Shown: one piece after another, positions 1 to 64,000 of the stretch
Layout of the letters: each line of letters starts with the position of its first letter
How positions within the stretch are numbered: position 1 is the stretch's first letter
NCBI RefSeq assembly: GCF_019649055.1
Contig: NW_026570339.1
Location: forward strand, 248,001 to 312,000
DNA length: 64,000 nt
Source of the DNA: Paramacrobiotus metropolitanus
Taxonomy: Eukaryota > Tardigrada > Eutardigrada > Parachela > Macrobiotidae
Reading direction: 5' to 3'
The notes under the pieces: model-generated
Database searches by the model: none
Told to the model about the DNA's origin: nothing
What the model saw: the letters and a program-made list of their open reading frames with translations, nothing else
Position numbers and translations under genes: made by a program

Positions 1-1300
1 ATCCGCCAGGATCTTAGGGTGGGCAGAGGCCGACTTGCGGCCTCTCCAGTGACATGACTGCAGATTGCAGTCATCATGGACATCACGATGTACGACCCGG
101 CCAACGTCGCTATACCGAGTCCCGCCTCCCCGAGCTGGCGGCTACGTCGTTGTGCCACATGGCTTTCCGGCTGGCAGCGCCAGCGCCGCTATGGCTGGCT
201 CCTGGCAGTCGGAGCACCGCCGTACCGGGAAGCAGCGGATTTCACCCTGCGCGCCATACGACAGTAACGGCTTCGCGGCGCATCGTTTTCTGCTGGCGGT
301 TCCTTCGAGAAGCAGAACTGGAACGCCGGCTGTGATCTGACGGATATGGATATGGATCGGGATTACGGATCGAGTGCGTGGAAATTCTGTTAGTTCATGT
401 GTATACGCGTGTGATATTGCAAAGGTTACCGTGGATACACCGAGAAGGTACTAGTATTGATCATGGCGGATAAGTATCAGATCGAATTATGGATCAGCGC
501 GGAATGTGCGAGAATATCCTGGCCGGTAATTCCGTGGCGCAAAATCACAAAATGCCGAGCTCTATCTAGAACTGGCTACTTCATGTACTGCAGTATGCGG
601 CTCGGAAAGCATTCTTCAAGCAGTATTACCGGAACCAGTCGAAGGACAACAGCGCTTTGGCTGGTTCAGCTCGCTGTCGGATCACTCGCTTACACGCTCA
701 TGCCGGCTGGCAACGCGGCTTCTGCCCGGCCCCACTGCCAAACACTAAACGAGCAATAACATCGTGACAGTGCTAGTGCGTCTGGACGCAAAGCTCGCCG
801 CGGCGGCCGCTTCTGTCGACCCCGAGGGCGACGAAAGCGATTCGCGGAGCTCCACGCTGGCGATAGAGCTGTATACCAGCGCCTTCCTTATGTCCGGCGC
901 CCACCATTAAGGATTGGGCCTAGGTTTCCTATAGGGAATGCATGAGCCCGATCGTCTCCGACTAGCACTTTGCTTTCCATGTCCAAGCCATTTCTTCCTT
1001 ATAATAATATTATAATGGAGTATTCTTGCCGCTCTTATCCGACCATAATCATATAATGTATTATCATTTTTTAATAACTGGCGTATGCTGTTAGTTGTCT
1101 TCCGCATTTAGCGATCGTATAGAAAATGTAGCACTAAATACTAAAATAAATAATGTTAATTAACTAAACCTCTATGGAACACAGGCTGCATCGAAAGACA
1201 ATCGCTCCTTAAACGCCCCACCACCGAGAATACATCCACAACAACACGGCTGCGTTACTGCATGCGCACAACATTAGCAACTGATGAAAAAAAAGTTAAA
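1..1300. other. No confident gene; possible exon-like fragments
   Basis: I recognise no protein family here. Two plus-strand stretches look weakly coding. One is open from 551 to the TAA at 746-748. The other, 771-910, begins right after a splice-acceptor-like 'gtgacag', reads through an Ala-rich and then acidic/Ser-rich peptide and stops at 908-910. They could be the decayed end of a gene or mobile element. From about 910 the sequence becomes AT-rich and looks non-coding. Confidence 0.2.
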
Positions 1301-1880
1301 CCAACATTAAACGGCATAGTCGACGACGGTCTTCCGATTTCGTAGGCCCAAATTTACTGCGGGAGGTTGTTGCAAACCCAGCAAACTGTCAGATATTGGC
1401 CAGCCAGTCGACATCCCACACATTCATACAGGCACACACCTGGCTGCTGGCCACCAACTGGGATGCCGGCGGCGGCGTGCGGTGGTGGAGCGCCGGCGGC
1501 GGCGTGCGGTGGTGGAGCGCCGGCGGCGGCGTGCGGTGGTGGAGCGCCGGCGGCGACCAACATTAAACGGCATAGTCGACGACGGTCTTCCGATTTCGTA
1601 GGCCCAAATTTACTGCGGAGGTTGTTGCAAACCCAGCAAACTGTCAGATATTACAGCCAGTCGACATCCCACATTCATACAGGCACACACCTGGCTGCTG
1701 GCCACCAACTGGGATGCCGGCGGCGGCGTGCGGTGGTGGAGCGCCGGCGGCGGCGTGCGGTGGTGGAGCGCCGGCGGCGGCGTGCGGTGGTGGAGCGCCG
1801 GCGGCGGCGTGCGGTGGTGGAGCGCCGGCGGCGGCGTGCGGTGGTGGAGCGCCGGCGGCGGCGCGGTGGTGGATGCCGGC
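1301..1880. repeat. Tandem 256-bp duplication carrying 27-bp minisatellite
   Basis: A segment starting with ccaacattaaacggcatagt at 1301 restarts at 1557. Each copy has a unique part of about 165-180 bp, then a 27-bp GC-rich tandem repeat built from ggcggcggcgtgcgg and tggtggagcgcc. The first copy holds three 27-mers and the second about five. The repeat length is divisible by three, so it stays open on both strands (AAACGGGAP on plus, GAPPPHAAA on minus). I read this as a consequence of the repeat and not as a gene. Confidence 0.85.
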
Positions 1881-3590
1881 GGCGCCATATGATATCGACG
1901 GCGCGGCAAGTGACATCACGCGATATGAGAACGCCATGCGCGATGGTGAGCCAGGCTCGCGCGGCGGCGATTCACGGCCACGCTGGCGGCGATGTGCACG
2001 CGCGGCGGCGGATCTACGGCGGCGATCACGGCATGGCCATGGCGGCGATCACGGCCACGCGCGAGCAGTGACGGCACGCGCATATGATCACGGCTACGCG
2101 CGGCGATTCACGGCCACGCGGCGGCGACGGCTTACTACGCAGGCGATCTACGGCGCTATATGAGGCCCACGGCCACGCCATATGATCTACGGCGCGGCGG
2201 CGATCTGGCTGCCACGCGCTATATGATGCACGCGGCGGTGATCTACGGCCACGCGGCGATCTACGCGGCGGCGATCTACTACGCGGCGATTCGGCCAGCC
2301 ACGCGGCGGCGATCTACGCTTATGGCGATATCTACGGCTACGCGGCGGTGATCGCGCTGCGGCGAGCCCATACGGCGGCCGCGATGATATCTGGCCACGC
2401 TATGGCGATGCACTTTGCGACGCGCAGGCGATAACGTCCATACGCGGCGATTCGCTGCCATATGACGGCCAAAGTATAGACGGCCAGCGCTTATGAGGCC
2501 CATCGTCGGCCACGCGTTATGGCGATGCACTTACTACGGCGGCGATCTACGCAGGCGGATCGTCCATACGCGCTATATGATGTTCGGCTGGCCATGGCGG
2601 CGGATGCCATTACTACGCGCGGCGGCGATTCCACTACGGCGGCGATTCACGGCTACGCGCAGGATGACCATTTACGCTACGCGTTATGGCGATCTGGCCA
2701 CGCGCGGCGGCGATGCCCGCGCGGCGGCGATGCCATTTACGCGCGGCGGCGGATACCCATTGCCACGCGGCGGCGATCGGCTACTACGCGCGGCGGCGAT
2801 ACCCACGGCCACGGCGGCGGATTCACGCTACGCTGGCGATGATGCCACGCACGCGGCGGCGATGCCCATTGCCTACGCATATGCACCACGGCTTACGCGC
2901 ATAAGTGATCTACTACGCGGCGATCATTGCCATGCTGGCGGCGATCATTGCCACGCTGATGAAGTGATTCACGGCCACGCGCGGCGGCGATTCACGGCTG
3001 GGCGCGGCGGCGGATACCCACGGCACGCCATGAGTGATGCATGGCTTACGCGCGGCGGCGGATGCCCATTACTACGCGTTATGCCAACCCATATTTACGC
3101 CATTATGGCGATTCACGGCCACGCGGCGATTCCACGGCTACGCGCGGCGGCGACGCCCACGTTGCGGCGTGATCGTCCACTACGCGGCGGATCACGGCTA
3201 CGCGGCGGCGGATCACGGCCACGCGCTGGCGGCGGATAGCCCATTACTACGGCGGCGATTCCATGGCCATGGCGGCGGATACCCAATACGCGGCGACGGC
3301 TGGCCACGCATATGATATCGGCGGCTACGCGCGGCGACATCTACGCGCGGCGGCGGAAGACGTCCATTTACGCAGCGGCGATCACGGGCTACGCGCGGCG
3401 GCGGACGCTACGCGGCGGGTGATGTCGGCTTACGCGGCGGCGATGCGGCTGGCTGGGCGCGCAGGTGATACCATGGCGCGGCGGAGGCGCATGCGCATGC
3501 GCGCGGTGGCGGACGGCTACGGCGGTGGCGGATGCCCATTACGGCGCGCGGCGGCGGATGTCGCATGGCACGCAGGTGACGCCGGCGGCG
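1880..3590. repeat. GC-rich degenerate low-complexity block
   Basis: About 1.7 kb is assembled from recurring words such as cacggccacgcg, gcgcggcggcgat, tactacgcg and atggccatggcgg in irregular order. Several frames on both strands are open for hundreds of bases, which reflects word composition and not coding. It lies between two 27-bp minisatellite arrays. It looks like a degenerate minisatellite or an array collapsed or scrambled during sequencing or assembly. Confidence 0.7.
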
Positions 3591-3702
3591 CATGCGGCGG
3601 TGGTGGAGCGCCGGCGGCGGCGTGCGGTGGTGGAGCGCCGGCGGCGGCGTGCGGTGGTGGAGCGCCGGCGGCGGCGTGCGGTGGTGGAGCGCCGGCGGGT
3701 TG
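3590..3702. repeat. 27-bp minisatellite array, third block
   Basis: About four copies of the same 27-mer seen at 1466-1556 and 1716-1870, in the same orientation, starting from a variant with gcatgcggcggtggtgg. With the first two blocks it brackets the degenerate GC-rich stretch. Confidence 0.85.
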
Positions 3703-4950
3703 AGGATGAACACCGACAACCGGCGCGCCGACATCTTCCGCGTTCTGGGCGAGGACTGGGAATGCAACGCGAGGCCCCGGAAGCGGAGCGCGGAGGGCGA
3801 ACACACCGCCGGGCTGTGGGCCTAGGATGGGACGGGGCAGTTGTGCCCGTGGCAGCGGAACACCGGGTAGTCGCCCTCTAAGCAACTGGAACGGGGCAGC
3901 ACAGCACGTGGCTGAAGGGCTTGTGACTGCGATCCTTCCTGAATCCCATTGGCAAGCAGTCGAACCGCCGCTGGTGCTGCTGCTTGTAAACCGACAACAA
4001 TCAGCGGGACCGCATGGGATTGGCCAGCGGCCTGGATACCGGCCCCTATTAAGTGGGCTGCGTGCGGCCCCACCGCCATTAAAGCGGCTGCCAATAACTG
4101 CCACTGTCTTTGCACTATGCGCCCATCGTTACGGAGACCGGATCTAGTGATTCCCGGGCGATTCCACTCGCCACTACAACGAAAACGCTTTATGCGTACG
4201 CAAATAAAGTGCAGTGACCCTTCGCGTGCAATCGACCCTGCCCCTACGGCTCCGGCAGGCGCAGTATTTTCCCCATCCGCTCGCATCCGAAACCCAGAAA
4301 ACCCTGACGCCCCTGCCGGTCCTGATGGGTCGTGACAAAACTGCCGCCGGCTACTTACTTCTCCCGGAGCACATGGTTGATGGCGTCTCTTCCGGTTTCC
4401 CTAAATGGGACTTCGACACTGGCTCCAGTATCGGTGCGGTATATAGCGCAACGAAGTCCCGGAAGAACTAAATGTTCTTGTAAATGGGGTATCCCCAGAC
4501 CCGTCAACGCGTCTACACTGGTTATGCCGGTTTGTTGGATGGCGTTGGTTAAAACTCCCGGAAAACGGACTTCGAGGTGTTCGGCATCTGCGCAAAACCG
4601 CAGTAACATGTATTATATTTATATACATTATGGAAATCAACACGATCATGACAGAACGGATTGACATTTTAATAATTATCATATAAGAGTGTTTTCACAG
4701 TTTTGCTTAATTACGTATCATTTTTGCTTAATACATAGTACAAACCTATGTTGAATTTTTCCAGGTAGGACATTTCGGGAATGTTTCTTGATACCGGCCG
4801 GTAACTGCAAATCAGTCCGGATTATTCAATAATAACTTTACACACTTTGCATGTACACAGACTACAGATACACACGCACACCATTCTCTTAATCTGTGCT
4901 GTGGTACACTGGTACGGGAAATCATTGCCTCGCTTACATTAATGGCACGT
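3703..4950. other. No gene recognised
   Basis: GC-rich to about 4,600, then AT-rich. Open frames on both strands (for example minus 3,822-4,286) are Ala/Gly/Gln-rich, resemble no family I know, and have no start context or splice structure. Likely non-coding or decayed repeat. Confidence 0.3.
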
Positions 4951-4951
4951 T

Positions 4952-5109
4952 TGCATTAACATAATTTTTTGTGCAGAATATAAACATGGCGGCCTTTTCA
5001 TCAGTTTTATTCGTTCATTGTGATACAATTGTTGAAAATCAATAAAAAATAACAGAAAATGTCAGCGCCGCCATGTTAATATTCTGTATATAAAAATTAT
5101 GTTAACGCA
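4952..5109. mobile_element. 158-bp inverted-repeat element (MITE-like)
   Basis: The arms 4952-4993 and 5066-5109 are about 42 bp and near-perfect reverse complements. Both contain the words gccgccatgtt (or its complement), attctg and aaaattatgttaa. The interior is about 70 bp with no coding potential. This is the architecture of a non-autonomous DNA transposon. The superfamily is not determined and no clear target duplication was found. Confidence 0.6.
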
Positions 5110-6179
5110 AAATGATATTTGTATTTCACTTAACATAAAATGAAATATTTTCAAAATATTCGACTAATTTTTGCGCTGCAATTTTCAAACAGTTTTCGCC
5201 CGGAGGGGGTTGCGCGCACCGAACCCTGCTTCTCTGAAAGAAACCTCAAAAACATCAATGAAAACATTCTGGAAATCTTAAATTAACTTTTTTAATTGAA
5301 CAATATAAAGATGACATAAGCAATCAAGAAAAAAGCGAAGAATATACGTACATTTAAAACAAAATTGAGAAATGAAACACAGAAGCGAAGTACTTGTATT
5401 TGACAGTGAACACACCGAGCACACCACCACCACCGAGGCGTCATTCGTCAACGGGAGAAAACTTCCAAGCTCATCTTATGAAAATTATAAGTAAAATTTT
5501 ATAAACCTTGAATTTAACATCAACCAGCACACACAATCAACACATGATAAACTGCGCCAGGAAAAAAAAAGCACAAATCGCAAAATAACCAAAAACTTAA
5601 CAACAATATTTTTAACTAATTTATTCAAAACGAAACTACGCCAAAAATCAAGCGCTGCACTAGTTTTATATAAAATCTAGAACGCCGCAGAATATCATGC
5701 CTTAACTGCACACAAAAAATGAAAAGTTTTTGTAGGGTTTTATTGTAAAATCTTAGCTGGGAACCCAATCGTACTTACGTATGCTGTGTATGATTCGAAG
5801 GGAAAGTTCCCAATAGTGGTCGATGATTAAAATCGGCGCTGATAAATGGGTCAAATCAAACGGTATTCAGAAACTGATGTATCCAAAGAAGAAAAAGCAG
5901 ATTCCGCAGCAAAGGAGAAATAACGGAAGCGAGATGGAGCGAAGAAGCACAACAAATGCTGCAAAAAAGCTTTAAAATACATTTCATGGAGGAAAGCAAA
6001 ATCAGCTAAGCCAATCTATCCCAATTCCAACTGTACATGTGGACACTGGGCAACCGGACAGCAAACACAATTAAGTACATGCTCTGGCAAACTCCAATAC
6101 CATCGCAAAGTGGAATGGAATGAATTTTCTTCGACGACGTCGAAGAGCAGTGCTTAAACGTCTATAATACTTAAAAATG
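5110..6179. other. AT-rich, no gene
   Basis: AT-rich sequence without long open frames or splice-flanked coding blocks. Towards 6,180 words of the neighbouring satellite begin to appear in diverged form. Confidence 0.5.
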
Positions 6180-7858
6180 TACAATTAACGCGGCACAGCT
6201 AATTTTGCGGGGACAAAGAAACGCATTAACCTAGATAATTAAAAAAAATTTTTCATAAACGATTATTGCCAGAGTATGTACTATCAGCGCGAAACATCTA
6301 ATTCACGTAAATAAATGAAAAAGGCTTCACCAGTGTACAATTTGCATGATATATCTAATTTTGGATAAAAAATAGGACTTATGAACGGAATTCCAACAAG
6401 TGCGATGTGTTTAATTTATCACATATTGTTATTGTGGGAGCATGTATAACCAGCGCAAAAAATCTTATTTTACGGAAAAAAAATCCTTGATTAAGGTAAA
6501 ATTGGCGCCATATATTTAAATATGCATAAATAATCAGAATTTTTGCTAAAGGAACAATAAGAGCGATTTGTATTATTTCCTGCAAATTGTTAACCCCACA
6601 GCACGTACATTTAGCGAGAAACAACTTAATTTACATAAACAAAAAACACTTCAACCGAATACAATTTGCGCGATATATCTAATTTTGAATAAAAAAAGGG
6701 CTTATGAACGGAGTTCCAACAAGTTCGATATGTTTAATTTTTCACATATTGTTATTGTCTGAGCATATATAATCAGTGCAAAAAATCTTATTTTACGAAA
6801 AAAAATCCTTCATTAAGGTAAAGTTAGCGCGATATCTTAATTTGCATAGATAATAAGAATTTTTGCCCTATGCACAACAAAGCGATTTGTGTTATTTCTC
6901 CCAAATCGGTAAGCCCAAAGCACGTAAAATTAGCAAGGGACAGCTAAATTTACGTAATCAAGAAAACACTTCAACCGAGTACAATTTGCGCGATATATCT
7001 AATTTTGAATAAAAAAAGGGCTTCTGAACGGAGTTCCAACAAGTGCGATATGTTTAAGTTTTCACATATTGTTATTGTCTGAGCATGTATAATCAGCGCA
7101 AAAATCTTATTTTATGAAAGACAATCCTTCATTAAGGTAATGTTAGCGCGATATCTAAATTTGCATAGATAATAAGAATTTTTGTCCTATGCACAACAAA
7201 TGCGATTTGTGTTATTTCTCACAAATCGGTAAGCCCACAGCCCGTAAACTTAGCAAAAGACAGCTAAATTTACGTAATCAAGAAAACACTTCAACCGTGT
7301 ACAATCTACGCGATATATATGATTTTGAATAAAAAATAAAACTTATGAGCGGAGTTTTAACAAGTGCAATATGTTTAATTTTCACATATTTTTATTCTAG
7401 GAGCATGTACAATGAGCGCAAAGAATCTTCTTTTACGAAAAAAATTCTTAATCAAAATAACATTAGCGCCATATGATTAAATTTGCATAGATAATCAGAA
7501 TTTATGCTCTAAGAACAATAAAGGCGATTTGTGTTTTTTCTCACTATATGTTGACCCCATAGCAAGTAAAAGTATTGAAAAACAGCTAAATTTACGTAAT
7601 CAAAAGCATTTCAACCGTGTGCAATCTGCGCGATATATCTAATTTCGAATAAAAAATACGACTTATGAACGGCGTTCCAACAAGTGCGATATTTTTAATT
7701 TTTCACATATTGTTATTGTGGGAGCATGTATAATCAGCGCAAAAAATCTTATTTACGAAAAAAAATCCTTGATTAAGGTAAAATTAGCGCCGTTTATTTA
7801 AATTTGCATAGATAATTAAAAATTTTGCCCTTAGAACAATAATCGCGATATATCTAAT
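6180..7858. repeat. ~322-bp AT-rich satellite, block 1
   Basis: Copies of a unit recognisable by gaacggagttccaacaag recur near 6382, 6706, 7027, 7346 and 7668, spacing 319-326 bp. Each unit holds two related ~160-bp halves. Both contain a gcgatat..ttaatt..tcacatattgtt start, a gcatgta..atcagcgc-type core with attttacgaaa, and an end with attagcgcgatat..ctaatttgcata. The block ends inside a unit at ...gatatatctaa, where an insertion begins. Confidence 0.9.
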
Positions 7859-8751
7859 AAAAAAAATACAGCCTTTATTGCGATTCAGTCCCTACCCAGG
7901 CTCGCAGGTCCTGGAATTACTGCCAGAACACTATTATACTTATAGTTGCGTGAAAGAACAGGACAATAATAATTACTTATGTTCATTTATTTCGTTCTTA
8001 TATGCTTTTTTTTCGCCTTACTGTCGCTTAGTCTCCCGGCATTAAAACCCAAAACCTCCAGCAGCATTAAATTTAATTTTAATTTCGTGAAATTTTCAAC
8101 AAAATTTTCAAAACAAAATGGAGTACAAGGGAAAGCATGGAGAGACTAAACTGAAAATCTGGCCTGTTCTTTCTTACAACTGTCTTATTTTATTACAATC
8201 GCAATAAGGTAAAGTGTAACGGAACAGATTGCCACAACAACAATAATCGGAAAACATGAGATCGGACACTAATCTGAAACAGCATCATTGTAGACCGTGC
8301 TGAGGACGACCTGCGAGGAAGAACGACTAGCGTGCATGAACATTGAACAAATTACTTGGGCCTGGTACTGTCCAGTCCTTGTTAGATTTATTTAAAAAGA
8401 TAACATATGAGCAAGACACAGCAATAGTCATTAAGTTTTTAAACAGCGACTTCGACTGCGGTAAGGCGGTAACCGGCCGGATGGTGCTGGCTATTTTGTC
8501 CATACTGATCATGGCGTCACGTGCGACCATTCCCCTTGAACCTATTGCGAGGTGGTAGTAGTCCGCCTGCCAGCCGGCGCCGGTTAGTTGTTGTACCAGC
8601 GGGGTGTAACGCGTGTGTTTCCGTGCCTCGGCATTGGCGAATCCATGTACGGTCTCAAAGGGAATGGTCAGCTCCGCTAAAATAAGACGCTTCTCCCGGC
8701 GGTTAGTACAACACAAGTCTGGAGAAAGGGAAGTAGGGAAGACATCAACAA
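7859..8751. mobile_element. Insertion in satellite with retroelement fragment
   Basis: The satellite stops at ...atatctaa (7858) and resumes at ctaattttgaat (about 8752), so the satellite word CTAA is present on both sides. The insert is not satellite. Its first part holds a small inverted pair (gtgaaagaacagg near 7950 and cctgttcttt near 8162, with ttgcgatt/aatcgcaa next to them). Its second part carries a minus-strand coding fragment (8327-8716). Confidence 0.6.
8327..8716 (-). pseudogene. Retroelement polyprotein C-terminal fragment
   Basis: A 129-residue open frame contains ILAELTIPFETVHGFANAE and, further on, LVQQLTGAGWQ and AIGSRGMV. This spacing of an 'ELT(I/V)PFE' strand, an A..RK..RY..LV helix and a '(V/I)GSRG' end recalls the nuclease-like C-terminal module of invertebrate reverse-transcriptase polyproteins, as I recall that family. 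No reverse transcriptase core is present, so the copy is truncated. The last ~50 residues (Ile/Ser-rich) do not resemble the family and may be readthrough into flanking DNA. Confidence 0.5.
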
Positions 8752-11060
8752 CTAATTTTGAATAAAAAATAGAACTTATGAATGGAGTTCCAACAAGTGC
8801 AACATTTTTAATTTTTCACATATTGTTATTGCCTGAGCATGTATAATCGGCGCAAAAAATCTTATTTTACACAAGAAAATCCTTTATCAAGGTGAAGTTA
8901 GCGCCATATCTAAATTTGCATAGACAATAAAAATTTTTGTCGTAAGCGCAATAAGGGCGATTTGTGTTATTTCTCACTAATCGTTAACCCCACAGCAATT
9001 AAACTAGCGAGAAACAGCTAAATTTACGTAATCAAGAAAACAATTAAACCGTGTACGATCTGCGCGATGTATCTAATTTTGAATAAAAAATAGAGCTTAT
9101 GCACGGAGTTTCAACAACTGAGATATGTTTAATTTTTACACATTGTTATTAGGGGAGCATGTATAATCAGCGCAAAAAATCTTCTTTTACGAAAAAAATC
9201 CTTGATTAAGGTAAAATTAGCGCCATATATTTAAATCTGCATAGAAAATTAGAATTTTTGCCCTATAGACAATAAGGGCGATTTGTATTATTTCTCACTA
9301 ATCGTTAACCCCACAGCAAGTAAACTAGCGAGAAACAGCTAAATTTACGTAATCAAGAAAACAATTCAACCGTGTACGATCTGCGCGATGTATCTAATTT
9401 TGAATAAAAAATAGAGCCTATGAACGGAGTTCTATCAAGTGCGATGTTTTTATTTTTTCACATATTGTTATTTTTTTGAGCAAGTATAATCAGCACAAAA
9501 AATCTTATTTTACGAAGAAAAGATCCTTCATTAAAGTATAATTAGCGCGATATCTAAATTTGCTAGATAATAGGAATTTTTGCCCTAAGCATAATTAAAA
9601 CGTTTTGTGTTATTTCTTACAAATTGTTAACCGCAAAGCACGTACATTTAGCGAGAAACAGCTTAATTTACGTAAACAAAAAACATTTCAACCGTGTACA
9701 ATTTGCGCAGTTTATCTAATTTTAGATAAAAAATGGGACTTATGAACGGAGTTCCAACAAGTGCGATATGTTTAAGTTTTCACATATTGTTATTGTCTGA
9801 GCATGTATAATCAGTGCAAAAAATCTTATTTTACGAAGAAAAGATCCTTCATTAAAGTATAATTAGCGCGATATCTAAATTTGCTAGATAATAGGAATTT
9901 TTGCCCTAAGCATAATTAAAACGTTTTGTGTTATTTCTTACAAATTGTTAACCGCAAAGCACGTACATTTAGCGAGAAACAGCTTAATTTACGTAAACAA
10001 AAAACATTTCAACCGTGTACAATTTGCGCAGTTTATCTAATTTTAGATAAAAAATGGGACTTATGAACGGAGTTCCAACAAGTTCGATATGTTTAATTTT
10101 TCACATATTGTTATTGTGGGAGCATGTATAATCAGCGCAAAAAAAGTCCTATTTTACGAAAACAAATCCTTGATTAAGGTAAAATTAGCGCTATTTAGTT
10201 GAACTTGCATAGATAATCAGAATTTTTGCATTAAGAACAATAATCGCGCTATATCTAATTTTGAATAAAAAATACAAATTATGAACGGAGTTCCAACAAG
10301 TGCGATATTTTTAATTTTTCACATATTGTTTTTGTGGGAGCATGTATAATCAGCGCAAAAAATCTTATTTTACAAATAAACATCCTTGATTAAGGTAAAA
10401 TTAGCGCCATTTATTTAAATTTGCTTAGATAATCAGAATTTGTTCTCTAAGAACAATAATCGCAATATATCTAAGTTTTAATAAAAAACAGAATTTATAA
10501 ACGGAGATCCAACAAGTGCAAAAGATTAATTTTTCACATATTTTTATTGTAGGAGCATGTACAATCAGCGCAAAAATATCTTATTATACGAAAAAAAATC
10601 CTCGATTAATGTAAAATTAGCGCCATATATTTAAATTTGCATAGATTATCAGAATTTTCGCCCTAAGAACAATAAGATCGTTTGTAATATTTGTCACTAA
10701 TTGTTAACCCCACAGCAAGTAAAATTAGCGAGAAACAGCTAAATTTACGTAATCAGGAAAACATTTCAACCGCGTACAATCTGCGCGACATATCTAATTT
10801 TGAATAAAAAATAGAACCTGTGAACGGATTTTCAAAGTGCGATGTGTTTAATTTTTCACATTTTGTTATTGTCTGAGCATGTATAATCAGCGCAAAAAAT
10901 CTTATTTCGAAAAAAAAATCCTTCGTTAAAGTAAGATTAGCGCGATATCTAAATTTGCTAGATAATAGGAATTTTTGCCTTAAGCACAATAAGAGCGATT
11001 TGTGTTATTTCTTACAAATTGTTAACCGCAGAGCCCGTACATCTAGCGAGAAACACTTAA
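8752..11060. repeat. ~322/215-bp satellite, block 2
   Basis: The same satellite as block 1, same orientation. The marker gaacggagttcc recurs near 9095, 9423, 9741 and 10066 at about 322 bp, then near 10281 and 10498 at about 215 bp. The short form lacks roughly the first 105 bp of the second half-unit. Two neighbouring units (9503 onward and 9822 onward, offset about 320 bp) are nearly identical over some 265 bp, a recent local duplication. Confidence 0.9.
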
Positions 11061-12695
11061 GGCCGGATTCAGGCTTACTTCTATCTATCCATTTTCTATT
11101 GAAGCGCCGCCCAAAACGGCCAGTTTTTTAGCAGTTTGCGTGAACGCGGCGCGCTTTGCTAAACAGATACCTAAATAAGGAGCAGAAATGCGTTCACACA
11201 GGCACCTTTGGATAGGTGCAATAAAAGTTGTTGTTTAGGCGACTGCGATAGCCAGTCGGGTTTGCGTAAACGCCAGCCACCTATCTGTATTTATGCGAGT
11301 ATAAAGTCATTCAATACTTAAACATAACGCGGAACTAAAACCGAGCAGAATCACAGAATGGTAATTATTTTCACACTCTTACTGTTTAAAAGGTCGATAA
11401 TTAAGTGACTGCGTCACTGTAGGATAAATATGTGTAATAACATTAACGGTAACAGTTCCGTGTGCTTCACCATATATTATTTAATCGCAATTGCAGAGAA
11501 TTAAAAACTGATTTCACGCTTGCGCTACCTCAGTATTTCAGTTCTTAGGGTGCCATTTATTTGTTGCAATAAATACAATAAATTACTGAATGCATTTTAA
11601 AGTCAGTGCTTCAAAAGCGGGCAAAGGTCGAAATCAATTTTCCAGGTTCAAAAAATAGAACGTCTCACAAAACACCAGATAATACAGTGTTCATAATTTC
11701 GTATTTACCCGACGTATTTACCCGACAGTTGGTTCGTTAATTATTCGGCTTGCCATAAGCCTAATATCGGCTCACCATAATGCACCGCTCAACCGCCTCG
11801 GGCCGCTGTTTGCTACCGTCACAGCGGGCGGATGCGTATAGCGCTGCATACAGTAACCGTGGGCGGTTGCCAGTTGCCGAAACAGTGGGCGGTTGCCTAC
11901 TGTCTAGTGCCGAGGTGAAAAGTTTACTAACCGCAAAGTGCAACCACAGCTCTAATACAATTATTTGTAACAGTTTATCGAGAACAAATTATAAAAAAGC
12001 ACGGACTGAGTGCACGTATGAGGATCGCTGTATAGAGCAGTGAAAGTCTATCACGTCAGAAGGCAATAAATAAATATGAAAGAGCTCTGTTCCTTTAAAG
12101 TATAAACGAACTATTTCCACGGTGTTAGCACAGTTGAAATTTCCATCTTCATCAAGCGGCTGGTTACATTAAGCTATATATTTATTAACTGCAGGTGCAG
12201 ACTTACCAGTACCGATGGTCTTTCTCAAATCAAATTTAGCACCCAGTGAAAAGTTTATATTGTTTTTGATAGCGGTAGATCTCCAATTTCACAACACACA
12301 TATAGAACAATATATTATCGCGCGCGTTTTAATTATACAAAGGGAACTATTTATTGATTGCAGATTTGCTTATCCAACAAACGCACGATACCATTTAAAA
12401 TGGGCTAGCATTTATGATTTAGTAGATTGTAAACGTTAAAGTACGGCATTTGTCTATTACTCGTAAAAGACAGATTAGTCGTATCTACGGAACAAACGAA
12501 AAGGTACCCTTTAATAGGAAAGCACTGTTCAGGCTGCGCATTGCTATCTACCAATTAAGACCTAGGTAATTACCGTTAGCATAAGTGTGCTGCGTGAACG
12601 CAATTTTAGGACCTAATGCAATTAGGTGATTGTCCCCGTTGAACTCAAATAACAATAAGCAATTAAAATAGATAGGTGTATGCCTGAACGGGCCC
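11061..12695. mobile_element. 1.6-kb DNA transposon with inverted termini
   Basis: The left end reads ggccggattcaggc followed by ctatctat. The right end, reverse-complemented, reads gggcccgttcaggc followed by ctatctat, giving imperfect ~30-bp terminal inverted repeats. The flanking satellite is split inside the aaacagctaaatttacg motif (aaacacttaa on the left, aaatttacg on the right), so the element jumped into an existing unit. No transposase is visible, so it is non-autonomous. The GGCC-starting termini and a possible 3-bp TAA/AAA duplication would fit PIF/Harbinger, but this is tentative. Confidence 0.65.
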
Positions 12696-15600
12696 AAATT
12701 TACGTAAACAAAAAAACATTTCAACCGTGTACAATTTGCGCAGTTTATCTAATTTTGAATAAAAAACACAACTTATGAACGGAGTTCCAACAAGTGCGAA
12801 AGATAAATTTTTTACATATTGTTATTGTAGGAGCATGTATAATCAGCCCAAAAAATCTTATTTTACGAAAAAAAATCCATGATTAAAGTAACATTAGTGC
12901 CATATATTTAAATTTGCATAGATAATCAGAATTTTTATCCTATGCACAACAAAGGCGATTTCTGTTATTTCTCACAAATCGGTAAGCCCACAGCCCTTAC
13001 ATTTAGGTAGAAACAACTTAATTTACGAAACAAAAAACACTTCAACCGTGTACAATCTGCGCGATAAATTTAATTTTAAATAAAAAATAAGACCTATGAA
13101 CGGAATTCCAACAAGTCCGATGTGTTTAATTTTTCACATTTTGTTATTGTCGGAGCATGTATAATCAGCCCAAAAAATCTCATTTTACGAACAAAATCCT
13201 TGATTAAGGTAAGATTAGTGCCATATATTTAAATTTGCATAGATAATCAGAATTTTTGCCATTAGAACAATAATTGCGATATATCAAATTTTAAATAAAG
13301 AATACAACTTATGAACGGAGTTCCAACAAGTGCAATGTTTTTAATTTCTCACATATTGTTGTTGCCTGAGCATGTATAATCAGCGCAAAAAATCTTATTT
13401 TACGAAAAAAAATCCATGATTAAAGTAACATTAGTGCCATATATTTAAATTTGCATAGATAATCAGAATTTTTATCCTATGCACAACAAAGGCGATTTCT
13501 GTTATTTCTCACAAATCGGTAAGCCCACAGCCCTTACATTTAGGTAGAAACAACTTAATTTACGAAACAAAAAACACTTCAACCGTGTACAATCTGCACG
13601 ATAAATTTTATTATAAATAAAAAATAGAACCTATGAACGGAATTCTAACAAGTCCGACGTGTTTAATTTAAGTTAAATTTTTTACATATTGTTATTGTCG
13701 GAGCATGTATAATCAGCCCAAAAAATCTTATTTTACGAACAAAATCCTTGATTAATGTAAGATTAGTGCCATATATTTAAATTTGCATAGATAATCAGAG
13801 TTTTTGCCATTAGAACAATAATTGCGATATATCAAATTTTAAATAAAGAATACAATTTATGAACGGAGTTCCAACAAGTGCAATGTTTTTAATTTCTCAC
13901 ATATTGTTGTTGCCTGAGCATGTATAATCAGCGCAAAAAATCTTATTTTACGAAACAAAATCCTTCATTAATGTAAAGTTAGCGCAATATCTAAATTTGG
14001 AAAGATAATAAGAATTTTTATCCTATGCACAACAAAGGCGATTTCTGTTTTTTCTGACAAATCGGTAAGCCCACAGCCCGTAAACTTATCAAGAGACAGC
14101 TAAATTTACGTAATCAAGCAAACACTTCAACCGTGTGCAATCTGCGCGATATATCTTATTTTGAATAAAAATTAGAACTTTTGAACGTTACAACAAGTGC
14201 GATATTTTTTATTTTTCACATATTGTTATTGTCTGAGCATGTATAATCAGCCCAAAAAATCTTATTTTACGAAACAAAATCCTTGATTAAGGTAACATTA
14301 GCGCCATATATTTAAATTTGGATAGATAATCAGAATTTTTGCCCTTAGAACAATGATTGCGGTATATCAAATTTTAAATAAAAAATACAGCTTATGAACC
14401 GAGTTCCAACAAGTGCAATGTTTTTAATTTTTCACATATTGTTATTGTGAGAGCATGTATAATCAGCGCAAGAAATCTTAGTTTACGAAAAACAAATCCT
14501 TGATTAAGGTAAAATTGGCGCCATATATATTTAAATACGCGTAGATAATCAGAATGTTTGCTAAAAGAACAATAAAGGCGATTTATATTATTTCCTGCAA
14601 ATTGTTTACCCCACAGCATGTACATTTAGGTAGAAACAACTTAATTTACGAAACTAAAAACACTTCAACCGTGTACAATCTGCGCGATAAATTTAATTTT
14701 AACTAAAAAATAGAACCTATGAACGGAATTCCAACAAGTCCGATGTGTTTAATTTTTCACATATTGTTATTGTCGGAGCATGTATAATCAGCCCAAAAAA
14801 ATCCTATTTTACGAAAAAAAATCCTTGATTAAGGTGACATTAGCGCCATATATTTAAATTTGCATAGTAAATCAAAATTTTTGCCCTTAGAACAATAAGG
14901 GCGATTTGTGATATTTCTCACTTATTGTTAACCCCACAGCAAGTAAAATTAGCGAGAAACAGCTAAATTTAAGTAATCAAGAAAACAATTCAAACGTGTA
15001 CAATCTGCGCGATATATCTAATTTCGAATAAAAATAGAGCCTATGAACGGAGTTCTAACAAGTGCAATGTTTTTATTTTTTCACATACTGTAAAAATCCT
15101 TATTAAGGTAAAATTAGCGCCGTATATTAAAATTTGCATAGATCGTCAGAATTTTTGCCCTAAGAAAAATAATTGCGATATATCAAATTTTAAATAAAAA
15201 ATACAGCTTATGAACGGAGTTCCAACAAGTGCAATGTTTTTAATTTTCACATAATGTTATTGCCCGAGCATGTATAATCAGCGCAAAAAATCTTTTTTAC
15301 GAAACAAAATCCTTGATTGAGGTAAAATTAGCGCCATATATTTAAATTCGCATAGAAAATCAGAATTTTTGCCAATACAACAATAATTGCGATATATCTA
15401 ATTTTGAATAAAAAATACAACTTATGAACGGGGTTCCAACAAGTGCAATGTTTTAAATCTTTCACATATTGTTATTGCCCGAGCATGTATAATCAGCGCA
15501 AAAAATCATTTTTCACGAAACAAAATCCTTCATTAAGGTAAAGTTAGCGCGATAAATTTGCATAAATAATAAAAATTTTTATCCTATGCACAACAAAGGC

Positions 15601-17985
15601 GATTTGTGTTATTTCCCACAAATTGGTAACCGCACAGCAAGAAAAATTGGCGAGAAACAGCTAAATTTACGTAATCAAGAAAAGACTTCAACTGTGTACA
15701 ATCTGCGCAATATATCTAATTTTGGATAAGAAATAGAGCTCATAAACGGAGTTCCAACAAGTGCGATATCTTTAATTTTTCACATATTGTTCTTGTCTTG
15801 CATGTATAATCAGCGCAGAAAATTAAATTTTACGAAAAAAATCCTTCATCAAAGAAAAATTAGCGCAATATATTTAAATTTGCATAGATAATCAGAATTG
15901 TTGTTCTCAGCTCAATAAGGGCGATTTGTGTTATTTCCCACAAATTGGTAACCCCACAGCACGCAAAATTAGCAAAAGACAGCTAAATTTACGTAATCAA
16001 GAAAACACTTCAACCGTGTACAATCTGCGCGACATAGTTGATTTTGAATAAAAAATAAAACTTATTAGCGGAGTTCCAACAAGTGCTGTATTCTTAATTT
16101 TTCACATATTGTTATTGTCTGAGCATGTATAATCAGCGCAAAAAATCTTATTTTACGGAAAAAAAATCCTTGATTAAGGTAAAATTGGCGCCATATATTT
16201 AAATATGCATAGATAATCAGAATGTTTGCTAAAAGAACAATAAGGGCGATTTATATTGTTTCCTGCAAATTGTTAACCCCACAGCACGTACATTTAGGGA
16301 GAAAAAACTTAATTTACGAAACAAAAAACATTTCAACCGTGTACAATTTGCGCAGATTATCTAATTTTGAATAAAAAATATGACCTATGAACGGAGTTCC
16401 AACAAGTGCGAGGGATCAATTTCTCACATATTTTTATTCTAGGAGCATGTACAATCAGCGCAAAAAATCCTATTTTCTGAAAAAAAATCATTCATTAAGG
16501 TAAAGCTAGCGCGACATCTAAATTTGCATAGATATTAAAAAGTTTTTTATTCTAAGCACAATAAGGGCGATTTGTGTTATTTCTCACAAATTGTAAACTC
16601 ACAGCACGTAAAGTTAACCAGAAACCGTACACAGGTTTTATTTTTTATTCAAAATTAGATATATCGTGCAGATTGTACACGGTTGAAGCGTTTTCTAGAT
16701 TTTTTAAATTTAGCTGTTTATGTTTAGCTAAATTTACGTAATAGAGAAAACACTTCAACCGTGTACAATTTGCGCGATGTATCTAATTTCGGTTAAAAAA
16801 CAGGACTTATGATCGGAGTTCCAACAAGTGCGATATTTTTAATTTTTCACATATTGTTATTGTCTGAGCATGTATAATCAGCGCACAAAATTTTATTTTA
16901 CGAAAAAATCCTTCATTAAAGAAAAATTAGCGCAATATATTAGAATTTGCATAGATAATCAGAATTGTTGTCCTCAGCACAATAAGGCCGATTTGTGTTA
17001 TTTCTCACAAATTGGTAACCCCACAGCACGCAAAACTAGCAAGAGACAGCTAAATTTACGTAATCAAGAAAACACTTCAACCGTGTACAATCTGCGCGAC
17101 ATATCTAATTTTGAATAAAAAATAAAACTTATTAGCGGAGTTCCAACAAGTGCTGTATTCTTAATTTTTCACATATTGTTCTTGTCTGAGCATGTATTAT
17201 CAGCGCAAAAAATCTTATTTTACGAAAAAAAGTTCTTCATTAAGGTAAAGTTAGCGCGATATCTAAATTTGCATTGATAATAAGAATTTTTGTCCTAAGC
17301 ACAATAAGAGCGATCTGCGTTATTTCTCACAAATCGGTAACCCCACAGCACGTAAAATTAGCGGGAGACAGCTAAATTTACGTTATCAAGAAAACGCTTC
17401 AGCCGTGTACACGCGCGATATATCTTATTTTGAATAAAAAACGGAACTTATGAACGGAGTTCCAACAAGTGCGATATTTTTAATTTTTCACATAATGTTT
17501 TCTTCTGAGCATGTATAATCAGCACAAAAAATCTTATTTTACGAAAAAAAGTTCTTCATTCAGGTAAAGTTAGCGCGATATCTAAATTTGCATTGATAAT
17601 AAGATTTTTGTCCTAAGCACAATAAGGGCGATTTGTGTTTTTCTCACAAATTGGTAACCCCACAGCACGCAAAATTAGCGGGAGACTGCTAAATTTACGT
17701 TATCAAGAAAACACTTTAGCCGTGTACACAATCTGCGCGATATATCTTACTTTGAATAAAAAACGGAACTTATGAACGGGATTCCAAAAAGTGTGATATG
17801 TTTAATTTTTTAGAGCCTTTTAATGCCAATAAATGTTCATTTGGCGCGAAACAGTCAATGTTATATAAACGAAACGTCTTTAACAGCATGCAATAAACGC
17901 GATATACCTTATTTCGCATAAACCGTATGACTTGTGGCCTTAAATACAATAAGTGCGATACGTCATACTTTTCTGTTGGCTGCAC
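12696..17985. repeat. ~322/215-bp satellite, block 3
   Basis: The longest uninterrupted satellite tract, with full and short units mixed. A block of about 540 bp (one long plus one short unit) at 12,845-13,385 is repeated almost unchanged at 13,385-13,930. From about 17,800 copies become more diverged (ttggcgcgaaacagtcaatg), and the array fades near 17,985. No unit holds a meaningful open frame. Confidence 0.9.
16634..16805. repeat. Inverted satellite junction (palindrome)
   Basis: From 16,634 to about 16,719 the satellite runs in reverse orientation (attcaaaattagatatatcg, then gtacacggttgaag, then aaatttagctg). From about 16,723 it returns to the normal orientation (tttagctaaatttacg, then cttcaaccgtgtacaa, then atctaattt). 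The two arms of about 80 bp form a head-to-head palindrome, the only orientation switch seen in the array. Confidence 0.85.
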
Positions 17986-18998
17986 ACAGATGCAGACTTA
18001 ACACTATGAAAAGAAGAAGACTAGTCTTCGCATAGGAATAGTGTTAACGGCTTGTTTTTGGTTCGTCTATGGAGATTCGTAACCAAAATGTTACACCCCT
18101 TTGATTCGCCCAATTTAGGGGAGTGGTTTAGTATTTTCCGGAGGGCAAAACCCTGCAGAGTGCAGTGAGTTATGCATACATAAAGATACTGGATACGTTA
18201 TAATACAAAGACTGTAAGTATATACGGCTTGCTTTTCAACGGTTAAAACCTTATAAGAGGACAGTTTAGCATTGCAGGCAGTGTAACTGTGCAACCATCC
18301 ACAGTTGTTGGTTTTTTTTACTTAAGTAAGCCGTTGACCACTTGTTGTGTTCCAGACTATATCAACTTGAACGCTAGCTTTGAGCGCCATCGACTCATTC
18401 AATTTTGTTGAATCTCCCAAGCATGGACTTTGTAAGGATATTAGCAATTACATTAAACGCAAAAGCCTTATATGCATGCACAAAGATACAGGATCAGAAA
18501 TTCATCAAATTTTCTAGAAAAGGCCTTTTTATTTGAAACCTGCCAAGGCCAAATTCTAATTACCGGTTCCCGAGCACCAGAGAGACTTCAGGCGCCGGCT
18601 ATGGAGCAAAACGTACAAATGTTGCATTCTTATCACTTACTCAAAGTGAACTTATAATGTTTCATAAGCGTGTTTCCGCATGTATTGATATTTCTTGACA
18701 GCGACAAAAGTTGTCACAGAAAACAGCTTGCTCTCGTAAATTTTTGAAGTTGGTTTGATTTAATCAATAACTGATCGAGAAGCAAGAGTTGGAGTTATCT
18801 GCAAGTCCAAAGAAAACAACCAGCCGTCAGAAACTGCATTAAACCGTCGCCTGTTTGCTTCTTTGCGGTTGTATCAGTTACAGTGCGGCTGTTAAAGGTT
18901 TTTTTTCAAAATATCAAATTTTTCAATTTGGTTCAATCCACGCACAATTAAGAGGATAATTTTAGGGAGGAAATGAGTTCTAGAATGAGCACATTCTC
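17986..18998. other. Non-satellite insertion, no gene
   Basis: Unique-looking sequence interrupting the satellite. No recognised protein and no splice-flanked coding block. It runs into the inverted-repeat element at 18,999. Confidence 0.4.
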
Positions 18999-19391
18999 AT
19001 TCCAGCAGCACGCTGCTGGAATGAAAATCTTCACAAATTCGTAACTTTGTTATTTCCGTGCTAAATTTTTTTGTATGCGCTTAAAAAATTAAAATAATGC
19101 ATACTATTAGGCAGAATAGCTGATTTTCTGGTTTCGTTTCAAGGTTTGGCACTGAGAGCATACGTGCTTAGCATAGCCGCCTATTTGAAATCTCGAATGA
19201 GTCTTCCCTAGACAGGTATGTTAACATCAAAGGCTCATAGTGAATAACCCGAAAATAAAAACGAAAGATCAGTTGTTTTGCCTAAGGGTATGCGTTATTT
19301 TGTATTTTTTAAGCTTATACAAAAGAATTTAACACGAAAATTAACAAAGTTACGAATGTTTGAAGATTTTGATTCCAGCAGCGTGCTGCAT
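18999..19391. mobile_element. ~390-bp inverted-repeat element with palindromic tip
   Basis: The arms at about 19,007-19,090 and 19,304-19,388 are reverse complements over some 85 bp with scattered mismatches. Shared words are gctgctggaat, aaaatcttca, attcgtaactttgtta and gcttaaaaaa. The left tip is itself a palindrome (attccagcagc, ac, gctgctggaat at 18,999-19,022). The interior of about 210 bp is non-coding. It looks like a MITE or fold-back element of unknown superfamily. Confidence 0.65.
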
Positions 19392-19699
19392 GGGCCACCG
19401 CACGCGTACTTCAGTTACGTTACTGCTAGACAGTTGGCAAACTTCGCTAGCGGTATGGCAATCAAAATCGACAATCAGTTCAAGAAAAAATAATGGACGG
19501 CTCTGTAAATAATATGCTCTCGTCGTACATTGTATAGTATTTAACCATCATCCAAACTTATTGCAATCAGGTGCGTGCCGCAATTTAGTTAAAGACTCCC
19601 GTACACCGTTCAGGAACAAGCCGTATACAGACTATAGAAAGTCTCATGTATCCCGATATATACCACAGCCGACGGAACAATTTCCGCACGAAGTGTTTT

Positions 19700-20950
19700 T
19701 ACATACATTTAGAGTTCCATACTTTTTACATACTTTTTACTTACATACTTTTTACATACATGTCAGAGCATTTTCAATCAGCGCAAAAAAGGTTATTTTA
19801 TGAAAACAAAAAAAAAACGTTTGAACAGTGTTCAATAAGCGCAATATACGTGATTTTGCATAAACAATTAAATTTATGAACGCGGTTCCAACAAGTGCGA
19901 TATGTTTAATTTTCCACAGCCTTTCAATGTAAGAGCATGTACATTTAGCGCGAAACAGTCAATTTTATGAAAACAAAAGTTCTCTCAACCGCATACAATT
20001 AGCGCGATATATCTAATTTTGCATTAACAGTAAGATTTGCGGTTCTAAAGACGATAAGAGCGATATGTATTATTTCTCACAAATTTTTAAAGTATGTACA
20101 ATCAACGCGAAACAGCTAATTTCACGAAAACAAAAACCTGCTTCAACAGTGTACAATTAGAGGAATATTTGTAATTTTGCATAAAAAATAAAAGTTATGA
20201 ACGCGGTTCCAACAAATGCGATATGTTTAATTTTTCACAACCGTTAAATGTCAGGGCATGTACATTTGGCACGACACAGTCAATTTTATGAAACCAAAGG
20301 ACTCAACAGTGTACAATCAGCGCTGTATATTGTATCTAATTTTGCATAAACAATAAGAATTGTGGCCCTAAGTACAGTAAGGACGATATGTATTACTTTG
20401 CACAGATTTTTAATGTTAGAGCATGTAGAATTAGCGGAAGCCAGCTAAATTTACTTTTGAAAAAGGCCTCCAAAGAGTAAAATTTGCGCGATATATCTGG
20501 TTTTGTATAAACAATATGACTTATGGACGGAGTTACACCAAGTGCGCTATGTTTGATTTTTCACAACCTTTCAATGTCAGTGCATCTACAATCAGCGCAA
20601 AAAAACCTATTTTCTATTTTACGAAAGCAAAAAAATGCCTCAACACTCAACAGGGTAAAATTAGCGCGATATATATGATTTTGCATAAGCAATAAGAATT
20701 GTGACCCTAAGTACAACAAGGGCGATATGTATTATTTATCACATATTTTAATTGTCAGAGCATGTACAATTAGCGCAAAAAAGCTTATTTCACAAAAACA
20801 AAAAAATGCTTCAACAGTGTACATTTAGCGCGATATATCTAATTTTACATAAGCAACAAGACTTATGAACCTAAGCTTTACAAGGGCAAAATGTTTAACT
20901 ATTACCAAACTTTCATTTTCAGAGCCTGTACATGCAACGCAAAACAGCTA
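19700..20950. repeat. Diverged edge of satellite array
   Basis: It starts with a short ttacatactttt microsatellite (about 19,709-19,760), then monomers of about 160 bp recognisable by gagcatgtacaat, agcgcgatatatctaattttgcata and gaacgcggttccaac. The two half-units are more alike here than in the core array, as expected of older or ancestral copies at an array edge. The satellite is last recognisable near 20,950. Confidence 0.8.
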
Positions 20951-21136
20951 ATTTTTTGTGAAGAAAAAACACCTGTTTGTGGTTTATTAAGCATGTTTCA
21001 GTTTAAACTAAATGAAAAACTTAAGATACAGGTTAAAAGGAAAGGAAATATAGTCCTTTTTCGTCTCACTTGCTGCTCCTTGACAGGTATACACATAAAA
21101 ATAAAATAATATAAGGAAACACATGTTTTTAAGGAA

Positions 21137-21262
21137 ATGGCTATTCTCACCACCCTGCGACCTCCTTTGAATATTCTCACGACCTTTCACCGCCTTTTGG
21201 CTATTCGCATCACCTTTTTTAAAATATTTTTCACACCACCTTTTGACTATTGCCACCACCTT
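21137..21262. repeat. Degenerate CACC/TTTT repeat
   Basis: Four to six imperfect copies of a word like ggctattcncaccacctttt (ctattctcaccacc, aatattctcacgacc, ctattcgcatcacc, ctattgccaccacc) lie immediately upstream of the retroelement remnant. Short degenerate minisatellite, no gene. Confidence 0.55.
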
Positions 21263-21269
21263 TTTGCAC

Positions 21270-22250
21270 TTTGCGGCTTGGGTTTGCCTAAAGCCGAAGA
21301 AATCGCTACGCCGGCCCATCTCTCCTCGCTCTATTCTACCGACAAGCTAGTACGCACTATTGTGCCCGAAGATTGCCCCGACGATCGGTCTGACGTTGAG
21401 TCGTGCTGGGAAGAACGTACAGGAAAGACTGCACCTGCGATTGGAAGACCGGAGCAACCAACGCTTGTGGTCGGATATGCTGACTGCCGGGAAACTGGAA
21501 GCCTTAAAAGAGAGCGCCGACGTTATTGCCTCTGCTTGTCTGTTGGCTGTCTCTGCCAAGGATGCCAGTGCCTAGTTGCTTGCATTGCCGGTCGCCAGCC
21601 TTGGCACACTGCTGGACGATGCCGGTCTGCGGATCGCTGTTGCTTTGCGGATGGGGGCGCCTATTTGTAAGAAGAATAATTGTCGGTGTGGTGAAATGGT
21701 GGATACATGCGGCTTACATGGATTGTCGTGCGTCAAAAGCCAAGGAAGGTTCAGGAGGCATGCGAGTTTGAATAGCGTGATTCAGCGTAGCCTCGGATCA
21801 GCAAAGGTGCCGACAATCTTGGAGCCTTCCGGACTGAGCACACTGAACGGGAAGCGTCCAGACGGCTTATCACTCTTCCCATGGAGAAAGACCTCCCTCT
21901 GATATGGGATGTGACAGTTTGTGACACATTCGCTACTTCGTATATAGCTGGCTGTTCAGAAGCAGCGGGATCGGCTGCTGAAGACGCGGAAGTGAAACCT
22001 TTATTCCGAACTCATTGATCGGCATTTTTTCCAGCCAGTGGCTCTCGAAACTATGGGAAGTTGTGGCGAAAGTACTCGCCAGTTCATCAATGAAGTCGGC
22101 CGGCGCATCAAAGAACAAACAGGAGAAGCGCGCGCTGTTCAGTATTTATGGCAACGTATAAGTGTGGAAATTCAGCGCGGAAACGCGGCTTCTGTCCTGG
22201 GGACGGTCGGGTGTTCTCGAGAGTTAGAAGAGTTATTTTACTTGTTCTAA
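21270..22250 (+). pseudogene. Decayed retroelement polyprotein C-terminal module
   Basis: Segments in different frames spell a family I know from many invertebrate reverse-transcriptase-type elements: a helical part with LLAVSAKDAS, then LPVASLGTLLDD, a Cys/His cluster (CKKNNCRCG.. and GLHGLSC), a KRPDG motif, a DVTVCDTFA motif and an EIQRGNAASVLGTVG end. The Cys cluster and RPDG region resemble a zinc-knuckle and nuclease-like module. The copy is dead. The frame changes around 21,400, a TAG sits at 21,573-21,575 where the family normally has Trp, the frame changes again near 21,890, and again near 21,990. No reverse transcriptase core is upstream, so it is also truncated. Confidence 0.65.
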
Positions 22251-22919
22251 TTATTGGGGTTTTTAAAGTTTGAATGTAAATGGCATTGGCTTGTACAAGT
22301 TGACAATAAATGAGGCATGTGTAACCTTTTTTTGACTTGCAGTGACTTGCACCTGAGATTATTAATGAAATAAAACACAGTTGTATCGAATATCTATATT
22401 CTATCAGATTCTGTAAAATGAAGTACGTGGGTACATTAGGCGGTTTGTCTTCCGCCGGAAGTTGAACCGCGTACGCCTAACGCTTAGAAACTAGTGTCGC
22501 AATGGGAATCGCGGCAATGGCCCAGAAAGAGGCAGTTACGTACAGGCTGACTACGGCTACACAATGTTCACATTTCTTCTCTCAGTCTCATTCTTCTCTA
22601 GGACAGTTGTGGCATAAGTATGTAGTTGTGCAAATTCTGCAGTTTGCGCGCTGTGCGAGTTTTTCGTTGTCATTTAGCTTTTCTTCATAAAAGTTCTCCA
22701 TAGACATGAAAAGAATAATGTGCGGGTAATTGTAGAAATCACAGCTGAGCAGCAAATCGGTCGTGGGTTTTTTGAGAAGGCGAAGACCAAGTCGAAGCAT
22801 CGTAAAGTCTAAGTGGAGTTGTGAGTGTGTTTAATTTGTAAAGAATCAGAAGAGCAACCTGTTAACAGGTGACAGACCGTGTATCCCATCGCCCTGGAAA
22901 TTTATTTGGGCCGTCGAGC
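22251..22919. other. Intergenic and 5' region of EFL1
   Basis: No coding block recognised. The stretch directly before 22,920 must hold the EFL1 promoter and 5' leader. I see no obvious TATA box. Confidence 0.4.
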
Positions 22920-25900
22920 ATGGCGTCCACGAAGAACCAGGAGGGTCTGGCGGCGCTGCAGCGCGATCCGCAGCGGATCCGCAATATCTGCATTCTGGCG
23001 CACGTGGACCACGGTGAGAGGCAGAAAGACAGCTGTCTGTGCTTTGACTCGTGACAGTGGACAGTGTGTGCTGTGCAGGGAAGACCTCGCTGGCCGACTC
23101 GCTGCTGGCCAGCAACGGGCTCATCTCGCAGCGCCTGGCCGGCCGTCTGCGCTACCTGGACGACCGGCCGGACGAGCAGCAGCGCGGCATCACCATGAAG
23201 GCCAGCGCCATCACGCTCAAGCACACACTCAGCGACGGAGGAAGCGAAGGAACGCCTGCACACTCAGGCACCTTCCTCGTCAACCTCATCGACTCCCCAG
23301 GTATTCTCCCTCACCCAAGATTTCTGGCTTTCTGTTTTCGTTCTTCCTATTCAGGTTTTCTAACAGGCTGTACAAGTATTCTACGTTTTCTTATTAAATT
23401 TGTAGTCAGCGACATTATTCTTATCTTTTTTAATGCATTTTATGCTTTATTATATTTATCTATTTTTTCATTTTCTTTTTTCTAGATGTAGCTATTAATT
23501 TAGGCATTTTATTCTGTATGTTGTGGCTGTCGGATTGGCGTAATTGTATTTAGTTTATTTGAGTGTTTGAATGGTTGTGGTGGTTGTGCAGGCCACGTGG
23601 ATTTCTGCGGGGAGGTGTCGACGGCGGTGCGCGTGTGCGATGGCGCCCTGGTCGTGGTGGACGCGGTGGAGGGCTGCGCGGCGCAGACGGTGCAGGTGCT
23701 GCGCCAGGCCTGGCTGGAGAACATCCGTCCCTTGCTGGTCATCAACAAGGTCGATAGATTGATCAGCGAGCAGCAACTGTCGCCCGCCGAGGCCTACCAG
23801 CGCCTCCTCCACATCCTCGAGCAGATCAACGCCCTCATGGGCGCCCTCTTCGCCTCCCACACCCTGCGCCAGACCGAGCTCAAGCGCGAACGACAACGCG
23901 CAGGTACCGCGGACATGGTGGTGTTGTCTGGTGTGGTGATGAGCGTCTTGCGTTGCAGAGGAGGACGACGCCAAGGAGAACACGGCGGAGACGCTGTACG
24001 ACGACTGGGACGCCGGGCTGGAGGCCGCCGACGACTCGGCGCTCTACTTCCAGCCGGAGAAGGGCAACGTCGTCTTCGCCAGCGCCCTGGACGGCTGGGG
24101 CTTCTCCATCGACCGCTTCGCCGAGTTGTACGCCAAGAAACTGGGCCTGAGTCGGCGCGTGCTCAACCTGACGTTGTGGGGCGACTTCTGGCTGGACGGG
24201 AAGGAGAAGCGCATCAAGAAGAACGCGCGCGCCCGCGGCAAGAAGCCGCTCTTCGTGCAGCTGGTGCTGGACAATCTCTGGCAGATGTACGACGCTGTCG
24301 GGGTGAAAAAGGACAAGGCGCTCGTGGAGAAGATGGCCGCCGCGCTCGGCTTGAAGATTCATCCGCGCGATCTCCGTCTCGACCCCAAAGGGCTCATCTT
24401 CGCCCTCTGCTCGCAGTGGCTGCCGCTCGGTATGTGCAGCCACTATTTTACCCTTCGTTATTGAATTTTTTGCTGCCATCGCATTAGGCAAGGCCGTCCT
24501 GGACGCGGTGTGTCGGCAGCTGCCCAGCCCGGTGGAAATCAGCGAGGAGCGCGTGGAATCCTTATTAGCCAGCCAGCAGCCCTTCGCCGCCCTCCCCGGC
24601 CCCACCCAGGCCCTGAAACCGGCCTTCCTGGCCTGCTCCGCCGCCCCCTCGGCCCCCCTCATCGCCTTCGTCTCCAAGATCTTCGCCGTCAGTTCCAAGC
24701 ATTTATCGAACCACAGCAGCGCTGCACCGACCCGGGGACAGGCGCTGTCGCTAGAGGAGATTGCGGCGAGACGGGAAGCGGTCCGGCAGCGGCGGGAGAT
24801 GGCCGAGGGCGATGGGGTCACGGTGGAGGAGCCGGTGGCGGTGAGCGGTGAGGAGAAGGGCGAGGAGTTGGTCTTCCTGGCCTTTGCGCGCGTCTTCAGT
24901 GGGACGCTGAAGGAGGGTGACGAGGTGTTCGCGTTGGGACCGAAGTATCAGGTGGACGCGGCGGAGGCGGAGGGCGGACTTCCGGCGCATGCCAGTCGCG
25001 TGGTGGTGGGCGCGGTGTACTGCATGATGGGGCGGGAGATGCAGCGGATGCCGGTGGCCTACGCCGGCAATGTGGTCGGTAAGCGCTGCAGAATTCACCA
25101 TCGTTGGTTTAGAATTTAAATCGTTTAGTCTCCACTGTCCGGCTTGACTGCATAAACTGCAGACAATCGTAGTGTGTTGGCATTGATGACTGAACAGAAA
25201 ATCAACATTCAGATTACTGCATTCCATAAACATACCGTACATCAGCTGGTATTATGCGTTTGAATTGAAAAACTTCAATTTTTTAATTGAAAAAAATGGC
25301 TGGAAATAGTACATGCTAACTGAGAAAGCACGAATTTTACTGGAAATTTTATCGAAAGGCAGTTGACCGAAACAGTAAAGCAATGTAAAATTGTACAATA
25401 AACACCTGTTTTTGACCAAACATTTTCCTTTGCATTGATTTACGACGACAATTTATTACAATTTAAATTGACTATTTAACCCAAGTATAATTAATTTAAT
25501 TAATTGTAAGTTTCAGCTTCAGTTGGAATCATTTGTGCTTTGAACCCTTAGCGAGAGTATGTGTCGTTTGCAGGCATTGCCGGGTTGGAGGGCGTGTTGA
25601 CCCGGTCGGGGACGCTGTCCAGCACGCTGGCCTGTCCGGCCTTCACCGACCTGTACACGACGTCCCTGCCCATCGTGCGGGTGGCCGTAGAACCGAAAAA
25701 AACTAGTAAGTTTCCGCTGCGTTAGTTCCCTTTTGTTTGTACATAGTTGGCAGTTCTAGTCAGTAAAATTTGCGATAAATATTGACGATTTTTTATCTTG
25801 TTGTAGCGGATTTGCCGCGTCTGGTGGAGGGTCTGAAGCTGTTGTACCAGGCGGATCCCTGCGTGGAGGTGCTGCTGCAGGAGAGCGGCGAGCACGTGCT

Positions 25901-27149
25901 GATCACGGCCGGCGAGGTGCACCTGCAGCGCTGCATCCGTGACCTCCAGGAGACCTACGCCAAAGTGGACATCAACGTCTCCCCACCCATCGTGCCTTTC
26001 CGGGAGACCGTCCTCACCACCGGCAACGGTGGCGACGCCAGCGTGGAGATGGAGACCCCCGACCGGATGTACCGACTGAAGATGCGCGCCGTCTCCCTCC
26101 CGGAAGCCACCACCCGCCTCCTGGAGGACAACGCGGGGGTGCTGAAGACCCTGCACGAGCGACGCAAGGGCAAGCGCCGCCCGGAAGTCGCCGCCGTCGA
26201 CGAGAAGCTGGAGAAGTTGAAGGGGGAGCTGCGCGCCACGCTGGAAGGGAGCGGGATCACGCTGGAGAGTATATGCGCCTTCGGACCGCGGCACTGCGGA
26301 CCGAACGTCCTGGTGAACGCCAGCGCGACGCCACTGCCCAGTGTGTGGACGGCCGCGGAACAGGGCAGCGGTTTGATGGAGAACGTGGCGGCCGGGTTCA
26401 ACCTGGCGACGCTGGCCGGGCCGCTGTGTGAGGAGCCCATGATGGGTGTGGCCTTCGTCGTCGAGGACCTGCAGATGGCGCCGCGGGAGGACGAGGAAGC
26501 GGCGGGGTCGGTGGGGGGTGGCCAGGTCATCTCCAGCGTCAAGGAGGCCTGTCGCCGCGCTTTCCAGGCACAACCGCAGCGGCTGATGCTGGCCATGTAC
26601 TACTGCGTCATCCAGGCCAGCAGCGACGTTCTCGGTGAGTCTTTTCAGTGGATTTATGGCGATTTGTATTTATTTCTAATTAATATCATTTTCTGGGATT
26701 TTATTACCGTATCTTGTGATTGTTTTGGTGTTGATTTGGGGGCGGTGGTTGCAGGGAAAGTGTACAGCGTGGTGAGTCGGCGGCACGGGCGCGTCGTGAA
26801 GGACGAGATGGTGGAAGGCTCGGAGGTGTTCAGCATCGCGACGCTACTGCCCGTGTGCGAGAGCTTCGGACTGGGCGAGGAGATGCGGAAGCGCAGCAGC
26901 GGACTGGCCTTGCCGCAGCTGACCTTCAGCCACTGGGAGGTGCTGGAGGTGGACCCCTTCTGGACGCCCGGGGCGGGGGGAAGGACGGCCAGCGAGGAGG
27001 ACTACGAGCTGTACGGCGACAAGGCCGACGCCGAGAACCACGCGCTCAAGTACGTCGGCCAGGTCAGGAGGCGCAAGGGCCTCTTCAACGCCGGCGAACA
27101 GGTCGTCGTCTCCGCCGAGAAGCAGCGCACCGTCAAGCGCAACAAGTGA
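22920..27149 (+). CDS. EFL1: Elongation factor-like GTPase 1 (EFL1/Ria1)
   Basis: EFL1 is the cytoplasmic EF-2-like GTPase that, with SBDS, evicts eIF6 from nascent 60S subunits. Eight exons: 22920-23013, 23079-23300, 23592-23903, 23959-24429, 24488-25078, 25574-25705, 25807-26634 and 26755-27149. All junctions are GT/AG and keep phase, giving 1,014 residues (relatives are about 1,100). G1 AHVDHGKT lies at residues 27-34, G2 RGIT at 67-70, G3 DSPGH at 103-107 and G4 NKVD at 157-160. Exon 5 has the domain II strand [15 protein letters not shown]. The end, with VRRRKGL and AEKQRT, matches EFL1 rather than EF-2, and the EF-2 diphthamide region is not conserved. Exons are strongly GC-rich. The start is the first ATG before the G1 block. 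Long antisense frames here are shadows. Confidence 0.96.
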
Positions 27150-28205
27150 TTACTTGTCAGCCACCGCCCCCACCCGGTGGGCGTGGTCGGTGTCCGTGGG
27201 GAAACGGTCAACTGATCGCAACGTGATTGCCGCACATTGTCAGAGTCTGTTTTTGCTCCGATGGCCTACTGCGCCGCTTTCCGCCGTTTCCGGTGTATCG
27301 GTGAGCGAGATTGCACTGAGTCAAGGTTTGGTTAGTTAATGGAAGTAAGGCGTTTCTGCCGCTACTTTTCCTGACAGAAAAACATGCCTGTTTAGTGTTT
27401 ATCTATAGCAAGCGCTTTTTTTGTACACGTAAGCGAGTGATGGACTTTTTCGGCATTAAATGAAAATAAGAATCCTAAATACGGGATCTCTCTGTACTGA
27501 GACGCACGCGGCCGATCGTATTCACACGTCTTCTCGCATGCCGTTAAAAAGTCAACTTTCCACTGCCGTTCTTCCAGGCACTGTAGGACACATTTAGGAG
27601 GTATCAATACGGTGATCGGGCATGAATCTGAATTAGTATATTATTAAGCAATAATAATTCAATATGATGTAGAATTAATCTCGTCAACGTTAACGGCGTT
27701 ATGCTGCGAAGTGAAAAGCCGGTCGGCACTGGTGCAAAGGTCGCTAGTTTTTGCCGCGCGCAAACAATACTGCGCAGCCCGCTCCAGTTCCACTAACATG
27801 CTTACACTGACCTCGTTACGTGCTGCATCAGTTTCAAGGCCGGCATGCGCGGCGGAAACTGGATTTTGTTGACAATTAGATAATACACGGGGCAATCTGC
27901 TGGGCCATCTTCCTTCATGCACGGCGTTGAATTCTACAAGATTGCCGGTAGTAATTACGGCTAGCTTCCCTGACTGTCCAGCATTATGCGCCGGGTTGCG
28001 CCAGCGTTAAGTTGATTATTTCTGTTAATTACTTTCGCGTGTTCCTTCGAATAATTATCTGCTTGGCTGGATTCAAGTACTGCTACTAGTTTTAGCGGAA
28101 TATTTTTAAGGAGTATTTATCGCTGGCCATTTTCTTATCAGCATATTCTGGATACACCTGCATTTAGTTTCGCACAATTTTGCTTTTTATTGATCGTTTG
28201 CAAAA
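27150..28205. other. Intergenic, no gene recognised
   Basis: EFL1 3' flank followed by AT-rich sequence leading to the next gene. A minus-strand open frame (27,659-27,922) of 87 codons has no recognisable family and is probably chance. Confidence 0.4.
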
Positions 28206-30518
28206 ATGCCGCGCTACGGAATGCACTTGATATGGATTGTCCTCATATATTGGCAAGGTACATACTTTAATACTGGATCAATCTTTTGGGTCGTGTTATT
28301 TTAAGGGAATGTTAAGTAGAAAACAGCAGGACATCAGTACTTTCTTAAAACCACATTTTATTCTATTAGTGATTTTATACTGTTTGTTAATAGTTTCTTT
28401 GCCTAATCATATTAGTTACTTTGCTAATATATTTGTTATTATTTTAATATTTTATTTATTAATTTGTTAATCAGTCAGTTATTTTGTACATGATCGTGAC
28501 CTAATAATTATGTCATCACATAATCCGTAAATGCATACTTAAGTTATTTTGCTAATAATAGCTTTGTACAGCATGTGTTTGTCGTGCGTAGTTGTGAACA
28601 GTTTGAGCGAGGATGACCACAGCGCGTACATGGAGCAGCCGTACCTGCCGGTGCAGGCGCCGGGTCCGGGCCCGGGCAAATCGGCCAACGTCAGCCTGTA
28701 CAACAACAGCAGCAGCAGCGCCGTGGCCGACCAGCACTACGGCGACGCCGCCGCCGGCTACCAGCCGTCGTACCGCGCCGCCGCCCAGGGCCACATCCGC
28801 ATCGACCCCGCCGTCAAGGACGCCGGCTACCTCTCCGCCTCCGCCAGCTACCCCGCCGCCGGCAACTACAGCAGCCCCGCCGTCAAAGAGCAACACTACG
28901 GCCAACCCGTGGCCCCCGCCAACTACCGACCCTACCGCAACGACGCCCACAACTACGCCCGCACCGTCAACGCCACCACCAAGCAGGCGCCCTACCTCGG
29001 CGCCGGATACGGGGGATACGCCGCCAACACCTCCGTCACCGACCAACACTACGGGCAACCCTACGCGGGCGACTACTCGCGTCCGTACCGCGCCGGTAAC
29101 TACGTTCCCACGGTGGACACCGCTGTGAAGAACTCCACGTACGGACAGCAGTACGCCAGCGCCGCCCCGGCGGTGGCTGACCAGGACTACGGGCAACCTT
29201 ACGCCGGTGAATACCGGCCTTACCGCGCGCAGAACTACCGGCCCAACTACGACCCGGCCGTCAAGGACGCCGCCTACGGGCTTCAGTACGGCGGCGCCAC
29301 CCCGGCCCAACCCTACCCGGCCGCCGCCCCGGTGAAACAACAGTATTACGGGCAGACTTACGCCGGCGACTACCGTTCCTACCGCAGCGACGCGGCGAAC
29401 TACGCGCGCACGGTGCAGCCGGTGAAGGACGCCGGCTACCTGCAGCCACAAGCGGCGTACACCCCGGCCAACGGCACGGTGCGGGAGCAGTTCTACGGGC
29501 AGCCGCACGCCGGCGGCGGTTACCGGCACTACCGCACCGACGGCCGCAACTACGCGCCCAAGATGCAGGGCGTCCAGGATGCGCCGTACCTGAGTCCGGC
29601 GGGAGACGGCGGGGAGTACCACGAGGAGCACTACGAGGACGAAGATTACGCGGCCGACGGGTTATGCGCGCCGGCGCAGACGCGCGTGGACCGCACGCTG
29701 TACTGCGGCATCCCCAACGTGCTGCGCGGCACCCAGGTCGTCCATCCCGAAAAGGTGGGTGCCGCTTTATGACGAAGTTGACCGGTGTTATAACGTGACC
29801 TTTGCAGTTGGGCGGGGAGTGGTTCCAGTACCGGCGCTCGCCCATCGGCCCGCTGCAGATCAACCCCGTGCTGCGCGTGCGGCCGCTGGGCCGCGCCGAA
29901 ATCCCTTCGACGCACTATCCGGCGATGGCGGCCTGGTACGCGTCCTCCTGGTACCAGAGCTCGCAGGACTACTCCTGCAGCGACATCTTCTACGCCGGCT
30001 TCCTGGGGCTGCGCGGGACGCAGGTCATGGACACCTACTTCCCGGAGCGGGCGCCCATCGGTATGTCAGTCTCCTCTGCTATACCACGTTGAGAAAAAGC
30101 TTGAAAACTAAATAGGAACGCAAAATCATATATATAAGATAATCAAAATGACTGCGGATGACCTTTGGCAGAGTATACCATCTTCTACACGTTGCTGCTG
30201 GACGAGCGGCTCGGTCTGTGGATCAACTACGAGTGCCAGAAGTACAGCGCGGCGAGCGGCGTCTGCGCCCGGCCGCACATCTGCGTCAACGTGCGCGAGC
30301 GCCCGGACCTGCTGTCGCGCGACGAACAGGCGCGGCTGGACGCCGCCATCAACCAGGCCGTGGCCCCCTTCTGCCTGTCCATCACGCAGCTGCCCAAGCA
30401 GATCTACACCAACAGCAAGAGCCCCTGCCCCGAGCCCAAGGTGCCCGACTGGCTCAACATGAAGATCCAGGGCCTCGCGCGCTACCAGCGCAAACTCGAT
30501 CTCTCCACCCACAATTAA
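28206..30518 (+). CDS. Secreted Tyr/Gly/Pro repeat protein, lipocalin-like C-terminus
   Basis: The model has four exons: 28206-28257, 28592-29754, 29808-30060 and 30172-30518, all GT/AG and in phase, giving 604 residues. The N-terminus MPRYGMHLIWIVLIYW followed by a polar stretch looks like a signal peptide. The exon 1 to 2 acceptor (gtag at 28588-28591) is chosen because it alone keeps phase and completes the signal peptide. Exon 2 encodes six repeats of about 45-50 residues around (V)xDQHYGQPYAGDYRPYR, NY and (V)KDAxYL. The last ~230 residues have eight or more Cys and a G-E-W-F start, then IFYTLLLDERLGLWINYEC, reminiscent of lipocalin conserved regions 1 and 2. Likely an extracellular or matrix protein. 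The lipocalin call is inference and the function is unknown. Confidence 0.8.
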
Positions 30519-31172
30519 AGTAGACTAACGACTTTACTCACTGTACCTGATCCTGCCGAATTCGGCATTTGCAGTGTTGGATTATTATTGTTTCTTGCAT
30601 TACGGTTATGCATTCTTCTTGTTAATTATGTAGCGTACTTGTAGCGAACGTCTTAACTCTTACGAAAGTGATGTGGCCGGTGTTATTCTTGGACTGAGTG
30701 TGCTAGTGTATCAGCTTCGTATTCGCAGTCACGATCAATTGTTACAGTACTTGAGCGTTGTATGCATCCGCATGGGGCATCAGGTTTAATTTGGTTTATC
30801 GCTTAACGTCTCTAGATAAGCACAAGGAATCACTCCTTATCAACATCTACAGACAGTTATAAATATACCGAAACGAGGTAAAAGAGTAACACGAATCTAC
30901 AGCCTATATCTATCTATATACACAGTATATACCGGACACTGACAGTACGTACAATATATTGCAACAATTATACTTATACTACATAGTAAACTGTTATCGT
31001 TAGATGTACAAGTACCGTATATCCGTACTAACACGAATTATAAGCAAATCTTGCTCGCCGGTGAAACGAATAGCAAAGGTCATCCATCCGTCTGGTCAGT
31101 ATGGGAAAGGGCTGCTCCTTGTGTGGTTAAATGGCGCGCGGAGATACTCTGTGGATGATCGTACGTTCAGTT
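30519..31172. other. Convergent 3' flanks, no gene
   Basis: AT-rich sequence between the 3' ends of the repeat protein (plus) and the Spatzle-like gene (minus). It probably contains both 3' untranslated regions. Tatctatatata-type runs are near 30,900-30,960. Confidence 0.5.
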
Positions 31173-33113
31173 CTATCCGCTTGATGCGGGGTCGGCCAGC
31201 ATGCACTTGCAGGCGCAGTGCGAGGGGAATTTGAACCAGTCCATGAAGATACCCTGGCCACATGTACAAATACACTGTCATATTTTTAGTCCTATTTAAT
31301 ACAATTAGAAGCCTTCGGCAGTCGTTAATATCTGTCCACTGTCTAGCATTATATGGCGAAGGGTGGTGCTTCGGCGGGATATACAGTATGTACTTTTATA
31401 ATAGTACTTTTGTAGGTCTGCGGCACTGACGTAAGTGACGTACCTTGCAGTTGTCGTGGGGGTCGTAGGCGAGGAGGCGGAACCAGCTGTACTCCTGGCT
31501 GCACCAGCAGGGCCGGCTGGGGTGGCAGCGATTGTGCATTGTGCCGGCACTGCCGCCGGCGGTGCCCTGCTGCGCCGGCGTCAGCGGGAGGCCGCTGCTC
31601 GTCATGGAGCGGGCGCACTTGACGGTGTGGACGGCCTGCTCGAAGGGCGGACTGTTGACGATGGCCAGCTTCACGCCCGTCCCGTTCACCGCCCAGAACG
31701 GCGTCACCAGCTCCTCTGCAATGCAGTATACAGTCTGTACAGTGTGCACACGTCCGACACTAGTCGTATCCACCTTTACGCCGCCACTATGTATGCGTCT
31801 TCGCATCACTACATCGCTACATATCTACGAGGTATATACTAGTACATCCATGAATTCATATATACATATATCCATGAAAATTTGTACAAGTATGCAGAAT
31901 AGTCTAATAAGTATAAATTAAAGTTATATATGTAACAAAGGCATGAGCGGATAAGCAACTAGTATAGTATATACTGTAAAAAGTTTTGACAATGAATGAG
32001 AAACGAGTAGAACGTGTCTATATAAGTTATAGTATCTATATATTGTATCGTTACAGGGTAAGTGCCTTAGTGTCTATATAATATTGCTTTGTATTAATTT
32101 TATGGATAAAGCGTACTGTACATCGCTAGCTGTACTAACTAACCTTCAACAGGGCAGAGATAGCTGGTGCTGTAACAAGAAACCGGCATTGAGCGTATAT
32201 AGTGACTGCATCTGCGTGTAAGTGAGCGGTCAGCACAAGGACGCTGTAAGAACGTGCAGCAGCAGCCGGAAATGAAAGCAATACTATCAAGCCCAAATGA
32301 GAAATAGAAAACCAATATTATTATACAGTATCTGTCCGCTTACAGCGCCGGTTGCGGCCCGCCGGCACCGGTCCCGGCCCCCGCGGCGGCGCCGTTCTTG
32401 ACCATGCGTTTGCGGCGCAGGTCGCTGTTGTCCAGCTGGCCGTTGGGTCCGTTGGGCTGGTCCTCCTCTTCCTTGCGGATGAGACTGCGTGACGACACTG
32501 AGCCAAACATGCGCCGCATCAGCGCCTTGTTCTCGTCAATAAACATAGAAATGTCGCTCCTACATGAACCGTTTAAATTGGTCAAATTATTATAATCAAC
32601 CGAGCTGTATATACAGCATGCATATACATAAATAAAGGTCACTCAGTACGTGAACAGGCGAAGAAAGTATCGTGCACACCTTGGATAGAAGATGCCGGGC
32701 TTGGAGCAGTAGTCCTGGAAGACGCCGTCGCACGACAGCCGGTCGCTGAAGGGCACCTTGTGAAAGGCGCCGCCCATGCCGATGCCGACGCCGGGGAATA
32801 GGTCGGCGATGGGGGCGTTGGCGCTGACGCTGGCGGCGGCGTGATGGCTGTGACTGTGGCTGTGGCCGGAATCCGCCAGGGTCTGCGCTGAGGAGAAGAG
32901 CTGCGCCCCGGCCGCCGGGGCGCTGCCGGCACTGCTCGGGGCGGCGGCGGCGGCGGCCGCGACGGGTACGGCCGTCGGTGTCCCGTTACTTCCGGGCGAC
33001 TGCTGACTCTGCGCCGCCGCAGCACTCAGACAACATATGATACAGGCGGAAACTACAGCGGGTAAAGCCGATATAGATAACGACCCGGCGACATATGTCC
33101 CCAATATCCCCAT
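31173..33113 (-). CDS. spz-like: Spatzle-family cystine-knot ligand precursor
   Basis: Spatzle proteins are secreted, protease-activated ligands of Toll receptors in immunity, patterning or neurotrophic signalling. Five exons on minus: 33113-32680, 32559-32344, 32169-32144 (only 26 nt), 31715-31444 and 31253-31173. All are GT/AG and in phase, giving 342 residues. Residues 1-35 form a signal peptide (hydrophobic to CLSAAAAQ). An Ala/Ser/His-rich pro-region follows, and RRKR at 193-196 is a convertase-type site. The cystine-knot domain starts at Cys222 (SYLCPVEEE), continues with TPFWAVNG, AVHTVKC, CSQEYSWFRLLAYDP, and ends GIFMDWFKFPSHCACKC. The domain has nine Cys (seven is usual). The WFRLLAYD and FMDWFKFPS motifs are typical of the family; the subtype is not assigned. 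Confidence 0.88.
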
Positions 33114-33812
33114 TGCCGCTCCGAACTTCCATCCAACCGCACAATTCCCGTACGCACCGCCGCCAAGATCGGAGAAGGCAGTGGAGGGATTATACCGGCA
33201 AATACAATCACCAACCTACACCGGAAACCATTACTCGTCCACTTGTCCACCACCTTGAATCGATGCTATTCGGCGAAAATGTAATTATGAGCGCTAACCA
33301 GCAGTCATTGTAATTGCCGCGGAAATTGGGAAGATTGCTGGCAAGTCGCATGCGCAGTTGATAATTATTAATCATGCAAATCGCGTCCGCTCACGTGCAG
33401 TGCAACGTGCAACGAATAGTTGTACAGAGCAGTGAGAATATAATTAACGTGTACAGGAGGAAGTGATGGTTGAAGTATATGTACAACGAAGAGATATTTA
33501 ACTGATGACGGTCAGTATGAAGTGGATCGAGCAGGCAACTCAAGTACAAGTATTGTAATACTATGCGTGGACTTGTGACGGATTACCTTTGCACTGGTAA
33601 CCCGATAATACAGATATACAGGTAACATCCGGGCAGCGGCAGATGCCGCTGATCATTTTCGCTCAAACGACACCTCCCCATTGCGCCTCCTGTCTTTTCT
33701 ATGCGCTGAAGATAGGTATTTTCAATCATCGCTGCCTGCTCGTATTTTATATTATAGCGATACACAACTACATCTACAATGTATACCGATAATATAGATA
33801 TGTCACTTCTAT
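33114..33812. other. Upstream region of the Spatzle-like gene
   Basis: No coding block recognised. It should contain the promoter and 5' leader of the minus-strand Spatzle-like gene. TATATTATAGC-like words occur but none can be assigned. Confidence 0.4.
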
Positions 33813-33905
33813 CATTGCCGTTGCTCTAGGAGTATAACGAGAGGAATGAATGAACATTCCATTCATTCATTCCTCTGTTACTCCTATAGCAGAGCAACGG
33901 CAGTG
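33813..33905. repeat. Fold-back repeat, ~40-bp arms
   Basis: The left arm (cattgccgttgctct, aggagtat, gagaggaatgaatg) and the right arm (cattcattcctct, actcctat, agagcaacggcagtg) are reverse complements with a few gaps. The loop is only a few bases. It would form a long hairpin. Confidence 0.8.
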
Positions 33906-33975
33906 CCCCTAACTGTATAACTATTAACTACAGCTGCTTACATTAAATTTTGAAACGGGAGTAGGAAACTGCATC

Positions 33976-34107
33976 AAGTATCATACGAACGCAGTACCGT
34001 AGCCAGATCCACGATCAGTGGATCTGGATAGTGGAGCGTAAAAGCTGCACAAATATACACATTTTTACGCTCGCAGTGTTGTTGTAACTGCGTACGTACG
34101 ATACTTA
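33976..34107. repeat. Nested fold-back repeat
   Basis: The outer arms aagtatcatacgaacgcagt and actgcgtacgtacgatactt enclose two inner hairpins: ccagatccac/gtggatctgg (34,003-34,027) and gagcgtaaaa/ttttacgctc (34,034-34,072). Likely a small non-autonomous inverted-repeat transposon. Confidence 0.65.
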
Positions 34108-34193
34108 TTAATTTCAGCAAAGTCTGTACTTGCTGCCGCCATCCGGCTGGTGTTTTATGTACGTTGTGGTCGAACACAATATTATTGTATGCA

Positions 34194-34310
34194 CCGCGCA
34201 GTATTTCAATTTGCATGCTAAACTCACATCAGGTAAAGTACTGGTACACAGGTAATGTTTAGATACGTACTTGTACCTGTGTTCGGCACGCAAATTTAAA
34301 TACTGCGCGG
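34194..34310. repeat. Fold-back repeat with ~25-bp outer arms
   Basis: The outer arms ccgcgcagtatttcaatttgc and gcaaatttaaatactgcgcgg pair almost perfectly. The interior holds further complementary words (ggtacacaggtaatgttta against acgtacttgtacctgtgt). Probably another MITE-like element. Confidence 0.65.
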
Positions 34311-34726
34311 TATATATATACTGTAAGTACATAATTAATTGTAGTACAATATCTCTGTAGCTATGTGCATGGCTTTCCCGCTAAATCGTGGCATTCAGCT
34401 CGCCGCTGTGACAAATAAAAACATGACTATATCACTTGTCAGAAAATCTTCCGGCAGCATCAGATAATGAAATTTTGTTGTATTATACAGAGTACATGTA
34501 CAGTACATAGCTAATAAACACTCTTTGCACAAAGTGTACTAAAATTAGGTTGTACACGTTTTTAAAACTAAATAAACAAGTATGGAAAACCAGTTTCCGT
34601 TCAGATTTGAGGTACAGCTGCATGCAGCTGCCCACAATTGCAAATGACCTGCATAACGACAGACGAATTAAAAACGTGTTTCCTGGGGGCAACAACTAGA
34701 GTAAGAAGTCCGGTCTTACTGCTGAG
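34311..34726. other. 3' flank of the receptor-like gene
   Basis: AT-rich sequence with no coding block recognised. It likely contains the 3' untranslated region of the minus-strand receptor-like gene. Confidence 0.4.
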
Positions 34727-36222
34727 CTAGGTCACTGTCCGGTTGCTGCTGAGGTCAGCGCAGCCGGGTCCCGTGTAGCCTTCACGGCGATCCCAGAAGA
34801 AGAAAATGGCCGTCAGGATCAGCATGACAATCTGCATAATGCGTCCGACCACGTTGCCACATTAGTAAAACACAGATAGTGCGCAGAATTAATAATATAA
34901 TCATTCTGTAGGGTTAATCGCTGAATTCGAGCATTTACCGGGAAAATCGTGGCGCGTAGAACGGTGACCATGCGGAAGGCCTTAAACTCTCCACGACAAA
35001 AGCGCTTGCCAGCCGCCAGCAGCGTCCGGATGATGGTGACCTTGCGCTTGCGCGACTTGCCGCTCGTCGAAGCAACGGCGCTGGCCGTACGTACTGTCAT
35101 ACTGACCTGCACATACGAGAGTACGTAACATACTGTAATTTATGCAATTTAGCTACAAGCCCGCCCAACAATTCTTTGACCGCTGTAAGCGGGAATTTAA
35201 AGAAACGTGGGCTTGAGCCATTTAATGTGCTTCGACACGTCACGCCACATGAGTCTGCGTATTCAACGTAAATAAGCAACAAATCTGCCAGAATCTTTAC
35301 AAATTTATTCCAGTGCGACATGAGAAGGTCTTCCACGCAGGTGGCGCTCGAATTGAGTACTGATATTTCGTTCTTGAAATTGTCCGTATCCAGCATGACT
35401 TGGCCAATAGTGTGCACCAAGGAGAAATACGTAGCGGCGATGACACATAAGACCGGCACGCCCACGCTGCTCTCCATCTTGGCGTGCAGGTTGCACAGTT
35501 TATCCAAGTCATCAGCGTAACGGCGCGCCAACGGATAGAGCTCTTTTTCGGACATCCGGACGGGAGACGCTGTGACAGGTCGCTCAACTCGCTGCGCAGC
35601 CGCTGGACGGTTTCGTTGTACTGATGAAGCACGAGAGATACCATGGCGAAGCTGGCGTAGACGATCAGGCAGCTAAAGGTCAGCAACACGACCATCCAGG
35701 ATTCGGCCAGCAATGTCGAGATGGTGAATGTCGCGTACTGCTCCGTGGCGGTGTTGCCGGTGTTGTCCAGAATGCGCTTGAGGGAGATTCCGCAGGTGGC
35801 GGTGAGGAAGACGGCGCTGGGGCCGAGGGCCACCGCCAGACCCCGTCCGATATATTTACGCGGCGCTGCTGGCTGTTAGGGGCGCAAGTGGATCCACCAC
35901 CAGACTGGTTGTCGCGATCACAGCCGTATCCGGATCGCAGTTTGCGGCAAATCTGTCGCTGGCGCCGGTGAAAGTACACGGCCGCCAGCAGATTGAGCAG
36001 GGCCAAGGCCGAACTGACCTGCGAGAAGCCGGTGGCCACGAAGAACAGAACGGGATTGTACTTGTAGCGCGCACAGGCTTTACGGTAGTCCAGCGTGCCG
36101 TTCACCGAAAGGTCAACAAAGTCCACGACAACGATAAGGATGTATAGACTGACCAGCATGAAGCTCAGGATGAAACGGCGCACCACGGACGACGTTAACC
36201 CCAGGGAAGCCATGATTACCAT
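34727..36222 (-). CDS. Gustatory-receptor-like multi-pass membrane protein
   Basis: The minus-strand gene is split by introns of about 50-100 bp. Clear parts: a first exon from the ATG at 36222 with hydrophobic spans (RFILSFMLVSLYILIVVVDF and LFFVATGFSQVSSALALLNL); a second block with GLAVALGPSAVFLTATCG and WMVVLLTFSCLIVYASFAMV; a third block to 35157 with YADDLDKLCNLHAKMESS and VPVLCVIAATYFSLVHTIG; then exons 35106-34939 and 34831-34727, the last reading IVMLILTAIFFFW to the stop. About seven membrane spans, the central LxxLxxLHxxM loop and the short tail recall insect 7tm_7 gustatory receptors. The hallmark TYxxxLxQ motif is absent. The borders of the first two introns (about 35,880-35,930 and 35,530-35,610) are not resolved, and a decayed copy is possible. 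Confidence 0.55.
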
Positions 36223-36755
36223 GCACGAACGAAAGCAGTCTGAGAAATTTCGGCAGGTGTATTATTGTGTTACCGAGGCGGTTATGGGCGACAGGCAGTT
36301 GACGCAGAAGAAGAGGATCAGTCAATTGCATACTGCCGTTAACTGTATAATTCTTATATACATATTCTACGAGTACAGTACAGGTAGGTGTTTCGAGCAC
36401 GTATAACAACATATACATGCACTGAGGGCATCAGCTCAGTCAGAAATTATGCGGTCGCCGCGCCGGACTCCTCGGTCGGCATCCGGAGGGAGGACCTTAG
36501 AATTCTGGGTGCGGGCTAGCTGTTTACTGCTGCCAACGTTACAGCCGGCTTTTTCCAGCAACATACCATAAATCCCGCTGTTAGCTCGCAGGGCTGTGTT
36601 GCCAGTGGACTGCACTATATACAGTGCGTACGTGCTTGCGATTTCAACAAGGAAAACCGAACCCGTGTGCAGGTATCTGATGGCTGCCAGACACCTCAAA
36701 CTGGGACGGCATTCGGCGATTTATGAGGTCTTTGACGGGAACAGGTACAGTATAC
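36223..36755. other. Intergenic upstream of receptor-like gene
   Basis: No recognised coding sequence. It contains the likely promoter side of the minus-strand receptor-like gene and the left flank of the element at 36,756. Confidence 0.35.
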
Positions 36756-38080
36756 GGGGTACTAATAAACCCTGGGAATGGGATTTGGGAACTGGTATTG
36801 GGAATTGGTATTGGTAATGGTATCGGTAATGGGAATCAGGGTAATTGCTGGGAATGGTATTTTGTAATAGGAATGGGAATGGGAAATGATTGATAGAACA
36901 GAATACGCAGTTGTTTGAAACATAACGGCCACCTTCGAAAAATACTGTTTGAAAAATAAAAAATGTTCAAAAAATTCGTTAATTACGATATTACAGTATG
37001 ACTTTGCTCGTGGTCATTATGTTTACCTGTTATATTCGAAGTAATGGTAGTATTTTATTTGTTATTAGGAAATGAAGCTATGGTCTAAGGCCAATCCTAT
37101 CCACCCCGGTTTTTATAGTCAGTGAGTCACCCTTTTACGCATCCCGTTAATTACAGACACCCTTATTTTTTATTACTTAAGTAAACACACCCTGATGCCG
37201 GTTTTTATGGGCACCCGTTTTGATTTGTATTTTCACAAATGTTGAACCATTTCTCTGCACTTAAAATTTCCATGCCAGTAGGTTTCTCCCCACTTTTTAA
37301 TAACGGTATGTAGCGCATCCCTGTTTTCGGTTCTTTCAGATGGCTCTTCGCGCAACTACAAAGTAATAGACCGATGGTTCAATAGCTGCCAGACTGGCAG
37401 TAGTTTCCGGCATTTACTTTTTGAGTGTTGGGCTTTCTCCCAGAAAGGTTTATGACCGGCTCTGAATGAAGTTTTGTAGCATTTCTGGCATAATCAGAAA
37501 GATCTTCGTGATTTTTCCAACAATCGTAATATCAACAAATAACTTAACCCACCAAAATCAAGTAAGTACTAGAACGAGTGCGCATATCGTTTTGAAAATT
37601 GGTGATTCTTAGGTACTGTTATACTGCTCTATTAATTTGTAGTCATTAACCTTTCAACATTTCCAGAATAATAGTTAGTTGAAGCCCAGATTTCTTATTA
37701 AGCAGCACGATTTCGGCGAGGAAAATAGAAATTAAATTGTGACTCCTGCTCCCTGTGCCTTAGCTTTTTGCGTAGAAACATGATTATAAGAGATGCCATA
37801 CGCCAAAACTTTCACGCAGAAATTAGGAAAAATCTGGACTTTAGTGGCAGAAGTTGAGGAATTTTTTTGATGTTCCAACTTGGCTTGGCAGGGCTGTATG
37901 TACTGATATACAAAGAACATCTTCGGCTTCGCATGCGCAATTTTATCAATCATTTCCCATTCCCATTCCCGTCACGAAATACCATTCCCAGCAATTACCC
38001 TGCCCATTACCAATACCATTCCCAATACCAATTCCCAATACCAATTCCCAAATCTCATTCCCAGGGTTTATTAGTACCCC
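36756..38080. mobile_element. 1.3-kb element with long minisatellite-bearing inverted ends
   Basis: The left end begins ggggtactaataaaccctgg. The right end is its reverse complement (ccagggtttattagtacccc, ending at 38080). The arms extend about 140 bp (36,756-36,896 and 37,944-38,080) and consist mostly of a degenerate gggaattggtatt-type minisatellite. Flanking 7-mers agtatac (36,749-36,755) and attatac (38,081-38,087) differ at one base and may be the target duplication. The 1-kb core is AT-rich with no transposase. Non-autonomous DNA transposon of undetermined superfamily. Confidence 0.75.
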
Positions 38081-38518
38081 ATTATACGCGGGTAGAGGTG
38101 GATGTGTATGGAATTTTTCAACGAGACTGTACCGAGCAGATGCGATGATATCATCCGGCAGTAGTGAGATTTTGGGGATTTGTAGTCGGCAATAAATTGT
38201 TAACTGTACGTTTTCCCCTAATGGCATGCGGCATAAATTTACACAGTGTTTTATTTGAGTTGACACTGTCCTTCGCAGTATTGTAGCGCTTGTACTGTAC
38301 TATATTATAGCAAGAGTGTTATGAATTCGAATAATTATGTTTTATTTGATTGGTCAGCGATAAAGCCGATGATGTAATCGGTAGCCTGTGGGCGGTCTGT
38401 GTTCCGAATTTCTAGCTTCTGTGGAGATGAGAATGAGTTTACGGAAATCAGTCGGGCACGGTGCTGCTTCGCAGCCACCCGCATTTCTTCAATTGCTAAT
38501 AAACTTCGATGTGAAAGC

Positions 38519-38551
38519 TTTCTTTCTTTCGTTCGTTCGATCGTTCGTTCG
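38519..38551. repeat. ttcg/tttc simple repeat
   Basis: A short run of ctttctttc followed by gttcgttcgatcgttcgttcg. Tetranucleotide microsatellite. Confidence 0.8.
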
Positions 38552-40967
38552 GAATGACCTTTCGTCTTCCTGATTCCTGTAATTCCCTAACTGTGTAACG
38601 TCTGCATCTTTGACCACCACTTTCGGTTATTGTGCGTCGTGGCGCGGCGTGTAGCCAACCCACTAGTAACGGAGGCCCATCATCAGCCTTCCGTTATAAT
38701 ATGTACAAAACGAGTGCAGCACTGTGTGAAGCAGTTTTTACGCTAATAAAACGCAGTCTAACGTCATTAGCGCTGACATCAGTGTACGCTATACGCTGCC
38801 CGACTGACACAAAAATAAAAACATTAAACATAGTAAATAACTTTAACACAAACTATATAATACGTAATACTGTACTCTCGGCTCAAGATGTCCCGGTTTT
38901 GTAAAGTATAGCCAGTCATGCACTGTACGCGGTTCAAAAAATTCGCTGAATCAGGTGAACATAAATCCACCAATGAGCGTGATTGGCTGTAATACTCGTC
39001 AAAGGAACGGCTAACGATCGGTTTTCGAGCGCGTTGAACAGTAACGGTTCAGTTTTTTTCCGTCAGATTCACAGCTTAAACTTTCAGTTTCTTAAATCCT
39101 TTCCACGACGACAATAATGAATCTTATTTCGCAATGTCGAACCGAGTTCAGAAAACTAATTTAAAATTTAAATCAAAACAAAAATCAAATTTGGGACTTT
39201 AAGTAAAAGAATAAGTCTGGCTTTCCAAAGAACCGTCTGATTTCAATTACTAGAGTACCCAAAGAAGGGTTCGAGTTGTTCAGACGGTTCATTAGGCCTA
39301 AAAGACCGTACTCATTGAATTACGTGACGCCAGTATAGTGTTGCATGGAAAGACCATACAAAACGGAGACATCGTGAGTCGAGAGTACAGTAACATATTG
39401 ACTATGGACAACTGTTCCGTTGATTGATAGCGTTCGATCACTTACAAAGCATTTTCAATATGGAAAAAACAGGGGTCATGTTAGTTGCCAACTTGCTACT
39501 AAAGAAGGTGTACCAGTACTGTGTACACTACTGTACACTGTACAACCATGGCAAAATAAATCTGAGATAGCACTGCAGCGCTCTCTCTGCCCTCTTTAAA
39601 CAACACTCACATGTACGCTCCAATCCTTAATGAAGTAGGTAAACATTGCTGCCGCACAGCCAAATTGCTGTGTGCAATATGGACGGCGGATGCGCGCTGG
39701 CCGCTGGGACGGCATCGCTCAAGGTGCCGCCCAGTGCGGGTGCCACTACAGCAGTGCTGGGCAGCGGACAGTCGCGCAGACGCGCAGAGTGCTCGTATCC
39801 GACCGCGCAGATGTGCAGTTCGGCTGGGCGACAGCTTTGTTTGCTTTCCTTATTAAAGCGTGCGGTCATCATTTGCGAGCGGTTGATTATACTGCGCTGC
39901 TATACGCTAGTAATGTTATGCCGTGGTACAAACAACTACGTACGCGTAAAAACAATACAAATGCACAACACAACTGCTGCTAGTCAGCTGCTGCTGTTTA
40001 AGTACATAAAAAATTGAAGCACATCAGTCTAGTGATGCCTGTAGTTCGCAGTTAAGGGAAGTGGCCAGGTACTCTGTACATGGCTACAGATTCGTGTGCA
40101 TGCACTCCCAAACAATGCTTTTTTGTCTTGTTGAAAAAGTTACGTACATGTAAAGATTGCTTTAACACGGAACCAGCTTTCTACCATGTCTTTCAAATTT
40201 ATAAAAGAACTTGAAACATTGTAAAACTGTAAAAATTCAAGAAGCTGCCAGAATTCTGATTCCGTGGCAATACGATCTGTATACAAATGTGCCAATATGT
40301 CAGCAAAATTTGAAAAAGTTCGGTTGTGTACCTTGTGGTACAACCGTACAACCGAATGCGTTTGAACTGTTGGGAATTTTATTTTACCCTCCTCAACCGG
40401 AAGCTGGGCACACAAACAGTTTTCCCGCCAATGCACACAAATCATTTGAGGTTGGACCACGAGCACTTGTAGCGGTTGGAGTATCTTCTACCAAATGCGT
40501 CATTGCGGGCTTTTGTTGTGCGCGGCCCGACTGCTTGCTTTTTCTGTGTCTGTATATTGGACTGTATTTGTAAACCCCCTGAATTTCATCCATGGTCCCG
40601 TCGCATTTTGATTGGAAATGGGAAATTAGGGGAATGGAGTCGTGTGCGGGATACGTGCGAGCCGGCCAGTGCAGCCGCTGCTGTCGGCTCGCAGCCAGAG
40701 AGAGCGAGAGAAAGAGGCACATGCATGGCAATTTCCTAAGAGCTCAAGATGCCGGCTCGGCCACTTACGCTTCATCCCTGCATCCAGCTGCAGTGCCTCT
40801 ACCGCATTACGACGCAGTATCCCACCGGCTTAGTGTTAAGACCGCCAAGCAGTGAGCAGCTGGCCCACTACCGTCCAATCCAACTTCAATGGCCGGCCTC
40901 CGCCAATCGCCGTCTTAGCGCCAATTGGTCCAACTCCTTCCCGTGGCAGCTGCCTGTTGGATGACAC

Positions 40968-40997
40968 GAGCCAGAGCCAGAGCCAGAGCCAGAGCCG
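40968..40997. repeat. gagcca hexanucleotide repeat
   Basis: Five copies of gagcca (the last degrades to gagccg). Short tandem repeat in the region upstream of Pitx. Confidence 0.85.
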
Positions 40998-41955
40998 GGC
41001 TTCCTGCATCGCAAACCAAGCTGGCCTTAACGCCTGTCGCCGTTAAACCTAATGCTATTTTTAAGCTGCAAACTGCCGTTTGGCCACGCGCCATATATAT
41101 ACCCCGTATTTACACTGTATTACACTGCATTACGCTGTATTATGCGGCATATCCGTGTTATTCTGCCGGCAGATTACTGCTGAGAAGGGCCAACGCCAAT
41201 TGTCATTTATTAGAATCAACTTAACGGCTCTCCTCAAGACGCCCAAGGATCACGGCTAATTCCGCGGCTGAGTCTCTGCTCACTGTGTTTTATACACCGC
41301 CAACGTTCAACGTTGGCTTGTTTGTGTTGCTGCGCAGAAATGTGTGTACGTGTTGACGAATTTACGGGGACGTCGAGGGAGATTAAAGCGGCTTAACAGC
41401 AGTCCCGGCTAATTCGCCACGTTGACAGCCACTCATAATTATCCCATTACCGCTGCCATTGCCGACCATATCATATCTACGCAACACACCCGCCACTATT
41501 AAGGTACATTGAGTATTTTTTTACCTTGTCAAAGCTGCTGCGCGATGAAAGTGGGCGGAATCCGCGTCCGCTGCGGCGGATGTTGGAGTGACCTTTAGGC
41601 AAAACTTGTAAATAATACTATTAGCATCGATCTAATGAAAATATATGGAGGCGCAGAGGTAAGCGGTTGTTGGCACTGTGAATTGGTGTGTATAAATGCT
41701 AAGTATTTGGGGGATCAGCGCTGGCCCCTCCCCCACTGCGCGGACCAAAGCCCGCTTTATCCACTACACGCGCCATCGCTGGTTATACGATACACTCAGT
41801 ACTGCCACGAAGGCCAGTGATTAATTCCATTCGGGGCATTCGCATGCGCGACGCCAGCGAGCCCGGCTTCCTTAGAGCGACGGAGAATGCTTTCTTAATG
41901 CTGCTGTCTTATTGTTAGGCGGGAGAATTAGCGGCGGTGCCGGGCGTAATCCGCG

Positions 41956-47631
<5,676 letters not shown>

Positions 47632-48339
47632 CGCGCCAACAGTTGCGGTTGGGCCGGAGCAAGCAATTCGGTGACACTGGGGGAAAACAGGACTTACGTA
47701 TTTCGAATTTAATCCGTTGCTGAATGATCTGTATAAATGAACGGTGTATCTCTGGTTAATTATGGGTGAAAGCAGACTTGTGCTGTTTATGAACAAGTAT
47801 TGTTTCTTTTCCTTTTCTATCGCTCCTTAATTAAATAATATTTTATCGTATGTTGTTGTTGTACAAGCATTCATATCAATGTTAACACTAAAAAGATGTA
47901 TACCAAATGCGTATTCGTAGTATATCTGTACAGTACTACTACTCTCATGTAAAAATATTTAATTATCAATCTGGCTTTGCATATTGCATATACCTACGGA
48001 TCGGTTTATGTACGTGTACTCATCCATATTATGTTTTGGTGTATAAATTTTGGTACCGGTATATCTGACCACGGTGAGTAGTATGAAGATCCACGTTATT
48101 GGGCAGTTGCGCAACATTTTGACAAGTGCAGGCGAGTGCGAAGTGTACAAAAGGTTAATACTCGTACATTGCTAACGTAAGTCTTATGACCGGAAACCTA
48201 CCCGATTTATCCTGGGCACATTGGCATGATACGTAATTGTGTACGTTCTCGTACTGTCCTCGCAGAGTTGCCGTTACAAAAGTAGTAGAGATACATCGTT
48301 ATGTACTCTAGCGTTGCGGAACGGCGACACACGAGCTAG
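47632..48339. other. 3' flank of Pitx
   Basis: AT-rich, no gene. It probably holds the Pitx 3' untranslated region (taattaaataatat words near 47,830). Confidence 0.45.
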
Positions 48340-49020
48340 TTATTATTTTATTATTATTTCTTCGTGGAGCAGGTAGCCCATTTCCGGCTAGGGTGACATA
48401 CTAGCATGGGATTTTAAACCTGGCCAAACAGTAACTGCACAGAGAAATTCCCAGCACGCTTAAACAAAATTTACACTGCGCAACGCATGCTTAAACGCAC
48501 TAACAGATCGAACACTAAAAATATCAGAAAAATTAGAATCCACGAAAAATTTCCACATTTTATTAAGCTTCCAAGCCAAGGTTGTTTCGCCAACTTTTTT
48601 CTTTGCTTTCGCCTTGATTATGGTCCGGTTCCCTTTTCGAAGATTGTACGGTTTCACTTCCTCTTTAAATTCCACCATCTCGCTGATGTACTGCGGCACA
48701 TGAAATTTTTCCGGATGCATGATTTTGTACAACCACGTCGCTTCGTTTTGTCTCCATCTTGTGAACAGAGAAAGGATCCCGTGCTTGGTCATAAACGATT
48801 CCGTGGATATTCCAGAGTAGTTTGCAGCCGCTCGCAGGCCGCTACGATGCATGGCGGCCAATTTGTCCCGCAAGCGCACAGATGCCCCGCTCCACACTGT
48901 AGAGCAGTAGTCCAGATGAGACTGGACAAAGGCATAGAAAAGCGCAATGCGTTGGGATGTTGGCAGGCCAACTTTCACACGATTTAACAGTGATATGCCG
49001 TACCGTATAAATACATAAGC
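48340..49020 (-). mobile_element. 5'-truncated LINE (non-LTR retrotransposon)
   Basis: Minus-strand reading gives the end of a non-LTR reverse transcriptase: RYGISLLNRVKVGLPTSQ, then ALFYAFVQSHLDYCSTVWSG, a helical thumb-like part, and a basic C-terminus with the stop at 48460. The family pattern is the 'LPxxxxxxLYxAxVxSHLxYxxxVWG' region of Jockey/CR1/I-type elements. After the stop, about 100 bp lead to a TAA-rich tail (minus strand gaaataataataaaataataa, 48,340-48,360), typical of such elements. Catalytic motifs are missing because the 5' end is cut off near 49,020. The remaining frame is intact, suggesting a fairly young insertion. Confidence 0.78.
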
Positions 49021-49023
49021 GTA

Positions 49024-49068
49024 TACGGCAGCCGCAAAATTAGCAATGTTAATTTTGCGGCTGCCGTA
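49024..49068. repeat. Perfect 19-bp hairpin
   Basis: The arms tacggcagccgcaaaatta (49,024-49,042) and taattttgcggctgccgta (49,050-49,068) are exact reverse complements around a 7-base loop gcaatgt. It sits exactly at the truncated 5' end of the LINE. It may be a junction product of the insertion or part of a separate tiny element. Confidence 0.9.
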
Positions 49069-49490
49069 CACAACAAATGTACATAACAACATAAGTGCCG
49101 TACATAACAAATATTTATTACTGTATTTGTGCCGGTAAAAAAGCTACTGTAGCCTGTAGGTACTGCACCGTACAGATACATTTACCGGATGGCGTCACCG
49201 GAAGTAGGGGTAGACCGGCAAATTAAATTACAGCGCAAAATGCCGCACATGTACTCGTAAGTCGTATCTACACGAATATACACACCCGTACGTATTATAA
49301 TGTAATGATATTTTTATAATATTAAATTTTCTTTCATCAGATCACAGTGATAATCCGCAAATACTGGGAATTTGTCGCAAACTGACCCAGCCGCACTCGT
49401 GACTTTTGCGCGGCATATACATTAACGTAGCGGCTAGTTATTTTTAATTGTAATTATTGAAGATAATAATTATCCCGCGTACGTTCTGTG
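49069..49490. other. Intergenic, AT-rich
   Basis: No gene or recognised repeat. Confidence 0.4.
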
Positions 49491-49492
49491 TA

Positions 49493-49825
49493 CAAGCTTG
49501 TCCCGTAATTTCCATCGCATCAGAACAGCGAACATTACAAATTTACGTGTTGCGCGTAAATCCGTACTACGGCGCGCCACGCCACACTGTTTAAACACGT
49601 AACGTGCATTTGGCTGGCTGGTGCCTTGGTACACGCCATACAATTCAATGAGAATAACAGTAACTGCCTGGCGTAAGTGGCTAAGAAACGGTCGGTGTGG
49701 TAATGGACAAATCTAACTACGGAGCGGATTTAGGCAATCAGATAAGCGTAGTGACGTGGCCATCGTTTCAAGCGCAAATTTCACGCTAGCTGTACTTTTA
49801 CGATGGAAATTACGGGACAAGCTTG
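49493..49825. mobile_element. 333-bp Tc1/mariner-type MITE
   Basis: The ends caagcttgtcccgtaatttc... (49,493 onward, reading on to catcg) and the reverse complement ending at 49,825 are identical over 26 bp. Both sides are flanked by TA (49,491-49,492 and 49,826-49,827), the target duplication of Tc1/mariner elements. The interior is short and non-coding, so it is non-autonomous. Confidence 0.8.
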
Positions 49826-50507
49826 TACGGTTGACATCCACGTTATGCATGCAGATGGTCCCGAGTGTGATTGTTTAGTATTTCGCCAACCGCCGGGCAC
49901 GTACACGGGACTAGCATTGTTGACTCGGCGGCTCCCCGCCTGAGTCAGTGTCCGACTGGCAGGCCGGGGAACCAGCGGAAGTTAAGCCGGCAATGTTAAC
50001 CATGCAGTGGGTCCAGGTATGCACGCGCTTGCGTAATTTAAATGTTACGAATCGTAGTGTACAATACACATACGTATACGTATAATACATACGTATAATT
50101 AAAAATGTCCGACGTGCGGCCATGCAATCGGGTAAATACTTTGGTAGCACGGGCTGCATTTTGCTGCAGATTCCTTTAAAACTCTGACAGCTGCCAACCC
50201 CAACATGTGCAGGCAACAGGAATCCAACTGTTAATAGCACTGCTGTCTGCTACCGCACAAGACAAGGAATTCAACTGCATACAAGTCGCTAATGTACTGT
50301 ATAAACAACAAAGCCCGGAAAACAAAATTAAGTAGTGCGTCGACCCAGTCAAGGACATACAAATGCAACGGCAGCATGCTAGTTGCGGACCGCTGTGTAG
50401 GTATAAAGCATCCGCCTCGCTGCCAGGCCAAGGAATAAGGGATGGTTTTCCTTCGTATTCGTACGGTAGGGATCGTCGTAGAAATCGTTATATGAATTAA
50501 TGGTTGG
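49826..50507. other. Intergenic, no gene
   Basis: No recognised coding sequence. It leads to the 3' end of the small secreted protein gene. Confidence 0.4.
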
Positions 50508-50813
50508 CTATCCGTTGACGTAGACGACGCGGTAGCCGCCGTTGCTGTATGCGTTAACGTTATTGTAGCCGTTGTTGTAGCGGTAGCGGCCGTAGCCGTT
50601 GTTGCCGTTGTTGATCCAGCGGTTGTAGGGCCAGTAGCTGTTGTAGCCGCTCCAGCCGTTGTTGCGGTAGCCGCGACCGTAGTTGAGCGTGCCGGTGGTG
50701 GGCGTGCCCACCACCACCGTGTAGTACTGCGCCGAGCACCTCTGAACCATGCAGCTAAAGGTCACCACCGCCACCAACACTGCAATGACACAACATGGCT
50801 TATTTACTCCCAT
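50508..50813 (-). CDS. Small secreted Asn/Gly/Tyr-rich protein
   Basis: A single-exon frame of 101 residues on minus. It has a convincing signal peptide (MGVNKPCCVIAVLVAVVTFS, with cleavage likely near CSA|Q). The mature part is made of Tyr, Asn, Gly, Arg and Trp in patterns such as NNGWSGYNSYWPYNRW and NNGYGRYRYNNGYNN, ending YRVVYVNG. I do not recognise a family. The composition resembles cuticular, silk-like or glycine-rich antimicrobial-type secreted proteins, none of which is proven. No Cys follows the signal peptide. The start is the only Met before the hydrophobic segment. Confidence 0.6.
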   Translation of the reverse strand: MGVNKPCCVIAVLVAVVTFSCMVQRCSAQYYTVVVGTPTTGTLNYGRGYRNNGWSGYNSYWPYNRWINNGNNGYGRYRYNNGYNNVNAYSNGGYRVVYVNG

Positions 50814-51715
50814 CGTCCATTCCTAACGGACGGAAATTAAAACGGACACGGCGAACCGGCTCCTGGCACGGGAGCGACTGGGCCACGACGTGATTTCCAT
50901 ACCGGGCGCAACAAGTCAAGAGTTACGCAGTCGACGGGATTTTAAGCTAACTTCGCGGTGCCCCGTCGATTATTATAAGGAGCAAACTACTTTACTTACC
51001 GATCAAAACACACATGTTGCGCTCCATCGTGGTCTTGAGAAACAAATACGTTATAATTATGTGAGTTGCACCGGAATCGGAACTTTAAGGCAGATTTTCG
51101 ATACAGTGATAAGCAAGTCTAGAATAAAACTAAGTGGCTTTGATTCGTGTTTATGGAAGATCCATGTGCGACAATGGACATTCGCTGGTAACCAGAACAT
51201 TATATGGCTTAAGTAGGCAGCATATTTTACTATTCTCCAAAGAAGGCCAAGCCAGCCTTTTTGTCGGCATGAGAAAACACGCGGTACCCGGAACCGGCGC
51301 CTGGAAGGACAGGCACACCGCCTCGAACATTTATCAGCGCCATTGTTGGTGGGCAGCAAGGACGTTCCGCCTCAGCGCGCGGTCCTGTGAATCCCCGAAG
51401 AACAACACGACTCAGCACATCCCAACCGGTCCTCGCCGGGCAATTTCTCCGCGCTGCCGCAGTGCCGGTTGAACTGCGTTTTGTACTATGTACCGCTTTG
51501 TATATACGGTAATGTTGTTGCTACACATTGACACAATACGCCACATGATGCGGCAAATACACCCTTCAACACAGAGCAGTGTTTGGCTGCACACAGCGCT
51601 TGTTTATTTAAAGGAACGTGTGTATCAAATTCAATACTACTGTACTACACAGCGAAACTTTGGTATGAGAGAGAACAACGCTAGTGTCGACGGCATCACA
51701 GTTGCAGTCATGCAA
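50814..51715. other. Intergenic, no gene
   Basis: No recognised coding block. It holds the promoter side of the small secreted protein gene and the 3' flank of Dmbx. Confidence 0.4.
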
Positions 51716-52691
51716 TTAACGGCCGCCGCAGGCGCTCTGCAGTTGCAGGGCCGCCTCGTGCTGGCGCGCCCGACTGCGCAGGTGCTGAATACTGTCCGGT
51801 AAGGTCACCGCCGCCTGGACAGCCGCGCCGGTCCACTCTTGCGCCGCCGGTGTCCGCTCGGCCTTCATTCCGCTGGGCAGGTCCGCGGAGGTGTAGTAGC
51901 CACCGCCGGTCAACCAGAAAGGGGCCGGGTAACCGCCCTGCGGGGCGGGGGCGCTTGCAGGCAGCGGCGCCGGCGGCAGGGCCGTCGCGTCGAGCCGCGG
52001 GGGCTTCAGGAGGGTGTTGGTGCTCTTAATGACCGAGACGCGGGCGTTCAGGGCAACCGGCACCGGGGAGGGGAGGCGGTGGGGTGGCCGCGGGGCTTCC
52101 AGGTCCGAGCCGTCGTCGTCCGGGGAGCAGGGGCGGTTCTTCAGGCGCTTCCGGTGTTTGGCGCGCCGGTTCTTAAACCACACCTGTAAACGGAAGGAAC
52201 TGCGTATAGGCCGAAGTGGATTTGCCCCGGAAGTGGTGTGTACCTGGATGCGGGACTCGGGGAGGTTGGTGCAGAGGGCCAGCTGCTCACGCAGGCCGAC
52301 GTCCGGGTAGTGGGTGCTGGCGAAGGTCTTTTCGAGGGTGCCCAGCTGGTGGTTGGTGAAGGCCGTGCGACTGCGGCGCTGCTTGCGGGCCACGGCGCTG
52401 GAGGTGCTGTCTGCAAGAGGGACAGTGTAATGAGTGACCTTTTTGACGGGGATGACAATCTGACCGACCTGCGCGGTAGGTGTGGCTGGGCAGGGGGGCG
52501 GGGTAGGGCGGGAAGAGGAGGCTGATGTTGGGGGCGGTGCCGCATCCGAGGGGCTGCAGGGCGGCCAGGTTGTAGACGGTGTCGCAGAGGCCCGGGAGTG
52601 GACCGTGGTTCAAGGGGCCGTGGGCGTGCAGGTGGGCCACCGGGACGTAGCTTAGCGCCGAGCCCACCGGGGCGCCGTAGTACGGCTGCAT
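51716..52691 (-). CDS. Dmbx: Dmbx (diencephalon/mesencephalon) homeobox factor
   Basis: Dmbx proteins are paired-like K50 homeodomain repressors of anterior brain patterning. Three exons on minus: 52691-52469, 52410-52244 and 52183-51716, GT/AG and in phase, giving 285 residues. The homeodomain spans residues 85-144 ([13 protein letters not shown], then [13 protein letters not shown], then [10 protein letters not shown] and [13 protein letters not shown]). The CTNLPE.R.Q block is diagnostic of Dmbx, and Lys50 is present. A C-terminal OAR motif is visible ([16 protein letters not shown]). The start MQPYYG resembles the MQHYG start of known Dmbx1. An upstream in-frame Met (52,796) exists, but its extension is unlike the family. 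The intron at homeodomain position 46/47 is 60 nt, in frame and free of stops. The donor of intron 1 (g|gtcggt) is weak. Confidence 0.85.
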
Positions 52692-54295
52692 GCTGCCCGT
52701 GCTGCTGACGCGGTCGAAGGTAGGCTGTACTTCCGGCGGCTTGTTTCCTGCACTACCTGCAGCAGTTAACACAGCGGTTATAAGAAGCACAGACAACTGG
52801 CGTTCAACTGTAACTGTACGGACCAGGCCGGCCTAGCAAAAAGCGCTATATGGAACTTGGCCTTTATAACAGCAAGAAAGTCGATGTTGTCAGAAAATGT
52901 CGCTTGCATACTATTGGAACGAAGGGCCTGCTCGGCCCTGCTGACTGGCCGTTCAACGCCGGTACACTACACGTGCTCAGCTTGGGCTTCCCGTGAGCCG
53001 ATTAACTGGTCGGTAATCCCGATTCTGCATTACATCTATGTCGTATTCTGCAGCCTGTCTGCCGCATGACCAACCGCCCCTCACCGTGAACATCTCTTGG
53101 ATTTTGTATTTCCATATAAACACGTACTCACGATGATTAACGCTTAATTTAACAGGATAGGGGATGTAATGTCCGTAATTTTTCCGAATTTCAAAAGCAA
53201 CACGTGGATCGTTAAAGTGGTAAACGAGTAGTTGATGTACGTATGTACTCGTATAATGCAATGTCATACTAATGGCGTGCGACTAGTGTACGTACATCAT
53301 TATTATTTTTATGTGCTCGTGCTTGAGCAACTGCACAAACTTATACAAATGGCATGGCTGCACGCATGCAGCGGTATTCGGCATGGTGGACTAAAACAAA
53401 GGGTCAGCATATATTAGCTCCCTTTGTAGCGGAAGGGGTCTATCTGGCGACTGGCAAGGGCCAGCGGGATTGAGACAAGTGTTCGGCCGTTCGGTGCAGC
53501 AGCAGTGCGCCGCGGTCACCAACAGGCATTACGTTCTAATTTATAATTTATACATACACGAGGTACTATCGCAGTAATTAATAATTATGCATCTATGATG
53601 TCTTGCAACAATCATTGTTGGGGCGCTACGTTGCCAGTACGAGACTGCGTTGGCGATTGAGTAGCCCAAGCACTGGAGTGTACCCGTGTAAGTACAATAA
53701 TCAATTCACATACATAATATATATTATAATACGGTATTATTGTTTATCATGTATGGGTAATAAAATAAAAGTACAGACTGCAATTAACGGTGGGCCGGTG
53801 GGCAATAAAAATTAGTGCGAATGTAATTTGGCGTATAAAGAGAGCCGTTTACCTAACTGAATAATGTGATGGCCGGCCAAGAAGCAGCAGTTAAATTCCG
53901 TATAAATCGTGCTGACGACGTAGGTTTCAGTTAGTCACTCATCCAGAAAACCGGACGTCCAGTAGACGTCACTGGCAGCACGCGGCCATGGCGATCCAGT
54001 AGCCTAACAATTCGCCGTGTCTCCTTCGGAGGGCAATGGTCGCAGTTGTGTCGGGATGTGAACAGCCCCACAACAGCACTGACTAGCAGCAGCGCACAAA
54101 GCGAAGTCAACGGCGTCGCCTTCTGAACTGCATACACAGGGTACATGTGCTGCACAGGTGAGTGGATGCGGATGCGTGTGACCAAGGAATGCCGGTGCCG
54201 GTGCGGATCCTTTCCTATCCGGCAGCGCTAACGCCGGGCCAGCGGGACGGGAGAAAGAGGACCGACCTATCTACCTATGCCGACCAAGTGGCCCT
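52692..54295. other. Upstream of Dmbx, no firm gene
   Basis: No recognised family. It contains one weak small secreted-protein candidate on minus (53,931-54,146) and AT-rich sequence. Dmbx promoter sequence is expected at the left edge. Confidence 0.4.
53931..54146 (-). CDS. Possible small secreted peptide (weak)
   Basis: Starting at the Met at 54146 the frame gives 71 residues with a hydrophobic stretch (LTSLCALLLVSAVVGLF) that could be a signal peptide, then SRHNCDHCPP, a basic region and FWMSD at the stop. I recognise no family, and no neighbouring exon confirms it. It could equally be chance. Confidence 0.25.
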   Translation of the reverse strand: MYPVYAVQKATPLTSLCALLLVSAVVGLFTSRHNCDHCPPKETRRIVRLLDRHGRVLPVTSTGRPVFWMSD

Positions 54296-57266
54296 TAATC
54301 CGATTAGCCGATAGCCAGAATTGCAAGGATTCCCCAATTCCAAGACGACCAACGTCGTGTTTCCGCTGCACGACAGTGCACAGTACCCGGCCAATATGGA
54401 ATTATACTGCTGCCGGCATTAACGGCGAATTGGCGATCAGAGATTCACGAGGCGGATAATGGCCCACTAATGCTGATGCTGATGCTAATGCCGCATCGGC
54501 CTACATCTTTTCATCCGATTCTCGTAAGCAGCAAGAGCAAGTAGTCGACTGTCCCGAGCTCTGCCCGCAGCGGCTGTCGTGGAAATCCCAGTCCCGAATC
54601 CCGGCGCTTCAGTTCGGGTAAAATAGCGGAATGAGCGGATGAGATGGAGATGGGCTCGGCTGGCTACAGCGTCTATCTGTACGCGTAGGTATTGGGTTGC
54701 TAACAATCCCGGCCTAAGTCCACACTAATCGCTAATGAATTCCCTTCTCTCCGCGATCTGCGATTAGAATCGCTTAGCCGATTAGCCGCATCCCGTCCGC
54801 GATTCCCTCCAATCCGGCCCAATCCAGCCCAATTCAATCCCGCAGCCAGCGGAACAGCGGATAATCCCGGCAACGAGAAGAAGCGGGACACGCTCAAGAC
54901 AAGACAACAACCAGGGCTTCCCTTAATTCACCCAACATGTACAGTACAGCGATGCACTGCCGCACAATGCGCTTACTCGACAATGAGCCGCAAAGCCAGG
55001 AATCCGCTTTAGCTGGCTTAGAAGCCGGCCAATCCGCTTAGGCCACTTTGCGCTGTATAACAGACCGTAGCATAGTACAGCGGCACAACGGCTGCCGGTC
55101 GTAGCCAATGGGCGCCGCCGCCCGCCCCGCCCCTCGCTCGCCATTGGCCAGTCCGCCGGCCCGGCTAACTGACGCACAGAGCGGGCAGTCATTACATTAC
55201 GCAGATTGGCTAGTGTAATCTGACTCGCTGGCGAATTAGCCGCGTGCAAACAGTTCAGCTTACCAATCTCCGTCCACTGATGCCCGTCGGCAGCGGAATC
55301 AATTGCGGCCTTGTGTACACAGCCACACAATACGCTACCAGCAATCAATTGCCAATTCACCAATTTACTAACTCACAGCGGCTCAAACAACAAATCCATA
55401 CTGATTAGCCAGCCACTTTGTTGCCGCATTCTTCGCATGTTAGTCACTTTGAGAAGAATTGCGCAGAATCGTAAATGCCAACGTGTAGGACGAAGGGTGA
55501 CCTTTCGGGGATAATCGCGCAGGCTTATTTCGCACCGCAAATGACGGTGCTGACTGATTCCGCCAAAGATGTAGAAGCTTGCCGGTTAGATTAATCAAAT
55601 GTATAATCTGTAATCTAACTGGAAAAGATGGCAAAATTAAAGCCGGGAAGGTAGAAATGCCGATGTGCTGTTGGCGGGCTTTTCCGCTGCGTGAGCATGA
55701 CACAGCGCACCTGTACAGCGCCGGGAACATTCGGCGCAGTGTATTCGTGTTGCAGGATTAGCGAGTGCATTAGGCTGATCCGATTCCGCGCGTAATCAGC
55801 TAATCCGACGGACCGGAAGATTGTCGGCCTAAGACTAATGCTAAGACTAATACTAATGCGCTTCCCGCTAATCTGGACATGTACACCTGCACACCGCGCT
55901 GCTGCCATTTCACGTACAGGTGAACTGTTCAGTGCCAACTGTAAAGGATGCTGTGCTCTCCTTTCTTGGCATTCGGGAGCGAACAAAGGCCGGCCGGGCT
56001 GAAAGGCGTCAAAGGGAATTACGGGCCAGTGTTGTCAACAAGTGCGTGTAGCGCGTATTTAGCATATATTCTCGGGCTGTATATGTAACTAAGCCGGCGC
56101 TGAGGCTAATAAGTATCGAGCGCCAACTTAACCCGAGCTCAAGTAGCCGGCCACAATGCCGGCCATTGTGGCCCTAATCCGCAACAGATCCCAGGCCGCG
56201 CCGGTACATACTGTAAGTGTACACTGGTTAGGCTTCTGTGCTGCCTGATTGTTGTTTGTCTGGCCGCACAAACGCGCCTCTGATCCCCGCTAATACTATT
56301 CATGCCCCAGCCACATTCCCCCACATGTACAGCCTCTATTCATCCCGCTGCCAACGACACAACAATGCCCGGTTTGTACTGGGAATTGAATTCTATGCCC
56401 GCTGCTCTGCTCTGCCAACAAATCTATCCGCTAAGGCGCTAACCAACCGTCCACCTAACAAAGACTTCGTTAACGTTAACTTAACTAAGGCCATCTACAA
56501 TGTGTACACTATTATAATTTTATTTATATGTAAAATGTGGTACAGGTACACACATACGTATCTGTATGTTTCTTGATATTCTACATGCAGAATTTTTACA
56601 TACGGATAAACAGAATATATTTTTTTGCTTGCGTACAGAGATTTTTCCTTTAACTAGTAGTATTGCCGTAAGTATGTATGCCAATCGTTTGTAATTCCGC
56701 AGGTAGAAAACGTGAAGAAAGGCAAAGGCCGGCCAAAGACTACCTCCAACTTACCGGCATGTTCATCTGGCTGATGCACATATAATAAATTATTTTTTAA
56801 TTTGTACACGAGGTGCACATTTCCATTTGAACATAACATCAAGGATGATATGCCAGAACTTAATCATTATGCCAGCGCTTGGGAAAATATGTATATTCTC
56901 GTATATCTTGTAGCGCATCAATTAAGAGCTGCAGTAGGTGGAAAGTCAACAAACGTGTATTTGTAGGTACGAGCGGATTACACGGCATTAAGGAGGAAAT
57001 CCACGCCGTTCCTGATTAATTGACACCGTTGTGATTGCTGCAGCGTGTAAAATGCCTTGTCGGCTGAGCCGTAAGCAGGCCGGCTTTATCCCTCTGCGTA
57101 CCTGTACTGTTACTGTATAGTCAGCAGCTAGTATATGATATTTGTGTACAGCATTTCTGTGGCGGATAATGGCGCTACAATGACTGGTCAAGTGCGTATT
57201 TGCCGGTGTGTTTACCCAGGTGCTGGCAAGTGAGCAGCCACAATGGGCGCTTACCCTCGCTAATCC
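54296..57266. promoter_or_regulatory. Cluster of TAATCC/GGATTA K50-homeodomain sites
   Basis: Exact TAATCC or GGATTA words occur at 54296, 54862, 55755, 55801, 56175, 56975 and 57261. Related TAATCG/TAATCT/GATTAG words lie among them (for example 54303, 54726, 55511, 55869). By counting, seven exact sites in 3 kb is several times the one to two expected by chance. The region has no gene and lies upstream of Dmbx (minus) and past the 3' end of Ena. It is a candidate enhancer for paired-like factors, an inference only. Confidence 0.35.
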
Positions 57267-58103
57267 CGCGCAACAACTGCCTGCGCCTCTTCTCAACTCC
57301 TGCGCGAGTGCGGGCCCTCCAGCGGGAACAATTAGCAGCGGCTGCAATTAGCGAGCGCTTAACAAGGCCACTTTACTGTCAACACGTTCATGCTTATGAC
57401 TGTGAACAGCGGCAAGCAGCGCGCTCTCTTCCCGGCCGCCTCCGTCTGTCCCTCTTCGCTTGTTAAGGCCAATGCCGGAGATTAAGGGACATGTGATCCC
57501 CACTTTTACCTCGAACGAGTGTAGGCTGCTGCATGATTACAAACTACACGATTTTGCAGGAATTCTCAGCGCTGTCGCAACAGCGACCGCCCCGTCAGCT
57601 GCAACTGTGTTTCTTGTTAAAAATCCCTCCAAAGCTAGGTAAATACACAAGCGGCGATAATAATAATAAATAAGCGCTTACGCGAAGATCCACAGCATGC
57701 ACATAAAGCTTTCGTTAAAACCAAAAGTACCAAAAAAAGAAGGAGCAAGCTGCTTCCTGACTAAACTTACATTCTGCTGACCGCCACGCGGCGGCGGTCG
57801 CGCAGAGCAGGTATTGCAAGGCTGGCACGCATGCATGATGCAGTGAAACGCGGTCCAACTGGTCCCGGCAACTGTGGAAAAGGAAAGGCCGCCCGTAAAA
57901 AACAACTTAACCAACGCCCAACCAAGGAAACCAACGCAAATGTCCAGTAGAAAACACGGAACGCACGAGAATGAAAGAAAGCAAGTAACCAGACAAGCAG
58001 CCAAACGTTTACACACTGAGATCCTCCCACCGATCCGATCCGACGGCAGACTCCCTTCTTCCCGGTCAAGTGTCCCCGGAAGGGAAAGGGAGCACTGCGG
58101 GCT
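57267..58103. other. 3' flank of Ena
   Basis: Probably includes the Ena 3' untranslated region on minus. A hydrophobic minus-strand frame (57,678-58,016) is not recognised. Confidence 0.4.
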
Positions 58104-61088
<2,985 letters not shown>

Positions 61089-64000
61089 TCCGCTGCAATT
61101 AATTAACATTCTCCCATTAGCACACAAACTGCCACGCTATACAGCACGGTGCGTAAGCAAATTAAAATATCGCTCCCAAGCCCATATCTAAATTTAAAGA
61201 CAGAATACAGTCGGCTTCCTAGATGATACTCTCCACAAAAACAAACGATACTGCCAGTCGGTCCAGTCACAGGTTTATCGCGGCAACGCGAGACGAGAAG
61301 GCGACGACACGCTGTAATCTGTCTATATCTATCTGCATGAGTGATCAGAACAAACCCAGAACGAAGGCTCAGTGGCGGCCAGTTCGGCTGTGACTATTCA
61401 TGCCCACACCCATGTTTATGCTGTTCAGCTGTCGGCAAGTGCACAACACTACAACAGCACCAAGTTGTACATAATGCAATATTAACAACAACACGTCTAC
61501 TGCGCTCCTGCATGCCACTGCCAGCCAATTTGGCACTTGCCACCGTCCCAACAGAATGAATAATAATCATTCGGCGGTGTCGACACACCGACTACACGAA
61601 GACGCCAGCGCTTCCTTTCCTCCCCGCATCGCTGTCAGTGTCGCCACAGAGCACCCCGAACCGAATGCCGGCCTTATGTAATGCATTATAGAAAAGGCCC
61701 GTTTCGTCCCAGTTGAGGAGCGCAGCTCGCAGTGCAGCTGTCTTGTGAGGAATGCCCAGTCCCAACCCCAGCGAGACAATCTGCGGAGACAGATCCCACG
61801 GAGTCCCAGCCCTTACCGTTACGTACCTCATGTCTGCCTTGACGCGACGTCCGACTGCGATGCCACTGCGCGCGCCTGTCGCCAGCTGCCACCATCAGCA
61901 ATTCAGCATCCGCTGCCGCTCTGCAGTGTCTGCACTGCGAGACCGACGACTTCCCTTCCGTCGCGTGACGCGTCGATCCTTAATCGAAATCCCACTAGCG
62001 TCTAACCTACGAAATGCGCATCCAATAAGTCACCATTTATTAACACCAAAACATCCAACCTACAGAGAAAAATAATCTGCCAAGCATAAAATAATTATTT
62101 TGATTGGGACGTTTGCACTTTGCATCCCAATTAAGCCAACTGATCAACAGCGTGTTTCACAAACGCCTAATTAACGCACTCGTCCGAATTTGCCATTCCC
62201 TGCAGATGGATCTACTGGCCAGGGTAGTAAGTACAGAGTAGCAATAAAACTGCGAAGCTGACAATTACGCAAACACAGAGAAACACACGGACACCATAAT
62301 ACTAATCAAATAGTGAATTAATATCGTTATGGCGGTTATCCGATCGGCGACGCTGCCTGCGCAGCGCAAGCACGTGCCCAGCCTGAGTTCTGCTGTACTT
62401 TGTGTTACACCATCGAAGAATTTCATTCTGCAGCACTCCGCTCCGCAGTGCCAGCATTGTTTTGCCCTGTCTTGCCAGGTGTCTGGCACTGCGCCGTCAG
62501 CATTTCAATCACAATCAGCCGCTTCGCAACGCCAACGCCAGTTCAGGTCTACTTCTACCCGTATCATCCACATCAATGCAACACTTTCGCAGCACGTCCA
62601 CAACGGAGCACAATCGCTAAGCAGCGCGCTCCCTGCACAGTATTAGACGCCTTCCCATGCAACCATTAACTCACCGTAATCGGGAACTAAATAACCATTT
62701 TTAACCAGAGACAACACTGGGTATAGCAACCCACTACAGCGCTGGCCAAATCTTATTCTTGGGCTGCCACTGACACTGCACACGCCATCCTCGCACGCCT
62801 CTTACCTTTTTCACCAGCACAGCGGCCTTCAAGGGCTGCCTGTTGACGCCATAACAAGATAGCAAAACACAATTAATGATCAGCACTGCACTTGGATCTT
62901 GGCCAATGTGGATCGCTCTTCAATCATGCAGAAGGGACCTCGTTGGCCAGCCCCGCGTCACAATCACGTTGCATCCCCCAAAACACGTCCAAGGTCCACG
63001 AAACGACAAATAAAGTCAGAAAAGTGAGTGGCGAGAATAAAACCATCCATCAGCAGCCATAAACAAGAGATTTTACAGTAATAAACAGGAGTGAATGCCA
63101 TTCACTGAATGGCATGTAACGAAGCAGCGTGGCATCATAATAATAAACTGAGCAGATTCTAAAAATTCGAATGCCACACTGACACAGCTTATCTCCGCTG
63201 GCACTGCCAGAATTCAAATCACAGAAATGTTGCCAATCAGCGTATGAAATATGAATGATAACGCTGCGATTACAGCCAAACGCAATGGACGCTAAATGCG
63301 ATGAACAAGCGCGACGGCGGCATGATTCACCTGCACGTGGCACGCCGACAGGAGCGCAAGCCGCCACGGCAAGCGCCGCCACCCGGTGGGCGGCGGCGCT
63401 TACGACTGGCCTACGGCTGCTGCTTCCACTTCCGGTTCCGCCGTGCAACTGCAACATCATGCTCACGAATTTTGTCTTTTGGATCTGTTCCTGTTCTTGC
63501 AGCTGCTTGTATACACTGCACAGACGTACAATATTTGTTATACTTAACTACATCATATTCTCAACACGGAATGAGGTTCTTTAATCAGCCAAATGATCAC
63601 ATCACACGAAAACGGAAAATATTGAAGAAGTGCAGAGACATTAAAGAGATCAATCATATTCGTTGCTAATTTGCACCGAGCGCGAAGCGCGAGGTGCTGC
63701 AATAAGTCTTCGTCAAGAGCATAAAATTTGTCTGACGCCACGAAGAGCGTACGTCACGCTTTTCCAATTCCACAACCCCAATACCATTTCCCAGTGGTAT
63801 TGGCGCTCGCGCTTGTGCAATAATGTGGTTCACGACCACCGCTAGTAAGTACACTTCTTTAAAAGCTGGCAAATGCCAGCTTCACAACAACGGCAGTACA
63901 GCACAGGGTAACGAGGCCAGAAACTAGATTGCGGTTTATGCAAGTCGGGAATCTACGTCTTCTTCCGCTCCAGCTCCAGTAGGATTCCCACTGGACAGAG
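61089..64000. other. Upstream of Ena, no gene recognised
   Basis: About 2.9 kb with no confident coding block. It probably includes the first Ena intron and an untranslated first exon on minus. A GC-rich patch at 63,300-63,440 is open on both strands but has no recognised family. A small hairpin atgccattca/tgaatggcat lies near 63,096-63,116. Confidence 0.4.

Follow-up and report, generated by a model that had tools for sequence, protein, structure and literature searches.

Spätzle ligands of Drosophila (Spz1-6; Pfam family PF16077) are built from a prodomain, a basic cleavage site and a cystine-knot domain, and furin cleavage has been published for the fly protein DNT-2/Spz5 (PMC11661795). 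In Spz, Spz2, Spz3 and Spz5, the knot is reportedly interrupted by introns (PMC8296651); two extra knot cysteines are reported in Spz3 and Spz4, and Spz4 reportedly lacks a conserved knot intron (PMC2586362). A neurotrophin gene of Daphnia has its knot spread across four exons, and the neurotrophin group is described as clustering apart from the Spätzles (PMC2772990). Exons of at most 30 nt are called microexons (PMC7821500), and short exons are said to be often overlooked, both in that source and in a report on plants (PMC8831610).

Here, we analysed a 64,000-nt stretch of the tardigrade Paramacrobiotus metropolitanus (assembly GCF_019649055.1, contig NW_026570339.1, positions 248,001 to 312,000; hereafter the window) that holds a Spätzle-type gene on the minus strand. 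Its predicted product shares with Drosophila Spz1-6 the prodomain, the basic cleavage site and a knot domain matching positions 2-96 of the 96 in the PF16077 profile, and it shares extra knot cysteines with Spz3 and Spz4, having nine, three beyond six. As in the Daphnia neurotrophin gene, the knot is split over several exons, but Pfam here gives Spaetzle only. What sets the locus apart from the Spätzle family is that the first knot cysteine sits on a predicted tiny exon of its own, which in the best model is 26 nt long and flanked by strong splice sites like other microexons, with 62- and 68-nt forms as alternatives. Neural cassette microexons often preserve the reading frame, whereas the 26 nt here are not a multiple of three and skipping them destroys the product. 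Among the literature matches listed (titles and abstract starts, searchable only under the unaccented spelling), no Spätzle microexon is mentioned, and the passages seen of PMC5591008, PMC1847501, PMC5126049 and PMC12027997 contain nothing on knot exons.

Gene model and family membership

Five minus-strand exons, running from 33113 to 31173, splice into 1029 nt with a terminal stop and no inner one, and the spliced translation gives a predicted precursor of 342 aa. This open frame agrees with a sequence-only reading of the locus, which had assembled a Spätzle precursor from four larger exons and a 26-nt block. The coding part of exon 1 (32680-33113, 434 nt) carries the ATG, a leader that appears hydrophobic by eye, and an Ala/His-rich prodomain with Cys 128 and Cys 136; exon 2 (32344-32559, 216 nt) holds the end of the prodomain and a convertase-type site, RRKR. 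The predicted microexon, exon 3 (32144-32169, 26 nt), reads (L)TSYLCPVE(E). Exon 4 (31444-31715, 272 nt) encodes the body of the cystine-knot domain, and exon 5 (31173-31253, 81 nt) the knot end, GIFMDWFKFPSHCACKC, and the stop codon. All four introns (120, 174, 428 and 190 nt) are of the GT-AG type; their GC content is 34-44%, as compared to 65-69% in exons 1, 2 and 4 and 54% in the 26-nt block. The block is preceded by ttacag and followed by gttagt, just as the earlier reading had it, and its predicted junctions would join CCGGCGCT to CACCAGCT and GTTGAAG to AGGAGCTG. We find the model with a third exon of about 26 nt convincing as a prediction for a Spätzle-type ligand gene.

The sole family found in a Pfam search of the precursor was Spaetzle (PF16077), with a score of 57.3 bits (gathering cut-off 27); the profile search that had been suggested as a check of the joined protein thus gave the expected domain. 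A piece of 89 residues from exon 4 by itself scored 27.9 bits, just over the cut-off, and exon 5 alone (26 residues) reached 16 bits, under it. RRKR occupies residues 193-196, between prodomain and knot. Spätzle domains have at least six cysteines, and nine follow RRKR in this protein, at residues 222, 259, 289, 295, 297, 315, 329, 331 and 333, so that both the nine-Cys domain and the convertase-type site claimed earlier were located in the spliced protein. The first knot cysteine, residue 222, is the 26th residue past RRKR; the choice of the six cysteines that build the knot is one that we infer. On sequence grounds, membership in the Spätzle family is firm. Searches of solved structures with the single sequence found no Spätzle chain, and no relative was confirmed in viral contigs (1 pattern match) or prokaryote contigs (83 pattern matches). 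At the domain end, FPSHCACKC places a His where Drosophila Spz has its interchain Cys. Because of this replacement, the interchain link in the tardigrade protein may differ from that of Drosophila Spz.

The predicted 26-nt exon and its alternatives

Since exon 2 ends with two spare bases, a regular-site join of exon 2 to exon 4 loses the frame, and in the spliced translation without the 26-nt block exons 4 and 5 are out of frame and the Spaetzle domain is destroyed. The block had been said to repair the phase exactly. It does restore the frame, but it is not unique in doing so: of the AG..GT blocks no longer than 80 nt in this intron, 14 keep the phase without a stop. Shuffling the intron 1000 times gave 12.9 such blocks on average, and a phase-restoring block as such is therefore expected by chance. 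Four of the 14 blocks, of 20, 26, 62 and 68 nt, end at the same donor (32144) and carry the same cysteine; the earlier reading names only the 26-nt one. A block with the pattern aromatic–aliphatic–Cys–(P/R/Q) occurred in 1% of the shuffled introns and one with Cys-Pro in 3.9%.

As further controls, we used 541 overlapping stretches of 628 nt from the same window, from which we excluded those that lie in the gene or begin within the satellite region, under a null that combines the Cys-spacing rule with splice consensus matrices. A block whose cysteine is spaced from exon 4 as in the gene was present in 161 of the 541 stretches and Cys-Pro at that spacing in 25, while none (0/541) had both splice sites scoring as well as those of the 26-nt block. 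The splice-site quality of the block is more than chance.

Splice sites were scored over the 128 AGs and 147 GTs in 30900-33300 with a consensus matrix that had not been fitted to this genome. The 26-nt block has the top-ranking acceptor (1st of 128) and the second-best donor (2nd of 147). The donors of exons 1, 2 and 4 rank 3rd, 11th and 1st, and the acceptors of exons 2, 4 and 5 rank 37th, 11th and 36th; the matrix is a rough guide, because the accepted acceptors of exons 2 and 5 rank so low. By eye, three homeobox introns in the window likewise end in -ACAG or -GCAG.

Computation shows directly that the spliced frame is open, that the product matches the family, how strong the splice sites are, and that the tiny exon raises the domain score. 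The mature region reaches 60.3 bits and matches from profile position 2 when the 26-nt block is included, and 53.7 bits, matching from position 7, when X stands in its place. Because the block bears on only about five profile positions, the 6.6 bits gained are a modest difference. One unrelated 14-nt block without Cys, which served as the chance control, gave 54.5 bits, leaving the 26-nt block a margin of 5.8 bits. TSYLCPVEE, put forward earlier as the start of the knot, holds up in this role, as the block supplies Cys 222 along with the higher score. A small exon carrying the first knot cysteine is the best-supported model.

How long this exon is, and whether it is needed at all, can be weighed on the same scores. 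We think it rather unlikely that exon 3 is real with donor 32144 but starts elsewhere, at 32211 (68 nt), 32205 (62 nt) or 32163 (20 nt), or exists in several forms. All four lengths are in phase and score 60.0-60.3 bits; the 68-nt version (32144-32211) has an open frame, 60.1 bits and an acceptor ranked 7th of 128 by the consensus matrix. However, the acceptor score is 4.8 for the 26-nt exon and falls to 1.9 for 68 nt, -1.5 for 20 nt and -5.0 for 62 nt, and the longer forms would place extra cysteines just ahead of the knot, two at 68 nt and one at 62 nt. The exact length of 26 nt thus appears the most likely of the four options. A minor 20-nt form is possible, since tandem CAGs stand six bases apart: the stretch between the acceptors CAG/CACCAG covers 32164-32169, and use of the second one (ranked 39th of 128 by the same matrix) would yield an exon without Thr-Ser at 60.0 bits. 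It is highly improbable that there is no small exon and that exon 4 instead starts further upstream, in the TVYCIAEELVTP frame with a different cysteine, and joins exon 2 directly. Although 11 direct-join models preserve the frame and the acceptor at 31734 ranks 18th of 128 by the consensus matrix, that acceptor requires a donor ranked 38th of 147, and the acceptors that can pair with the regular donor of exon 2 rank 53rd, 99th, 100th and 110th of 128. The cysteine of the direct joins also lies one residue nearer to LVTP than that of the microexon model. The extended exon 4 (YCIAEELVTP) scores 52.6 bits and matches from position 7, as compared to 53.4 bits with another donor and acceptor and 53.7 bits without a Cys; the four direct-join models scanned of the 11 span 52.6-53.8 bits, with no gain.

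A different question is whether the 26-nt exon is included constantly. It may be a cassette exon present in some transcripts only, whose splicing turns the ligand on or off, a reading that overlaps with the 26-nt model and does not exclude it, but one that we consider distinctly unlikely. The predicted skip product has an open frame of 359 aa with a shifted tail of 143 aa containing one Cys, and mRNA decay presumably need not follow, because the stop of the skip frame (31096-31098) lies in the last exon. Alternative splicing of Drosophila spz is on record (PMC3303723; PMC2772990), but the variation reported for fly Spz is N-terminal to the knot (PMC2772990), and the strong acceptor and donor of the block fit constant use. 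The shifted frame is open across exons 4 and 5 in 40% of 5000 codon shuffles, so we do not count the openness of the skip frame in favour of a switch. A regulated switch, in which inclusion would give a knot-bearing Toll ligand and skipping a secreted prodomain with an arginine-rich tail of 143 residues and no knot, is improbable; if true, the splicing of 26 bases would set the output of a Toll ligand.

Neighbouring genes and the rest of the window

Homeodomain exons of Pitx lie at about 45.5-46.95 kb; among solved structures, PITX2 matches them best (1e-31). Another homeodomain of the paired type lies at about 52.1-52.4 kb, for which the structure search returned paired-type relatives with DUX4 as the best. 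We take this second homeodomain to be Dmbx-type. The Spätzle gene, Pitx and the presumed Dmbx-type homeobox gene follow each other in that order over 31173-52609, within about 21 kb, and both homeobox genes lie within 20 kb of the Spätzle gene. In a spider and a harvestman, spz3 and Pitx are reported to be one gene apart, separated in the harvestman by Dmbx, and a Pitx-Drgx-Dmbx linkage is noted for all arachnids of an earlier survey (PMC12717030). Dmbx is described as present in arachnids and a myriapod and absent from insects (PMC6107062). The tardigrade locus resembles the arachnid linkage in having a Spätzle-type gene near Pitx and what we take to be a Dmbx-type gene, but differs from the harvestman in order, as Pitx is in the middle here; the stretch from the Spätzle gene as far as the last Pitx exon that we located measures about 16 kb (31.2-47.4 kb), whereas the spz3-Pitx distance is 0.09 Mb (harvestman) or 0.53 Mb (spider) in the arachnids (PMC12717030). 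The locus would thus represent a compact form of the spz3-Pitx-Dmbx type of linkage. The Pitx and presumed Dmbx-type neighbours, reminiscent of the published arachnid linkage, may point to a spz3-type ligand.

Upstream of the Spätzle gene, a near-palindrome was seen by eye at 33818-33900 (CCGTTGCTCT..AGGAATGAATGAAT / ATTCATTCCT..AGAGCAACGG). Further along, overlapping ORFs with hydrophobic stretches occupy 35097-36261 on the minus strand. These stretches would fit a protein that crosses the membrane several times, perhaps a chemoreceptor; the three ORFs scanned gave no Pfam match. A stretch of about 1.3 kb at 36756-38080 looks like a mobile element: it is bounded by inverted arms (78 and 62 nt, with 95% and 92% complementarity) in which TGGGAATGGTAT-like tandem repeats occur. 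The minus-strand ORF at 48460-49110 is without a Pfam match and, as far as we can judge, resembles the end of a non-LTR retrotransposon polyprotein.

On the plus strand, an EFL1-type GTPase gene lies in pieces at 23567-27149 (Pfam GTP_EFTU, EF-G domain 2, EFL1 and EFG_C); on the minus strand, a gene at 58964-61136 has a WH1 domain in two pieces and a proline-rich region and presumably encodes an Ena/VASP protein. A Tyr-rich repetitive open frame at 28549-29772 (plus) contains repeats such as DQHYGQPYAGDYSRPYR and a leader-like start, and has no Pfam match. Satellite-like arrays, mostly with a unit of about 320 bp, lie in several AT-rich blocks over about 6325-20954, and a GC-rich region with short tandem repeats over about 1300-3700. 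No tRNA and no Rfam match at gathering scores was found in the window.

Predicted function and implications

We hold with good confidence that the locus encodes a ligand of the Spätzle family, with the spz3/spz4 group as the likeliest assignment, in five coding exons, the third of 26 nt, and with a secreted pro-protein as its predicted product. Between the two members, spz3 fits better than spz4, because of the knot intron that Spz4 reportedly lacks. Secretion, cleavage, dimerisation, Toll binding, subgroup and constant inclusion of the small exon are features that we infer from the family or the sequence. The five coding exons would give rise to a secreted pro-protein, which a furin-type protease may cut after RRKR (193-196) to release the cystine-knot domain; the freed domain would then dimerise and bind a Toll-type receptor. 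The 26-nt microexon is probably included in all transcripts, and without it the frame would be lost and no knot would be made.

The ligand family itself is known, and the tiny exon is the unusual feature of this gene. For annotation, a missed microexon would lead to a Toll ligand gene being called broken or to the loss of its knot. If arachnids share the exon, it would mark an old pair of introns where the knot begins and, speculatively, could explain truncated spz3 models in that group.
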